Assembly: GCA_006503475.1 (NCBI GenBank)
Contig: RSEH01000204.1
Location: forward strand, 24,279-88,278
Direction of reading: 5' to 3'
Length of the DNA stretch: 64,000 nucleotides
DNA from: Stentor roeselii
Taxonomy: Eukaryota > Ciliophora > Heterotrichea > Heterotrichida > Stentoridae
Part shown: positions 1 to 64,000 of the stretch, piece after piece
Numbering within the stretch: position 1 is the first letter of the stretch
Layout of the letters: every line of letters starts with the position of its first letter
The notes under the pieces: model-generated
Told to the model about the DNA's origin: nothing
Seen by the model: only the letters and a program-made list of their open reading frames with translations
The model's database searches: none
Position numbers and translations under genes: made by a program

Positions 1-120
1 AGATGTTAAGTATTTCGAGTCCCAGAGGTTTCCAGTGGTTTTGTAGAAGTCGAATGTTTTTTTTATTGGATCTGGTTCTGAGATTGGGGTGGGAATTGAG
101 AGGTCAAGACTTGGATCCAT
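1..120 (-). CDS. 5' end of an unidentified gene running off the left edge
   Basis: An ATG at 118-120 on the minus strand opens 40 codons without a stop down to base 1. The encoded start is MDPSLDLSIPTPISEPDPIK, followed by an acidic/aromatic stretch. The composition (Asp, Pro, Ser, Trp, Tyr) looks like protein rather than chance AT-rich DNA. The gene lies 108 bp upstream of the stop-proximal end of the next minus-strand gene (229-1764), the usual tandem spacing here. Only the N-terminus is visible, so no family can be assigned. The opposite strand also carries a 60-codon frame (3-185), which I take as the shadow. Confidence 0.5.
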   Translation of the reverse strand, partial: MDPSLDLSIPTPISEPDPIKKTFDFYKTTGNLWDSKYLTS

Positions 121-228
121 TGTTGGAAAGATTATTTGATTTATTCAGGGTGATTGAAAGTAGGTTTTATTTAAAGCTACTTTAAAGACTTCTTAAAAGA
201 CTTAAGGTGAAGATTAGGAAAATAACAT

Positions 229-1764
229 CTAAGTCTTATTATATCCTCCAGATACCAGGCCTTGAATCGTGCCAGGCAAGGCAGTGATCGGCTGTTTCAA
301 TCTACCAATACTCGAAAAAAGTTCCCTGGGTCTTATCTTTGAACCATACTCACAAGTGACTCTAACTCCTTGACAAAAACTAGCAAAATACCCTTTTCTT
401 TTATTCACACTTTTTTCTTCTTCTTCTTCAGGTTCCACCTGAGACACTTCAACAACTGGTGCTTGAAGTCGTTGATTTAAAAAAGTCTCATCCCATCGTT
501 TTAACTGCACCACCTGTGTTGTTGGAGATGAAGGAGCAGAGTAAATATGAGCAGAGTGCTTGACTTGAATCATTTCAGCTCCGCATTCGAGAAACTTTTT
601 CTTTATTCGAACTTTTCCGTTTGAAACCTTTTCTTTCACCTGTCGAGCGGAAATTGTGTAAAGATTTGCTTGTTGTTCTTTTCTGGGAAGGAGGGTAAAG
701 CCTCCTAAAGAATGAGTTTGCAATGATTTGAGTTTTTTATTTGGATTTATTTCGAAAGAACAAGTTTTTTCTAGTGTCAGGCGAGATGATGGCTGGGAAA
801 GAAGGAAAAATTGACTTTTTAAGTTGTTGTAGGACTCTTTTAATTCTAGTGAACAAGTCACGCTGTGAGCGCGACTTTGCTCTTCTTCTAAGGAGTAGAG
901 GTCGTTTTCTTCTTCGCTTTGGATTGAATCTGGATGACTTATTGAGTCGAGGTCAAAGTCCGAGTTGGTTTGGACTGAATAGTTACGGACTTTTACCGCT
1001 CGGCTTTGGATCAGGTCTTTGTAGAGGTCTTTATAGTTCGTTTTTTTTAGCTTTTCCTCGCTGAGTTTGTTTTTCAACTCAAAAATATCAGACTTGAGTC
1101 TCTCACTATTCTCAAAAGTTTTTGTACAGAAGCTTTTTTCTTTTTCTAGTAGTTTTTGCAAGAATCTCAATTTTTCTTCGAGTTTTTCAATCGTTTTTTC
1201 TTTATTTGCAAGTTCAGATTTATAACTTTCAGTTTTTTTTAAATCTTCTTCAGTTTTTTTCTGTGTCTTTACTTTTTCCTGTTGTAAAAAACTCTGAAGT
1301 TCAACTTCCAATATTTTTGTAGCCTTTTTCGTGGTTTGCAGTTCTTTTTTGTACTCATCTCTCTGAGCAGAAACCTCTAACAAATGTTTTTCAACATCTT
1401 CAATGTATGCATTAAGATCTTCAATAGTTTTACCAGTATGTTCAAGTTTATTTTCTGATCCCTCTAATGCAATTTCCAGTTTTTCAATCTGATACTGCGC
1501 AATTTCTTTAAACTCTTCTAATTTTTTCATCTGTTTAAAGTAATTATCAGCAAGATCTTGCAAAGTTTTAGCGATTTCAATCAACTTAGTACCTTTCTTC
1601 CCTAAAATTTCTACGATTTTACTAGAACCTTTTACATCACTCAATTCTTTTTCACTAAAAAGTGCGAGAATAGAAGACCCATCAAAAAATCTAGAATATT
1701 TCAGTACTTTATAACCAAGTTGTTCTCTAAGGTCAAGAGTCTTAGAATTATTACTTTTGTTCAT
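229..1764 (-). CDS. long coiled-coil protein, unidentified (511 aa)
   Basis: The frame runs from an ATG at 1762-1764 to a TAG stop. Residues about 45-270 are an almost continuous Lys/Glu/Leu coiled coil with heptad spacing and no proline. The C-terminal 240 residues are Ser/Gln/basic and probably disordered, with an acidic Glu run (EPEEEEEKS) near residue 450. This layout is typical of basal-body, cytoskeletal or trafficking scaffold proteins, but no signature identifies a family. The gene is divergent from the palmitoyltransferase gene with only 14 bp between the two ATGs, so the promoters must overlap each other or the transcribed regions. No introns are needed. Confidence 0.85.
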   Translation of the reverse strand: MNKSNNSKTLDLREQLGYKVLKYSRFFDGSSILALFSEKELSDVKGSSKIVEILGKKGTKLIEIAKTLQDLADNYFKQMKKLEEFKEIAQYQIEKLEIALEGSENKLEHTGKTIEDLNAYIEDVEKHLLEVSAQRDEYKKELQTTKKATKILEVELQSFLQQEKVKTQKKTEEDLKKTESYKSELANKEKTIEKLEEKLRFLQKLLEKEKSFCTKTFENSERLKSDIFELKNKLSEEKLKKTNYKDLYKDLIQSRAVKVRNYSVQTNSDFDLDSISHPDSIQSEEENDLYSLEEEQSRAHSVTCSLELKESYNNLKSQFFLLSQPSSRLTLEKTCSFEINPNKKLKSLQTHSLGGFTLLPRKEQQANLYTISARQVKEKVSNGKVRIKKKFLECGAEMIQVKHSAHIYSAPSSPTTQVVQLKRWDETFLNQRLQAPVVEVSQVEPEEEEEKSVNKRKGYFASFCQGVRVTCEYGSKIRPRELFSSIGRLKQPITALPGTIQGLVSGGYNKT

Positions 1765-1778
1765 TTATTGTAAAAACT
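1765..1778. promoter_or_regulatory. 14-bp divergent intergenic gap
   Basis: The ATG of the minus-strand coiled-coil gene ends at 1764 and the ATG of the plus-strand DHHC gene starts at 1779. The 14 bases between them are AT-only apart from one G and one C. Both 5' UTRs and any shared promoter elements must fit here or overlap the partner's coding sequence. Confidence 0.6.
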
Positions 1779-2501
1779 ATGGTTCTATTACAGGAAGTTT
1801 TTTACGTAATCCTCGCAGAACTACTCATTCTAGTCCCATCAATATCTCACATCATTCTTTCATCAAGAATCACTCACAGCATCCGTTTACCCTTTTGCCT
1901 AACATCAGGTTTTTTTTTAATCCTAAACTCATCTCTGCTTCTTTCTACAGTCCTTAAAGACCCAGGGCGACTGAGCAAGAACTTCACATCTGAAGACCCT
2001 TCACAAGTAGTTGAAATTCGAGGACAAGTCTTTCAAACCAAGGTCTGCCCAACTTGCAAGATAGTAAAAAGTCTTCGAACGCATCATTGCAAGGTCTGTG
2101 ATTCTTGTGTGGAACGTTTGGATCATCATTGTCCTTGGGTGGCTAATTGTGTAGGTAAGCGAAATCATCGAGATTTTGTGATGTTGTTGATTTTTACTAC
2201 CACCCAAGCGGTTTTTATGCTTTTCGCTAATATCGTTGAACTGGTCCTGCTTGACCCCCCCCCTGGAGGTATCGGAGGCGAGGTGATCCTCATCATTTAC
2301 TCAGTCGTCCTCGGATGGAGCCTGATGAGTCTTCTTCTCTACCAAGTCATGTTAATCATAAAAAACGAGACCACCCATGAAAATCGACGAAAGCTTTTCA
2401 ATAAAAACCCTTTCAACGAAGGCTGTTTTCGCAACTGTCTATCCTTCTGGCGCATGAAAGACGATTTGATTAAAGTCCTGAACCAAGACAACCAAGCCTA
2501 A
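1779..2501 (+). CDS. DHHC-type protein S-acyltransferase
   Basis: Predicted palmitoyltransferase that attaches fatty acyl groups to cysteines of membrane-associated proteins. The 240-residue protein has two N-terminal hydrophobic helices (about 5-30 and 38-58). A full cysteine-rich DHHC domain follows at about 88-132: CPTCKIVKSLRTHHCKVCDSC, then DHHCPW with the catalytic DHHC at 115-118, then NCVGKRNHRDF. Two more hydrophobic helices follow (about 134-156 and 165-190), giving the usual four-helix topology. It is short for the family because the C-terminal tail is brief; a TTxE-like motif (ETTHEN) is present. The start ATG lies 14 bp from the divergent neighbour. Identification is firm; the substrate is unknown. 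Confidence 0.93.
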   Translation: MVLLQEVFYVILAELLILVPSISHIILSSRITHSIRLPFCLTSGFFLILNSSLLLSTVLKDPGRLSKNFTSEDPSQVVEIRGQVFQTKVCPTCKIVKSLRTHHCKVCDSCVERLDHHCPWVANCVGKRNHRDFVMLLIFTTTQAVFMLFANIVELVLLDPPPGGIGGEVILIIYSVVLGWSLMSLLLYQVMLIIKNETTHENRRKLFNKNPFNEGCFRNCLSFWRMKDDLIKVLNQDNQA

Positions 2502-2541
2502 CTGTTAAATAGGAGCATTAAGCACCTGTAGTTAATAATTG

Positions 2542-3126
2542 ATGAAAACAGAACATTCCAACATTGTAGAAGAACCCCAAGAATACACTTATCACAGGCA
2601 CAGTGAGGAAAAGTCTACTATTTACTTCAGATGTTCAGATAAAAACTGCAAGGCTCGGGTGTTGTTTTCAAAAGAAACTTGCAGATTCACCATAAAGAAT
2701 CGACATCTTAGTCCTTCTACCCACAAGCCTAATTCAAGAAAGGCAATCACTGGCCAGCAGATGGCAAAAATCGCGACTTTGGTCAGAGGGCCGATTTCTT
2801 TAGCAGAGATCGGAGGAGACACTCCGATGTTGTTTTCAAATGACTCCTTTCAAATACTTGGAGACACTAGTAGAGACTTAGGTGAGTCTAAAGAACTCGC
2901 ACTTGTTAAAGTCTTTCAAGACTGCAGAAGACAAGCCAAAACCCTTTGCAAAGAAATGAGTAAGTCGCCTTCAGTCCTTTCAGTCAATCTTTTCGAGTCA
3001 GTTCAAGGAGAGTGCATCAAGTACATCGTGGAAATCGAATGCTTTCTGAAGGACAAGGAAAGAATAAGAAAAACTTTATCTGAAAAAGAGGCTCATATGA
3101 AAATAGAGACTTTTCGGAAGATTTAA
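2542..3126 (+). CDS. FLYWCH-like zinc-finger protein
   Basis: A 194-residue protein; I take the ATG at 2542 rather than the in-frame TTG just before it. The N-terminal 60 residues fit a FLYWCH/WRKY-GCM1-type finger: an aromatic YTYHRH start, then YFRCSDKNCKARV supplying two cysteines, then a basic stretch ending in HLSPSTHKP supplying the His ligands. Such fingers bind DNA or protein and are often derived from Mutator-like transposases. No transposase catalytic region follows; the rest is a helical, Lys/Glu-rich tail of unknown role. It sits 40 bp downstream of the DHHC gene on the same strand. The finger assignment is moderate; the biological role is open. Confidence 0.7.
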   Translation: MKTEHSNIVEEPQEYTYHRHSEEKSTIYFRCSDKNCKARVLFSKETCRFTIKNRHLSPSTHKPNSRKAITGQQMAKIATLVRGPISLAEIGGDTPMLFSNDSFQILGDTSRDLGESKELALVKVFQDCRRQAKTLCKEMSKSPSVLSVNLFESVQGECIKYIVEIECFLKDKERIRKTLSEKEAHMKIETFRKI

Positions 3127-3198
3127 TAAAGTTCTTAGTCATATGTAGAAAGACCAAAGTACTTGAATAGTGATTATCATTCTCAAAACCTATAAACT

Positions 3199-4572
3199 AT
3201 GGAAGACAAAAGTTTCAACTGGTTCTTGTCTGAATGTTCAGCACGGAAGCTGCGACTTAACATTTTAGAAGCTGGCATCTGTCGAGGTAGTCTTCTTCTT
3301 GACTGGTTCCAGACAGATCAATACGGAATCGTGATCCGGAAGCCAAAAAAAGACACAACCCGGACTAAGCACCTTTTAAGTTACTTTTTAAATCAGCGTC
3401 ATCCAGTGTTAGAAGAATACAACCCGGATAAGGTCATTTGTTACTTGTACCATAAGACTGGCGTCAAAGTAGTCACTTCAAAAGACTCCATCGAACTGGC
3501 TGAGAACCAACTTCATGGCTTGCAAGTCAGAAGTATTCACATGGCTCTTGTTAATTCTTTGAATCACTATAAAGCTTACCGTCTTCATGCCTGGAGCGAA
3601 GGTGGAGAACTCTGCCATAAACTTACATCTGGAAGAATCGCTAAAGATATGAATGAAGAAGTCACAGATGGAGGACTTTATGAAAAGGTTCTCAGTACTT
3701 TTATCTATATTTCTGATGTTATTGCGAAAAATCAGTTTAAAAATATCTCGACTGTTAAACTTGACCTTGTCACTGACTCGGGTGGAATTGTTTATATTGT
3801 TAAAGTTGTTGAATTGGTCTTAGATGACTCTTTTACAAAAAGTGAAGCTATTATTAGGAACTTGGCAAGAAGACCTAGTTTAAGGCAGGATGAAAGCAGT
3901 GAAGAAGATATCAGCAATGAAGACTTAGAAGGCATGCAGAATGAAATGAAACTTTTACAAGAATTAAGAAAAAAAAATACATCGGATTTTAAAATGCCTC
4001 TTAAAAAAAGAAGTGCTCCTAATTCTATGGCTTTTTTAGAAATGATTGCAAAAACTATTGATCGGGATAGAAAAACTCAGGAATTTAATGAAATGATTAA
4101 GAATAAAAAAATGATGCTTGAAAAAAATTATGCATCGAATAATAAAAAGATTTTTCAGATGAGGAGTATGAAAAATACGAGGGAAAATATTCCGAAAAAA
4201 CATGCTATTAAAACTATCAATGAATTACTTTATTATGTTGAAAAGACTAGGCCGAGGATTTGGCTTAAGGATGTGGTTGATGATACGAAAATTCATGATA
4301 TTCAAATTGAATCACAGACTACGAAAAATCGATATAATCAGACCTCGGAGTCGAAGGTAAGACCGAAGAAAAGACTTGTCTCACCCCCAAATCCTCCTAA
4401 ACTCGGATACGAGAGAAGTTCCCAGTTGATCTTCGAAAAACACAGAAGCCATCTAGGAATGAATTTGCATTCTTGCACCCCAAGCGCTCCATTAACCTCT
4501 CAAATCTTTCTCTCAAGTAAAAGATCAAGTCCAAAATCCCGTAAAAAGACCCGATCATCAATCTACAACTAA
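3199..4572 (+). CDS. unidentified protein, 457 aa
   Basis: The frame runs from an ATG at 3199 to TAA. Residues 1-220 look globular with mixed alpha/beta character. The middle (about 225-350) is charged, with an acidic patch (DESSEEDISNEDLEG), then Lys/Met/Asn-rich helices. The C-terminal 90 residues are basic, Ser/Pro-rich and probably disordered (SKRSSPKSRKKTRSS near the end). I recognise no family. It is convergent with the next gene, whose stop is only 23 bp away, so the two 3' UTRs overlap or are extremely short. Third-codon composition changes along the gene: G/T-rich in the middle, A/C-rich at the end. Confidence 0.8.
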   Translation: MEDKSFNWFLSECSARKLRLNILEAGICRGSLLLDWFQTDQYGIVIRKPKKDTTRTKHLLSYFLNQRHPVLEEYNPDKVICYLYHKTGVKVVTSKDSIELAENQLHGLQVRSIHMALVNSLNHYKAYRLHAWSEGGELCHKLTSGRIAKDMNEEVTDGGLYEKVLSTFIYISDVIAKNQFKNISTVKLDLVTDSGGIVYIVKVVELVLDDSFTKSEAIIRNLARRPSLRQDESSEEDISNEDLEGMQNEMKLLQELRKKNTSDFKMPLKKRSAPNSMAFLEMIAKTIDRDRKTQEFNEMIKNKKMMLEKNYASNNKKIFQMRSMKNTRENIPKKHAIKTINELLYYVEKTRPRIWLKDVVDDTKIHDIQIESQTTKNRYNQTSESKVRPKKRLVSPPNPPKLGYERSSQLIFEKHRSHLGMNLHSCTPSAPLTSQIFLSSKRSSPKSRKKTRSSIYN

Positions 4573-4595
4573 TAAACCTTAAATGTATTAATATC

Positions 4596-5504
4596 TTAAT
4601 CATTCAAATACAAGCTCTTAACAGGTGTAAACGAAGCTTTAATCCCTTTAAGTTCAAATCCTGAGTAAAACCTGGAGCTTTTCGCTTTAATTAAAGCAGG
4701 AGTCACATTTCTAATCGGTGACTTATTTTTTTTCCTCACGACTTCAATCAAATTCATAGATTTCGTGATTTTCGAGTCAAAAGTTTTCTCTTCTTTTCGA
4801 CTATTAAAGTACTCTTTAGGCGGAGATATTTTCTTAAAAATCTCAGGTAACTGTCCAGAAGTACTCGAAGGTGTTAAACTTCTCATCAAAAAGTTCATCC
4901 AAGGGTGAAAAGAAGCTCTTGGGTGTTCTTTCAAGTGCCTTTTATTATAAAGGTTAACCGAGCAAAACATCGGCGACTGTCTTAAAGACTTGATACTATT
5001 TTGAAGTATTCTGCAATATTCATTCGCCAAGCAGCTTCTAGCCAGGGTGTCAACAATTTCAAATAAAATGTCGTAAAACTCAGCAAATGTCAGTCCGAGT
5101 TTGTTGGAAAAGTCGAAAGAATTGTCTTGTTTCGAGTTCAACTTGATCAGGCTGGGGTTTCCAAGTGACTGCGGGTTTGACTTGTAAAGAACTTCGACTA
5201 ACTGCTCATGAACTTCTCGTGATAATGCTCGATGTGACCCTGGGTTTAAAAAGTGCCATAATTGGAAGACTGTCTGGAAATAAGGAGATGCACGCTTTAG
5301 TTCTACTCGTTTTGCTAGAGATGTTATTGGGTACAGGTCTAGAACTTTTAAAGACTCACGAAAGATAAATACGTGTTGACCGTCGGAGGTTATTGTGTTC
5401 GTGTTTGAGATGCAGGATTGACGACCTACTCGCCATTTACTTGCACCTCGGAAGGATGAATACGGACGGGCAATTATTTCGATTTCGTATAAGATACTTT
5501 CCAT
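4596..5504 (-). CDS. unidentified protein, 302 aa
   Basis: ATG at 5502-5504, TAA stop. Residues about 1-200 are probably folded, with conserved-looking hydrophobic and aromatic positions (for example FAEFYDILFEIVDTLARSCL near 140). The C-terminal third is basic and Ser/Lys-rich (KKNKSPIRNVTPALIKAKSS). No catalytic motif, membrane helix or repeat is evident and I do not recognise a family. It faces the 3' end of the 457-residue gene across 23 bp. On the other side it diverges from SHMT with 144 bp between ATGs. Confidence 0.8.
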   Translation of the reverse strand: MESILYEIEIIARPYSSFRGASKWRVGRQSCISNTNTITSDGQHVFIFRESLKVLDLYPITSLAKRVELKRASPYFQTVFQLWHFLNPGSHRALSREVHEQLVEVLYKSNPQSLGNPSLIKLNSKQDNSFDFSNKLGLTFAEFYDILFEIVDTLARSCLANEYCRILQNSIKSLRQSPMFCSVNLYNKRHLKEHPRASFHPWMNFLMRSLTPSSTSGQLPEIFKKISPPKEYFNSRKEEKTFDSKITKSMNLIEVVRKKNKSPIRNVTPALIKAKSSRFYSGFELKGIKASFTPVKSLYLND

Positions 5505-5648
5505 TGTTTATAGAAATATTTTACATTATTCAAGAGTTTAAGGATGGAAGGTGTCTTAAATTATTAAGAATTGAGTAATGTTAAATTTTTTAGTTTCCTG
5601 TTTAAGCCATTCATATTTGATACTTTATTAAAGATACTGGTAATAAAT

Positions 5649-7001
5649 ATGGACCCTCATCTATCTGACGTGGACCCAGAACTTTTCGACCTGATAGAAA
5701 AAGAAAAGTGTCGTCAATTCACAGGTATCGAGTTGATCGCATCAGAAAATTTCACCTCTCAAGCTGTGATGGACTGTTTAGGTTCATGTCTAACCAACAA
5801 GTACAGTGAAGGTCTTCCATATAAAAGATACTACGGAGGAAATGAGTTCATTGATGAAATCGAGTCTCTCTGTCAGCGTCGTGCTTTATCAGCTTACAAA
5901 CTAGACAGTTCAACATGGGGAGTAAACGTGCAGCCCTACTCAGGAAGTCCCGCGAATTTCGAGGTCTACACAGCTCTTCTACAGCCACAAGACCGAATAA
6001 TGGGCCTGGGGCTTCCATCAGGGGGGCACTTGACTCACGGTTACTACACTGCAAAGAAGAAGATCTCAGCAAGTTCAATTTACTTCCAGTCACTTCCCTA
6101 CGGACTCTGCAAAGAAACAGGCCAAATCGACTATGAAGCTTTAGAAAGTACTGCAAAGGTCTTTCTACCTAAATTAATCATTGCTGGAGCAAGTGCTTAT
6201 CCAAGAGATTATAACTATCAAAGGTTTAAAGATATCTGCACAGCTGTTGGCGCTCTCTTCATGGTCGACATGGCGCATTTCTCAGGACTTGTCGCAGGTG
6301 GAGTCGTGAATAACCCTTTTGACTTCGCTGATATCGTCACCACCACGACTCACAAAACAATGAGAGGCCCTCGAGGCGCTTTGATTTTTTACAAGAAACA
6401 ATTTGAAGACCAGATCAACTCAGCAGTCTTCCCCGCTCTTCAAGGTGGTCCTCATAATAACGCGATTGCAGGAATTGCGACTCAGTTAAGAGAATTGAAT
6501 TCAGAAGACTTCAGGAATTATAGTTTGAAAGTCGTGGCCAATGCCAAGGCATTGGCTGATTCACTTTCTGGCTTCGGGTATCAACTGGTGTCTGGAGGGA
6601 CTGATAATCATCTGGTCCTTTGGGACTTAAGGGCTTTGAAACTGACAGGAAATAAAGTAGAGAAAGTTTGTGATGCTGTTAAAATTACTCTTAATAAAAA
6701 CTCGGTACCTGGAGATACCTCTGCACTTACTCCTGGAGGTGTTAGGGTCGGCACTCCTGCTATGACTACTCGTGGAGCGAATGAGGAGGACTTTAAGGTT
6801 ATTGCTGGGTTTTTACATAGAGTTGTTCAGATTTCACTTGAAATTCAGGAAAAACATGGAAGTAAGTTGGAAGGATTCCTTGCTGGAATTAAAGAAAATG
6901 GAAAGGTTCAAGAGTTGAGAAGAGATGTTGAAGAGTTTTCTGTTAGGTTTGTTATGCCTGGGTTTAATGTGGAGACGATGAAGTATAAAAGACTAGATTA
7001 A
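5649..7001 (+). CDS. SHMT: serine hydroxymethyltransferase (glycine hydroxymethyltransferase)
   Basis: PLP enzyme that interconverts serine and glycine while loading a one-carbon unit on tetrahydrofolate. The 450 residues start at the ATG at 5649; an upstream in-frame TTG extension to 5571 is not a credible start and would add a hydrophobic stretch lacking family similarity. Diagnostic motifs are [10 protein letters not shown] near the N-terminus, [20 protein letters not shown], the PLP-lysine block [15 protein letters not shown] with the Schiff-base lysine at residue 236 (codon 6354-6356), and a C-terminal [17 protein letters not shown]. No mitochondrial leader is evident, so it is likely cytosolic. 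Codons are A/C-ending up to about 6,480 and G/T-ending afterwards. Confidence 0.97.
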
Positions 7002-7059
7002 AGATTTTAGGAATTTTTTTGGAAGTTTTAAAACTTTTGGTTTAAATTGGGAAGAGTTG

Positions 7060-8139
7060 ATGAAGACTGATAAAGAGAATATGGAATCTCAGAGTGAGTT
7101 TAAAGAAGAAAAACAACTGACGTTTAACCACAACTCTTTTTTTGAGCTGCCTCCTCTTTGTGGCCTGAAAAAACAACTGAACCAGTCCCCACGTCGTCGA
7201 ATAATTACTTTAAAACTTCCAAAAGTAGAGCTTTCTTCAAAAGACACTCATTATTCCGGATTTCCTCTTTCTTTACTCTCTCAAAATCCTGACAATAGAA
7301 AACTTTCAATGAGTGTCGACTGTCGGTTAAAAGAACAGTCCTTATTAAGCACCTCTCCTTTAAAATCAAAAATAAACAACTACCAACTTTTTCTTGAAGA
7401 CTCTTCGAAACTCAAACATCGACGAGCGCGACTTTCTTCTTTGCAAGTCAGACTAAAGCGAAAAATGGCTGGGTTTAAAGGCAGGCCGACGAAAACTCCT
7501 TCAAAAGAAAATATTTTAATTCAAGGTCAGGCAAAACCATCGAAAGAACCGATAAACGTCTTGCCAGTCAATGAAAATTCTTTATTTTGTGTTGGGAAGA
7601 ACTTTAGACTTGCTGTTGAAAGCAAGTTTTTAAGTGTTTTTGAAGAAGTTGATATTAATAAAACTGGAGTGATTGTCTTAGATGACTTTATCAACCTCGT
7701 CATTTTTAGGAGCTTGAAAGAAGGAGAAAAACATGAAAATTACTTTCAGATCAAGCAAAAGTCACTTGAAATGTTTCATTTGTTTTACTTTGTCACTGGA
7801 AAGAGCAAGGTTCAGAAAAATGATTTTTTTGCGGTTTGCTCGGTTTTTGAGTACTTTTTTAGCCACTTGCAACCGAATGACATGCTGAAGTTGGAAGGAC
7901 TTAAAATGCTTTTAGAGAAGTTAGAAGAAATGAAGCAGGTTTTTACTTGTTATAGTAAAAGAGATGTGGTTGATGACAGGGAGTTTAAAAGTTTATTGGC
8001 TTGTGCCCAGGTTGATGATATTTTCTTGATTTTAAATCTGCTTTTTTCAGAACCTGTTAATTTTTCCAGGTTTTTGTTGTACTTGCCGATATTTTTACAT
8101 GTTCATAAAGAATTGACTAGCAACTCGGTTTTAAATTAA
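7060..8139 (+). CDS. EF-hand-like protein, 359 aa
   Basis: The frame starts at the ATG at 7060 (a TTG directly upstream is ignored) and ends TAA. The first 170 residues are basic and Ser/Pro-rich, probably disordered. A single recognisable EF-hand-like calcium loop lies at about residues 198-209, DINKTGVIVLDD, with Asp, Asn, Thr and Gly at loop positions 1, 3, 5 and 6 and an acidic residue at 12. It is flanked by helices, followed by degenerate helical repeats that may be further divergent EF-hands (around FFAVCSVFEYFFSHL and CYSKRDVVDDREFKSLL). Calcium binding by one hand is an inference. The gene lies 58 bp downstream of SHMT. Confidence 0.75.
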   Translation: MKTDKENMESQSEFKEEKQLTFNHNSFFELPPLCGLKKQLNQSPRRRIITLKLPKVELSSKDTHYSGFPLSLLSQNPDNRKLSMSVDCRLKEQSLLSTSPLKSKINNYQLFLEDSSKLKHRRARLSSLQVRLKRKMAGFKGRPTKTPSKENILIQGQAKPSKEPINVLPVNENSLFCVGKNFRLAVESKFLSVFEEVDINKTGVIVLDDFINLVIFRSLKEGEKHENYFQIKQKSLEMFHLFYFVTGKSKVQKNDFFAVCSVFEYFFSHLQPNDMLKLEGLKMLLEKLEEMKQVFTCYSKRDVVDDREFKSLLACAQVDDIFLILNLLFSEPVNFSRFLLYLPIFLHVHKELTSNSVLN

Positions 8140-9113
8140 TTAAGTGGAATAATTTTTACTTTTTTTATATGGTTGGCAAGGTTGAGGATTTTTTAGATTT
8201 GTTTAATTTTGAAGGTTTTCTTGAATTTTTAGAAGATCAGAGGGTCTTGGTTTGTCTACAATTTTTTTATCTTTTTGTTAGCTTTGATTGTCAGGTGAAG
8301 TTTCAGTCATTACATCAGGAGATAATAATGATTGATTTACATTGATTTTTAGAAATTTAGTCTTGAAAGGTACTGAAAAGCTTTTAAAGTCGTTAAAAAC
8401 TGCTTCTGGATGATAGGGCTGTATTTTAGAAGTAGACTTTTATGGAGTGAGTGAGTCTTCATCTTCAATGGATATTTCTACAATATGAAGTTATAGACAT
8501 TATCAAATACCTTATAGATATTTGTAATAGCCTTCTAAATTTCTATAAATAGCATCTTCTACAATACACATTAAGATATCTTTTGAAGCTTTATTTAAAA
8601 TTAGACATTTCAAACGATTGTAGACAAATATTTTATAATTAATAAACCTTTATATCTTAGATAATAATTTTATTTTCTAGTTGATTAGTTTAAATTTAGA
8701 GCTTATATCAATGTCATCTTTCGGTTGAATTATTATATAAATCTACATTCGGTTTAAATTATTCTCATCATTAGTTACTGCTGATAATTTTTTTTCAACT
8801 TCTCGTTAATTATGAGTAAAACTTACAATTGATATAAACATTCTCATCATCTCTTTAAATATCACATAAAATCTCCAACTGATATCAATTCTAAATTTAT
8901 TTGTATACCACTTTTCACAAATTTTACTTCAAACCCTTCAATCAACTTAATTCCAACACTAAAAAATCATCTAAATCCAAATAAATCCACTCTAAAAATC
9001 TTTCAAATAAATCCAGTCATCAAAAGTATTAAAAATCCCAAGATTGAAACCTAATAACATCAAAATAAAATAACCACTCACTAATGCCCTACTTAACCCG
9101 TTCTAAATCAAAC
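8140..9113. other. AT-rich gap between convergent genes, nothing recognised
   Basis: About 970 bp between two convergent stop codons. Stop codons are frequent in all frames. There are loose, imperfect echoes of a short ATTCTCATCAT-type string around 8,760-8,860. I see no tRNA, no coding remnant and no clear repeat family. Confidence 0.5.
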
Positions 9114-9647
9114 TTACTGCATGGCACTCACATTGAAACTTTGTCTAAAGCTAGTAGAAGTCCTATTGCCATGTCTCCTTCCCGGTGACAAGCTAGTACT
9201 AGGTCTAGTAAAAGTTTCCCTTTCATCCTTTTTCTTCTTAATGGCCTTTTCAATAAGCCTCGTAAGTCTATCAGCTTTTGACTGACTAAGTCCAGGAAAC
9301 TGTTCCTTGACCTTAGCCAAGGCATTATCTTCCTTAGAACTCTGCAAAACAACACTTCCATTAGTAAACTGTTTCAAATACCTATTTTTTTTCTGCTCAT
9401 AAACCACATGTTCCCGATACTGAGACCTACAACTCTTCCTTTTCTTAAAATTCGAAGGATTCATCAAAGGTTCAAAAAATTTGAAATCATGTTGAACCTC
9501 ATCAGGTCTTCGATTATGAATAAAAAGTCGAAAATCAATAAACCTTTGATCAGGCAGTCCTTGTTTCAAATAAAAAGGTAAAACTTTCTTCTTTTCCTTA
9601 AAAACCCTGAATTTTTTCAAGGCACTTTTGACTTTCCGTTCCTCCAT
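9114..9647 (-). CDS. small basic unidentified protein, 177 aa
   Basis: ATG at 9645-9647, TAA stop. The protein is strongly basic, beginning MEERKVKSALKKFRVFKEKK. It contains a helical Lys-rich segment (LIEKAIKKKKDERE, about 131-144) and a Ser/Thr/Arg-rich tail. There is no membrane segment or catalytic motif. Its ATG lies only 2 bp after the TAG of the upstream cyclophilin gene on the same strand, so it either has a 5' end inside the cyclophilin coding region or is co-transcribed with it. Composition would suit a nucleic-acid or ribosome-associated protein, but that is speculation. Confidence 0.75.
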   Translation of the reverse strand: MEERKVKSALKKFRVFKEKKKVLPFYLKQGLPDQRFIDFRLFIHNRRPDEVQHDFKFFEPLMNPSNFKKRKSCRSQYREHVVYEQKKNRYLKQFTNGSVVLQSSKEDNALAKVKEQFPGLSQSKADRLTRLIEKAIKKKKDERETFTRPSTSLSPGRRHGNRTSTSFRQSFNVSAMQ

Positions 9648-9649
9648 TA

Positions 9650-9812
9650 CTAATTACTTTTAGCTATTTCTCCACAGTCTTCAATCACAATTCTTCCTCG
9701 GGTAGTTCCTGCATTAGTCCCCATTGCTTCAATCTTTTTTACCACATCCCATCCTTCGACGACCCTTCCAAAAACTGTGTGTTTTCCGTCAAGCCATGGA
9801 CAAGGAATAACT

Positions 9813-9847
<35 letters not shown>

Positions 9848-10198
9848 TGCATTCGCCATGCTTAGAAGGCCTTCAGTGTCGTGTTTTAATTTGAAGTTTT
9901 CGTCTGGGAACTTCGCTCCGTAAATGCTCCACCCGCCTGTTCCGTTTCCATTTGTAAAGTCTCCACCTTGGCACATGAACTTCGGAATGACTCGGTGAAA
10001 TACGGAACCTTTGTAACTTAGTGGCTTACCTTGAAGCTTTATTTCACTTTCGCCTGTGCACAGCTGACGGAAATTCTCAGCGGTCTTTGGAACTACGTCG
10101 CTACGCAACTCGAAGACGATTCGGCCTAAGGAGACTTCTTTACCTGATATGTCGAAGAAGACACGTGGAAGCTTTGTTGAGAAAAAACGACCCAGCAT
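9650..10198 (-). CDS. cyclophilin-type peptidyl-prolyl cis-trans isomerase, copy 1
   Basis: Catalyses proline cis-trans isomerisation in protein folding. The 182-residue protein is a single cyclophilin domain after a short N-terminus ([11 protein letters not shown]) that could act as a weak mitochondrial presequence. All active-site positions are kept: FHRVI (catalytic Arg69), [24 protein letters not shown] and CPWLDGKH with Trp135 (needed for cyclosporin binding in CypA) and His140. Stop is TAG. A second intact copy lies at 43,333-43,881 and a decayed copy at about 13.3-13.76 kb. The next gene starts 2 bp after the stop codon. Confidence 0.96.
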
Positions 10199-11397
10199 TT
10201 TTATTTCGGTTCTTTTTGCATGGAAGTTTTATGAATGAAGATATTTTGAAGGATTTTTAGGAATTTTAGGAGATTTTTTAATGATTTTTTAAGATTTTGT
10301 CAATTTAAAAATGAATCAAATAGGTAAATAGATGAATCTCTAGTAAAGTGAATTGATAATCACAGAGCAATTTATATTGAATTTTAATAAGATTCGTGAG
10401 TTTGATGAATTGGAATATTGAAGAAAAAAAAATTTAGATTTTTGGTAATTTATTACTTAAAAATTTTTATTTTAATTGTTAAATTTTATCACTAATGTAA
10501 TAGTAAATCTACAGCATCAAATTAAAATCATTATAAAATAATCTTATGTTAAATAAATAATTCATCTTATGAAATTAACAAACAAAACTCATCATAACGA
10601 CTATCTTGATTGAGATATGATTCTAATAAATGTTATAAAATTAATTAAAATATAATAATTAATTCATTTTTATCTCTATATAATTAAAGCCTAAACTTTC
10701 CATATCATTCTAAGTAATCTTTTATTTTACTCTCTTCGATCTTGATTGGGTTCCATTCTCTTTATTGCATGCCATTCAAAGATTTTCCTCGAATTTTTTT
10801 AATATTATTGTCTATAATTACTTTATCATTATCTTACAGTGTTTTTAATGAATAGCTGCATAACCAAAAACAATTTAAAACGTTGAAAATTCTACAATCT
10901 TGCTTTATTTTTTAATCTTGTTCATTTATAAAATCAAAATTTACTTCAAAATAATGAATAATAAATCAATTAGATTTCAGAGGGTAATTATCTAAACCTT
11001 CACTGTTCCTAGTATTTCGAATTAATCAATAATTTCGTTGTTGAAAAATTTTAAACTTTATATCTTTTCCTAAATTCAATGAAAGTTGTCCAATCCTAAA
11101 TTTTTCTTTCGTTGAAAAATAATCTAAGCTCCTCTTGCCCTGACAAGAAGAAATAATTACAATAATTATTTAAGGTACCTGCAATTTCATTATAAGACAT
11201 CTAGAAGAGCAGTTTTTTTAAAATCTGACTCTTTGTTAATATGCGAAAGCTAATCGATCTATTGCTTGAGGAGTGAGGCCTTCCAAATAACTTTAATACT
11301 TTTTCGAAATTAGAACCTTTGAATCCCATGTTGCAACAAGAGTGAAAAACGAGTTTAAACCATTACAGATTCAAATTTAACCTGTAGAATATTATTA
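10199..11397. other. AT-rich intergenic region
   Basis: About 1.2 kb upstream of the cyclophilin start and downstream of the WD40 stop. The first 100 bases are G-poor and C-rich when read in the sense of the cyclophilin gene, the 5'-flank pattern seen elsewhere in this window. The rest is A/T-rich with stops in all frames. No gene, RNA or repeat could be recognised. Confidence 0.5.
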
Positions 11398-12612
11398 TTA
11401 AACCTTCCAAACCAATATTCTTTCAACTGAAACACTAACCAAAAGTCGTTCTGAATGCGAAAACTTGATAGAAGTGACTAAATTTTCATGTCCAACAAAA
11501 GTTTTCAAGTAATAGTTTTCATCTTGACACCAAAGTTTCACACTCTTGTCATTAGAACCTGATGCAAAATAAAACTCATCCGAAGTCCATGCAAGGCTGC
11601 TAATCCAGCTGGAATGACTAAAAAACTTAAAAATTTCTCTGTCTTCTCCTACAGAAAAAGCTTTCAACGTTTTATCATCTGAGCAGCTTAAAATTTCATT
11701 TCTAACCCAATCAAACTTCACCCCCAGAACCCAACTAATATGAATTTCATAAACTTTCAGAATTTCCAAGTTTTCCACCTCAAAAATCACGATGCTTCCA
11801 TCAGAGAGTCCAAGAAACAGACGAGTTTCATCAGGGTTGATAGAAAAACTTCGAGGATCTGCTGAAAGTTTAGGACTTTTACAGGTTTTAAACTGGTTAA
11901 TGAAGCACCATCGACAGACTTTTTCTTCTGTTGTGTAAAAAACTCTTTCGGACTTCTGGTCAAGGATTAACTGAAGAATTTGATGACTGGAATTTGTTAA
12001 ATATTTTCGAGAGTTGTTTATCAAATTAAAGAGAACGATTGAAGATATCCCCATGTTTAATTTGCAGGTTGTTGAAAGGGCTAGAAACTCGCCATTAATT
12101 GAAGGTTTCATGTATTCTATCCAGTTGATGCTGTTGATTGAAATATATTTGGAAATTGCGAAAGTACTGAATACTTGGAAAAGTTCATTTGAAGGGCAGG
12201 TCCAAAGATAAATTTTAAAATTAGAGCATGCAGTGATTATTAAACTTTTGCATGGAATCACATCCAACTTCACAATAATTTCGTTGCCGTCAGAAGTGTA
12301 AGCAAGGTTCTTCACTGTTAAGTTCCAAATCGTAAAGGTTGTATCGTAGGATGTAGAAACAGCGAATTTTTCGTTGATAAACATGACAGTTTTGTTTACT
12401 TTGGCTGTTGAAAATTCTTGGATTATGTATCCTGTATCAAGGTCCCATAATTTTATGGACAGGTCTGATGAGGATGTGATGATTTTAGTACATAAACTAT
12501 CGATGTCTAGAGAGTTGATGTAACTTGAGTGTCCTGCGATGAAATAGCCACTTGATGATAAATTTTGAAGGTTCTTGGCGAGTATTTTCTCAAATTTCAC
12601 AGGTTTTTTCAT
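11398..12612 (-). CDS. WD40 beta-propeller protein, copy 1
   Basis: A 404-residue protein that is essentially one seven-bladed WD40 propeller, a protein-interaction scaffold. Clear blades include GHSSYINSLDIDSL...IKLWDLDTG (about 27-61), the blade ending FTIWNL, the blade ending IYLWTC, DGSIVIFEVENLEIL, HISWVLGVKFDWVRNEILSC, HSSWISSLAWTS...SVKLWCQDE, and a last blade GHENLVTSIKFSHSERLLVS ending ILVWKV. There is no other domain and no localisation signal. A close paralogue lies at 30,509-31,702 on the other strand, collinear from the KKPVKF start to the VWKV end, so this is a dispersed gene duplication. The partner complex is unknown. Confidence 0.92.
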   Translation of the reverse strand: MKKPVKFEKILAKNLQNLSSSGYFIAGHSSYINSLDIDSLCTKIITSSSDLSIKLWDLDTGYIIQEFSTAKVNKTVMFINEKFAVSTSYDTTFTIWNLTVKNLAYTSDGNEIIVKLDVIPCKSLIITACSNFKIYLWTCPSNELFQVFSTFAISKYISINSINWIEYMKPSINGEFLALSTTCKLNMGISSIVLFNLINNSRKYLTNSSHQILQLILDQKSERVFYTTEEKVCRWCFINQFKTCKSPKLSADPRSFSINPDETRLFLGLSDGSIVIFEVENLEILKVYEIHISWVLGVKFDWVRNEILSCSDDKTLKAFSVGEDREIFKFFSHSSWISSLAWTSDEFYFASGSNDKSVKLWCQDENYYLKTFVGHENLVTSIKFSHSERLLVSVSVERILVWKV

Positions 12613-13305
12613 TATTTATTATGAGATTTGTTTTACATATATAGAGAAAACTATAACGAGAATCAATAAAGTATTAGAATCAATGAGATATGTAGTTGAA
12701 TTTGAACTCTAATATAAGAATTTTTCAGTTTATGATCTGATATAATTAACTATTTAACAATGATAATACTGAAAGATGAAATTTAAACAACTTAGAAGTA
12801 TTCTTCGATTATTTTAAGATTCCCAAATTAAGTAATTTGAACTAAAATATATATTCTCAAAAGCTTTTTCTTTTAATATTCTCATCTAAAGTTCTTGGCT
12901 GTCTTCAGCTTTAAAAAAATAATTTCAGATATTCCTGAGTAAAAAGGGATCATTAGGTTTTCCTATAAGTTAATCTAATTTTCGTTAAAAATTCCTATAT
13001 TTTTATGCTCGGATGATGTTTGAAAAGCTTTAGAGCTAGTTCATTATTAAAAATTTATCTTAAGGATATATTTTATCTTCCACATAGGTAGCTTTTAACT
13101 TAAAACTAGACTTTAAGGTTATCTTCATGAAGACTCTCAAGATTTATAATCTTAAAGTTCATAAATGATAAATAAGATTTTTCTTGGTAAAATTAAAGGT
13201 TCTTTTTCGAACCTTGAAAACAAAAATTCAGAACTCTAAATATAAACTTATCCAATGTTAAATGACTAACAATAAATAATATATCTAATAAGATAAGCAA
13301 GGAAT
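12613..13305. other. AT-rich intergenic stretch
   Basis: About 690 bp upstream of the WD40 gene. It is A/T-rich with many stops; no coding remnant, RNA or repeat recognised. The decayed cyclophilin copy begins at its right end. Confidence 0.4.
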
Positions 13306-13309
13306 CTTC

Positions 13310-13760
13310 ATTGTAATTCTCGCATCCCTTTATTAATTCCATCCTTAACAGTACCTAAGTAACTAATTGCTTCGATTCTTAACCTAACAGATATTTTATA
13401 ATCACCTACCAAAGATTGTGTGTTTACAGTCTAGTTATTACAAAGAAGGACTGTAATCAAGAACTGAATAATGTTTGTGTTTAGACTGGATTAGAAATTC
13501 TAAGCAGACCTGCCTTATCATGTTCAACTTAAAGCTCTTTCCAGAAAAATTCTGACCATAGATCCTCTCTTCCTATCTACTCCGTTTGTGAGGTCTCCAT
13601 CTTGTTTCTGAACATCTGAATCACTCTGGAAGAAATATTTCCTGTTGCATTTTATTTATCTTAAAAGAGATTATTGAAATTCTTGCCTGTCTCTGGATTT
13701 GGTTGGTTTCTGCTTGATGATGATCTTCTACTGTAAACTGTCTGCTATAAAGATGTACCT
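13310..13760 (-). pseudogene. decayed third cyclophilin copy
   Basis: The sequence aligns base-by-base, in the correct order and spacing, with the minus-strand cyclophilin genes at 9,650 and 43,333. Landmarks on the plus strand are the string around the CPWLDGK region (agattgtgtgtttacagtc), aatcaagaactgaataatg for the SQFFIT region, cttatcatgttcaacttaaa and ttctgaccatagatc for the KHD / SIYGxxF region, and ggtctccatcttgtttctga and atctgaatcactctgg for the CQGGD / FHRVIPKF region. Many substitutions and small indels leave no open frame. Some sites match copy 2 (gaccatagat) and others copy 1, so it may descend from a common ancestor. Boundaries are approximate. Confidence 0.82.
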
Positions 13761-14050
13761 TGTAAAGGATAATTTAAAAAAGAATTGATAAAGCTCGGAA
13801 TCGAAGAGACTGAAGGTGAAAGATGAGGTATCTATTAATAATAAGACTATATAATGAGATTTTCTTAATCCCTGAAAAAATTACTTAAAATTTAGACTAA
13901 ATCAACAACAGTGAAGTTAATCCTTATTAACTAAAAGTAAATTTCTTTATTTTTCGATAATATCAAGATACTCATCTCAAGTTTTTCCTTCATTTCTTCA
14001 TAAACTATTATTAGTTGATTTCTTTTCAATATCTAGCATAATCTAATAAA
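13761..14050. other. AT-rich 5' flank of the arrestin-like gene
   Basis: About 290 bp without a coding signal. The last part is G-poor in the sense of the downstream gene (runs such as tttttccttcatttcttcat). Confidence 0.4.
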
Positions 14051-15181
14051 ATGGGTGGTGATGCTTCAAAGTGTGGAGGTCTCAAGATAGTCCTTGAGAA
14101 ATATGTATTCAAATCTGGAGAAGTGATCCAAGGAACGATCAACTTCGTGATCAACTCCAAATTTCCTCCTTGTACCATGATTTTGGGCTTCAAAGGCTTG
14201 GAATATGTCTCTTGGTATGAAACTCGTACAGAAAGGAATAGAGGCTTTGGGGCTAGAGGGTCAAGAATGGTTCGTGTCCATATATCTAATAGACAAGTGA
14301 TCTCTAGAACGAAGTACTCTATTATGAGCTGGAGTTCTGATATTCACCCTGGAAGTTATGCAATTCCTTTTACTTTTGTACTTCCTGCAGATATTCCTAG
14401 CAGTTTCAAATTCTTTGAAAATGATGTAGTTCTTACTATCATTTATAAAGTGTATGCTAGGCTGGTTTCAGGCCGAACAAAGATCGGAGACAAGCAAGAA
14501 GTAAACATCTGGAACAACTACGACATTCCAAGAGCGCCTGACAAACCCGTAACAGCAAAACTAATCTCCTGGTGCTGTTCATCAAAAGGACACGTGACAT
14601 TATCCGTCTTTTGGCAAAACGATAAATATTCTCCAGGCGTTCCTTTAAACTGCATCTTAAGCATCGACAACACTAATTCCATTGCTTACGTAATGGAAGT
14701 AAAGGCAAGAAGCTACTACATTATCACAGCCCTTGCCCAAGGAAGAAGAAGAGTATTTAAAAAAGAAGTGTTTAGGTCGAACTACCCAGTCCAAGTGCGT
14801 CCAGGAGCGAAAATAGTAGGACAAGAAGGACAGAACTTTTTATTTGACTTGAAACAGAGTCAAAAGATGTTTGATGTGATGAATATTCATAGCATTAAAG
14901 GACATATCATTCAATGCAGCTTTTATATTGAGTTTGAGTTGGTCTTTGATGTTGGATGCTTGTGTTGTGGCGATAGTCCTTCTTTGGTTACCGAGTTCTT
15001 TGTTAGACCGAATTTGAGAATTGAAGCTCCTGTCTTTGCGGCTCCACAACAATGGAATCCTTATATGTTTCATCCTGTGAATGTCAGTTATCAGCCTAGC
15101 TATGAAATCAATGATAAGGGACAAACTGAACTTTCTATGATGAATGGATTCAATAATAGTGTCACTAATATAACTCAATAG
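14051..15181 (+). CDS. arrestin-domain protein with N-terminal lipidation motif
   Basis: A 376-residue protein with the two-lobed beta-sandwich layout of alpha-arrestins, adaptors that link membrane cargo to ubiquitin ligases or the endocytic coat. The N-lobe begins LKIVLEKYVFKSGEVIQGTI and contains HPGSYAIPFTFVLPADIPSSF, a typical arrestin-N motif. The C-lobe contains SVFWQNDKYSPGVPLNCILS and HSIKGHIIQCSFYIEFEL. The first residues MGGDASKC match an N-myristoylation consensus with Ser at position 6 and a nearby Cys that could be palmitoylated, so stable membrane attachment is likely. The C-terminal tail is Asn/Ser/Gln-rich with a PSYEI string but no clear PPxY motif. Stop is TAG. Confidence 0.85.
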   Translation: MGGDASKCGGLKIVLEKYVFKSGEVIQGTINFVINSKFPPCTMILGFKGLEYVSWYETRTERNRGFGARGSRMVRVHISNRQVISRTKYSIMSWSSDIHPGSYAIPFTFVLPADIPSSFKFFENDVVLTIIYKVYARLVSGRTKIGDKQEVNIWNNYDIPRAPDKPVTAKLISWCCSSKGHVTLSVFWQNDKYSPGVPLNCILSIDNTNSIAYVMEVKARSYYIITALAQGRRRVFKKEVFRSNYPVQVRPGAKIVGQEGQNFLFDLKQSQKMFDVMNIHSIKGHIIQCSFYIEFELVFDVGCLCCGDSPSLVTEFFVRPNLRIEAPVFAAPQQWNPYMFHPVNVSYQPSYEINDKGQTELSMMNGFNNSVTNITQ

Positions 15182-15661
15182 TTAGGAAGAATTTTCTTGA
15201 TGAATGGTTTAGATGGAATTAAATTTTGGGAGGTGAAGTGTTTTTGAAGTTATTCAGGGTAATTTAGTTAGAAGTATATTAAGTTAGGTTAATATGTTCG
15301 ATTTAGTTTATTACTGATCTAAATTAAATCAGATATATTAGTTTATTGGGTATTTAAATTTGTAATGCTTTTTATATGAAAAAAAACTATTTATAAATCA
15401 CATCTTTGATTATCTGAGAAGACACTGATCAAATATATTAATCGCTCAAGTCTAAATCATAAAAATTAATTCACTTTTTAATCTTTAATAATCTTAAATG
15501 TAAAAAAGTAAAACCTTACAAAATCAACTCACTTATTTCTATTTTAAACCACCCAAGTCACTCTAATCTATACTTTACCGTCTTGAAAATATTAACCAAT
15601 TATAATCGCCTGAAATTTTGAACCATTTAATCTAAATGATAATTTAATAAGAAAATTTCAG
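15182..15661. other. AT-rich gap between convergent genes
   Basis: 480 bp between the TAG of the arrestin-like gene and the TGA of the receptor gene. No coding signal, RNA gene or repeat seen. Confidence 0.5.
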
Positions 15662-18600
15662 TCAAACCTGAGTAGTCATTCTATTCTCAGTCTTTACCTG
15701 AAGAGTTTCCACTGTAACCTGAGGCATTCCTTCAGCACTTTTTCCATCCTGAAGGTTTTTCACAGGACTATTCCAGTTCTTCCTAAACTGAAACAAAAAG
15801 AGCTGAGCAATATCAAGACTAGGAGGAGCCGCAACAAGTTCCGGAAGTTTTTTCATTGCCCGAATTCCAAAAATTCCAATAAAAAATATTCCAACAGCAA
15901 AAAAGACTTTCCACCACTTTAATTGAAAATAGTCTCGAAAGACACTTGCAATGAGAACAGCCCAAAGACTGACAGAAAGACTAAGAATTTGAATGACTCT
16001 CATCCGAGGGTAGTTATAAGGTTTTGCAGCGAAAGTGATAAGAATCATGCTGAAAATCATAAAACTCAAAACATATCCATGAACTGTCTGATTTCTCACC
16101 TTCAATGTTTTTGACAAGAGAACTACGAATACCTGAAAACAAGACAACAAGTAAAGATACTTCGAGCTTGTCTTTATATTCAAGTCAGGCATTCTTATTT
16201 CCCATAAAGGACGAGTTTTTATAGCGAAAAAAAGGTAAAAAGAACATAAAAATAATGAAATCGACGCTGCTATCAGATGCTTACCTTGAAAGCAAAACGT
16301 GTAACAATCATCTATCAAAAAACTCTCAGTCAAACCAGAGCCAGTGCCCTGAACACATTGAAAAACACTGAGATGCATTGAAAATATCGGAGAAATCGCA
16401 ATATGCCCTAGAAATGGCATCAAATATTCAGTCAAGTCATCTATTTTTGACTGGAGAACAGAAGGAAGTCTACATCCGAAGATCATCAAGCAGCACAGCA
16501 CACTCCAGGTAAAGCTAAAAATCATTGTGCAGTAAAATAAAATCCAGAATTTTGAAAAAATCAGTTGAAAGTAATGAGAAAAGTCCATCGATACCAATGC
16601 TTCCAAGTTATTCAGCAGGTCTTTCAGTCCTTCTTGCTCTGGACCTAGGTAAATCAGCTGAATTGTCTGAAATGCGAAGTAAGATAAAAAAATCAGGTCA
16701 GAAAACATCATCTGCTTCTTTTCTGTTAGCTCGATTGTTGGAAAATTTACTTGGCGCAAGCTTAATAGGGCACTGAATACTGATAAAACTGCGAAATAAA
16801 TGCATATACCGAATAGGATAGATTCTCCTATCTTTGAATCTTGGATCTGGTAAGTGTCGAAAGGACAGTCGTTTGGTGGTCGGATGTTTGAAGGAGTTGA
16901 AGACTCTGACCAGGCCAGCTCATTTGTTTCAGTTATCATGACTGATCCTAACTTATTCACATAAGCGACATGAACATATCTAAACTTTCCTTTATTCTCC
17001 CTTATCTGATAAATAGAAAACTCAGCCAAAGCTCTTGAATTACTTTCCTTATCAAAGAAAACATTTCCCAAACATCCTGTAATTCGATTTTCTCTCATAG
17101 TTTTTGCCAACAAAGTGCGATTTTCATAATTTTCCCCTTTCATCATAAGAAATTTAATAGCTTCTTTAGGCACTTCAAAAGTATCAAAAGCGAAGCACAT
17201 ATAAGAAGTATCAAAATATCGAGCAGAAAGCTCTTTAAAAGCCATTTCTCCAAGTTTTCCCATCCATTCACGATAAGCTATAACAAAAGAATATTCCAAT
17301 AAATCAATTCTTTTCTTTCTGTATTTCTCTTCAATATCAGCATTCAAATGATTAAGAAATGCCGAGTCTCCTATTTGGTAAAAGTCTCCTTTTCTCAACC
17401 CAACATCATAAAGTGCTTCCCAAATAAGTCCTCTATCATAAGCCAAGATGATGAACACCCTGCAACGATTTTCTTTAGCTGCTTCGAAATAATCTTTAAA
17501 TTTATCAAAGTCTTCTCTTGTGTAATTCCAAGGAATGACCTGTTTTTCCTTCGGGTTCATGACCGTGATGCCCATTTTTTCACTGTAAGTTAAAATATCA
17601 CGATACTGTTCTTGATAAATCTCGTCATCAGTAGCAAGGACATTGATGTACTTCCAACCCAGACTCCTTTGAAACAAAAAAGCTGTTGAAAAGTACAAAT
17701 GTACAGAAACTGACAATTTCAATAACCATGGATACTTCGACTTATCGTCTAATTCAATGTTCTGGCTTAGAGGAGATATCTGAGGCAAAAGCAGGTCTCG
17801 CCTTGATAAAGCTTCATAAGTGCCTTTCACTGCTCCTTGCCAAAATGGAGCCAGGTAGGCCAGGCCGAAGTCTTGAATAGAAGCAAGGCATGAGTGGTAG
17901 TAAACAGGATGATATAAGTACACTCCACAGTCAGTCGGTTGTAAAATGATCTCGTATTCAGGTAACTCGTTTTTAGAGGCAAAAAGACTTACTCCGTATT
18001 CAGCTCCTTTGTACCAGTAAGAAAATAATGAAAAAGTTTTGACTTTGTAGATCTCGCTTGTTCCGTTCGCTATTGAAAACTTTAAACTTAGCTTTAAACT
18101 TGGATTGTAACTCGAGGTGTTCCCGGGGAAGATGATTGGTTGAAAAATCTTCAAGTTTTTACCTGAAGTTCCTACTATTCTAGCTTCAGGACAAATATTT
18201 ATCACTGAAATTTCTGAAAACAGGTAATTTGAAGGATATTTCGACTTTAAATAAACCAGAAGTAATTCTTTTGTCAGAAATGAAGGGATTAAGGCCAAGG
18301 CTAATTCAATTGAATTGACTTCAAATGCTAATAATGAATCTGAATTGTTTAAGTCTTTTTGAACCAGTGCTAAAGATCCAGGAATATTTAAAAAAGTAGA
18401 GGTTTTCGAAACTATCAAGAAAATCGAGCCGATAACGTTCAAGCCACTTGAAAGCATCGAATCGCTTAAGACCTTCAAAGACTCTCCAGAGTCAATCACT
18501 AGAAAAGATTTCGCTCCTTGTGACTTGAGCAGCTTGGAAGTTATCTGATTTGCTGAAACTTGTGAAAGATCTGAAGAGTATTTTATAAATGAAATTATTT

Positions 18601-19060
18601 TATCACTCTTTGCGTAAATTTCGTTTGAAATAAAAAGATCGTCGTGGTTTGTTGAGCTTAATAGGTAAATTTTGCTTATGTTGTATAGGTTTATCAGTTT
18701 TAAGGCTGATTCAACATATAAAGAAGGGTCTGGATGTGAAAAAAATCGGAATTCTGTTATTGGGAGATGAAAAATGCTGAGATGTGCACATTTGAGAGTT
18801 GAGGATAAGGAATTCACGGTTAATGAATAAAGACTTGAATTTGTCATATCCACTAGTAACAGAAAGTTGAAAGTTGATAGCGTGGCCAGAATAGACTTTT
18901 CTGATTTCTCTGAGATATTCAGATATTTTGGAAAGCTTTGAAGATGGGGAATCATTTCGGTTGATGTAAATTCTGAGAACAGAAAAATTACTTGTTCATG
19001 TTCTAGACATAGGGAGACTCTAAACGATAAGAAAATTGTCAAAAATATATAATTCGCCAT
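15662..19060 (-). CDS. large membrane receptor with periplasmic-binding-like ectodomain
   Basis: A 1,132-residue protein. The signal peptide (MANYIFLTIFLSFRVSLC) is followed by about 720 extracellular residues. The part around residues 400-700 resembles an ANF-receptor / type-1 periplasmic-binding fold: LAPFWQGAVKGTYEALSRRD, SLGWKYINVLATDDEIYQEQ, and a late segment containing ITGCLGNVFFDKESN. A multi-pass region starts near residue 745 with eight to nine hydrophobic segments (first SILFGICIYFAVLSVFSALL, last WWKVFFAVGIFFIGIFGI). This resembles a class C GPCR in order, but the helix count exceeds seven, so it may be a ciliate-specific receptor. The ligand is unknown. Stop is TGA. Confidence 0.75.
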   Translation of the reverse strand: MANYIFLTIFLSFRVSLCLEHEQVIFLFSEFTSTEMIPHLQSFPKYLNISEKSEKSILATLSTFNFLLLVDMTNSSLYSLTVNSLSSTLKCAHLSIFHLPITEFRFFSHPDPSLYVESALKLINLYNISKIYLLSSTNHDDLFISNEIYAKSDKIISFIKYSSDLSQVSANQITSKLLKSQGAKSFLVIDSGESLKVLSDSMLSSGLNVIGSIFLIVSKTSTFLNIPGSLALVQKDLNNSDSLLAFEVNSIELALALIPSFLTKELLLVYLKSKYPSNYLFSEISVINICPEARIVGTSGKNLKIFQPIIFPGNTSSYNPSLKLSLKFSIANGTSEIYKVKTFSLFSYWYKGAEYGVSLFASKNELPEYEIILQPTDCGVYLYHPVYYHSCLASIQDFGLAYLAPFWQGAVKGTYEALSRRDLLLPQISPLSQNIELDDKSKYPWLLKLSVSVHLYFSTAFLFQRSLGWKYINVLATDDEIYQEQYRDILTYSEKMGITVMNPKEKQVIPWNYTREDFDKFKDYFEAAKENRCRVFIILAYDRGLIWEALYDVGLRKGDFYQIGDSAFLNHLNADIEEKYRKKRIDLLEYSFVIAYREWMGKLGEMAFKELSARYFDTSYMCFAFDTFEVPKEAIKFLMMKGENYENRTLLAKTMRENRITGCLGNVFFDKESNSRALAEFSIYQIRENKGKFRYVHVAYVNKLGSVMITETNELAWSESSTPSNIRPPNDCPFDTYQIQDSKIGESILFGICIYFAVLSVFSALLSLRQVNFPTIELTEKKQMMFSDLIFLSYFAFQTIQLIYLGPEQEGLKDLLNNLEALVSMDFSHYFQLIFSKFWILFYCTMIFSFTWSVLCCLMIFGCRLPSVLQSKIDDLTEYLMPFLGHIAISPIFSMHLSVFQCVQGTGSGLTESFLIDDCYTFCFQGKHLIAASISLFLCSFYLFFAIKTRPLWEIRMPDLNIKTSSKYLYLLSCFQVFVVLLSKTLKVRNQTVHGYVLSFMIFSMILITFAAKPYNYPRMRVIQILSLSVSLWAVLIASVFRDYFQLKWWKVFFAVGIFFIGIFGIRAMKKLPELVAAPPSLDIAQLFLFQFRKNWNSPVKNLQDGKSAEGMPQVTVETLQVKTENRMTTQV

Positions 19061-19818
19061 GTGTTTTTGAAATAATATTTTAAATGAAGAGGTGTTGAAG
19101 TTTATTCATTGTTGAATATGGAGGATTAAAGGTTAAAATTGCTTTATTTTATGATACAGTGTAGACTTTGCAGAGATAACTATCTTCAAATTAGTTAAAG
19201 ATTCCAATCACAAAATCAAAGTTTAAAGAATTAATTTCTATTATTCGAGGATGTCAATTTCAAATTCTAACTCAGAACATTGATTAACATAAGATTAAAT
19301 TATCAATTTTTTAAATCTGTTATTGAACTTATTTAAAGGAACAATTTACAAATACTCGAGATTCTATTTATTTGAATTCATGGTCTCTCCCACTTTTTTC
19401 CTAGATTTTCGTCCTTTAAATTATTCCCTGACTTATTCAAAGATCTGAATATTGTTTATCTAAAAGAATTAACCCTTTATGAAAGCTTAAATTTTTAATA
19501 TATTTATATATGAGATAAATTGAAGCATATAAACTAATATAATTGAAAAGATATAGCTTGAGGATACTGATTTCACAGTTTAATTCTTTCGATAAGCTTA
19601 ATTGGTTGTTAACAATATAAATCGATTATTTTAAGGTGTTAAACCTAGTAAAAATCTGAAAAAACTTCAAATTTTATAAACAAAAATTCAATTCTAATTT
19701 ATTAGAAAGTTTAAAAAAATACACTTTCTGTCCGTTAAATAACTTCAAGTAGTGACTTGATATATAAAAAATCAATATTAATAATCTCTTTCCTAATTCC
19801 TGCAAATAAAGAAATTCT
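19061..19818. other. AT-rich intergenic region
   Basis: About 760 bp between the receptor start and the stop of the next minus-strand gene. A/T-rich, stops in all frames; no coding remnant or RNA gene seen. Confidence 0.5.
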
Positions 19819-20631
19819 TTAATTATCATCTAATCGTCTATGACTAGGACTAATCTTCTGAAGCTTTTCCTCAGCCTGAATTCTTCGAATCCTTTCCTCC
19901 CTAAGAAGTCTTTCAAGTTCTTCAATATACCTAATCTTATTAGAAGTAGTTTTTAAACTATCTTCAGTCCTTCTATCCAAATCCTCTTCCACCTCACAAT
20001 CCCCTTTACCAATCTCTTCATCCTTATTCAAATCCAAATTTTCCATATCCCCGTCAAGTTCCAGATGATTCTTCACAATCTCCTTAGTCCCCCCCTGGCC
20101 CAAATCCTTCTCCTGAACTTTCAATTCACTTTTCAATGAACCTTCATTTTTTTCTCTTTCTTTCAACCCAAGAACGAATTTGACTCGATTTTCTTGAACC
20201 AAAGGCCTGTTTTTTTTAGGACTTTCTAAAACATCCTTCGTTTTCGACTCTGAAGGATGGTCTTTCTTGGAATACCCTTGAAGACTGCCTGATGTCGAGG
20301 GTCTTGATACGAGTCCTGACACTTGAGGAAAGCTGTTTAATGTCTTGTTCGCATTTCTTGAGTACTTTCCTCGAACTTCTGCATAAACGTTTAGAGTTCC
20401 GAGGTTTATGTTCGCTGAAGGCAGGTTGGTGTAAAAGTTGCTTTTGGATCTTGGATTTTGGAATGAATTTGAATGGCTGGTTCTTGGCTTTGGAGGAGAA
20501 AAACATGGACGGGGAAGGTCTTTATAAGTTGTTGCTGGGGACTTTGAGTGAGATTTGAAGGATTCGTTTATTTCTTTTTGGAGTCGCTGCTGCCATGCCA
20601 CATGCTCATCATGATAAGTAAGTGAAACCAT
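19819..20631 (-). CDS. disordered / coiled-coil protein, 270 aa
   Basis: ATG at 20629-20631, TAA stop. The first 150 residues are Ser/Pro/Asn/Lys-rich and probably disordered. Residues about 155-225 are charged, with an acidic run (EEIGKGDCEVEEDLD). The C-terminal 40 residues form a short coiled coil (RYIEELERLLREERIRRIQA). No family is recognised. It is divergent from the 780-residue acidic protein with a 154-bp shared 5' region that is almost free of G on the plus strand. Confidence 0.75.
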   Translation of the reverse strand: MVSLTYHDEHVAWQQRLQKEINESFKSHSKSPATTYKDLPRPCFSPPKPRTSHSNSFQNPRSKSNFYTNLPSANINLGTLNVYAEVRGKYSRNANKTLNSFPQVSGLVSRPSTSGSLQGYSKKDHPSESKTKDVLESPKKNRPLVQENRVKFVLGLKEREKNEGSLKSELKVQEKDLGQGGTKEIVKNHLELDGDMENLDLNKDEEIGKGDCEVEEDLDRRTEDSLKTTSNKIRYIEELERLLREERIRRIQAEEKLQKISPSHRRLDDN

Positions 20632-20785
20632 TCGAATTAATTATATCTCAACCCTCCAAACCCTTCACAACCGACTCCAACTCCATCCTTCCAACCCTCC
20701 CAAAACCCGACCCCTAAAAACTCTCGATCCAAAAATTCCTAAAAAAAATCCCTAAAAAATTCATTCCATTTACAAAAATCGTTAA
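20632..20785. promoter_or_regulatory. C-rich, G-depleted divergent 5' region
   Basis: Between two divergent ATGs. In the 145 bases from 20,641 to 20,785 I count only four G on the plus strand, while C is abundant (runs such as aaccctccaaacccttcaca). Read towards the plus-strand gene this is the most extreme example of the G-poor 5' flank pattern. Whether it is a promoter element or a mutational footprint is not known. Confidence 0.5.
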
Positions 20786-23128
20786 ATGTCAATCGAGTTA
20801 AAACCTCAACATTCAAACCGAGACATACCGTCCGAATCGCTTCTTCAAAATTCAACAGAACCAAAAGTATCAAAAGTAAAAAATTCCCAGATCTACAACA
20901 AGTCCCTCCGCAGTGAAATTTCATCATCAAAAAATTCACGAGGTTCTAAATCCCCTCGTTACCGTTCGCCGACCCACAACAAGCGAGTTCAAGACTCAAG
21001 TTCAAAAATTCCTTGCAAAACATGTGAAAAGCGCTTACTTGAAAACAATTCCCAGACCTTTCACGACTCGCCTCCCCGAGTGCGGCCTTCTCATCACAAC
21101 GTTGTTTGTTCATCATGCTCTGCAGGGAGTTACTCAAAGATCTTGAAGGTCGTTTGTTTGAACTCGCCTCGGGAGAGCAGGTCTGAGACGACGAAAGTGA
21201 AAATCATTGAAAACTTCTCAGATCTCGAAGCACCTTCAATGTTTCCCTTGATGGGCACGGGGCAGTCGTATCAGGTGCACTATGAAGAAGTCCTTTTGCC
21301 GCCGAAGACTGAGTTGACATCGCTTGTGCCTTCGAAGGAAAATTGGTTTAGATTTCAAATGAAGGAAGAGGAAAGAAAAAGAGTCGCGATTAGAAGAGCG
21401 GAATACGCTAATAGGACTAAAGGACTGGCAAAGACTGTTGTTACTACTTTTGGACTTGGGGAACATTCGCAGGTTTTTATGGGGGAAGAAAGTGAAAATC
21501 TAGAGATTCAAATAGAAAATAGAGAAAAAATGGTCATGGAAAGAAAGAGTTCTTTGAAAAATCAAATGGAAAAGGGAAAAGGGAAAAAAAATGGAAAATT
21601 TGAAAAAAGTCAGGAAAGGGGAAGGTCACTTGAATCTGGAAAAGGAAAAGGTTTTAAATATGTGCAAAAAATTAGAGATGAGTCTTTGAAAAGGAACTTG
21701 GAACAGTCGAAAGTTTCAGTTAAACATAAACTTCTTGCAAAGTTTACTGAAAAGAACTTCGCTCAGCTTATCAATGTTGGAGAAAAGGATGAACAGAATG
21801 AAAAACTGATGACGAGTGAAAATAGCGTCGTTGATGATGAGGATGAACAAAAGGTCAAAGTTCAAGACAGCTTTAACATCTTTGAAAGTCTTGAAATGCC
21901 TGAAAAACCTGTGATTCAAGATGTCCCGCCCCAGCAAAACAAAGGAAACGACTCAACTTTCATTAAAAGCTTTGAAGATTCTTACAACTTGTCAGAAACT
22001 CTTGACTTTTCCATCAAATCTCCTGAAACTCAAGACGAGAACTTAAAAGATCTTCCTGAAAGACCCAAGTCAAATCAAGCTCTTTCTTCTCAACGTTCAT
22101 CTCCTTTAATCAGAATCGAAGAAGGCTCTGAAAACTCAAGCGACCATCTCCAAACCTTAGAAAAAGAAGAAAGTCCTGAAAAAACCACTGAAAAATTCCA
22201 AAATTCCGCTGAAATCTCTGAAAAATTTTCTAAAACTCAAGAAAACCTTGAAAAAATCAGAGAAAATGAAAAAAATTCTGAAAAATCTTTAAAAAATGAT
22301 TCAGATAAAAGCTGTCAGTCTGAAGAATGTCCTTCAAACGAAGAAATTGTTTTCAGTTCCAAGTCAATCGAGGAGTCGATAAAGCGGGAATCACGAGAAA
22401 TGTCTCTTTCAAAGGAAAAGGAAAAAAGCTACGAGGAGTTCGAAGAAGTGAAAAAAAGACTTGAATTCGTCGGAAATCCTTTCGAAAACTCTCCTCAAGG
22501 TCAAGATTATTCAGAAAACGATCAGGAAGAAGAGAAGTTCAGCGCAGACTTCTCTCATCAGATAAGTTTTGAAGATATTAGCCAAATCAATAACTTGACA
22601 ATTCATGACCAGAGCAGTTTAACGATTTTTACTGCTGCGAATGATGAGCAGGGAAAAATATCGGAGAAAAAAGATGAAACATTGGAAATGAAAGATGATA
22701 TGTCTGAGAAAAGTGATGAGATAGGGAAAGAAGAGGGAATAATAGGGAAAAAAGAGGAAATATTAGGGGAAAAAGAGGAAAAAAGAGGGAAAAAAGAGGA
22801 AATTATTGGGAAAAAAGAGGGAATTATTGGGAAAAAAGAGGAAATTATAGGGAAAAAAGAGGAAATAACTGAGAAAAAAGAGGAAAACGATGAAAATCAA
22901 CTCCCTACATTTAGAGACAACCAGTCACAACAGGAAGAACTGAAAAGCCCATCACCTAAACCTGAAGAAATCTCAGAAGCTTCTCCAGAAGAAGAAGACC
23001 TAAAACAAAGACTCCTTCAACTTCTATGTATCTTAAGCGACCCCCAGGTGATAAAAGGTTTAAAACTCTTAGGAGGTTTCGCTGATTACCTAGAGCGTTT
23101 CGGTAAAGACATATTAGATATAAAATAA
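20786..23128 (+). CDS. long charged coiled-coil protein with heptad repeat, 780 aa
   Basis: ATG at 20786, TAA stop. The first third is basic and Ser-rich with a CxxC-containing segment (KIPCKTCEKRLLEN) and a later CSSCSAGS. From about residue 230 on it is dominated by Glu, Lys and Ser, with helical stretches and multiple Ser-Pro sites. Near residues 645-700 lies a tandem GKKEEII-type 7-residue repeat. The C-terminal 60 residues (LKQRLLQLLCILSDPQVIKG onward) look folded and hydrophobic, perhaps an oligomerisation or docking module. No family is recognised; a cytoskeletal or centrosomal scaffold is possible. The stop codon abuts the stop codon of the opposing gene with no base between. Confidence 0.8.
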   Translation: MSIELKPQHSNRDIPSESLLQNSTEPKVSKVKNSQIYNKSLRSEISSSKNSRGSKSPRYRSPTHNKRVQDSSSKIPCKTCEKRLLENNSQTFHDSPPRVRPSHHNVVCSSCSAGSYSKILKVVCLNSPRESRSETTKVKIIENFSDLEAPSMFPLMGTGQSYQVHYEEVLLPPKTELTSLVPSKENWFRFQMKEEERKRVAIRRAEYANRTKGLAKTVVTTFGLGEHSQVFMGEESENLEIQIENREKMVMERKSSLKNQMEKGKGKKNGKFEKSQERGRSLESGKGKGFKYVQKIRDESLKRNLEQSKVSVKHKLLAKFTEKNFAQLINVGEKDEQNEKLMTSENSVVDDEDEQKVKVQDSFNIFESLEMPEKPVIQDVPPQQNKGNDSTFIKSFEDSYNLSETLDFSIKSPETQDENLKDLPERPKSNQALSSQRSSPLIRIEEGSENSSDHLQTLEKEESPEKTTEKFQNSAEISEKFSKTQENLEKIRENEKNSEKSLKNDSDKSCQSEECPSNEEIVFSSKSIEESIKRESREMSLSKEKEKSYEEFEEVKKRLEFVGNPFENSPQGQDYSENDQEEEKFSADFSHQISFEDISQINNLTIHDQSSLTIFTAANDEQGKISEKKDETLEMKDDMSEKSDEIGKEEGIIGKKEEILGEKEEKRGKKEEIIGKKEGIIGKKEEIIGKKEEITEKKEENDENQLPTFRDNQSQQEELKSPSPKPEEISEASPEEEDLKQRLLQLLCILSDPQVIKGLKLLGGFADYLERFGKDILDIK
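22723..22880 (+). repeat. 21-bp in-frame repeat encoding GKKEEII
   Basis: About seven imperfect copies of a 21-base purine-rich unit of the form gggaaaaaagaggaaatta inside the 780-residue gene. The sense strand is almost pure purine here. Copy number likely varies by slippage, changing the length of a charged helix. Confidence 0.8.
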
Positions 23129-23737
23129 TCATTCACTACCTTTAATCTGTTCAATCATCATTTTAATTTCCTCTAAAAGTGCTTGAAACAAAGCCCTTTC
23201 ATCAAAAACAAGCTGAAGTCTAAGTTTAAGTTTCATATCTCCAAGTTCAAAAGGAAACCACTCGTCAACAACTTTCTGATCATTAAGTTCTTGGATAGAA
23301 ATCTTGAGACTACCGAAAAAGTGGCCTTTTTCGCCTACTACGTCAATTTTAATTGATTTGAAAAGGACCAACGACTTGAATTGAATAAGTCTAAACCACT
23401 TCGGCCTGAAGAAGTCAGAACAGCTTGTTTCTTGATAAGGACCGTTCGGCTCTAAGGACACTGAAAGAAACGGCTTTTCGTGGTTGTAGCAAAGACCTGG
23501 CTGGTGAATTCCTGAAATTTTTTGAACTTCGATTAGGTAAAGATAAGAAGTTGGAGATTGTTTGCTTAGGATTTTTAACTTTCGCTCGTATTCACGTTTC
23601 TTGTTGAGAAGGTAAGATTGACATGCACCTGAGAGAGGAAGGTTTAGGTATAGAAAATAACGGTCGTTGTGTGAATGGTGAAGGACTTTGTGAGACTCGA
23701 TTTCTGAGGAGGTCAAACGACTTGCGCAGTCTCCCAT
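23129..23737 (-). CDS. C2-like protein with N-myristoylation/palmitoylation motif, 202 aa
   Basis: ATG at 23735-23737; the TGA stop occupies 23129-23131, directly touching the TAA of the opposing gene. The protein begins MGDCASRLTSS, a classic myristoylation signal with a palmitoylatable Cys at position 4. The centre and C-terminal half read like a divergent C2 domain: YLYLIEVQKISGI, FLSVSLEPNG, FKSIKIDVVGEKGHFFGSLK, and VVDEWFPFELG before a last strand and a helix. C2 domains bind membranes, often with calcium, but the acidic calcium loops are not clear here. A membrane-anchored regulatory role is an inference. Confidence 0.68.
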   Translation of the reverse strand: MGDCASRLTSSEIESHKVLHHSHNDRYFLYLNLPLSGACQSYLLNKKREYERKLKILSKQSPTSYLYLIEVQKISGIHQPGLCYNHEKPFLSVSLEPNGPYQETSCSDFFRPKWFRLIQFKSLVLFKSIKIDVVGEKGHFFGSLKISIQELNDQKVVDEWFPFELGDMKLKLRLQLVFDERALFQALLEEIKMMIEQIKGSE

Positions 23738-24264
23738 TTATCAAGATTATTGGAATGATAGTTTGGGGATTTTTTTGGAAGTAGAAATATTTTAGGGATT
23801 TAGAAGAGTTTATGGGGATTTTAATTGTTTGTATGATTTAGTTAGTGGATTTCAGGATTATTACTTTGAGAATGAAATAGTGAATTAGTCGTTTTTTTCT
23901 GTGAGAGTCTAGTTCTTCTTTAGATTTAATATTGATAAAGATTGAACGGTTTAGAGAAGATGAGGGTCTTAAATATTTTAGAGTAGAGGGACTCGGTTGA
24001 AAGTTCTAAAAATAATTTTCACTGAGATGTGAAATCTGCAGAAGTAAAGAAAAAATGTAAGAAACATCTGTGATTGAATAAATTTTAAAGTTCTTGCCAA
24101 GTATCTCAAAGTTTTAAGTGACTTTCAAGAAGTCTACTTCTTAACTCTGACTGAATAACAAACAAAATATTTCAATGGCAACCCAATCAACCCTTTCCTT
24201 CTTTCCATTTCTGCCTATCTCTCATTTACACCCTTAAAATTTTCAATAAGCCTAATTAGCTAAC
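23738..24264. other. intergenic region
   Basis: 527 bp. The first 140 bases are G/T-rich and C-poor on the plus strand, that is G-poor in the sense of the C2-like gene they precede. No other feature seen. Confidence 0.5.
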
Positions 24265-26538
24265 CTAATCTTTATTCGCACCTGTCACTTTGTTATAATC
24301 TGAAGGTACTTGAGGTAAACCTGGAGACTTAAACAATTGAGGAGGGTGTAAATTTCCTTGTAATATCGCAGGAGGTGAAACAAACGGAGAAGTTGTATTT
24401 CCAGGTGCTTTAAATGGAGGAGGTCCCAATTGACTTCCAGGGAACACTGGAAGGTTGTTTCCTTGTTTTTGTGTTCCTGGAAATGTCGGCTTGGGCTGTA
24501 CTGGTAAAAAATTCCCTTGGGTTGAAGGAGGAGGCGGCACCATTCCTTGATAAGGACTAAATCCAGATGGCGGGTTCGGAGAAGGGTTCGGATCATCTTG
24601 TTTCGGCTTAAAAATATTAGCTCCTGGTTGAGACAATTGATTAAATGTCCCTGGAAAAGTACCTATTTGAGGAGGCTTCGATATTGCCTGTCCTGATAAT
24701 GGAGGAGGTTGCAAATTCATAGGAGTTAATTGAGGAGGACCTGCCTTTGAAGTATCTGTCGGCTGCTTTAAATCTGAAGGGACTGAATATGCTTTTTCAA
24801 TTTGAGGGATTTGAGAGCTTGATGGAATACTCGGCACTTTTGTTGGGGCTGGAACTAGAGATGGTGGCTTTGAAATATTTTCAGCTTTCATGTTCTCGCC
24901 AGATACTGGTGGAAAAGGGGGACCTTTAAATACGCTACCTGCAAAAGGCCAGGGTTGTTTAGGAGGATCTTCTATTTTCAAGTTTTCATTTACTGGTTTT
25001 GCTTGAAATACTTGAACTGGATTCGGTTGATTTATACCTGGAGTAGAAACAGGTTTAGCCCCAGGGTGTAAATTTCCTTCTTGGCTTTCTATTATTTTAG
25101 CTTCAGGATGAACAGGTCTGTTTGATCCTGGAAAGGAAGGAGGTCCTGAAAAAGCAGGAGGGCCTGAAAAAGGAGGTTGTCCTGAAAAAGGAGGTGAAAA
25201 AGGAGGTGAAAAAGGAGGTGAACCTGAAAAAATCTGAGGTGGGGACTGGCTTGTTTGAGGATTGGTTTCTGGCTCTGGGTTAGAAGGCTTTGATTCTGTT
25301 TCTAATGGCTTTTGATTTACTTGGGTGTCGACTGGCTTTGGTGGGAGCAACTTGCTCAAATTTAGAGGGTTTCCAAGAAGTTTTGGAGGAACTTGATTGC
25401 CTGGGGGATCTGCTTTTGGCTGAGGTTTGTCTGGCGTTGTTGATGGTAATAGGGTAGGGGGTTTATTGTCAACGATTGGAAGGTTTGGGAAGTTTGAACC
25501 TGTTTGAGGTGAAAAATAAGACTTTGGGGGCTGAGCTGGTACTCCTCCAGTACCTGGAAATCCTTGATTTGATGGCAAGACCTGATTTGATGTCGGAACT
25601 ATATTCGGTGGAAATGCAGACGTATTGCTTCCAGGGGGAGGCAAAAATTCTGAAGAAGGCGCTGGCTTTGGCTGCTCCTGACTAGTGACACCTGCAGAAC
25701 CTGGAAATCCTTGATTTACTTTTTGTTGGTCTGAATTCACTGGATGTGATGGCAAGACTGGATTTGATGACGGAAATGTATTTGGTGGATTTACAGATGT
25801 AGGGTGAGTTGAAAATGCTGAAAGTCTTGACTTTGGTGGCTCTTGGTTAATGACAGCTCCAGAACCTGGAAATACTTGACTCACCTTTTGCTGATCTGGC
25901 GGGACTGCATGTTGCCCCAAGACCGTATTTTGTGACCGAACTGTGTTAGGTGGATATACAGATGGATTGTTTGCGGGAGGCACAAATACTGAAGGGTTTG
26001 GTTTTAGTTGTTCTTGGGCAGTGCTACCTGGGGTAGAGCCATGTTTTCCTATGAAATTCGGAATTAAAGGTGTTTTATTTTCAGAGACTGGAACCTGGGA
26101 AGGCTGAATCAAAGTAGGTGGATTTTGTTTCTTTTCAGACATGTCTGAAGATATCTTAGGAATGGGCTGAAATAAAATAGAAGAATTCTTAATAGAATCT
26201 TCAAGTTTCTTACTGTTTTCTTCAATTAAATCCAGTTCTACCTTAAGCTCCTTGATAGTTAATTCACAATTTTCCGCTTTTTGTCTAAATTTTTCAGATT
26301 TTTTTTTGTTTTTTTCTATTTTCTTGATGATTTTTTCCTTTCTATTGGAGAGTTTGGTAATTTTCAATTCATTAGTCAAGTTAAAGAATCCCTGATGAAA
26401 GTTCATGTTGAGAGAAGATGAGAAAAGGCTGAGATCCGATGATGGAGACTCTGGAATTTGATTTCCATTACCCGTTCGGTATAATTGTCCAGGATAATCT
26501 GAACCAGGGAGGTTTGGATTACTGTGTCCTGCCGACAT
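24265..26538 (-). CDS. proline-rich repeat protein with short coiled coil, 757 aa
   Basis: I place the start at the ATG at 26536-26538 (MSAGHSNPNLPGSDYPG). The frame is open further upstream, but that extension would overlap the preceding gene and has no coding character. Residues about 45-115 form a Lys/Glu coiled coil. The remaining 600 residues are Pro/Ser/Gln/Asn-rich low complexity, with three tandem repeats of about 57 residues (each with QE(Q/P)xKP, PPN and a (V/G)FPGSG-type ending) and a PPFSG-type microrepeat. This resembles coat, vesicle or RNA-granule scaffold proteins, but no domain proves it. TAA stop. Confidence 0.75.
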   Translation of the reverse strand: MSAGHSNPNLPGSDYPGQLYRTGNGNQIPESPSSDLSLFSSSLNMNFHQGFFNLTNELKITKLSNRKEKIIKKIEKNKKKSEKFRQKAENCELTIKELKVELDLIEENSKKLEDSIKNSSILFQPIPKISSDMSEKKQNPPTLIQPSQVPVSENKTPLIPNFIGKHGSTPGSTAQEQLKPNPSVFVPPANNPSVYPPNTVRSQNTVLGQHAVPPDQQKVSQVFPGSGAVINQEPPKSRLSAFSTHPTSVNPPNTFPSSNPVLPSHPVNSDQQKVNQGFPGSAGVTSQEQPKPAPSSEFLPPPGSNTSAFPPNIVPTSNQVLPSNQGFPGTGGVPAQPPKSYFSPQTGSNFPNLPIVDNKPPTLLPSTTPDKPQPKADPPGNQVPPKLLGNPLNLSKLLPPKPVDTQVNQKPLETESKPSNPEPETNPQTSQSPPQIFSGSPPFSPPFSPPFSGQPPFSGPPAFSGPPSFPGSNRPVHPEAKIIESQEGNLHPGAKPVSTPGINQPNPVQVFQAKPVNENLKIEDPPKQPWPFAGSVFKGPPFPPVSGENMKAENISKPPSLVPAPTKVPSIPSSSQIPQIEKAYSVPSDLKQPTDTSKAGPPQLTPMNLQPPPLSGQAISKPPQIGTFPGTFNQLSQPGANIFKPKQDDPNPSPNPPSGFSPYQGMVPPPPSTQGNFLPVQPKPTFPGTQKQGNNLPVFPGSQLGPPPFKAPGNTTSPFVSPPAILQGNLHPPQLFKSPGLPQVPSDYNKVTGANKD
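25500..26015 (-). repeat. three tandem ~57-residue proline-rich repeats
   Basis: Within the 757-residue gene, imperfect copies start at QEQLKPNPSVF, QEPPKSRLSAF and QEQPKPAPSSEF. Each runs through a PPN(T/I) core, a DQQKV segment (lost in the third copy) and ends in a FPGSG/FPGTGG motif. Divergence between copies shows the duplications are not recent. Confidence 0.7.
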
Positions 26539-26569
26539 ATTAATTATAATGTAGATATTACTACAACTA

Positions 26570-27292
26570 TTAATACCTTGATTTATATTCAATTCCCAGA
26601 TGATCTTTTGCGATATCATGTTGAAGGTCTATCAAATACTTAGTCGTTTCTAGAGTTTTCTTCCCTATTTCTTCTTCTCTGATCAATTTCGCCTTTTTTT
26701 GCTTCTTTTCTGAAGGAGTACCTGCGAACTGTCCTTGTTTTTTTCGATTTTCGTCAGAGTTTTTCTCTATAAACAAGTAAAAACATTGGATTTTAAAGGT
26801 GGAATTACTAGAGCCTTCCTTGATTAGGAAGAAAAAGTCTTTGAAAGACCTGCCTGTCCTTTGACCTGTCAAACTGGTGAAAGTTTTTGAATCGTAAAAT
26901 CTGAAGGTTCTGTTGGGAACTTGTTTAAAAATAGGATCTGCATGATTTTTGTTGTAGTTTTCTTGATTTTTCTTGAAAAGCTGAACACAAGAAACGATAC
27001 TTGAGGTTATTTTGAACAGATTAGAGTAATCTTCTTTGAATCTGTATTTAAATTGATTTTTATCCAGGTATTTAAAGTCTTTGTCAAAGCTTGATATGTA
27101 ATCTAGACTTTTGTATCGAGGGTTATTGCTAAGGTCTTCTATAATTAGCCTCAATTTTCCTTTTTTGAAGGATATATAAAGTTTCAGAGTTCTAGATGGG
27201 TTAAACGATAAAATTTGTTCCTTTACGTTTTCTTCATATCGAATTCCTTGAAGAAAAAAAAAGTATCTAACTTTCTTTTGAATGTTTTCCAT
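26570..27292 (-). CDS. unidentified basic protein, 240 aa
   Basis: I choose the ATG at 27290-27292 (MENIQKKVRYFFFLQGIRYE); upstream in-frame sequence begins only with GTG. The N-terminal 180 residues look folded, with alternating hydrophobic strands and a Phe-rich segment (GRSFKDFFFLIKEGSSN), compatible with a PH-like or similar beta fold, though I cannot assign one. The C-terminal 60 residues are Lys/Glu-rich and helical. The next gene on the same strand begins 31 bp downstream of its stop. Confidence 0.7.
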   Translation of the reverse strand: MENIQKKVRYFFFLQGIRYEENVKEQILSFNPSRTLKLYISFKKGKLRLIIEDLSNNPRYKSLDYISSFDKDFKYLDKNQFKYRFKEDYSNLFKITSSIVSCVQLFKKNQENYNKNHADPIFKQVPNRTFRFYDSKTFTSLTGQRTGRSFKDFFFLIKEGSSNSTFKIQCFYLFIEKNSDENRKKQGQFAGTPSEKKQKKAKLIREEEIGKKTLETTKYLIDLQHDIAKDHLGIEYKSRY

Positions 27293-27555
27293 TTTAGGTA
27301 AAGAATATGCGAAAAAGACTATTTCATGATAAAAAATCACGATTTATCCCCTAGTCTCTAAATTCTTAATTAAATATCTAAATCACTTGAAAAAAAATTC
27401 AAATCAATAGCTCCGCAAGCTTTCTTCAAAATTCTAACCAATAATCTTCAAATCTTATTAAAATTCTAAATTTCATTAAATTTCCCATATCCTTAAACTA
27501 CCTATTCCTACGTCAGAAGCCGTTTAAATCTTGTGATTATTTCACCTTATTAAAA

Positions 27556-28377
27556 ATGAAAGTTATCCGACGTCAGATGGCCCTTTACCCAGACCACATC
27601 CGTTCCTACTCCTCACTCTCAACGCACTCCTTAAGCCTAACCGACAACAATCTGCTAGAAGTGCATCTAAAGCCCTCAGAAAAGTTAAAAATCGATGAAA
27701 ACAACTTACTATTCCTTACCTGCGAATTAAATTCATCTCAAACGACTCCATCAATCCAATCCTCATCTTACTTCAGATTAATGGCAGGTCTCTTCCGTCC
27801 AGAGAACTACTTATACCTTCCCCAGATCTCAAACTGTTTAAAATCCTTTTTTCATCCGCGGCAAGACAAAGACTCTTCAAAACTTTTAGAAATTTGCAAC
27901 TTGGACAGTGAAAAATCTTTAAACTTCGCCTTAAGTCCGCGATTTCCAGGTGAATTGGTTCGATTTGACTTGAAAGAACTGGGAAATCTTAGTTTTTTCC
28001 GTCCAGATTCTTTTTTATGTGGAGAAGATCAGGTCATGGTTGACAAGATTTTATTTGAAGTTTCAGGAACTCCTGCGAAATTCTTGTATTTTCAGAGAGT
28101 TCATGGAAACGGATGGTTTTTTATCAAAGGAGGAAGCTGCTTGAAACAAGTGAAGATCGCTGAAGATGTTTTTTTGAAGATTAACTTGAAATCTTTGCTT
28201 GGGTTTTTTGGAGATATCAAACTTTTGAATGATGAAAAACAACTGGAACTTGACATGATCACTGTAAAAGGCCCTGGGACTGTTTTAATCCAAGAGAATA
28301 TCCAGAAAGAATGGGAGAAACCTGAGGACCTTCCAAGGAACTGCAGGATTGTTATAATAAAAACTTCTAATCTTTAG
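27556..28377 (+). CDS. AIM24-family-like protein
   Basis: A 273-residue protein. The N-terminus (MKVIRRQMALYPDHIRSYSS) is basic and hydroxylated like a mitochondrial presequence. The body fits the AIM24/DUF124 beta fold, associated in yeast with mitochondrial inner-membrane organisation: LLEVHLKPSEKLKIDENNLL, then FLYFQRVHGNGWFFIKGGSC and a closing VKGPGTVLIQ, which matches the family's GPGTVxLQ signature. Similarity is by motif only, so the call is moderate. The stop (TAG) is 5 bp before the ATG of the transporter gene on the same strand. Confidence 0.6.
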   Translation: MKVIRRQMALYPDHIRSYSSLSTHSLSLTDNNLLEVHLKPSEKLKIDENNLLFLTCELNSSQTTPSIQSSSYFRLMAGLFRPENYLYLPQISNCLKSFFHPRQDKDSSKLLEICNLDSEKSLNFALSPRFPGELVRFDLKELGNLSFFRPDSFLCGEDQVMVDKILFEVSGTPAKFLYFQRVHGNGWFFIKGGSCLKQVKIAEDVFLKINLKSLLGFFGDIKLLNDEKQLELDMITVKGPGTVLIQENIQKEWEKPEDLPRNCRIVIIKTSNL

Positions 28378-28382
28378 AAATA

Positions 28383-29318
28383 ATGAAAAATTCTTTCAAA
28401 GGTGGCGTTTTTTTGACTTTGGTCGTTTTGATCTGGGTGGCATCAAGTACAATGATTCAAGAAGTCTTTTCAACATACCCAAAGCCTTATATTTTGACTT
28501 ATCTCACAACTTCCCTTTTTTCTTTCTACCTGCTGGCCTTTATACCTGGAGGAAAATGTAAAAGTTTCAAGTACTACCTGTTCCAGTCCTTCAAGTTCTG
28601 CCCTTTGTGGTTCTTCGCGAACTACTTCTTCAACATTTCACTGAACATGACAAGTGTCGCAAGCAACACAATCCTGGCGTCGACTTCAGGAATTTTCACT
28701 CTTCTTTTTTCCATCATTTTTTTGAAGTCCTCTTCAGACCTACTCAAGTGGACTGCAGTTTTAATGAGCTTCGTCGGAATTGTTTGCATCGGGCTTTGTG
28801 AAGGGGACTCAGAAGGTGAAAGCATTGTTGGAGACCTTTTCGCTGTATTTGGGGCAATTGTTTACTCGGCTTACAGTGTTGCTTTAAAAAGTGTCGAAAA
28901 CAGTGAAACTGTTTTCGTGTTTGGATGTATTGGAATCGTTAATTTTTTCACTTTAATGCCTGGACTTGTTCTTTTGAATTTTCTGGGAATTGAGCAGGTT
29001 GAAATACCTGAGGTGAGGGAAGTTTCGATTATTTTTGTCAATGCTGTTGTGGGAAGCATGGCTTGTGACTTGTTCTGGGCTTGGAGTGTTGATTATTTGA
29101 CACCTACTGTATGCACTTTAGGACTCACTTTCACGATTCCTATTTCGATGGCTGTTGATAAGTATTGGAAAAATACCGAGTTTGGGGCAGGATATCTTGT
29201 TGGAGCTGCTTTGGTCGTTTTTGGGTTTGTCTTGATTAGTCTGGCTGATGAGGGAGAAAAAAATGTGCAGGAAAAAGTTGAAAGTCAGGGACTTATGATA
29301 GAGGAAGAAGAAATTTAA
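28383..29318 (+). CDS. SLC35F/DMT-superfamily membrane transporter
   Basis: A 311-residue protein with ten predicted membrane helices in the two five-helix halves typical of the drug/metabolite transporter superfamily. The first helix is FLTLVVLIWVASSTMIQEVF. A central block SVASNTILASTSGIFTLLFS, followed by LKWTAVLMSFVGIVCIGL and GDLFAVFGAIVYSAYSVALK, closely matches the SLC35F5 / yeast YML018C branch. The C-terminus ends in a cytosolic acidic tail (MIEEEEI). SLC35F members are poorly characterised, so the substrate cannot be predicted. Its ATG is 5 bp from the previous gene's stop. Confidence 0.85.
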   Translation: MKNSFKGGVFLTLVVLIWVASSTMIQEVFSTYPKPYILTYLTTSLFSFYLLAFIPGGKCKSFKYYLFQSFKFCPLWFFANYFFNISLNMTSVASNTILASTSGIFTLLFSIIFLKSSSDLLKWTAVLMSFVGIVCIGLCEGDSEGESIVGDLFAVFGAIVYSAYSVALKSVENSETVFVFGCIGIVNFFTLMPGLVLLNFLGIEQVEIPEVREVSIIFVNAVVGSMACDLFWAWSVDYLTPTVCTLGLTFTIPISMAVDKYWKNTEFGAGYLVGAALVVFGFVLISLADEGEKNVQEKVESQGLMIEEEEI

Positions 29319-29499
29319 CACAGTCGTAAATTATTTTGTTTGAATAGGCAAATTAAGCTCAAAAATTTGTTTTATCAGTCTTAAAGTTAGTTTAAATAAA
29401 CCCATATTCCAAGAATTCATAATTTCACCAAAAACATGAATATTTCACTCATAAATACCAATTCCATCTCCTACTCCTAAAAATAGCGAATCTTAACTA

Positions 29500-29973
29500 C
29501 TAATCCTTCCTTTCATCTGAATGATTCGGTAAAATCATGGCATTAGCCAAAATATTGATAAGTGGATTATCAAGTCCCTCATCAACCTGACCACTTCCAA
29601 CTTCATGCGGATCAAGACAATCAAAGCTATCCGAGCTTAATTCCTCTGAACCCTTATAAAATTTTTCACTTTTGATCATTTGCCTGGCTTCTTTATGAAC
29701 CTTCCGATGGTTACAGAGCTGACTGCTTTGTTTAAAAGTCTTCCCACAGCCGATTTCAGAGCATCTAAAGAGTTTCTTTTGCAAATGCGTGTAAGTGTGT
29801 TCTTTCAAACTCTGCTTGGTAGACAAAACTCTTCCGCATTGTCTACATGAGAAATCTTTCGGGTCTCTGTAAGTTTCAACAACGTGTTCTTTCGAATGCT
29901 CGTCTAGCGACTCTTGAGTTCTGAAGGACTTATAACATTTGTTGAACTGACAGCAAAATATCCTTGTCTTCAT
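29500..29973 (-). CDS. C2H2 zinc-finger protein, three fingers
   Basis: I start at the ATG at 29971-29973 (MKTRIFCCQFNKCYKSF), giving 157 residues; the longer frame to 30,075 adds a Leu/Ile-rich leader lacking coding character. Three C2H2 fingers lie in residues about 7-97: CCQFNKCYKSFRTQ...H...H, CRQCGRVLSTKQSLKEHTYTH and CSEIGCGKTFKQSS...H...H, with TFIIIA-like linkers. The tail is acidic (SSDSFDCLDPHEVGSGQVDE). It probably binds DNA or RNA; three fingers could read about nine bases. TAG stop. Confidence 0.85.
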   Translation of the reverse strand: MKTRIFCCQFNKCYKSFRTQESLDEHSKEHVVETYRDPKDFSCRQCGRVLSTKQSLKEHTYTHLQKKLFRCSEIGCGKTFKQSSQLCNHRKVHKEARQMIKSEKFYKGSEELSSDSFDCLDPHEVGSGQVDEGLDNPLINILANAMILPNHSDERKD

Positions 29974-30508
29974 TATTAATAGCTTTGGAGTTAGGCTTTT
30001 TTGTTTGTGGAGATGAAGGGTTAAGAAAATAATGGAAATTATTTGGGTTTTTATCATGTTAGGATGGAATTTCATGGATTTTGAAGGATTTGAATTGAGG
30101 TATTTTGGAAGGTTTGGAAAAAAGGATTGGGATTCGTGTGGATCTGATCAGAGGGAGAGTGGCTTGAATGGATTCAGAAATGAATGTGAAGTAGAAAAAT
30201 TTTGATTTTGATTTTAATGGAAAAACTTTGAAAATTTATAAATAGCTTCAGTTTCGTATTTCGTGATTTGAAGATTTTTCAGGAGATTTAATAAAATCAT
30301 GATTCTGAGGTTATTGAAAATCTCACCTTTCAGTATTAAGAATTTTTTTATTGTACTTGGACACTAATCATAAGAATTTTTTTTTAATTCGTATTTAGAA
30401 TAGTTTTTTATTGAAGTCTTCCATTTGTTGCACATCTAGATAATTCTGTCCTCATTCACATTTTCAGGTATTTTTGTGTATTTCTTGAAATGAATATCTT
30501 TTTAATAA
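29974..30508. other. divergent intergenic region
   Basis: 535 bp between the zinc-finger start and the WD40 start. The half next to the zinc-finger gene (30,000-30,200) is G-rich and C-poor on the plus strand, that is G-poor in that gene's sense. No additional gene seen. Confidence 0.5.
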
Positions 30509-31702
30509 ATGTTGAAAAAACCAGTTAAATTTACGAAATTCCTTGCTCAAGACCTTCATAATTTATCATCAAGTGGTTATTTCATTACAGGACACACAGA
30601 TAAGATCAATTCTTTTGATATCAACAGTGAATGCAGTAAAATCATCACATCCTCATCAGACCTGACGATAAAATTATGGGACCTGGAGACAGGTTTCATA
30701 TCTCAAGAATTTTCAACAACTGAAGACAACAAGACTGTTTTGTTTTACAATGAAAAATACGCTGTTTCTACAGCAAACGATGAAAACTTCAACATTTGGG
30801 ACTTGGTATTGAATGAACTTGCCTATACTTGTTATGGTAGTGCTAGTATTAAGGATATCACAGTGATTTGTGGTAAGAACTTAATAATCACTGCTTGTTC
30901 TGATAAAAATTTCTATCTTTGGACATTCCCTTCTTGTGATCTTTTTCAAGTGATTTATAATGACACAAATTTTTGGAGGATAAGTTTCATGGAAACTTCA
31001 ATTAACAGCGATTTGATAGTTTTTAAATCAAGCTGTAGTGAAATAGGGAAATCTTCAATATTCCTTTTAAATATCAATCAAAATTCTATAAAAAAATTCA
31101 CTGACTGCTCTTTTATTGTTATTAACTTGATCCTAGATAAAAAGTCCGAAGTACTTTTTTACACAACAGACGAAAAAATAATTCGAAAATGCTTTATAAA
31201 CCAATTCAAAAGCCGAAAAAGTCCAATACTTTCATCTACCCCACGAAGTTTTTCTATAAACCCCAAAGAAACCCTTTTATTTCTCGGGTTAGATGATAAA
31301 AAAATCCTAATTCTCGATACAGAAGACTTGAAAATCCAAAAAGTCTTCAAAACCATCAACAGTCTAATCCTAGGTCTAAAGTTCGACAGTGTCCGAAATG
31401 AACTTCTAAGCTACTCAGACGACAACACCTTAAATTCCTTTTCTCTATGCCAAGAGAAAGAATCCTTAAAATTTGTAAGTCACTCCGGGTGCATCAGCAG
31501 CCTTGCCTGGACATCAGACGAGTTTCACTTCGCATCAGGTTCCAACGACAAGACTGTGAAGCTTTGGTGTCAAGAAGAAAACTATTACTTGAAAACATTT
31601 GAAGGCCATGAAAATTCAATAAAATCTCTGAAATTTTCATCATCCGAGCAGTTCCTAGTCAGTGCTTCAACTGAAAGAGTCTTCGTCTGGAAGGTCAAAT
31701 AA
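30509..31702 (+). CDS. WD40 beta-propeller protein, copy 2
   Basis: A 397-residue paralogue of the WD40 protein at 11,398-12,612, collinear over its whole length. It starts MLKKPVKFTKFLAQDLHNLS and ends RVFVWKVK. Seven blades are visible, including GHTDKINSFDINSECSKII ending IKLWDLETG, the blade ending NIWDL, the blade ending FYLWTFP, HSGCISSLAWTSDEFHFASG ending VKLWCQEE, and GHENSIKSLKFSSSEQFLVS. The WD40 core is best kept in blades 1, 6 and 7; the middle blades have diverged most between copies. It probably serves the same scaffold role. It heads a run of nine rightward genes, with the next start 15 bp downstream. Confidence 0.92.
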   Translation: MLKKPVKFTKFLAQDLHNLSSSGYFITGHTDKINSFDINSECSKIITSSSDLTIKLWDLETGFISQEFSTTEDNKTVLFYNEKYAVSTANDENFNIWDLVLNELAYTCYGSASIKDITVICGKNLIITACSDKNFYLWTFPSCDLFQVIYNDTNFWRISFMETSINSDLIVFKSSCSEIGKSSIFLLNINQNSIKKFTDCSFIVINLILDKKSEVLFYTTDEKIIRKCFINQFKSRKSPILSSTPRSFSINPKETLLFLGLDDKKILILDTEDLKIQKVFKTINSLILGLKFDSVRNELLSYSDDNTLNSFSLCQEKESLKFVSHSGCISSLAWTSDEFHFASGSNDKTVKLWCQEENYYLKTFEGHENSIKSLKFSSSEQFLVSASTERVFVWKVK

Positions 31703-31717
31703 TAATAATTTCCCGCT

Positions 31718-32272
31718 ATGGATAAAAATTTTGAATCAAGCAATAAGTTTGAACTCGTTTACGACACAAGCCGCAACCCGGGAATTCAAGAAAGGTTTAA
31801 AATTCCGAAACAATGCAAAAAAGCTTCGGCGACGAACCCTGTGACTCCGCTTTACTCAAGCAAAATCGTTGAAGCTAGTCAGTTGGAAACTAAAGGAAAG
31901 TCCAGGTTTTACAGAAACTGCTCTTCAGGAAGTCCTACCCCGAAACATTTGCAGGTCTCTGAATTCATGATTGAATCTGAATTGGTACCTGTAAGGACAA
32001 GAGGCACTCAGATCTTTTCTCAAGAAAGGGAAATTTTTGGAAATCATGGGGAGGAGTTTATTGAATTGTTTGGAAATGAAGGACCTCAGTATTTTAGAAT
32101 TGTTGAAAATAATAAAATCGCTGGAATTGACTTTGAAAGTGCAAGGACTACCAGTCAGGTTGAAAATGATTGCCAGACTGATGAAAGTCAGATTGAATTG
32201 GTTGTTGATAAGTTTCGAAGAGAAATTTTGACTTGGCTTGATGAGAAGGAAAGGGAAAGAGAAGTAACTTGA
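31718..32272 (+). CDS. unidentified protein, 184 aa
   Basis: ATG at 31718, TGA stop. The N-terminal 100 residues are basic and Ser/Pro/Asn-rich (a YDTSRNPGIQERFKIPKQCK block), probably disordered. The C-terminal 85 are acidic and partly helical, ending VVDKFRREILTWLDEKERER. No family is recognised. It lies 15 bp behind the WD40 gene on the same strand. Confidence 0.75.
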   Translation: MDKNFESSNKFELVYDTSRNPGIQERFKIPKQCKKASATNPVTPLYSSKIVEASQLETKGKSRFYRNCSSGSPTPKHLQVSEFMIESELVPVRTRGTQIFSQEREIFGNHGEEFIELFGNEGPQYFRIVENNKIAGIDFESARTTSQVENDCQTDESQIELVVDKFRREILTWLDEKEREREVT

Positions 32273-32397
32273 TATTTAATATTAAAGATATTTAAGATTA
32301 AGCTTTCAACAGTTAAAAGTGAAGTTTTATAATAATTAATCTGGAATGTATCATCAAGATCTCCACTAGTAAAAATTTTATAATTTAAAAGTATTCG

Positions 32398-32697
32398 ATG
32401 GACTATCTACTCAAACGATTTTACATCTACCAAGAGCTACAAAAGATAAAAACAGGGGCATTTTCATTCACCTCCACAGAAGACCGCCTTCGCGCTCGTT
32501 TTTTACTTGAAATAGATGAGATCCATCGTCAAATCCAGCATCGCGGAGTCCTCTTCGGACTATGCCTGATCTTCACAGCAGGTTACCCATTAAGTCTATT
32601 CCAAAAGATATCAGTTCTTCTAATCTGCCGAGAAACAAGCACTTATTTCTACATCGACGAAATTTTATCAGTTCTCGAGCTGGACAAGTACAGTTAA
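32398..32697 (+). CDS. small protein with one membrane-like helix, 99 aa
   Basis: ATG at 32398, TAA stop. The N-terminal half is amphipathic with many Arg/Glu. A hydrophobic segment, GVLFGLCLIFTAGYPLSLFQ followed by KISVLLIC, could be one membrane helix or a buried hairpin. GC-richer coding, C-ending codons and tight spacing (20 bp to the next ATG) support a real gene. The function is unknown. Confidence 0.65.
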   Translation: MDYLLKRFYIYQELQKIKTGAFSFTSTEDRLRARFLLEIDEIHRQIQHRGVLFGLCLIFTAGYPLSLFQKISVLLICRETSTYFYIDEILSVLELDKYS

Positions 32698-32717
32698 AAA
32701 TAGCTTAAACAATAAAA

Positions 32718-33974
32718 ATGTCAGAAGAATTCCGAAGTTTTGACAGTCTTCACCTTCCTCCAATAGTTCCGAGGTACAACACTTACTTCCTCAACTCCTT
32801 AGACGACATTTTCCTTGAAGAGATCCGAGAAGACCACGTCTGGAGTCAAATACACGAACCGGTGCAGGTCTCGGGGGAAGAAGAAATCAAAGAAGAAATA
32901 AGCATCTCTGGAGAGTCTGAAGACGGGGACTGTCCGAATGACTTGCTTTTGTCCAGTTCTATTCGAAACGACACCTGGACCTGCCCTATCTGTCTTGATA
33001 TCTTTGAAGACCCTGTTGAGACTCCTTGTTGTCATAATTTGTTCTGTGAAAAATGCATCGAATTAGTCATCAAGTGCCCTATTTGTAAGAAAATGCTTGT
33101 TAGGTGCATTCCTAATGTTCCTATTAAAAGACTTGTTCAGGAATTGTCTGTCAAATGTCGACATCGACTTTGTAGTAAAGTGGTTAAGAAGGGATATCAG
33201 AAAAAACATGAACTTTTTTGTAAAATGGCACTTGTACCTTGTAGTCATAGTGAAACTTGTGGGGAAATTATTAGGAAGGACTTGGATGAACATTTGCAGG
33301 AAAAATGTGAGTACCGGCCTGTTTATTGTGAGTTGAATTGTGGCACACTTATGCCTTTTATTAGAATGGCCAGTCATCTGCAATCAACGTGTCCAAATGC
33401 AGAGATAGAATGCGGTCAATACTGCGGAACAAAATTAATGAGAAAAGAACTAACCGAGCATGTAACTCTAATATGCCCTAATTCTCAACTTTACTGCCCA
33501 CTAGTAGATTACCAAGGAACACCCTGTGGAACAATATGTCTCCGTAAAGACCTAAAAGAACATCAACTGACTTGCAATTTCCGCAAAGTCAGATGCAGCA
33601 ACATTGGGTGTAAAGAAAGAATTTTGTATAAATACCTCCAGGATCATGAAGGGATGTGCAAATACAAAATCATCAACTGTCCAAACGGCTGTGAGTCTTT
33701 TTTTATCAGGAACGAACTGGAAAAACACAACGAAGAATGCGAGTTGGAAATGGTGGAATGTTCTTATAAGGACATTGGATGCTTGTTCAAGACTCAGAGG
33801 AAAAACCTTCAGATTCATTTAGAGGATTATTTTAAAGAGCATGAACAACTTATGATCAAATATGTGATCAAAACTAATAATCATATCAAGAGGCTTGATA
33901 ACGATCTTGGTGATTTCTTGGAAAAGGCTAGAAGTGATATTAAAAGCATCAAAAAAGCACTTTTTCTTGAATAA
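32718..33974 (+). CDS. RING and TRAF-type zinc-finger protein (probable E3 ubiquitin ligase)
   Basis: A 418-residue protein. An acidic N-terminus is followed by a C3HC4 RING finger at about residues 89-123 (CPICLDIFEDPVETPCCHNL...CEKC...CPIC), which would recruit an E2 enzyme. Six or so TRAF-type Cys/His fingers follow (about 145-360), for example CEYRPVYCELNCGTLMPF, CRHRLCSKVVKKGYQKKH and CKYKIINCPNGCESFF. The C-terminal 50 residues form a short coiled coil for oligomerisation. There is no MATH/TRAF-C domain. The order matches TRAF-like ligases that are expanded in ciliates and amoebae. The substrate is unknown. Confidence 0.9.
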   Translation: MSEEFRSFDSLHLPPIVPRYNTYFLNSLDDIFLEEIREDHVWSQIHEPVQVSGEEEIKEEISISGESEDGDCPNDLLLSSSIRNDTWTCPICLDIFEDPVETPCCHNLFCEKCIELVIKCPICKKMLVRCIPNVPIKRLVQELSVKCRHRLCSKVVKKGYQKKHELFCKMALVPCSHSETCGEIIRKDLDEHLQEKCEYRPVYCELNCGTLMPFIRMASHLQSTCPNAEIECGQYCGTKLMRKELTEHVTLICPNSQLYCPLVDYQGTPCGTICLRKDLKEHQLTCNFRKVRCSNIGCKERILYKYLQDHEGMCKYKIINCPNGCESFFIRNELEKHNEECELEMVECSYKDIGCLFKTQRKNLQIHLEDYFKEHEQLMIKYVIKTNNHIKRLDNDLGDFLEKARSDIKSIKKALFLE

Positions 33975-34134
33975 ATAATGAAATTTTAGATGAGTTTGTT
34001 TAATAACGGTTTAAAAGTAAATTCATGATAATAAAGTAAATCATTCAAATTATTATATTAAATTAAATCTATAAAAGTATTATAATAAGTTAATTATAGA
34101 TTAAAAAAGGAATGCATTTAACCTTACCTCTCAA

Positions 34135-34368
34135 ATGAGAAAATTATTATCAATCATGGAAAACCAGCAAGTTTCCAGAATCGAGCTAAAAAACCAAAAC
34201 CAACAAATCAACCCTTCAAGCCTTCCTTACTACGAGAGCCTAACCATCCTAAAAGAATCAAATTCAAGCATGTCCAAAACCTTTTCACCTTCCCTAAAGA
34301 TCCCTAAACACCATTCATCCTCCAGTGCCTCTCATTTAAATTCATGTCAGAACTGCACATCATTTTAA
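34135..34368 (+). CDS. possible small Ser/Asn-rich protein, 77 aa
   Basis: ATG at 34135, TAA stop, lying 34 bp before the next rightward gene. Composition is Ser/Asn/Gln/Lys-rich with few hydrophobics, so disordered if translated. C-ending codons and G-poor sense sequence match neighbouring gene starts, which supports coding. It could alternatively be a misread 5' leader of the next gene. The second Met (MENQQVSRIELKNQ) is an equally good start. Confidence 0.45.
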   Translation: MRKLLSIMENQQVSRIELKNQNQQINPSSLPYYESLTILKESNSSMSKTFSPSLKIPKHHSSSSASHLNSCQNCTSF

Positions 34369-34402
34369 CTCAAGACAAATAACTTAACAGTCCATAATTT
34401 AA

Positions 34403-34975
34403 ATGAAATCATCAGACTCTTTATCAGGAATGCGTCAACGACCAGACCTCAGATGCATAACTGATAAACACCTTTTAAGGCACCCAAGTGAAGACTTGAG
34501 TCCAGCCAAAGTCCGTCATCAAAGCCAGAACTTTCAAATTTGCGACATTCCAGACCAAGGCGGAGGAAATCAGCGACTGGGAGGGTTTTCCTCGTATGTG
34601 ACTCAGTTCATGACAGTTCCTTCCGGGTACGACCAGCGACACGATTGCAAAGAAAGGGAGAACCCGAAGAAGCTGACTTTAAGACACTCTCGAAGTAAGA
34701 GTAACGTTAAACCTGTCAAGTCAGACCTGAAAAAAGGATCATTTTCAGATAAGCAGAGCATTCCTAAAAAAGGATCTCAGAATAAAATTCTAGTAAAAAA
34801 AAACGAGTATAAACCCTTGTCACCCTTTCAGTTGAAAGTCACAAACTCGAAACCTCTTCTGCCCAGTAAGGCTCTCAACAGGGCGAAAGAAAACAAAGAA
34901 GAACTGATGCCGCCTTGGAGGAAGTACATGAGAGAGTTGAACCAGCGATTGCATGAGCACAGGCAGAAACTTTAA
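34403..34975 (+). CDS. unidentified basic disordered protein, 190 aa
   Basis: ATG at 34403, TAA stop. Rich in Lys, Ser, Gln and Pro with no hydrophobic core. The C-terminus (MPPWRKYMRELNQRLHEHRQ) is a short amphipathic helix that may be the only structured part. No family is recognised. Next ATG 22 bp downstream. Confidence 0.75.
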   Translation: MKSSDSLSGMRQRPDLRCITDKHLLRHPSEDLSPAKVRHQSQNFQICDIPDQGGGNQRLGGFSSYVTQFMTVPSGYDQRHDCKERENPKKLTLRHSRSKSNVKPVKSDLKKGSFSDKQSIPKKGSQNKILVKKNEYKPLSPFQLKVTNSKPLLPSKALNRAKENKEELMPPWRKYMRELNQRLHEHRQKL

Positions 34976-34997
34976 TATAATGACAACATGGTTATAA

Positions 34998-35648
34998 ATG
35001 GCTCTAAACTCTTTGTTTAAGTCTGTGAGTGACCGGCTTTGTTTCTACTCGAACTGGAAATTCAATTTTCAGAAATACAGGGTTATCGGGTCTTTGAGGT
35101 ACATGGATGAAGCACTTGAAAGATACGTCGTTGCACCTTTTCATGTCAGGAAGAACCGAGGCGAGATGTTTTACAACGAACATTCTTTAGCATCTTTCAA
35201 CCATCGATGGAGTCTCCATTACGAAGAAGCTCTTTTCCTTAACTACATCATCGACAACTGGAACTTCGACAAGTCTAAACTCAGCAAATACGAGTTGCAA
35301 GACTACGAAGAAGCAGTCGAAAAACTGAAGAAATGGAATGATATTCGTGTTTTCACTAACCAGATCAACTATTTTATTGCAGAAATCAGAAAAACGATTT
35401 ATATTAGAAGAGCTTCTAAGTATCCGAATAACTTCTACGCGACTTACTTCCCGGAATTAGAAATTTCCATCGTCGCCAGGTACCATGAGTTAATTGACCA
35501 ACTTAAAGAATACCCTGAATGGACTGAAAAGGTGAAAGCGGAAGTTGAGCCTATTATTAAGCAGCTTTCTGATGTAATGCCGGTAAATTCTAATGAAATA
35601 CCTGTGAACCTGTTTTACGGAATTGACTTGCAGAGATATTTTAGGTAA
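34998..35648 (+). CDS. unidentified aromatic-rich helical protein, 216 aa
   Basis: ATG at 34998, TAA stop. It is unusually rich in Tyr, Trp, Phe and Asn, and probably folded and mostly helical (SLHYEEALFLNYIIDNWNFD; IRKTIYIRRASKYPNNFYAT). There is no membrane helix or known motif. Clade-specific mitochondrial-complex subunits in ciliates often look like this, but that is only a compositional impression. The next ATG is 11 bp past the stop. Confidence 0.78.
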   Translation: MALNSLFKSVSDRLCFYSNWKFNFQKYRVIGSLRYMDEALERYVVAPFHVRKNRGEMFYNEHSLASFNHRWSLHYEEALFLNYIIDNWNFDKSKLSKYELQDYEEAVEKLKKWNDIRVFTNQINYFIAEIRKTIYIRRASKYPNNFYATYFPELEISIVARYHELIDQLKEYPEWTEKVKAEVEPIIKQLSDVMPVNSNEIPVNLFYGIDLQRYFR

Positions 35649-35659
35649 TTAGATTATAA

Positions 35660-36352
35660 ATGGATAAAAATCGGGATAACGATATTGACGTCTTGTTGCA
35701 GAGGATGAAGAAGGATAATGAAAACTTCAAAAGAAGGTCTGGAAGCTTCAAAGCGCTCTCTGGGGAGGATAGTGATGAGGACTCCTTCATTGAGTCCAGG
35801 TATAAGGAAAAGAAAAACTCGGATGTTGGATTGAATTTCAAGTCACCTGATGTGAAAGGCAAGAAAAATGTGCAGAGAAAGCAGAAGAGTGAGAAGAAGA
35901 AGGAAGAGAAACAGAAAAATGAAATTATGAAGAAAAAAAATCTGGCAAAAAAAAGCAAGAAAAATAAAGAAGTTAAGGAGGATGGGAATATCAAGAAGGA
36001 AGTTTCGAAATCTCCTTCTACTTACTCGAGGAACTTGAAGTACTCAGCGAAAAGACCGAAAACTGCTATTATTTGCACTACTGGAGTTTTTCCGGGTAAA
36101 AAATCTGATAAACTCGCACTTTTTAAAAGCTGGGAAGCTGTTTGGAGCACTAGTAACTTTATCTGTTCTAATCGGTTGAGTGATAGGGAGGGACGAAAAC
36201 TGGATCTTGTTAGTCGGTTTAAGAAAAAACAGTTTGAAACGAAGAAAAAGACTGATACTGTTAAACTTATAAAAAATGATTTTGTTCCTCCGAATGAGAA
36301 AAGAAGGGATGACTTGAGATTCAATACCCGAATGAAAATGATGAGTCTCTAA
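35660..36352 (+). CDS. Lys-rich unidentified protein, 230 aa
   Basis: ATG at 35660, TAA stop. Residues about 60-110 are an extremely Lys/Glu-rich helix. The C-terminal 100 residues look folded and more conserved in character: KTAIICTTGVFPGKKSDKLA, FKSWEAVWSTSNFICSNR and REGRKLDLVSRFKKK. The KLALFKSWEAVW string faintly recalls centriolar HYLS1-type boxes, but I would not assign that. It starts 11 bp behind the previous gene. Confidence 0.72.
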   Translation: MDKNRDNDIDVLLQRMKKDNENFKRRSGSFKALSGEDSDEDSFIESRYKEKKNSDVGLNFKSPDVKGKKNVQRKQKSEKKKEEKQKNEIMKKKNLAKKSKKNKEVKEDGNIKKEVSKSPSTYSRNLKYSAKRPKTAIICTTGVFPGKKSDKLALFKSWEAVWSTSNFICSNRLSDREGRKLDLVSRFKKKQFETKKKTDTVKLIKNDFVPPNEKRRDDLRFNTRMKMMSL

Positions 36353-36522
36353 TAATATTAACCATTTTTTCCAGCCAGTCCCACCCAACATCCACTTCCA
36401 AAACCAAAGTAATACCCCTCATCCCCTGCACCACCTTAACCTCCCTAAAACCTTCCAAGATCCAACCAAACCGCATCCACAAAAATCCCTAAAATGGGAG
36501 TCTAAACAAGCCACAAATAAAA
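36353..36522 (+). promoter_or_regulatory. C-rich G-poor 5' flank of glutamate dehydrogenase
   Basis: Between 36,361 and 36,480 I count about six G in 120 bases, with C-rich strings such as tcatcccctgcaccacctta. It is the second clearest example of the 5'-flank composition pattern and lies directly upstream of the GDH ATG. Confidence 0.45.
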
Positions 36523-37986
36523 ATGTTGAGTAGACTTCTGAAAGTCCAGTCAGTCGGCCGTCGTTTCTTTTCTTCAACCGACGACGAGCCGAATTTCCTG
36601 GATATGGTGCGAATCAATTTAGACCGAGCATCAAAGCACATGGACCTAGACCCTGCAGTGCTCGAGTTGATCAAAACAGCAGACGCGACCCTGACGATGA
36701 CGATTCCATTAAAGCGAGACGCAGGTCACATCGAGTACTTCAAAGCATACCGAGTGCAGAACTCACGTCACAAGACCCCGACAAAGGGAGGCACACGATT
36801 TTCAAGCGACGCGTCATTGGAAGAGGTGCAAGCCCTGGCGCTTCTGATGACTTTGAAGTGCGCTTGTGTGAATTTGCCCTTCGGAGGGGGCAAGGGCGCC
36901 GTGAAAGTTGACCCGAAAGCTCTGAGTGAAGGAGAACTGGAGAGGCTGACAAGACGATACGCGATGGAACTCGCAAAAAAAGGATTTCTTGACCCTTCCA
37001 TGGACTGCCCAGGACCTGATATGGGAACTGGGGAAAGGGAGATGTTTTGGATGATGCACACTTATAGAGGATTGAACCCGGAAAATCTTTATGGACCTGC
37101 AGCTACTACTGGAAAACCTATTCTTAGTGGAGGGATATCTGGAAGGACTGAAAGCACTGGCTTGGGACTTTATTATTGTTTAAGGGAATTCATGAATGAT
37201 CCGGAATATATGGCTAAAGTTGGACTTACCACTGGGATTAAGGATAAAACTTTCATTGTTCAGGGATTCGGAAATGTCGGGTACTGGGCTTCTAATTTTG
37301 TTGAAAATGATGGCGGGAAGGTTTTAGGAGTGCTTGAAAGGGATGGAGCGGTTTATAATCCTAATGGGATTGGAGTTGATGATTTGAAGAAGTATGTTAT
37401 TAAGAGAGGAGGGGTCAAGGGCTACCCTCGTGCGGAGTACTTCGAAGACATCGAAGAAGTCTTCAAAAAGCCATGCGACGTGATAATCCCAGCGGCAAAA
37501 GAGCGTTCAATAACGGGTAAAAACGCAGTAAATTTCAACTGCAAAATCGTAGCCGAAGGAGCAAACGGTCCAACCACCCCTCGTGGAGAAGACGTTTTAT
37601 CCGCTAAAAACGTGTTAGTTCTTCCTGACCTCCTCCTAAACGCAGGAGGAGTGACAGTATCTTACTTCGAATACGTGAAAAACCTCGGCTTCATCAACCC
37701 AGGGCGAATGACTCGAAACCTGGAAGCAAAGACAAACCAATGGATAATCGACGCCGTCCGAAGAAACACTTCAGCTTCAGCATCAGACGAAAACATCAAA
37801 GGCATCGTCGAAGGGCCAAGCGAAGCCAACCTGGTCTACTCCGGACTGGAAGACGTGATGTGCCAGGCGACGGAAGAGACAAAAGCGACCAGCAAGCAAC
37901 TGGGCGTCTCCCTTCGCATGGCGGTCTTCATCAACGCGATCAACAAAATCAACTCAGCCACGTTGGGAGGAGCCGTAGGAGTTTAA
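36523..37986 (+). CDS. GDH: glutamate dehydrogenase, mitochondrial type
   Basis: Oxidative deamination of glutamate to 2-oxoglutarate and ammonia. The 487-residue protein starts with a mitochondrial presequence (MLSRLLKVQSVGRRFFSS). Substrate and catalytic motifs are present: PTKGGTRF, PFGGGKGAVKVDPK with catalytic Lys124, PGPDMGTGEREM with Asp166, and GPAATTGKP. The nucleotide-binding Rossmann motif is QGFGNVG (247-253), followed by CKIVAEGANGPTTP and DLLLNAGGVTVSYFEY. Length suits the hexameric animal/bacterial-like class. Codon ends switch from A/C to G/T between about 37,080 and 37,420, then back. The stop lies 7 bp from the stop of the convergent decarboxylase gene. Confidence 0.97.
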   Translation: MLSRLLKVQSVGRRFFSSTDDEPNFLDMVRINLDRASKHMDLDPAVLELIKTADATLTMTIPLKRDAGHIEYFKAYRVQNSRHKTPTKGGTRFSSDASLEEVQALALLMTLKCACVNLPFGGGKGAVKVDPKALSEGELERLTRRYAMELAKKGFLDPSMDCPGPDMGTGEREMFWMMHTYRGLNPENLYGPAATTGKPILSGGISGRTESTGLGLYYCLREFMNDPEYMAKVGLTTGIKDKTFIVQGFGNVGYWASNFVENDGGKVLGVLERDGAVYNPNGIGVDDLKKYVIKRGGVKGYPRAEYFEDIEEVFKKPCDVIIPAAKERSITGKNAVNFNCKIVAEGANGPTTPRGEDVLSAKNVLVLPDLLLNAGGVTVSYFEYVKNLGFINPGRMTRNLEAKTNQWIIDAVRRNTSASASDENIKGIVEGPSEANLVYSGLEDVMCQATEETKATSKQLGVSLRMAVFINAINKINSATLGGAVGV

Positions 37987-37993
37987 GTAACTA

Positions 37994-39211
37994 TTATTGG
38001 TCTAAAAACGTCATGAACTGGTCCTTGTTGTCTTTCGGCTCAACTCTTAGAGATTTCAGGTCTTTTCTTGTAAAACTACGGATTTTCACCTCCAGAAGTC
38101 CTGAACCGGAAAGGTTCTTCATTTTGTCTAAGTGGGATTTTATCTCTGGAAGAGTTGAGGCCGAACCCGCGTAGGCGTAACCTGAACCTTCAGCGAGTTT
38201 TGTGAAATCTACGCAATCGCCCACGCTTGCTAAGCCACCTGCACTCTCGTGAACGTGGTTGTTGAAGACTATGTGACGCAGGTTGCTTAACTTGCGAGCT
38301 CCGATTTGAGGAGCTGCTCCCATGTGCATGAAAAATGAACCGTCACCGTCGAGAACGTATACCATCTTTGATGGCTTTGCTAATGCGATTCCCATTGCGA
38401 TACTACTTGCGTGACCTTTCGCGCCCAGGCAGTAGAAGTCTTGACCCATTGAGAGACCTTTTTTCTCTCGGAATTCCATTAGTTCTCTTGATGAGAGCCC
38501 AGCTCCTGAAACAACAGCATCATATTTCCCAATATGTTCCATAATAAAATCCAGTGCTTCTTCCCTACTAAGTTCATATTTCGAAATAGGCTCAACCGAT
38601 TTTCTCTTATACGGTAAAAAAGTCCTTCTTCTAATAAGAAACGCATAAGGAGTTCCCTTAGTAGTCAAGTGTTGTTGAGCCAAATCAAGTGACTTAGCCG
38701 CTCCTTCTTCAAAATCAGGCAAGACTTCATAAGTAATTCCCAAGTCACTAAGCAAGCTCTTCATGACTTCTCCCTGGACCTTATGCTGAGGTTCGTCTTT
38801 TTTTCCCGGTTCGCCTCTCCAAGCGATGAGCAACAACATGGGAATCTTATAAACCCGAGGATCCACCAAGCTCAGCAGAGGGTTGACGACATTTCCCAGA
38901 CCCGAGTTTTGCATAATAAGGACTGGGTGCTTTTTCGTGGCCAGATGCCAGCCAGAAGCCAAGCCCATCGCAGTTCCTTCATTTGCACCAATTATGTAAC
39001 GCGATGGGTTGTGACGCTCGCTTATGCATTGGATCAAGTCGGTCAGTAATGAGTCAGGAAGACCTGTGAAAAAGTCAAAACCGCGCTCGATCATCTGGCT
39101 GTAAAAAACTTCTGCTGGAAGGAAATCACGCTCGGTCTCGTCAAGCGCGGAATTTTCAAGACGCACGAATCGTCGTAGAGGCTTTAGGGTTCTTGAAAGG
39201 CTTAGGAACAT
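37994..39211 (-). CDS. phosphonopyruvate decarboxylase
   Basis: Thiamine-diphosphate enzyme that decarboxylates 3-phosphonopyruvate to phosphonoacetaldehyde, the step that makes C-P bond formation from PEP irreversible on the way to 2-aminoethylphosphonate (ciliatine). The 405-residue protein has a basic N-terminal leader (MFLSLSRTLKPLRRFVRLEN) suggestive of mitochondrial targeting. Motifs: DFFTGLPDSLLTDLI; ANEGTAMGLASGWHL with catalytic Glu78; WRGEPGKKDEPQH; GAKGHASSIAMGIAL; and the TPP motif LDGDGS (287-292) with NN at 317-318, then HESAGG. The mutase and transaminase partners are not in this window. TAA stop. Confidence 0.93.
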   Translation of the reverse strand: MFLSLSRTLKPLRRFVRLENSALDETERDFLPAEVFYSQMIERGFDFFTGLPDSLLTDLIQCISERHNPSRYIIGANEGTAMGLASGWHLATKKHPVLIMQNSGLGNVVNPLLSLVDPRVYKIPMLLLIAWRGEPGKKDEPQHKVQGEVMKSLLSDLGITYEVLPDFEEGAAKSLDLAQQHLTTKGTPYAFLIRRRTFLPYKRKSVEPISKYELSREEALDFIMEHIGKYDAVVSGAGLSSRELMEFREKKGLSMGQDFYCLGAKGHASSIAMGIALAKPSKMVYVLDGDGSFFMHMGAAPQIGARKLSNLRHIVFNNHVHESAGGLASVGDCVDFTKLAEGSGYAYAGSASTLPEIKSHLDKMKNLSGSGLLEVKIRSFTRKDLKSLRVEPKDNKDQFMTFLDQ

Positions 39212-39704
39212 TTTATTAGACGTGAAGTTTGGGAATTTTTTATTAGGCGGAAAATGGTTGATTAATTTTAGGAAAGTTTGGGTAGTTGAAGGAAGTTTTT
39301 GAAAAGTAGAGAAGTGGGATTTTTTATTGTTTGAAGTTAGATTATTTTAAATGGAGGTTTATGGGTTAGAATCATGGTGTTAAGAGCTCTCTAAACCAGC
39401 ATCGGTTCTAATATAGTTTTTTCAGTTCGAAAGAAATTTATATTTATTTCAGGGATTTCTCTCTTTGTATTCGAAATTTAATTGGATAGTGGTAAAAGTT
39501 GTTTAATGATTCGGGCAAAAGCTCATTAAGATTATTGAAATATAATATAAGCGCCTTTCTAAATTTAAAGCATTAATGAGAAATTTGGAAAATTAATTGA
39601 TTTACAGAAGTCAGAAATGAGCTATTCAAGAAACATTCTATAAGGATATTTATACTAATATTCAATATTTAATAAACAAAATATTATTTAATAAATGATT
39701 TTAT
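39212..39704. other. intergenic region
   Basis: 493 bp. The part next to the decarboxylase start is G/T-rich on the plus strand, that is C/A-rich and G-poor in the gene's sense. The rest is AT-rich without recognised features. Confidence 0.5.
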
Positions 39705-40184
39705 CTAAATGGTTAAATTTCTATTCTGCGTCTCGTTCAAAATTCTTCTGGAGTTTATTGTTATAGCAACCAAAAGCGTAATAAGAATTGCACTAAAAAA
39801 GAAAGTACCTAAATACCTAAGGAACCAAAAATAATAATAATAATAGTAGTGCATACCAAGCATTATTGCAAGATATAAAATAAAGCTCTCAAGCATCAAA
39901 GATATTACAATTATGATGATACTGGTAATGTAAATGCATTTCATTGAACAACAATTGTTTTTATAGATTGAGCAGCAAGCAAATATTGAATAAATAAAAA
40001 AAAGACCCGACAAACTAATTAGGAATATCTCTGAAGCAATACAAGAATAGATGAGACACATCACAGAATCTATCAATAAAATAATGCTTAGCAGCTTTAA
40101 ATTCGAATGATAAATAGGTATATTAGATATATTTGCATCATTAGTTATTCCTGCAGATTCAGGATCTAAGGACTTAACTTTCAT
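39705..40184 (-). CDS. small four-helix membrane protein, 159 aa
   Basis: ATG at 40182-40184, TAG stop. Four hydrophobic segments are visible: LSIILLIDSVMCLIYSCIAS, FLISLSGLFFIYSIFACCSI, YITSIIIIVISLMLESFILY and FFFSAILITLLVAITI. A Tyr run (YYYYYYF) precedes the last helix and both tails are short. Topology resembles MARVEL/tetraspan-like small membrane proteins but no family signature is present. AT-rich codon use differs from the gene-dense left side. Confidence 0.7.
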   Translation of the reverse strand: MKVKSLDPESAGITNDANISNIPIYHSNLKLLSIILLIDSVMCLIYSCIASEIFLISLSGLFFIYSIFACCSIYKNNCCSMKCIYITSIIIIVISLMLESFILYLAIMLGMHYYYYYYFWFLRYLGTFFFSAILITLLVAITINSRRILNETQNRNLTI

Positions 40185-40594
40185 TTTTATAGGAAAAATT
40201 AATAGCTTTATTTACTATTTTTATCTTGAATCAGAAGAAGTTGCTTTATATATGAAACATGATGAATTTCTGAAAAACCTTTTAATAATTTTGAAACGAT
40301 TTTAGATAGATTAGTAAATATTCATAAGATTATACAAGTTTCTTCGTTTGTTGCTCAATTGATTTTAGAAAATGCTAATTCTAAGTTAAATAAGCCAGGT
40401 GCTAGCTATTTGTTTTAAATTATATCTGAAAAAAGTTTCCTAGAGGATTTATAAGTAAAACCTAAGTCTGTATCAAATATCTTATCATTAGTTGAAACAT
40501 TATAAGATAATTCAACGAAACCGTGAATTCACAGACCAAATCCTTCCATTTTCACTTAAGTTACTAGTATTAAGGGATAAAATATTCTTATCAA
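40185..40594. other. intergenic region
   Basis: 410 bp, AT-rich, no recognised feature. Confidence 0.45.
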
Positions 40595-41935
40595 TTATTC
40601 TTGATAGACTTTGAAATTTCTTTCGAAATTTCTCTTCATCTCTTGATTAGGAACAATAAATCCACAGCTATCAATTTTCGTGACAAGTCCCGCATGTATC
40701 ATCAAAGTAATCAACGAATCTTCCTCACTACAAAAATTCTGAAAATCAATCTTTTCCTCTACATTAAACTGCACAGAACTAGTTCTTAGCAACTCTCGAA
40801 TACGTCCAAAAGTCTTCAAAAGTGGTATAATCTTATTGAAAAGCTTAAAAGAATCCTCATCACGCCAGTAGTTCCAAAAGGGTTCAGGTAGTTTGATCCT
40901 AAGGTTTTCTAAACAATGCATGACTGACCAAGGGTTAAACAATGAGACTCCTCCAATTTGATACCCTTTGTACCAGTTCATAACATCTTTTTTAGTTGAG
41001 TAAAAATTCAAGTCTGTTCTCTGTTTCAACAAGTTCTCAATGAGTAAATCGACTTCAGTCTCAGTGAAGCCAAAGAAATCATTGAAATATGGACTCAAGA
41101 CGGAATCATGAGTGGAATGACTGAGATTAGAAAACATGCTGCTATTTATAAGTGGACTTTCCCCTGCAAACACTGCTAATTCAACCATCGGGTTGTTTTT
41201 AATGCCAGAAAATAGCGAATTCGTTAAATCTAAACAGCATTTAAATAACTCTGAGTTATTTAAAGCCAGTCTCATCAGCATGGCATCGAAATCGTCAACC
41301 AACAAAACTATAGACTTTTTATGATGAGAAAAAAGAGCATCGATAAGGTAAGTGATTGAGTTTTCTATATCTAACATTGAAATCAGATTCAAGTCTTCTC
41401 GAAACTTATTCAGCAAGTCACACAAAGAGCTAAAACTATTTCTTTTTTCCGAGTTTATCAAATAGTCATGCTCTAAGAGGGTAGTTTTTAAAGATTTGGC
41501 AAATGCGAAGAGAAGCTCTTTTTTTGAGGTAGGACAGCAGTTTTCAAATGAGAGAAAGACAACTGCATTAGAGGACTTTCTTGATAAATTTTCTTTTGAT
41601 ATTTCAAGGTTTTTGAAGGCTGAATTTTTTGGATTATCTCCGTTTTCTTCAGTTCCCTGCTGAAAAAAATGTTTTAACATGGTCATGTTCATTGTTTTAC
41701 CCCAACCTCTTGGACGAGTCAACCAAAGAGCTTCGATTTTGCTATCGAGCAGTCTTTTTATAAGCAATGACTTGTCAACATAAAAAAAGGGGCTTTTTTC
41801 TAATCGGATTGTCCCAAATGAAGGAATCGAAGCAGGGAACATTTTGGGATTGAAACTCTGAGTCGAAATAGTGAATTTTCTGAAGTTTGGTGGAGATGGC
41901 TTGAAGTGGCTGCTTTTATATAGCTTATTAAACAT
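40595..41935 (-). CDS. AAA-ATPase-like protein (PF09820 type)
   Basis: A 446-residue protein of the 'predicted AAA-ATPase' family, patchily found in bacteria, fungi and protists. Family hallmarks in order: YVDKSLLIKRLLDS; Walker A LTRPRGWGKTMNMTMLKHFF (core 74-81); Walker B SIVLLVDDFDAML (about 208-220); FFGFTETEVDLLI; WYKGYQIGGVSLFNPWSV; and PFWNYW. The usual C-terminal PD-(D/E)XK nuclease-like domain is absent: the protein ends shortly after NQEMKRNFERNF, where that domain normally begins. The N-terminal 35 residues are basic and Ser/Phe-rich. The biological role of the family is unknown; patchy distribution suggests transfer. TAA stop. Confidence 0.85.
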   Translation of the reverse strand: MFNKLYKSSHFKPSPPNFRKFTISTQSFNPKMFPASIPSFGTIRLEKSPFFYVDKSLLIKRLLDSKIEALWLTRPRGWGKTMNMTMLKHFFQQGTEENGDNPKNSAFKNLEISKENLSRKSSNAVVFLSFENCCPTSKKELLFAFAKSLKTTLLEHDYLINSEKRNSFSSLCDLLNKFREDLNLISMLDIENSITYLIDALFSHHKKSIVLLVDDFDAMLMRLALNNSELFKCCLDLTNSLFSGIKNNPMVELAVFAGESPLINSSMFSNLSHSTHDSVLSPYFNDFFGFTETEVDLLIENLLKQRTDLNFYSTKKDVMNWYKGYQIGGVSLFNPWSVMHCLENLRIKLPEPFWNYWRDEDSFKLFNKIIPLLKTFGRIRELLRTSSVQFNVEEKIDFQNFCSEEDSLITLMIHAGLVTKIDSCGFIVPNQEMKRNFERNFKVYQE

Positions 41936-43332
41936 TATTATTTTAAATTTGCCTATTCAATAGACCTTCTAATTTCCATTACTCAGAATTAATCAGATTC
42001 TTAGCTGACTTAAGTTAAATAATCAAAAAAAGTGTAATGATTTTGAGTTTTCCTAAAGAGGTTCTTGCAGTACAGAAATGCATTCAGGAAAAAATCTCTT
42101 ATATTCTTGAAATTTTCTGTAAGTTTAATAGCCCGATATACTCTCTTTCATCTTTTCAAATTCTAATCATGCACTAAGTATCGGACACAGTTTTTATCAC
42201 CAGGGTCCTTAATCATTTCTCCCTTTTATCTCAAACAGTTTGCTAAAAGAATAAAATAAAGGTATTTTTCACCTGTTTATATAATTATTTCTTTCAGGGC
42301 AGGGGTAAGTCAAATCTATACTGCTTAGATATATCAATTTTTTATTAAAGTCATTATGGGAGTCTAAATACAAAAAAACATTCCCTATTCTTGTTTTTCT
42401 TTCATCCGCTTAAATGTCATCTGAAATAAAATCAACCTTCTGGCTAATTCAGTGCATTTTTCGTTGATTGAAGTCCACTGTTTTAAATCTCGTATTATTT
42501 TAGGCCTTGATTCGCTTTTTAAGTAGTTTTATAGCATGGGATGAAGTTTTTTTTTCAGAACTTTCTAGTTTTCTGAAATTTTTTTGCTATTTTCTGAATG
42601 AATTGCTTGCTTTTTAAATTTACTGATTGAAAAAATAGGCTTGAAAGAGAAATAGTATCGATTTGCATAGATAATCCTGAAATTGAAGTGATCCATGATT
42701 TCACATAAGATTCATTGCTTCGGCAGAGCTAACACTGCATTTCTGATGCCATTTTGCAGTCTTGAATCTAGCAGGACATATTATGTAGACTATAACACGG
42801 ATTAGATAATTAGCTGATAGTTTGAATTCAAGAACGTAAAATTAACTTTTTATTAAGGAATAGACTTCTTTAATTTAGGTTTATAAATAGTGATTGAATT
42901 TGTCTAAGAAAATCTGGTTGAAGCTTTGAATATTAGTGGAATTTGATCATTTAAATAAAAATGATTGACTGGGCAAATATTAAAGTAATAAAATATAAGT
43001 AAAGTATCTAGATCAGTTGAAGAAGGAATAATACTTAATTTGTTATACTAAGTATCTAAAATGTTTATTTTAACTATTTAACCTTTTGCATCAAAAATTA
43101 TATAGAAATTATTTGAAAATCATTGAATAATGGATTGAAATTATAAGGTAATGTATTGATTGAACCTTCAATTCAAAGAATCTTCACAATTCTGATTATA
43201 GATTTATAATATAATGAACTCTGATATAATGTTGTAAGTAGATATGTTTTGATTTATTACAATCATCAGGGTTTTACATTTTTGTTGATTAATAAAAGCC
43301 TTATTTTGACCTTCTGATTTCTCCTCGATTAC
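41936..43332. other. long AT-rich intergenic region
   Basis: About 1.4 kb between the start of the ATPase gene and the stop of cyclophilin copy 2. The minus-strand frame in phase with the cyclophilin can be read through it, but stop codons occur about once per 17-18 codons, close to chance for this composition, so I do not call a gene. Confidence 0.5.
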
Positions 43333-43881
43333 CTAATTATTTTGAGTTAATTCTCCACAGTCTATTATTAAAATTCTTTCTCGAGTGGTGCCTGAACTGG
43401 TCCCCAAAGGTTCAATTTTTCTAAGAACATCCATTCCTTCAATAACCTTTCCGAAAGCTGTGTTTTTTCCATCAAGCCAAGGGCAAGGGGCGAAAGTGAT
43501 AAAGAACTGAGATCCGTTGGTATTGGGACCATCATTGACCATGCTGAGCACCCCTGCCTGGTCATGTTTTAACTCGAAGTTCTCGTCTGGGAATCTGTGA
43601 CCATAGATGCTCCACCCACTTGTTCCATCCCCTTTTATGTAATCCCCGCCTTGGCACATGAACTTCGGAATCACTCGGTGAAATGGTGAGCCTTTGTAGG
43701 ACATGGCCGTATCTTTGATCTTTATGCCTTCATTGTCTAAGCAGAGCAGACGAAAATTTTCTGTTGTATGGGGAACGATATCTGCTCGCAGCTCGAAGAT
43801 TATCTTACCTAATAATACACCATTTGACTGAATCTCGAAGTAAACTTTGGGAAGATTTATTGAGAAATTGCGAAGCGTCAT
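43333..43881 (-). CDS. cyclophilin-type isomerase, copy 2, with altered active site
   Basis: A 182-residue paralogue of the 9,650-10,198 gene, same length and collinear, with a TAG stop. The fold signatures [25 protein letters not shown] and CPWLDGK are kept, including catalytic Arg69 and Trp135. Several positions that line the CypA substrate pocket differ: SMANAG has become SMVNDG, and the His of WLDGKH is Asn140 (WLDGKN). The protein may have changed substrate preference or reduced catalysis. The N-terminus (MTLRNFSINLPKVYF) is short and not clearly a targeting signal. It lies isolated between AT-rich gaps of about 1.4 and 2.2 kb. Confidence 0.95.
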   Translation of the reverse strand: MTLRNFSINLPKVYFEIQSNGVLLGKIIFELRADIVPHTTENFRLLCLDNEGIKIKDTAMSYKGSPFHRVIPKFMCQGGDYIKGDGTSGWSIYGHRFPDENFELKHDQAGVLSMVNDGPNTNGSQFFITFAPCPWLDGKNTAFGKVIEGMDVLRKIEPLGTSSGTTRERILIIDCGELTQNN

Positions 43882-46043
43882 TTATTTGGAAACTGGGGAA
43901 CTGCATCAAGGGATTAATGTTTTAGAACGTGATAGAAGGTAAGAGACTTAAGTGTTTATGAAGAAAATACTTAAAATTGAATAATTCTAAAGTTCCATTT
44001 GCTTTGATATAAGTAAGTTCTATAGAAAGCCTATCACACTTTTTTATACCTGGCCTGACCTTATCAGCTTGCCTCTCCCTAAAATTCTCAGATATTGATT
44101 TGAGGAATAGAAAAACTCGAATTGTTGTTAGGAAAATAAAATATAAATTTTTCTTTATTACTTTTAAAAGATTTTACAGCTTCTATTAAAAGTATCATTT
44201 TTTGTCAGGTATTTACAAATCAGATTGAAACAAGATGATTATATTTAATATATAGTTGATATAAAGGGATTGCTTTGATACTAGTGACGAATCCAGAAAT
44301 ATTTAATGATCTTAATGACTTTCAATTATATCCACGCTTATCAAGTGATATAATCATCTTGATACTAATATTTGTGAAAATTTGTTAAGTTTTACATAAA
44401 TAATTAAAAAAACAGATTCTAAACTTAAAATTTATTTTATGATCACAGATTTTTCGATTGTTAACAAAAATGTTTTCCTCTGTTAAGATTCAAGATAGAA
44501 ATAAACCTGACCTTGTCAATTAAAACAGAATCTGCCAATATCAGATAAATACTATAGATATCATGTTAAATTCAATTGAGTACTTAAGAAAGTTTTCTTA
44601 AAGCCTCAGGATTTTTGTCTGGCATATCTCTGCATAAACAATTTACTTCTAAGATCTTTATTCTGCAGGTCAAATCTAATCCGAACAAAATATGAACGTT
44701 AGATGATCTAGAATTTAAAGTTTTTTAGGTAAAAAGACTTGGGTATTTTGCAGTGTTTAAATAACTATGATATCCTTTAGTGATGATATTTAATAGGAAT
44801 TTTTGGATTAATTAAATCTTATAATAAATTTTATTCTGATGATTACTTTGAATTCATGTATAATAGTCCCAACTTAAATATATTTTTTATGTACTTATAG
44901 TGAAAATCATATCTTTAATATGTTAATTCCTATCAATTATCGAACATCTTTCAAGTCTCTAAGTACTAGACATGAATATAAGGTGAAATTAATTTGTAAT
45001 GGTTCCCTGACCCAGAAGTTCGACAAGCAACAATTCATATTAATTCTTCAATCTAAATCATGAAATATTCTAGTATGATATTAGTTAATATCTCTAAAGT
45101 GATTTTAAGGAAGCTTCCTGGTGCTTTAATTTTCAGATACTGAGCGATTAGAGATTAGCATAAGATTATAAATATTTTTTGTTTTAATCAGTATTCGAAC
45201 TATCAGAATTAATACAAAACATAATAAATTAAATTAATAATTTCTTTTTCTTTTTCAAATAAGAACCTCCAAGGCTATATGCGAAATGGGTAATTGTTGG
45301 CCATATTTAGAAATTTTTTAAAAAAGTGATGAAAATCAAAAGTTCTCAAGTATTTTAATAGTGAAGATAATTGTGAAGTTAGATAATACCTAAACTTTGA
45401 ATAAGAAAAACTAATTAAAAATCAATTTATGTATTAAATTTCTTGGATTGTCCAATTTATTAGCTGGGTCGTAGAGTTGATGATAAGTACTCACATGATG
45501 AAACAAATTAATCATCTAGACTTTGATTGCCCATTACTGAGTTGAGGCCAATCTTTCAATTCTTCTCTTAAGTGAACGTGAGAATTTTTCATGAAACACC
45601 TCAATTCTGCTGAATGATAGGATCAGGAATAACTTTACAGAATAATTTCTTACTTTTATTAAATTCTATCTTATTCACCTTAACTAGGTATGGGCTTATA
45701 ATTACAAAAATGGGCCATGATATTGTTTTAGAGTGAAGTGTCTATTAGAATATTTTTCATGTTCTTCCTGAGGCTGGTTGATATGGATTAGATCAAATTT
45801 TTTTAATGCATAGAGAGAAAGATCAATAAATTTTAAATCATTTTTCTAGAAAGAAAGTAGTGAATATTTTGATTCAAAATTTATTTTGTGAATTTTTTTC
45901 CAAGATATTAGTTCACTTGAACTCATGATTAAAATATTTACTCTTCAAAAAAGTTACAGATATGAATTACTACTCAAACCACATAAAATTAGATGATAAT
46001 ACTCAATAAACTAACTATATCTAATTAATATCTATCTTGATTT
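43882..46043. other. long AT-rich gene-poor region
   Basis: About 2.2 kb. Short stretches (for example minus strand around 44,620-44,730 and 45,540-45,660) read as protein-like for 30-45 codons, but with flanking stops at near-chance density. They may be remnants of decayed genes. Nothing is supported strongly enough to name. Confidence 0.4.
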
Positions 46044-49000
46044 TCAAGTCCTAGTAATATTTAATTTTGGTTCAAGAGCTACGGCATCTGCATCAGATAC
46101 ATTACCTATTTTTTCAGCAGCAATTATCACCTTATTACTACATTCTTCTGGACTATTCAAAGTATTTTTTTGCTTGAATCTTGTCATAATTTTTTCTAAC
46201 TGTTTCTCAAAAAAACTCATAGTAAACCCAGCGATTCCAAATAATCCAGAAACTGTTCCGAGCAAAGCCCCAGCAAAAAAGAAAAGGTCCTGCTTTAAGA
46301 GTCTTTTTGTAATAAGAACACTTGAATTGATATCAATTAAAAGTTTAACATAAAAGTTAGCAACGAATGGAAGTTCTTCAGTGATATGTTGACTTCCTTG
46401 AACAGGGCTGCTCTTCTGAGAAATATGATATCCAGTCACATCATTTTCCCATTGATTAGACTCGGACTCAAACAAAGAAGGGGTGGCTAAGAAGTTAAAT
46501 TCGTTTGGAACAGATCCAATGAAGACATATTGACTATTTGGTAGAAGTACTGTTGTTACTGAACTCTCTTCATCAGGAATCGAAGAACTTGCTTTCATTG
46601 TCAGTTGAATCCCTGAAGTGTAGCTGAGACTTTCAGAGATGTTGAAATTTAATTGGGCACCTGTATTGATTTCGCCGTGCTCACAAGTTACTTGAATAGT
46701 GCAGGTCTTATCACTATCAATTTTACAAGTAGTTGTAATATCAGAGCAGTTTATGTTTACCAAGTAAGTTTTGATTGATGGTGCACATTTAGAATTTTTT
46801 ACACATTGGCCGCCGAAGGAATCCAGAGACAGTTCGAACGAAAGTGATTTTGACTCAAATGATGTGGATTCCATTATGATTAAAGGCACCTGACCTTTTG
46901 TTTCTTGAATGTTTGCTTTCGCGAATGTAAAAATAGCTGTGCAGGTCACCATGAGTGACCCAAGGATAAAAATAACAGTAAAAAGTCCTCCAATTTTTGT
47001 CTGTTTCTTTATGATATAGGCTCCTTGTTCATAATTATGGTTAAGATCATATAAGTCAAGTTTTTCTAAGTAAGTACGCAATTTATTTATAACCAAGCAA
47101 CAGACAACAAGAATAACACTTGGAATAACCACTGCAAGTCGAAATATTAGTAAATCTTCTGAAATATCAGGTTCTTTATAAGATGAAGGCTGAAAAGAGT
47201 TAATTCTTTGTGTTTGACTTTTAGTAGATGGGATTGTGCTACCGACTGGGCAAAATGAATTTTCAGGGCAGGGTAAACAATTTTCCGCTCCTGTTTCGTT
47301 ATTGTAATGGCCCTCAGGACAAGGAATGCATTGAAAAATACTTGATGCTGCATTTTTATTGTTATAAGTTCCTGGACCACACTCTTGACACTCAAAACTC
47401 CCTTGCTTGTCGTTAAAGTAACCTTTTTTACACATTTTGCATTCACTACCAGAAGAATATGTGCCTGCAGAGCAAAGGGCTTCACAGCCGATTTCATCGC
47501 ACAAGTCCTCAATATCGAACTTCGCAAAAATAGGATTTCCTACCTTATGACTAATAAAATTCTCTCCACCCCGACCTCCTCCATAAACATACAAAAGCTT
47601 ACCAAAATAAACAAATCCAGCTCCGAAACTAATATAATCGATTTGCGCCTCAGATTTTATAAATTCTTCTTGCCCAAAAAAGCTTATAGTATTAACTGGA
47701 TTTTGAAACCAGTACTCGCCTCCAATGCTGATTAAATAATCTCCAACCCAAACTTTGCTAGAAAATGCAGCCGAATCTGACTCCTCGCTATATTCTGAAT
47801 AAAACAATTCCCAAGTCATAGACGAAAAGTTAAAAAAATCGATTTGATCAGACCCATAGCCTACTTCCTGACATCCAAGCGAAACAAAGAAAAGATCATC
47901 ATCAATCCAACAATAAGGTGAACTCACTTTTTGCAGTCCTTCATCAGAAAGTAGTGAAAATTGATTATTGCCAATATCATACTGCCAAAGTTCATTCGAT
48001 TTAACTTTATTTCTTTCCCCTCCATATAGAAAAACTTTGAGGTTTTTCACAACCAAACAAGCACCCTTCGCAGGACTTGGGTTGATCAATGATGTCGGTT
48101 TGAGTTCAACCCAGTAATTTGTGATTGAGTTAAAAATGAACAAGTCATTTTTCAATTCCGTGCTGCCCATTCCTCCCCAGATCACAAAAATATTGCCTTC
48201 TGAACCTGCTGCATGAAGATATCTCTGACTCGGAATATCACCTTTTGCTGTGACTAACTTCCAGACTTCAGAGTTCAAGTTTAAGGTCCAGATATCGTTG
48301 AAAAGAGTCTCTGAATCGATTCCTCCGAAAATATAGAGCTTTGAGTTTATTGCTACCATTGAATGGTGAGATCTAAATGGAGGCTGCTCAAAATGATCGT
48401 TTATCAATTCATGTTCGAAGTCTTTTAAAGTTATTTTACCAAAAGTATTTGAAAAAGAGTATTGAGCGCTTCCAAGGTAATTTCCAAAAATGTACAAAGA
48501 ATCTTCAATTATAACTATCTTTATGAAAATAGTTTCATCAGAATCAGGTAAAAGTTGTAAGTTTTTCCATTGTTTTTTGTCATCTATTAAACTGATCCTA
48601 ACACTGTCGAATATTTCATCGTTTGTTTCGAATTTTTCTCTACATATCAGGTAAAGTTGGTCTTTATATACAAAACTTGAAGTGAATTTAGAGCATAAAA
48701 AGAAACTTTTCTTATCAGAGATGACTGTCCAACTGAGAGTTGTCAAAGAATAGCTATATAAATATATAAGGAAATCATCATCATCATAGATGCCTCCAGT
48801 ATGCAAAATATTCCCATCATAATAAACAAGAAAAGGGTAATGCGAAATATCTGGCACTTCCCCATCATCCGGAAGTTTTTCCCATTCAAAATTGCTACAA
48901 TTAAGCCTACTTATCCTTTACCTGTACAATTCAATCAGATTATCATCAGAATTATTTTCTGCCAAAACCACAAAATACTGGATTTCCTCCTCAACATAAG

Positions 49001-49439
49001 TAGTAAAAACATTAAACCCATCAGGAAGTGGAGTATTAAAAGTTTTAACCTTTTGCCACTTTTTCGTGTCAAAATCAAATTCCCATAAATCATTTTCATA
49101 GCCGAGATCAGTTATTCCTCCAAACACAAAGAGTTTTGACTCAGTAAAACTTGAGAAGCCTCCTAAAATATTTCGCGCTGCTGCTTAAAGTTTACAAGGA
49201 GCTTCCAGTGAAGTGACCATGACCTTTTCCCAGAAAGTAGTGTCTAATGAAAATTCCCAGAGATCGGCATAGAGACAATCGCTGCAATCTCCACCGAAGA
49301 TTGTGATGGAGTTTCTGGATTTGAGGTAAGTCATAAGTGGGTTTCCCCGTATCGGGGGAGGTGATCTGGGTTCAGGGACGAAATCAACTTTTAGCGAGAT
49401 ACTTACACATATGTCTACAAATAGCCACAGTGATACCAT
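46044..49439 (-). CDS. Kelch-repeat, cysteine-rich membrane receptor with two 15-nt introns
   Basis: Three exons, 49439-49196, 49180-48922 and 48906-46044, join in frame across two 15-nt introns to give 1,121 residues. A signal peptide (MVSLWLFVDICVSISLKV) is followed by Kelch repeats over roughly 45-600 (SITIFGGDCSDCLYADLWEF; KLYIFGGIDSETLFNDIWTL; LYVYGGG). A GCC2/GCC3-type cysteine-rich region (about 650-730) contains CKKGYFNDKQGSFECQECGP and PCPEGHYNNETGAENC. Helices lie near 752-774 (FRLAVVIPSVILVVCCLVI), 805-830 and 1052-1080 (FFFAGALLGTVSGLFGIAGF). This is a ciliate-type surface receptor; the ligand is unknown. Stop is TGA. Confidence 0.88.
48907..48921 (-). other. 15-nt intron
   Basis: Minus-strand sequence GTAAAGGATAAGTAG. 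It contains an in-frame TAA; removal joins ...LIELYR to LNCSNFEW in frame. Length and GTA...TAG ends match the heterotrich 15-nt intron class. Confidence 0.9.
49181..49195 (-). other. 15-nt intron
   Basis: Minus-strand sequence GTAAACTTTAAGCAG. It contains an in-frame TAA; removal joins SLEAP to SARNILGGFSSFTESKLFVF, restoring the first Kelch repeats. Confidence 0.9.
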
Positions 49440-52400
49440 TTATAAACCAATCGAAATAAGGGATAGTTCTAAAAAGTAAAATGGGTACATCGTCAAGTAT
49501 CAATATTTCGAGATGTTAAGTCTTGGATTGTGAGGATAACTTAAATTAAAAAATCATCTTTGATCTGGTTTAAGATAGGACTAGTTTGAGTGATGATTAG
49601 TTAGTTGATTATGTTTGTTTATATTAATGATTTGAACTCCTTATAGATTTCTTTTTTTTAGGGGATTTAGCTTGAAGATAATAAGTTGATTTGCATCTGA
49701 GTAGATGAATGAATTGGACGTGGTATTATTTAATTAAGCAAAAATACTCAGGATGTTCTAAGGATTATATTAGACCTTGTAAGGGCTTCATTTGTTCTTG
49801 TGATATTATATTTAGGTAATTCATAATTTTGACTAAACTTTTTGATTATTTTTCTATAGTCTATCTTCAATACTAATCTAAGCAGAATATTCATACCTGA
49901 TAGCGAAAAACTTTATGAAATCTACCTAAAAGTTTATTAGTCAAATGATTTGTCTACCAAAAATGTTGAGATAATCTATTAATTTCATCTAATTTTTTAC
50001 CAATTACCAATATTATGGTAGATCTAATAGATATAAATATATAAACATTTTGAAGAAGTATAATAGAGCTCATGGTTTAAATTATCATTAAAGACCTGAT
50101 TCGCTAGAATAAATTTATAAATTTTCATATCTGAATGGATTACGGCTGATTTTTCCCAGCAAATGAAATTATTTTCTTTATTTAAAACATGATGCCGTAC
50201 CTTCTACCAAGACTATTCGAAATTTGATTTCTGGACTACTTAATTAAACTATTTTAACTTTTAAAATATTGAATTTCTAGAATTTTGAAATTATTGTTCC
50301 TAGACACCGAAAACTTATTCCTAGCAGACGAAAATTATTCTAAAATTGTTCTATTGAAAAATATTTGCGAAAATTTAAATAGAAATATTCAGAAATCAAT
50401 AAATGGTGAGCAATTCATAGTCTTCAATATTATGATAAAGAAATTTTCTCAATCTCTAAATATTTATTGCTTTTTCATATGTAACCCTTCCTGATACTTT
50501 TTATATTTAAAAGATTAAGGATTTAATTTATAGGTTTATTATGAAGTTTTATTCATACTAACTTATATTGATTTAAGAGTGATTAGTTGACATAAAATTA
50601 ACTTTAAATGTGAGATACAAAATAAATTTATCTAACTGTTTATTTAATTTCTCTTAAATCTTGAATATCAGTAAATTTAATTTTTTAATTTTCTCAATCA
50701 TTTTTCAATTCATTTCATTTCCAATCGAACTCAACTCAAATGCTATTTATTAAAGAAAAGGATTTTCCATTCAAAGTTACAGTGTAATTGCTTTCTTAGA
50801 CTTTATGGAAAATCCGAAAAAGTGTGTTCTACTCCAAAAAAACAAATTTTGAATTTCCAGGGAAGTTTTGACCTTTCTTGGGTATGAATAATAACGTTTT
50901 CCATTTAAAATTGATCTCAAAAGTCTTCTAATATTGAATTGAGAAAGTTGATTATGGTAATTAAATTTATAATATTAGAAGTGATGAAAATAAATGTGTC
51001 AGAATCACTTTTTAGTTAATTTATATCGAAATTACCGCAGTTGATATTGTATGCTTTAGGAAATCTCTTGATTATTGTTACTCAAAGTAATATAAGCACA
51101 GAAAGCTATGTTTAATAGATAAATATTACAAAAAAGAACTTGATTTTGCTTATTGATCTTATGATTAGCTTAATATAAAATCGAGTCCAGTGAAACATCT
51201 TGAAGTTACTGAGTCCTCAAACAAAATTTATCAAAGCCATACTCATGTTCAAAATAGCTATGTTAGAATCTAAATAAAACAGAAATATTATTGTCAGAAT
51301 TATCCTTAAAAATCAATCTAGTTCCAAATCTTCGAGATAAACTCTTCACCAAAGTCCCGTTTGTTTGAATCCCCTTGCAGCCAAAACCAGATCCGATAAC
51401 GAAAAAAATAACTATAAACATATTGGATCCATAAACAAGAAAACCAGTAGCAAAAATATATTCAAGAAAAACAAGTGGCAGATTAAAATACAATAATAAA
51501 AAAAAGCGCTTCACTGACTATCAATAAACTCTTTTACTACAACTGCAGAAAATATTTCCTTTTCTTGACATATTAAAATCGATTTAACATTTTTTGCTTC
51601 CATTAGATCCATAAGCTATATTTAAAAGAAGCTGAAAAATCATGAAAAAAGCCTTAAATTTTCTTCATTCAATGAAAAACCATCCAAATCAGAAGGAATC
51701 ACTGATTGATATCCATTAAACTTCGAGCACAGAAAGTCAACTGACGATCATAACAACACAGTATAACTCAAAATTATCTAGTTCTTCAATAATTTTCCAA
51801 TTTCCTTAATCAAGCACCTAAAAATCATATGCTAATCATGTCTAATTGAATAAAAAGATGACTGCCATGCTTGAGACTCCATCTTCTGAGAATGGAAATT
51901 AAAATATATTAGAAAAACTACTGAGTTTTATTTAAGTATATGATTTTTTATCTTTTGATTTAACTATCTAAGGACTCAGAAATGAGATTTACAGAATCAG
52001 CCAATAAGAAAGCTTAAACAAACCATTCATTCGGCTTATTTATTTTGTGTCTTTCTAGAAATGATTTGACAGGGAATCTCAGAAACCATCTGGAAAAAAT
52101 CTTCTCTGGACAAATACTTAATGATGATAAAAAGAAGATTCTTTATAAAAGCTTGAAATTTTTTTTATATTTAGGTATTAAGTTTCCATAGCATACTTTC
52201 TTCATGAAAATAATCTTCCTAATGGTGTAGGTTTTTTTTAATCTTATGGTTCGCAACCAAAATACTTTTTGCTCATTACTTGCAAGTATTCCCTAAATAT
52301 TATCTTTTATGTTGTAGTAGTCAAAGAATAAACCCTATTTCTCTATAAAAAAGCTTTTTATTTATTTTTGTTTCATTTTTTGGATAACTCTTTTAATAAT

Positions 52401-52690
52401 AATCGAGACTTGTTTGTCTAACCTCTTAAGCTCAATATTCCTGGTCTCTAGATCCCAAACTTCTTTTTCTAATTACCTTATATTTTTTCTGATATGTATA
52501 TATTTCTATAGTTGTACTGAGTTAGTACTACCCAAAAATTTCCTTAAAATTCAAATTATTTTAACATTAACATGATTTTGCAATTCCTGATAAATTCAAA
52601 AGTGAGCTGATCCTCAACGATGGTCTCAGATGTTTAAAAGTAATAGCTTTTCAGGCAATATCAGAAATTCTTAATAAAACCGAAAGATAT
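49440..52690. other. long AT-rich gene-poor region
   Basis: About 3.2 kb upstream of the Kelch receptor gene. It contains a few open stretches, the longest an 80-codon minus-strand frame at 51,263-51,511 with a hydrophobic start and no ATG at its head, and a 69-codon plus frame at 50,285. Both are within what chance gives in DNA of this composition. No RNA gene, transposon or repeat was recognised. Confidence 0.4.
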
Positions 52691-52694
52691 TTTT

Positions 52695-53450
52695 ATTACT
52701 CTTCGACCGGCAGACCTTCTTCTTCAAGAGCTTCAAAAGGCGAGTGACTATTCATATTACTTTGAAATAAAGCAGTCCAGCTGGCATATAAAAAGTTAAT
52801 TTGAGACTGTTATCTCAGAACATTGAGAAGATCAAGAAAATATTAGAGGGATTCAAGGCTCATGATATTTGATGCTATCTTACTTTGGATTGTTTCTAAT
52901 GTTTCAAATTCTAACTTCAGGGCTTCAATGGTTTCTTGAAGATCAATTATCTTTAATTTCTTATTTTCTGGTTGAAATTCGATAGGTTCCTCAATGATTT
53001 GATAATATTTTCAGTATTTTCTGAATTTCGAGTTCAAGCTCTTGAATTATATTGATGGACATTTCATTAGTTTTAGTTTCTGCATCAAAATACTTGGTAA
53101 AAAACCCAATTTCGTTTCAAAGTTCATCAATTATTAGCTGGCCTAGTTCCTTAAATTATAACAATGCTTCATATTTTAAATAACTCTTTCCTCATATTAA
53201 TACAAATTTAAAGTTTCAAGCAGGCAAACATGGTTTTAATCTATAGTTCCTTTTTAAAATCTTTCCTTCAACAGAAGTAACAAAATGTACCATATTTCTA
53301 GTAGCCATAAAATAATTTATCATAGTTTCAAAAATATTGAGTTTATGCAGGTCAAGGAACCTAATTCAGTTAAAAAATGTGAAAAATTGACAAGTTGCAA
53401 GTGCTCTCGTACTTATTCATAAAAAAAATAAGACTAAAAGATTTTTAGAT
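52695..53450 (-). pseudogene. probable decayed coiled-coil gene
   Basis: On the minus strand one frame, with a single shift near 53,015, reads as a helical protein. It includes a 50-codon stop-free coiled-coil stretch (IIEEPIEFQPENKKLK onward, about 53,000-52,840) and a GC-richer C-terminus, SNMNSHSPFEALEEEGLPVE, before TAA at about 52,696. About eight in-frame stops (TGA, TAA) interrupt it, roughly one per 30 codons, fewer than expected by chance here. A decayed gene is the simplest reading; no intact relative is present in the window. Confidence 0.45.
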
Positions 53451-53884
53451 ATTTTATTATCATGACTGTAAACCAAGAATCTCTAATAATGTTAAATCTC
53501 AAAGTCTCGAGTGTGATGAGCGATTTTAATATTAATTTTGTAGGCAGAAACCAGATTGAAGTAGGATAGAAATATATTTCTAGTCTTATAGCTGTCAAGA
53601 TTTTGGCTTTAAACTTAAACAGAACTTTAATTTTTTAATTCTAATCAAGTTTATTTCCTTAATAAATCAATATTTCACACAGTCTTCACCTATCTTAAAA
53701 GGTTTACTTTTAGTTTCCGAGGAAAGGTTATATCTAAGAGATTTTAAAGAAGATAATTTGTACAAACAGAAAAAATTTATCTATTAATTGATTAATTAAA
53801 TATATTCTTTGTCTGCAGCATTTTATTATTTTACGATAAATTAAACGACATATAAATAAAATTTTGCCTATCTAAATTTTCTCA
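53451..53884. other. AT-rich 3' flank
   Basis: About 430 bp between the probable remnant and the TAA of the giant receptor gene. No feature recognised. Confidence 0.4.
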
Positions 53885-54927
53885 TTAATCTTGGTCACTT
53901 TGTTCGATATCTCTCATTTCTTTATCTTTTTTCTTTTTTTCGATCCATCCTACTACCTTTGAAATCACAAAAATTTTAATGAATATGAAAATCACTGAAA
54001 TGATAAAAAGCCTGAAAAAGATGGCAGTGATCGTATTAAAGATCCACATGTAACTAGTTTCTGTCGGCAATTTAAGTGCAAAAATTGAAATACTCCAACA
54101 AAAGTAAGCCATGACGATACAATAGACACTTATAAGGACAATGTTTGCAATCTTATTTCTTTTTATAATTTTAAGTTTTCAGGTTTCGAAAGGTTAAAAT
54201 TAAGAGGCTTGTCCTTGACTATCGCAGGAAGGACTTGAACTATGACACTCATAATAACTGAAGAATAAACCATCACCAAAAAATCCCGAAAAGTGTAATT
54301 TTTAATACTATTGAAGATCCCTGAACTTTTTTTGCTTTGACCTTTGTAAAACAATCCTATAAAAAACATTTTCCCAATAAAAAGTGTGAATATTAACGTG
54401 CATCGAAGAGCTCTTGTGTGCAAAGGGTCTCGTAAGTAGAACAAACTTAAAAATTCATGGTTATCTAAAAAAATCCTAATTTTTGACTTAGTCTGTTCTG
54501 ATTCTTGGTTTCCTTTGAGGATATCTGAAGAGACTTCTTTATTATTTTCAATCTGAGATGGAAATTCTTCATTGTATGTTGAATTCATTTTTGGAAGATA
54601 TTTCGAATTTATTTTTGGAAGATATTTTGAATTTAAGTCATATTCATTCATAGCGTTGAAATTATCTTGTGAGTCTGATTTTAGGTGTTTTTTTACTACA
54701 GAGAACTTTAAATTGATGAGTTCATGAAGTTCATTTAAGTCTTGCTTATCTTTTTTTACAGTCAATATAATGAAAATGATATAAACTATGATTATTCCCA
54801 AAGAAAAGTAAAGCCCAATGGCATTTGTAGCATTAATATTTTTCAAGGCTTCAACATTGACAGTCTGGTCAATATTTGAGTCAGGCACAAATTTCGAAGA
54901 TTTTTCTTTTGAAGAGAAAAAAGTCAA
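53885..54927 (-). CDS. transmembrane region of the giant receptor
   Basis: Two frames joined by a -1 shift at the AAAA run 54,169-54,172, just before a TAA. After the GPS motif comes a first helix (LYFSLGIIIVYIIFIILTV) and a cytosolic linker containing a small SKYLPK(I/M)N duplication. More helices follow: CTLIFTLFIGKMFFIGLFYK, FLVMVYSSVIMSVIVQVLPA, IANIVLISVYCIVMAYFCWS and FFRLFIISVIFIFIKIFVIS, then a charged tail ending EMRDIEQSDQD and TAA. Five helices and no PLAT domain: shorter than animal polycystin-1 but like other ciliate REJ/GPS proteins. The frame is intact on both sides of the shift. Confidence 0.7.
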
Positions 54928-55472
54928 GTGATTACATTGACAAACAGTTGAATCTTCATAGGTCTTGACAAGTGTGCATCCTTTAGTACTCCACTTCTCT
55001 CTCTATTATCCAAGAAAACGCATGAAAAGTTCTTCATCTGCTGCGCTATAACTACAGGAATCGTAAAAAATAAAAAAGAATCCTTAAGGTTCACCTGCAA
55101 CGGAAGGGCCTGAGTCTTCGAGAACAAACTAAGTCCAACAATGGTTCCACTCGAACTATTAACTGTATTCTCAACATTGACAAACCCGACGGAAACCCCG
55201 ACATTTTCAGGCAAATTCTTTGAAAAGCCACTCGGAAGTGCGATGGACACAGTTTCACTAGCTGAGCTTTTTAAAGTCATGCCGTTGATCGAGGTACTTT
55301 TTGAAGAAAAGACATCTACAGTGATTTGACTTGAACTTAAAGTCTGCTGCTGCTCGTCGACAGTGCCGAGTAACGTGCCTTTGCTGACCTGGTCGATAAC
55401 TGAGGTGATGGAAGTCATTAGTTTAGTTTGGTTTGCTGCGCTTTCAGAAGTAACTTTGCCTGAGTTGGTCAT
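54924..55472 (-). CDS. GPS-motif region of the giant receptor
   Basis: Beta-rich stalk followed by a GPS (GPCR proteolysis site) motif. The first half of the motif (FSCVFLDNRE) is in one frame. The second half (EKWSTKGCTL ... CQCNHLTFFS) continues after a -1 shift inside an AGAGAGAG tract at 54,997-55,004. Together they give the canonical C-x-F-(W/L)-D ... W ... GC ... C-x-C-xHLTFF pattern, where autoproteolysis occurs in adhesion GPCRs and polycystin-1. A 17-nt GT-AG segment could remove the tract, but it would delete the conserved FLDN block, so I reject it as an intron. Confidence 0.7.
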   Translation of the reverse strand: MTNSGKVTSESAANQTKLMTSITSVIDQVSKGTLLGTVDEQQQTLSSSQITVDVFSSKSTSINGMTLKSSASETVSIALPSGFSKNLPENVGVSVGFVNVENTVNSSSGTIVGLSLFSKTQALPLQVNLKDSFLFFTIPVVIAQQMKNFSCVFLDNRERSGVLKDAHLSRPMKIQLFVNVIT

Positions 55473-55477
55473 AATCT

Positions 55478-57612
55478 TCAGAAAACCCCTTGAGACGATG
55501 ACATCGCGATTTCGAGTGAGTTGGACCTGGTGAGTAGAGAATTTATTATTTCATCTATTGACATCGAGTTGTTCACACTGGAAAGTTTCGGGTTTACTGT
55601 CAGGGAGTCAAGCAGAGATATCATCTGGTCTGTTACGTATGATGAAGGATAGATCGAAGTTGAGTAGATTGATAGGTAATATGTGCAGTTTTCGAATGTT
55701 GACTGAAGGGTTTCTTCAGAGGTTGAGTTCTGATCGCTTGTGATTAACTCTCGGTTTAACACTCCGTTTATTAGGTTTCCTAGAAGAGAAGGATAGTCTT
55801 TTAAAAGGATTGTTGACAGAGCTTTAGATGTTTCTTCTAGAAAATCATTGGAGTTGAAATTAAGATCTATTGAAACTTTAAATTTTTCAGTTAACTTGAT
55901 GAAATCGTCTAAACTGTCGAAAACCTGGCAAATTGCCATCAAAGGCTCTCCAAGGTAAGAAAAAACAGTTTCAAACGAGTTTTTCTGTGACTTTTCACTG
56001 AGAAAACTCTGCTTTCCTTCAACGAGGTACCCGAAAGTAAAGGCCAGGGGGTAGTCTTCTTCTTCATCAACCCAATCAGCAGCCTTAAAATTGAAAGTTG
56101 TTTGAAGTTCAAGACCTTCACTGGGACTGACCGAAAAGTATCTGATTTTTGGCGGCTGATTCACAGTAAACTCGTAAAAAAAATTATAAGTAAAGCTCTT
56201 GTCTTTAACTGAAAATAACAGCTTATAAGCCTCTCCAGGAGCTGTTAAAGACATATCAATCACCACTGCTGGGTTACTTTCTCCTAATTTCACAAGATTT
56301 CTATTTTTTTCTTTTAAAACCCGTTCAGTTTCAAAGTAGTTTCCAGATACAAGAGCTGTCAACGAAGTGTCTTTTGACCTGTCAAAGCGTTTCGGTTGGT
56401 TTCTTTCGAAAGTTTCGATGATCGAAACACTCGGCACTAATCGATCAACGAATTCACCTGAAAAGAAGGCCTGACTGGTTTTCACTACTTTTTCATTCAA
56501 TCCTTCCAATAAAACAGTTGAAGAAGCGTTTAGGAAAAATGCGTCGAAAAGTCTAGCTTTTACGAATTTTTTGCTGATGAAAAGAGAACTTTTATCAGAA
56601 GTATAAGAAAAATTGCAAATGCCTAAACAAATCCATGAAAACGTCAGTTCTTCTCTGTTGGGGTCGTAACTTTGCGAGGCATCAATTAATAAATATTCCA
56701 AAGTAGAGATCATTCCTAAGGCATTTTTAATGATTATCACTGGATCTTCAGGTTCGATTGAAACTTGAAGAGTTTCATTTCCAAAGACCTGCGAAGTTTC
56801 CTCAAAGACAGTAACTTCAAATTTTATTATAGATGGTGGAAACGTGCCCTTAGGGATCAGAATCGAGTCTCCTGGCGTTTTTTTTTCCCAAAATGCATTC
56901 GTTTCATTTAAGAGGAATTCTCCTTCGATGAGTTCCCAATTGAATGAGAAAATGGGGTTTTTGAAGCAGGTGGAAATTTTCGTGATGAAGAACTGGCAAG
57001 TTTCACTCACTGGACATGAATATTTTATTGAAGAGTCAGAGAGAGGGACGACTCCCGATGAGCCGATTAAATTGATGACAAATCTTGCTAAATCAGTCAA
57101 TCCGAACCTATTTTTCACTGAAAGAACGACGTTTAAGGTCCCTGTGGTTAGATCCGATGACTGAAAATTGAAGATACTCTTGTTTCCATAGTCATTCGAG
57201 TATTTTTCTATTTCAGATATTCCAGAAAATTCCCACTTCTACTCAAGCAGTTCCTTAAATGACCTAAACGACAAAGAACCATCAACAGTTAAATTCTCAC
57301 AAGAGTAAAAAACTGTTGAGGCCGCCTTGATCACAGCTGTTGGCTTCGGAAGCGGGTAAGAGTAAAACAAATCAAATGAGAGGCTAACTTGAAAAAACCC
57401 GCACTCAGAATCGATTCCTTTTAATTTTTCACTGACAAAGCTGATGGATTCATTAGTAATCGAGTATCGATCTCCAAGGGAGTAAAGGACTGACTGTTGA
57501 TCTGGCATTTTGCATTTCCAGCCTGAACCGAACTTCTCAAGGTCGCTTTTCATGATGATTTCTCTGCAGTCGACTTTCAATATTGAAACATTAAAATTAA
57601 TCCTGGATGTCG
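55478..57612 (-). CDS. PKD/REJ-like extracellular region of the giant receptor
   Basis: About 700 residues. After the 16-nt intron the frame reads TSRINFNVSILKVDCREIIM and continues to a TAG at 57,239-57,241, beyond which the same frame goes on with KWEFSGISEIEKYSND. A PKD-type block, LLIDASQSYDPNREELTFSW, followed by CLGICNF, then REJ-like sequence with many Thr/Ser/Asn N-glycosylation sites, leads to the GPS region. REJ domains occur in sperm receptors and polycystin-1; ciliates carry many. A -1 shift at the TTTT run 55,482-55,485 (GTT TTC TGA) joins it to the stalk. Confidence 0.7.
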
Positions 57613-57628
57613 CTGCTCTTCAACCAAC
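57613..57628 (-). other. 16-nt intron
   Basis: Minus-strand GTTGGTTGAAGAGCAG. Removal joins ECQMCTP to TSRINFNVSILKVDC and skips an in-frame TAA about 15 bases beyond; the +1 frame change equals 16 mod 3. Confidence 0.75.
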
Positions 57629-59554
57629 GGGTGCACATCTGACATTCTTCGTCTGTAAGAAAATAGTTTTTATCGCACACACATGAGTCTGCATCGTAGG
57701 AGTAAATTAAATTGTTTTACATTTGCAGGGACGATTATTTAAAGTTAATGATACGCAAGTGGTACAGTTCTCTTCGATATCATCGAAGGAGGAACATAGG
57801 AGGTCTGGGTGCGTTTTGCATGATTGGCTATGAGAGCAGCCGAAATTACAGGAAGAGTTGCATTCGAAGCACTCGGAGTTCACTGAATACTCATTTGCCT
57901 TGCAGTTTATTAAGCTTGAGTCGAGATTTAAGGTATCGTGGTCGATTGAATAGGAATAAAGGCTCAGTCGGTGTATGTATCCAGTCATATAGGATAAAGG
58001 CGATTTTCCAACTGAGAAATTTGATGACAGAGGCTGGTTAAACACTCTGTTTTCGAAAGATGCCGAAATGCAAAGCTCTTTATTCAGGTAAACATAAAGC
58101 TTCAGGTCAGGAGAACTGAAATTCAACGACCACGCCACCAAAAACCATTCTTCAGTTGATATTTTTACAGATACTGACACGGTTTCAGAACCGTAAAAGT
58201 CTGATACTGAATACTCCAGCATCAAAACTGTAGAGTTGTTAAGAGTATGACCCTTAAGTGAAAGGAATGACGAGGAATTGTCAGCGAGCTCCAGGATGGA
58301 CCCACAACAAGTGAGAAGGTTAAGGTAAATAGCAAAAGGTGAGTGTTTGATAGATGAACAGATTCAGTGTTGAACAAGCTTCCAATAGTTGCTTGAGAGT
58401 TGTTGAAGTAAAGCCCTCTTTGCCATAAGAGCCAAGGGTGGAGCTGGTCATCATTCGGGTTGTTGCTGTTGTTTTCCCCTAGATACAAAACAACTTGATT
58501 TGAAGAGTAAAAGTCAGTATTTTTTGAAAATTTGAAGTCGAAAATCGTGGAAACATTTCTAATGCAGGAACTATTTAACAAGTATTCTCCTTCAGAGCAG
58601 TACTTCATGCAAAGTCCTTCTATGCTATTGACAAATGAATCTTTGCACTTTTCACATTCGTAAACAACGCCTGTGCAATCAACACATCGATCGACGCACG
58701 GAAGACAAAAGGAGCCTTGTTGAAAGAAATAATTGTCGCACGTGCATAATTCTGTCAAATTATCAAACGTAGAGTTCAAGATGCATTCAGAGCACACTTC
58801 ATTATCCAGCTTAACACAAGATTTGCAGAGCCTGTCAGAGCAAAGTCGGCAAGAATCACTGTATCTGCAAGTTTCACAAGAAGAGTTGCATGACTCGCAT
58901 GACGATTTACTTGGCAGCAGGTTCCTTTCGCATTCAGATAAGCATATATTTGCCGGCTTTGGACACGAGCATTGTTCTAAGCAGGCCCCGATGATGTCAG
59001 CCTGTTGAAAAGCAGAGGAGTTTCTGAAGTACTCAAAAGAAAAGACCCACCACTTTTCGCTTGAAGGTCCAAGACTTATCTTATCCGAGGAGTTAGTCTT
59101 TAAAAAGTCCGAGTCAACTGAACCTTCGAATTCCTTTGAACCTTGCAAGATCAGTTTCACATTAAAAACTTTCCTGAAACTGGAAAAAGTTACCACGAAG
59201 CTCTGCCAGGTTCCAATCAATGTGGACCCAGTGTCAAAGTTTAAAGAGTAATTCCCTTGAATTCCTCGAAATGTCAGAAAACAACAACCTGGTCAGAGAT
59301 GTTGATTTTCAGTTCCTGCTGATTCTCTGACTGCTTCACTAAAATCGTTCCCAGGCTCAAAGGAAGTATCCAGAGACTCAAGGTACTGTCAACTCCAAAA
59401 GCGCTATAGTTGAGGCAGTTTAACTGAGAAAAGTACCAGCCCCGGGCAAACGCAGCTGTTGTGTTTTCTAAGGCGTCTTGAAAACTGAGCAGTTTGTCAG
59501 CGGAAACTGCAAGGGAAGCCAAACTCTGGAAATAAACAGAGATTCTGCTTGTTT
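57629..59554 (-). CDS. LamG-like and furin-like modules 3-5 of the giant receptor
   Basis: Starts after the 16-nt intron with SRISVYFQSLASLAVSADKL. A LamG-like fold (SLWILPLSLGTILVKQSEN; LIGTWQSFVVTFSSF) is followed by cysteine-rich furin-like repeats (CNSSCETCRYSDSCRLCSDR; CTCDNYFFQQGSFCLPCVDR). A further LamG-like fold follows (RGLYFNNSQATIGSLFNTES ... WFLVAWSLNFSSPDLKLYVY), then a second cysteine cluster (CNSSCNFGCSHSQSCKTHPD). Three -1 shifts, near 59,278, 58,346 and 57,715, interrupt it. The alternating module order is preserved across each break, which is why I treat the frames as one gene. Confidence 0.65.
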
Positions 59555-59570
59555 CTGTCGATACACAAAC
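59555..59570 (-). other. 16-nt intron
   Basis: Minus-strand GTTTGTGTATCGACAG. Removal turns the module start into LNFKTSRISVYFQ, matching the start of another module in the same protein (INFKSSEIASS), and corrects the frame by 16 mod 3. Confidence 0.78.
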
Positions 59571-60752
59571 TGAAGTTCAAGGTGTACAGCAGTGGACATT
59601 CAGACACACAAAGCAACCCGTATTGTTTGTAGTTTCCCGCGCATCCCATGCATTCATAAACCGTTGGCCCCATGCATTCGCTGCATGTTGGAGAACAAGT
59701 GTTTGAGCAGTTGTTGTTTGGACAGCTTGAACAGCTGTTGAAGTCTTCGCAGCTGCTGCAACGAGAGTCGAAACAAAGAGTTGTTTTGACGTAAGTAGAA
59801 CAGTAATTGATTCCTGCACAACTCGAGCAGTTGCCGAATGCGTAAAAATCGGTCAGTCCGCAGGGGTTTAGACAACTTTCTAAGGATGATGGACAATTGC
59901 AGGTACTGCAGGAGCCGAGCTCAGAAAGCACCTGGCTCTGGTCTAGCAATTCAGCTGAATAAATGATTTCGTAGATCCATCCGGTGAAACTCGAGTTTTT
60001 TCCTTTTCCCACTGTTAAGAAGTTCTCGTCGTCTTGAATTAGTTTTGATGTTAAAACTGTTGATGATTGCTGAGAATTCGAGTAGAGGTAGCAGGTTGTT
60101 TGCTCGTTTGAATAATCAACACTTATGCCGAGAAAAGACCATGAGCTTAATGTGAGCTGGCTTGAGGATGATGCTTGATATTCGCTTGAAGTTTTATTAA
60201 AAAAAACGACTTTAGGCCCTTCTATCGTTAAACTTATGGAAAACATAGAGTTCTTGTAGAGAAACTTTGAGTATTTTTCAGGTCGAAGCCACACCCCGAT
60301 GAAGAAGGCTGAAGAAACCTGGAACTTGGCACTGGAAACCATAAAATTTCTTTATCTTCATTTCCGAAGTAAAATCCTTTGAGTAAGCCAGGTATGGGAT
60401 CAACAGTTATGTCGATGTTCGGATAAGTGCCTTGAGTGTACGTATTAAGGTCGATAAGAGGTGAAGACCTTCCGTCAGAAATCGATCCTTTCAAAGACTC
60501 AAACCGAAATCGAAGCCACAGATTTTCATCTTCGACGCAAGTATCATCAACATCAGTGAATAGTAAAGGACATGTATTAAAGCAGTTTTGATATAAAACC
60601 TTACAACAATAAGAACAATTTTTGCAAGGAGTGTTGTCCTCACATGTTCCACAGTGACTTCTGGACTCTTCACAGTAGTCTGGAGTGATTGAATGACTCA
60701 ATGCGCAGTTCATGCATATGGTGGAGGAGCAACTTTCAGACGTTAACTTCAT
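59571..60752 (-). CDS. cysteine-rich and LamG-like module 2 of the giant receptor
   Basis: Two overlapping frames. The first begins MKLTSESCSSTICMNCALSH directly after an in-frame TAG; upstream in the same frame lies clearly coding sequence (KISTGSDSTMAVYLFGFSPT), so this Met is probably not a real start. Cysteine-rich repeats lead into a LamG-like fold (GLLKGFYFGNEDKEI, then after a -1 shift at the TTTT run 60,343-60,346, MVSSAKFQVSSAFFIGVWLR). The aligned spacing to module 1 (YVSTSQFFLSPEYSMAVWLK) fixes the shift position. A further cysteine cluster (CDSRCSSCEDFNSCSSCPNN on the corrected frame) ends the module. Confidence 0.65.
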
Positions 60753-60893
60753 CTAAGAGTTGAAAAATGTAGGAGAAAAGCCAAACAAGTAAACCGCCAT
60801 TGTTGAATCTGACCCTGTCGATATTTTAAAAAGACTAGATGTCTGGTCAGCTAGGTCTTGTTTTGTTTATAGCTGGATGAGTATAACAGCTCG

Positions 60894-63077
60894 TTATTCA
60901 CATAAACATTGTAGAGCATAGGGACATAGTTGAACAGATCGTAATGGTAAAGTCCGATGCTCCTGTTGTAACTTATAAAAGAAAAGCTCTTTGATCACGT
61001 AAAGGTTCCAGTCTGAAACATTATGTTCCAGAGATTTTAAAACTTCAGGTGAAAAAGGCACGATTTTCAAGTGAGTGAAGTTAAATTCAAAGCCATCAGA
61101 AACGAATCCGATTTGAAAGTAGCTTCCCTGCAGCATTTTCAGCCAAACAGCCATTGAATACTCAGGGCTCAGGAAAAACTGAGAGGTGGAAACATAGCTC
61201 ATATTTTCAGCGAAGAAGCACCCACGGTCTTGGAGAAGTTTTCCTTCGGTTCCACTCTGGGTCAGGTTTATCAGTCCTGGGCTTGAAGCAATTTCAGATG
61301 ACTTGAAATTAATTTTTAAAATCCCTGACATCCGACTGCAAGACGTGTCGTTAGAAGTGTACATGATTGGGCATTCAGAGAAACAATAACCCTCGGTAAG
61401 ATAAGAACTGCTGCAAGACGAGCATTTTCCAGGACTGTTTCTTGTGCAGTCTTTGCAATTCACATCATGACATGAGCCACAACTTTCTCTTTGGCAGCTG
61501 TCGCAGGTGGAAGGACATGCTGTGCATGTTGTCGAGTTTTTATAATAAAACAGTTCACAGTCATCGAGGCAGTTTCCATTCAGCTCTGTCCAATACTTGC
61601 ATCCAGAGTCGCTTATGAAGTCTCCTAAAGACGCCATGTGATCAGTGGGCGCGTAAGCTGCGAAGTAAATCCATCCAAGCATGTAATAATCATTTGCGAA
61701 CCCGAAGTAAATCTCTGTAAAAGAATCGCTATGATAACTTTCTGTAAACGTGCCAGAAACTGACTGCTCGTTATTTAAAAAACTCTTGAATTCTGTCAAA
61801 GACGTTGACTGAAAAGTCAGGACCAACTCTAAGAAGAACCATTCTTTTCTTGTGAACTCTCCAAGTGACTTTACCTCAGAGTGAAGTTTAAAGATTATGC
61901 TGCTTTGGTAGGTGTAAAGGGAAAATAAGTCAACTTTTGACCAGATTCCAGAGTATTCTGATAATTCCACATTGATCCAGGCCATATACGTTGGCTCTAA
62001 ATTGTAGTAGTTTTTGTTTTGCGATTTGTACCTCGAGTTGTTACCGTTGAAATACTTTCCTCTTCCTGGAGAATTCATGACACTGTTGAAATCGTCAGGA
62101 GCTAAAACACTATCTGACCCGAATATCGCAGAGAGAGTTAATCTTGGGGTATCAAAAAAGTAGTAAAATCCGATGTTTCCTTCATTTATCACACATTCAT
62201 TGCTTTTCACGCTGTAGAAGTCGGGGCATGAATCTGAAGTAACTGAACAAGTTGGAGAGTCTAAACATAAAAGCTTTCTTGAGCGCCGCCTACAGAGAGT
62301 TTCTATGCATTTCGCATCTTTGCATTGTTTTAAATTTTCGACTGTTGCTAAGCAGGGCCGCTCTTCGTAGTCTAGAGTCTTGAATGGGCTGATAAAGTAA
62401 GAAAAATGATTGATGAAACCAACGAAAGAACTCACTCTACTTTTGCCGATTTTCCATAATTTGATATTCGATAGCTCATGATGTAGCTTGAGTTTTTCTA
62501 CTTGAGAATAGCCGTTAGTTAGGTTTATTGTTAGCTCAGGAAACGATGAACTTCTCTGATCCAAAATTATTTCAAATTTTATCCATTTGGAATAGTAATT
62601 CTCAAGTACAAGGAAGTAATAAAAATTATCCATAAAACTAAACTTCAAATAACTATTCTCAAGTTTAAGCTCAAATATTCCGAAATCATCTGAAACTAAG
62701 GACCCTTCTTTGAATATCCATATATTAAAGGTTAAGATATGATATTCATTATCCTTATTAGCCTTTGGTATATCGATTGAAGAATTTTCATCAAACAACA
62801 TACCATATTTTGTTAGAAATATAGGAAACTTTGAATCTTTATCATTTTCCAGCTTGGATTCCCAATTTTTGCCCTTCAATATTGTTTCAGATGACAGAAA
62901 AATAACCCCCTCTGAATCTTTGTAACAATAATTTTCTATTGTGAGATAATTCTCAGGGCACTCATTAATGCAATGATCTTTGAATATGAATCCATCCTCA
63001 CATGATTCATGATCAAATAAATTTTGATGACCAAATGCAAAGACCATATAAGTAAAGAGACTCAGAATATTCACCAT
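60894..63077 (-). CDS. N-terminal 727 residues of the giant receptor (signal peptide, modules)
   Basis: Uninterrupted frame from the ATG at 63,075-63,077. A signal peptide (MVNILSLFTYMVFAFG) is followed by a cysteine pair region (CEDGFIFKDHCINECPENYL) and a first LamG-like fold. Then come short Cys repeats (CKDAKCIETLCRRRSRKLLC), a second LamG-like fold (YMAWINVELSEYSGIWSKVD) and furin-like repeats (CPSTCDSCQRESCGSCHDVN). A third LamG-like fold begins with a GCFFAENMSYVSTSQFFLSP block. The frame ends in unrelated-looking codons after about 60,990; the true reading continues one base over as SYNRSIGLYHYDLFNYVPML. The protein is extracellular, probably adhesive or a recognition receptor. Confidence 0.78.
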   Translation of the reverse strand: MVNILSLFTYMVFAFGHQNLFDHESCEDGFIFKDHCINECPENYLTIENYCYKDSEGVIFLSSETILKGKNWESKLENDKDSKFPIFLTKYGMLFDENSSIDIPKANKDNEYHILTFNIWIFKEGSLVSDDFGIFELKLENSYLKFSFMDNFYYFLVLENYYSKWIKFEIILDQRSSSFPELTINLTNGYSQVEKLKLHHELSNIKLWKIGKSRVSSFVGFINHFSYFISPFKTLDYEERPCLATVENLKQCKDAKCIETLCRRRSRKLLCLDSPTCSVTSDSCPDFYSVKSNECVINEGNIGFYYFFDTPRLTLSAIFGSDSVLAPDDFNSVMNSPGRGKYFNGNNSRYKSQNKNYYNLEPTYMAWINVELSEYSGIWSKVDLFSLYTYQSSIIFKLHSEVKSLGEFTRKEWFFLELVLTFQSTSLTEFKSFLNNEQSVSGTFTESYHSDSFTEIYFGFANDYYMLGWIYFAAYAPTDHMASLGDFISDSGCKYWTELNGNCLDDCELFYYKNSTTCTACPSTCDSCQRESCGSCHDVNCKDCTRNSPGKCSSCSSSYLTEGYCFSECPIMYTSNDTSCSRMSGILKINFKSSEIASSPGLINLTQSGTEGKLLQDRGCFFAENMSYVSTSQFFLSPEYSMAVWLKMLQGSYFQIGFVSDGFEFNFTHLKIVPFSPEVLKSLEHNVSDWNLYVIKELFFYKLQQEHRTLPLRSVQLCPYALQCLCE

Positions 63078-63779
63078 TATTATAGATCAAGTAATTCTAA
63101 ATCATCATGGGCTAAAAAATGATTTTTTATTCTTAGTTGGAAGGGATTAATAATCGATTGACTCTTTAGATATGGCTCTACTCCTGCTTAGATTGGTTTT
63201 ATAATGAAATAGAATTCAGATTCAGCAAACATAAAAGATTTAGAAATGTAATTCCTTTATTATAGGTTCAATTTGATATATATATTATTGCTAGAAAGGG
63301 CTGAAAGTGGTTTCTGATGGATTTAAGTTAATATATAATTATGATCAAGTAAAATTATTAAAATTATTGTAGGAATTTATCTATAGTCTCTCTCTCATAG
63401 GCAAATCTGCATAGGTATTTCATTTATATATATTCAATCGGTATTAAAAGGCTCATTCAAAGTGCTAATCAGAAATTGAACTATAATAAATTTATTGGTC
63501 TTTATCATCTAAAAAAATATATAATTACTTATTCAATAAACGCTTATATATTGAGTTAATCCTAATTCAGTAAGTGATAGCTATCTAAGTATTTTGCATA
63601 TTAAATTTAGAAAAATTTAATTACATTTATTTCCGTTATTTAGTAAGATTTTAGTGATTTCATAGATAAATTCTCTATTAATTCATTACAGAACTTACAT
63701 CTAATAAATAATTATTATTAATCACTGGCTACACTATTCTCTATTTGAATTTGAGTAATAAATTGGTGGAGTGGCCAAG
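63078..63779. other. AT-rich subtelomeric region
   Basis: About 0.7 kb between the last gene start and the telomere array. Very AT-rich with TATATA tracts; it should contain the promoter of the giant receptor gene. No repeated subtelomeric element is evident from one end alone. Confidence 0.6.
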
Positions 63780-64000
63780 GGTGTTAGGGTGTTAGGGTGT
63801 TAGGGTGTTAGGGTGTTAGGGTGTTAGGGTGTTAGGGTGTTAGGGTGTTAGGGTGTTAGGGTGTTAGGGTGTTAGGGTGTTAGGGTGTTAGGGTGTTAGG
63901 GTGTTAGGGTGTTAGGGTGTTAGGGTGTTAGGGTGTTAGGGTGTTAGGGTGTTAGGGTGTTAGGGTGTTAGGGTGTTAGGGTGTTAGGGTGTTAGGGTGT
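63780..64000 (+). repeat. telomere repeat array (TGTTAGGG)n
   Basis: About 27 perfect tandem copies of an 8-base unit run to the last base of the window; the G-rich strand points to the right, as expected for a right chromosome end. The complement CCCTAACA is the heterotrich telomere unit as I recall it for Stentor and Blepharisma. The first partial copy follows gtggccaagg. Confidence 0.97.

Follow-up and report, generated by a model that had tools for sequence, protein, structure and literature searches.

A broken giant surface-protein gene beside a ciliate telomere is probably a young pseudogene

A gene for a giant surface protein is interrupted by 11 frame changes and two in-frame TAG stops close to one end of the window (the whole stretch of DNA analysed, 64,000 nt), and the -1 changes match neither usual introns nor known frameshift signals. 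We believe that it is a young subtelomeric pseudogene of a giant LamG/REJ/GPS receptor-like surface protein, with a probability of about two in three. The gene would sit next to the end of a macronuclear chromosome in a Stentor-like ciliate and, with its protein no longer needed, would have collected small indels independently of one another, two or more nonsense changes and, probably, one longer insertion. We infer that the living genome carries these lesions, that the gene no longer functions, and that other loci of the genome hold intact relatives.

The broken gene is the last gene found before the telomere, which is about 700 bp away (Table 1). The window uses the standard code, has 15-nt introns and carries a CCCTAACA-type telomere, which fits a Stentor-like ciliate, and TGA is not a sense codon in its intact genes.

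Table 1. Coordinates of the broken gene, its lesions and neighbouring features. Frame changes are given as the interval over which neither the old nor the new frame meets a stop.
Feature	Position	Strand	Remarks
Intact Kelch/ephrin-receptor-like gene	46044..49439	-	start by eye; intron control
15-nt introns of that gene	49181-49195 and 48907-48921	-
Broken gene for giant surface protein	53885..63077	-	ATG 63,077 to stop 53,885
Intact 5' part	60987..63077	-	697 codons; LamG-like modules, two complete and the first part of a third
Frame change +1	60896..60997	-	caller ~60,986; probable insertion of ~45-52 nt
Frame change -1	60853..60869	-
In-frame TAG stop	60753..60755	-	near end of LamG-like module 3
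Frame change -1	60236..60354	-	new-frame LamG match from ~60,333, upstream of old-frame stop
Frame change +1	59499..59579	-	caller ~59,559; contains 16-nt GT-AG string
Frame change -1	59276..59295	-
Frame change -1	58224..58366	-	within LamG-like module 6
Frame change -1	57709..57719	-
Frame change +1	57599..57622	-	caller ~57,602; overlapped by 16-nt GT-AG string, possible intron
In-frame TAG stop	57239..57241	-	within PKD/REJ-like stretch (by eye)
REJ domain match PF02010, best stretch	55775..56320	-	E 1e-27 for piece
Frame change -1	55480..55553	-
Frame change -1	54926..55005	-	within GPS motif
Frame change -1	54165..54181	-	between hydrophobic helices (by eye)
Telomere	63778..64000	+	AGGGTGTT x 27.9 copies, permutation of CCCTAACA

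The broken pieces belong to one gene. The first-pass annotation had read consecutive frames in this way, and the predicted protein sequence confirmed it. Six LamG-like modules (by alignment), interleaved with Cys-rich stretches, are followed by an REJ domain, a GPS motif and hydrophobic helices; the helices, and a resemblance to a signal peptide at the start, were seen by eye. In Pfam searches of pieces of the gene, REJ scored 97.3 bits (curated cut-off, 25). When a join was spanned, the GPS score rose from 37.9 bits in a single piece to 46.5 (cut-off, 22.5) and that of Laminin_G_3 from 25.6 to 27.4, just under its cut-off of 27.6. Four broken LamG-like modules aligned with the two intact ones, within module limits that we set ourselves. 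The expected Pfam domain came up in two of nine pieces that span a join and in none of the other seven (one of the seven had two weak unrelated matches); a tenth piece, an intact module, likewise gave no Pfam domain, so these absences say little. Continuity at the remaining joins was judged from internal alignment, codon usage and reading by eye. The whole read-through is so long a query that the GPS and LamG matches were lost, leaving only REJ and one weak match. Furin repeats had also been described; the Cys-rich stretches are plain by eye, and no furin-like Pfam model matched at E≤1 in the pieces scanned. The gene is longer than the 53885-60990 first assigned to it, because it starts at 63,077. 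Searches with its protein pieces against the 64-kb window found only its own modules and no paralogue, and no paralogue was found in the two scans made of viral contigs. None of the literature titles listed dealt with this gene or with frameshifting in Stentor, although such a listing does not prove that no study exists.

We called frame changes from codon usage at penalties of 6, 8 and 10. The caller returned eight -1 and three +1 changes, with the same eight -1 steps at all three penalties. These are the eight that had been noted before, each noted position lying inside a both-frames-open interval. Neither TAG stop is accompanied by a frame change. The caller recovered 340/340 planted single shifts within 120 nt and with the correct sign, and made zero calls in 30 intact genes (ORFs of at least 180 aa, 35,310 nt in all). 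The remark that other genes here are intact is true of these 30, a set selected for being open; with that same selection, 35 kb of intact coding sequence should show about 42 frame changes at the rate seen in the broken gene, and it shows none.

The frame changes were not all in the -1 direction. That claim had overlooked the three +1 changes (near 60,986, 59,559 and 57,602) as well as the stops at 60,755 and 57,241. A share of 8/11 is not a significant bias (p=0.23). With one +1 change set aside it becomes 8/10 (p=0.11), with two 8/9 (p=0.04), and with all three 8/8 (p=0.008). Because two +1 sites have 16-nt GT-AG strings and the third is a probable insertion, one-directionality is not shown, nor is it wholly excluded for the small steps. 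If both GT-AG strings are introns, the -1 bias would be real (8/9, as above).

Explaining one or two +1 changes as introns would leave a real -1 excess, a pattern that counts against a pseudogene. Seven of the eight junctions had also been placed at short A/T runs, and one in an AG repeat. All eight -1 intervals do contain an A/T run of at least 3, and 6.67 would be expected to by chance, so the runs are uninformative and we dropped homopolymer slippage as a cause; four of these intervals are 73-142 nt wide and do not fix the exact bases of the junctions first proposed.

Based on the mixed lesions, the nonsense stops and the intact codon bias, a young pseudogene fits best among the three options originally offered, with assembly error a possible alternative and programmed -1 frameshifting contradicted; the original observation was thus partly confirmed and its interpretation partly supported. 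The disabling lesions are of several kinds (8/11 -1, 3/11 +1, of which one or two may be introns, and two TAG stops), and their spacing does not depart significantly from even (KS p=0.45). The mean codon log-odds was 0.136 before the first lesion and 0.139 after it, in a range of 0.132-0.222 for seven intact genes, indicating that the decay, if any, is young. The subtelomeric position also favours a pseudogene. The lesion-free first 2,091 nt (P=0.035) count against one, and so does a codon signal with no loss.

An insertion of about 45-52 nt probably accounts for the break near 60,986, across which landmarks are 38 residues apart rather than 21-23. The break also has a 6-nt direct repeat containing TA with copies 52 nt apart. 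An insertion of this size is hardly a product of base calling and supports real lesions. Direct repeats of 5-9 nt are present at 11/11 junctions, and at 9/11 their length does not exceed that at randomly chosen positions of intact genes; the other two reach P 0.04-0.05, uncorrected. The 6-nt repeat is by itself not unusual. We rejected inserts bounded by direct repeats as a general cause, retaining just the anomalous spacing at 60,986.

A real rival is error in the consensus or assembly: the gene would be intact, one of a multi-copy family located close to the chromosome end, and would look broken through uncorrected indels or as a mosaic of paralogues; the odds of such an error are low without being negligible. 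Contig ends can be poorly corrected, codon bias is undiminished, and single-base losses may be in excess should introns and an insertion account for the +1 changes. Frame changes also exceed nonsense changes (11 versus 2), perhaps beyond the prediction for neutral decay. With assumed substitution-per-indel ratios of 5, 8, 10 and 14, 3.6-4.0, 5.8-6.3, 7.2-7.9 and 10-11 nonsense changes would be expected, and the probability of two or fewer is 0.24-0.30, 0.05-0.07, 0.015-0.025 and 0.001-0.003, respectively. However, the clean part of the gene is the part nearest the telomere, and neither the two TAG stops nor the probable insertion are indel-type base-calling errors. Furthermore, the gene has 72 homopolymers of 5-9 nt, none of which need hold a lesion, and the 30 intact genes stay in frame through 355 homopolymers of that length.

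Introns or retained germline inserts (IESs) are very unlikely to cause the breaks as a whole. We counted GT-AG segments of 11-69 nt in the right phase at each of the 11 junctions. A 16-nt string was found at 2/3 +1 sites (0.47 of three expected; P of two or more, 0.059). No intron of 15 or 16 nt with a branch A (position 10 or 11) was taken in the gene by the frame path; with the branch rule off, both 16-nt strings were accepted and 0/8 -1 sites could be served. According to the available text of PMC9505925, Stentor introns are 15 nt in 92.81% of 8,806 cases and otherwise 16 nt, and 191/633 of the 16-nt introns have no A at position 11. Neither length yields a -1 change, and so introns cannot serve the eight -1 sites. 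Splicing of 14-, 17- or 20-nt segments had been named as what would overturn the frameshift interpretation; introns recognised in the window are 15 nt, and 16-nt candidates occur only at the two +1 sites. The strings of the 59,559 and 57,602 changes, which lie at 59,570 and 57,628, might be introns, though poor ones: their A/T content is 50-56% versus 75.63% in Stentor introns (PMC9505925), and removing the one at 59,570 would delete a Cys present in 6/6 modules. The spacing at the 59,284 join is 55 residues; intact modules have 45 and 46, yet two modules with no join at this place have 50 and 60. As for IESs, the 60,986 break resembles an insert flanked by a TA-containing repeat, and in Blepharisma roughly three quarters of the IESs carry TA in their terminal repeats (available text of PMC9942856), but the first peak in Blepharisma IES length is at 65 bp in the same source, longer than the 52 bp here, and the repeat is ordinary, as noted above.

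Recoding, in which the ribosome shifts at these sites and the full protein is made, is likewise unlikely, and we give it very little credence. Every frame appears to be coding with normal codon usage, some Euplotes genes have up to eight frameshift sites (available text of PMC10235951), and the string TTTTCTGA is common to two -1 intervals. But TTTTCTG recurs without a break at two further sites of the gene, and 13,857 nt of intact genes contain it 4 times; the slippery in-phase X XXY YYZ heptamers of programmed -1 frameshifting were absent from the eight -1 intervals (1.87 expected by chance). The two TAG stops lack a frame change, and one or more of the +1 changes resist any easy alternative explanation. 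At the junctions near 60,340, 58,352 and 54,998, domain evidence for the new frame lies 70-120 nt before the old-frame stop; at the other eight junctions, a shift at the stop is compatible with the domain evidence. None of the 11 old-frame stops is preceded by AAA or ATA, and 5/11 are TGA. It is barely credible that a heterotrich decodes this gene through two stops and at least eight non-canonical frame changes by a mechanism other than that of Euplotes or, as a less far-fetched variant, that, the membrane part having been lost, the clean first 697 codons still serve to make a truncated, secreted LamG-like protein. Expression through the breaks, if true, would add one more ciliate lineage with pervasive frame-changing.

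On the pseudogene reading this locus would be an ordinary case of a gene decaying next to the telomere of a macronuclear chromosome, while intact genes crowd the rest of the window, and a gene caller might split it into a dozen false genes. REJ/GPS proteins include those of the polycystin-1 and sea-urchin REJ type. The broken gene has the same order of REJ followed by GPS and hydrophobic helices, and differs in having LamG-like and Cys-rich modules in front and, by eye, fewer C-terminal helices; a search for solved relatives of one REJ-bearing piece gave none that was convincing (two matches at E 0.032, both dipeptidyl peptidase 8). In Euplotes the frameshift takes place at a stop codon that usually follows AAA (+1), or else ATA (+2), as described in the available text of PMC10235951. 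The two cases share a ciliate gene with several frame changes; here, in contrast, three junctions have the shift away from the stop, AAA and ATA are missing before the stops, and TGA, not a sense codon in the intact genes, is among them. A further parallel is with the subtelomeric pseudogenes of large surface-protein families: here too a large modular surface-type gene with mixed lesions lies adjacent to a telomere.

The giant surface-protein gene beside the telomere (here the broken gene) is a single gene, as the first-pass annotation had proposed from domain continuity across consecutive frames. The GPS score rose from 37.9 to 46.5 bits once both frames were joined, the Laminin_G_3 score rose from 25.6 to 27.4 bits across its join (narrowly below the cut-off of 27.6), and LamG-like modules 3-6, each with at least one break, could be aligned with intact modules 1 and 2. 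The expected Pfam match was absent from seven of nine join-spanning pieces, and likewise from an intact control module. On the minus strand, the gene opens with an ATG at 63,077, some 700 bp short of the telomere, and leads away from it until a TAA at 53,885; the range annotated earlier was too short, missing the first 2.1 kb. The product comprises, in order, a signal-like start, six LamG-like modules with Cys-rich stretches between them, a REJ domain (97.3 bits), a GPS motif and hydrophobic helices, the start and the helices being judged by eye.

The reading frame of the broken gene changes 11 times and meets an in-frame TAG twice, as called by a frame caller trained on codon usage in the remaining genes of the window. 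The calls were identical at penalties of 6, 8 and 10, also with 15/16-nt branch-A introns allowed. There were no calls in 30 intact genes of the window (35,310 nt), and 340 of 340 planted single shifts were recovered with the correct sign, at most 120 nt off, in genes of at least 900 nt over 20 rounds, the same genes having served for training. Eight changes were -1 and three +1 (two-sided p = 0.23); the eight -1 steps described in the first pass hold, their exclusivity is not shown. Setting aside one, two or three of the +1 sites gave p values of 0.11, 0.04 and 0.008. Because p depends on the sites set aside, a single direction is not established, but -1 may still predominate where the steps are small.

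At its right end the window reaches the end of a chromosome. The repeat there, AGGGTGTT, is a permutation of CCCTAACA, given as the Blepharisma telomere repeat in PMC9942806. All three stop codons are used (24 TAA, 9 TAG and 8 TGA among 41 stop-to-stop ORFs of at least 150 aa, including ORFs inside the broken gene, whose ends are its breaks). With TGA taken as stop, 30 ORFs stay open across 35,310 nt, and Trp is encoded by TGG, which accounts for 138 of the 14,859 codons counted when all ORFs of at least 180 aa, broken-gene ORFs included, are pooled. Blepharisma is described as reading UGA as tryptophan and likewise having 15/16-bp introns. Both Kelch-gene introns, GTAAACTTTAAGCAG and GTAAAGGATAAGTAG, were accepted by an intron-aware caller with or without the branch rule. 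For Stentor coeruleus, PMC9505925 gives 15 nt for 92.81% of 8,806 introns and 16 nt for the others, most of them having the branch A as their tenth or eleventh base. The two Kelch-gene introns help to place the source organism, which is most probably a Stentor-like heterotrich.

Features of the window around the broken gene
Feature	Position	Strand	Remarks
Kelch/ephrin-receptor-like gene	46,044-49,439	minus	neighbour of broken gene
Kelch-gene intron	48907-48921		exactly 15 nt
Kelch-gene intron	49181-49195		exactly 15 nt
Telomere array AGGGTGTT	63778-64000		8-bp unit, 27.9 copies, 100% matches; right end of window
Similar intact gene pair	11347-12621 / 30503-31760		WD40-like by eye; 70-73% DNA identity
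Similar intact gene pair	9640-10184 / 43322-43867		cyclophilin-like by eye; 70-73% DNA identity
AT-rich stretch, about 4 kb	49700-53850		no clear genes; coding-like fragments 52,850-53,120
21-bp tandem repeat	22721-22886		7.9 copies, within intact 780-aa ORF 20786-23128

The broken gene is best read as a pseudogene (probability roughly 0.67), a reading supported by the nonsense changes, at least one +1 change that is hard to dismiss and a probable longer insert. At the +1 site near 60,986 some 45-52 nt have probably been inserted: module 3 has 38 residues from its second Trp to the Asn-rich turn, versus 21-23 in the other five modules, and carries a CTTTAC repeat at 52-nt spacing, although repeats this long are common. 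Lesion spacing did not depart significantly from even (p = 0.45).

Consensus or assembly error, a less probable source of the breaks, would fit the undiminished codon bias and the few nonsense changes (two, versus 3.6 to 11 expected if 5 to 14 substitutions are assumed for every indel). However, the telomere-adjacent stretch of the gene is the lesion-free one, and no lesion need fall in any of the gene's 72 runs of at least five equal bases.

Introns or inserts are very improbable as the general cause, since introns of 15 or 16 nt cannot yield the -1 change at eight sites, although 16-nt GT-AG strings in the right phase lie at two of the three +1 sites (59,570 and 57,628, for the changes near 59,559 and 57,602). 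Chance would supply such a string at 0.47 of three sites, at least two sites being reached in 5.9% of trials. A caller without the branch rule reads both as introns, and the missing branch A does not exclude them because 191 of the 633 Stentor introns of 16 nt, about 30%, lack A at position 11 (PMC9505925). Their A/T content is 50 and 56%, versus 75.63% in Stentor introns in that text. Excision of the 59,570 string would delete a Cys that six of six LamG-like modules have at the same place, a check that applies to this string only, 57,628 offering no comparable test.

We give equally little credence to recoding, in which the frame changes would be handled in translation. No in-phase slippery heptamer occurs in any of the eight -1 intervals (stretches with both frames open), against an expectation of 1.87 based on the rate in seven intact minus-strand genes, 53 in 4,612 codons. 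The string TTTTCTGA is common to two of these intervals; TTTTCTG also stands unbroken at 62,901 and 57,229 in the same gene, and intact genes totalling 13,857 nt contain it four times. A Euplotes-type shift at the stop is contradicted at 60,340, 58,352 and 54,998, where the domain is already in the new frame at least 70 nt upstream of the old-frame stop; domain evidence at the other eight junctions is compatible with a shift near the stop. In Euplotes, as PMC10235951 describes it, +1 or +2 shifts occur at stops, most commonly after AAA, with ATA shown before the stop for +2, whereas neither codon precedes any of the 11 old-frame stops here. The broken gene is a fresh instance of an already known kind and is of little general importance, which would change if its expression across the breaks were borne out by reads and peptides.
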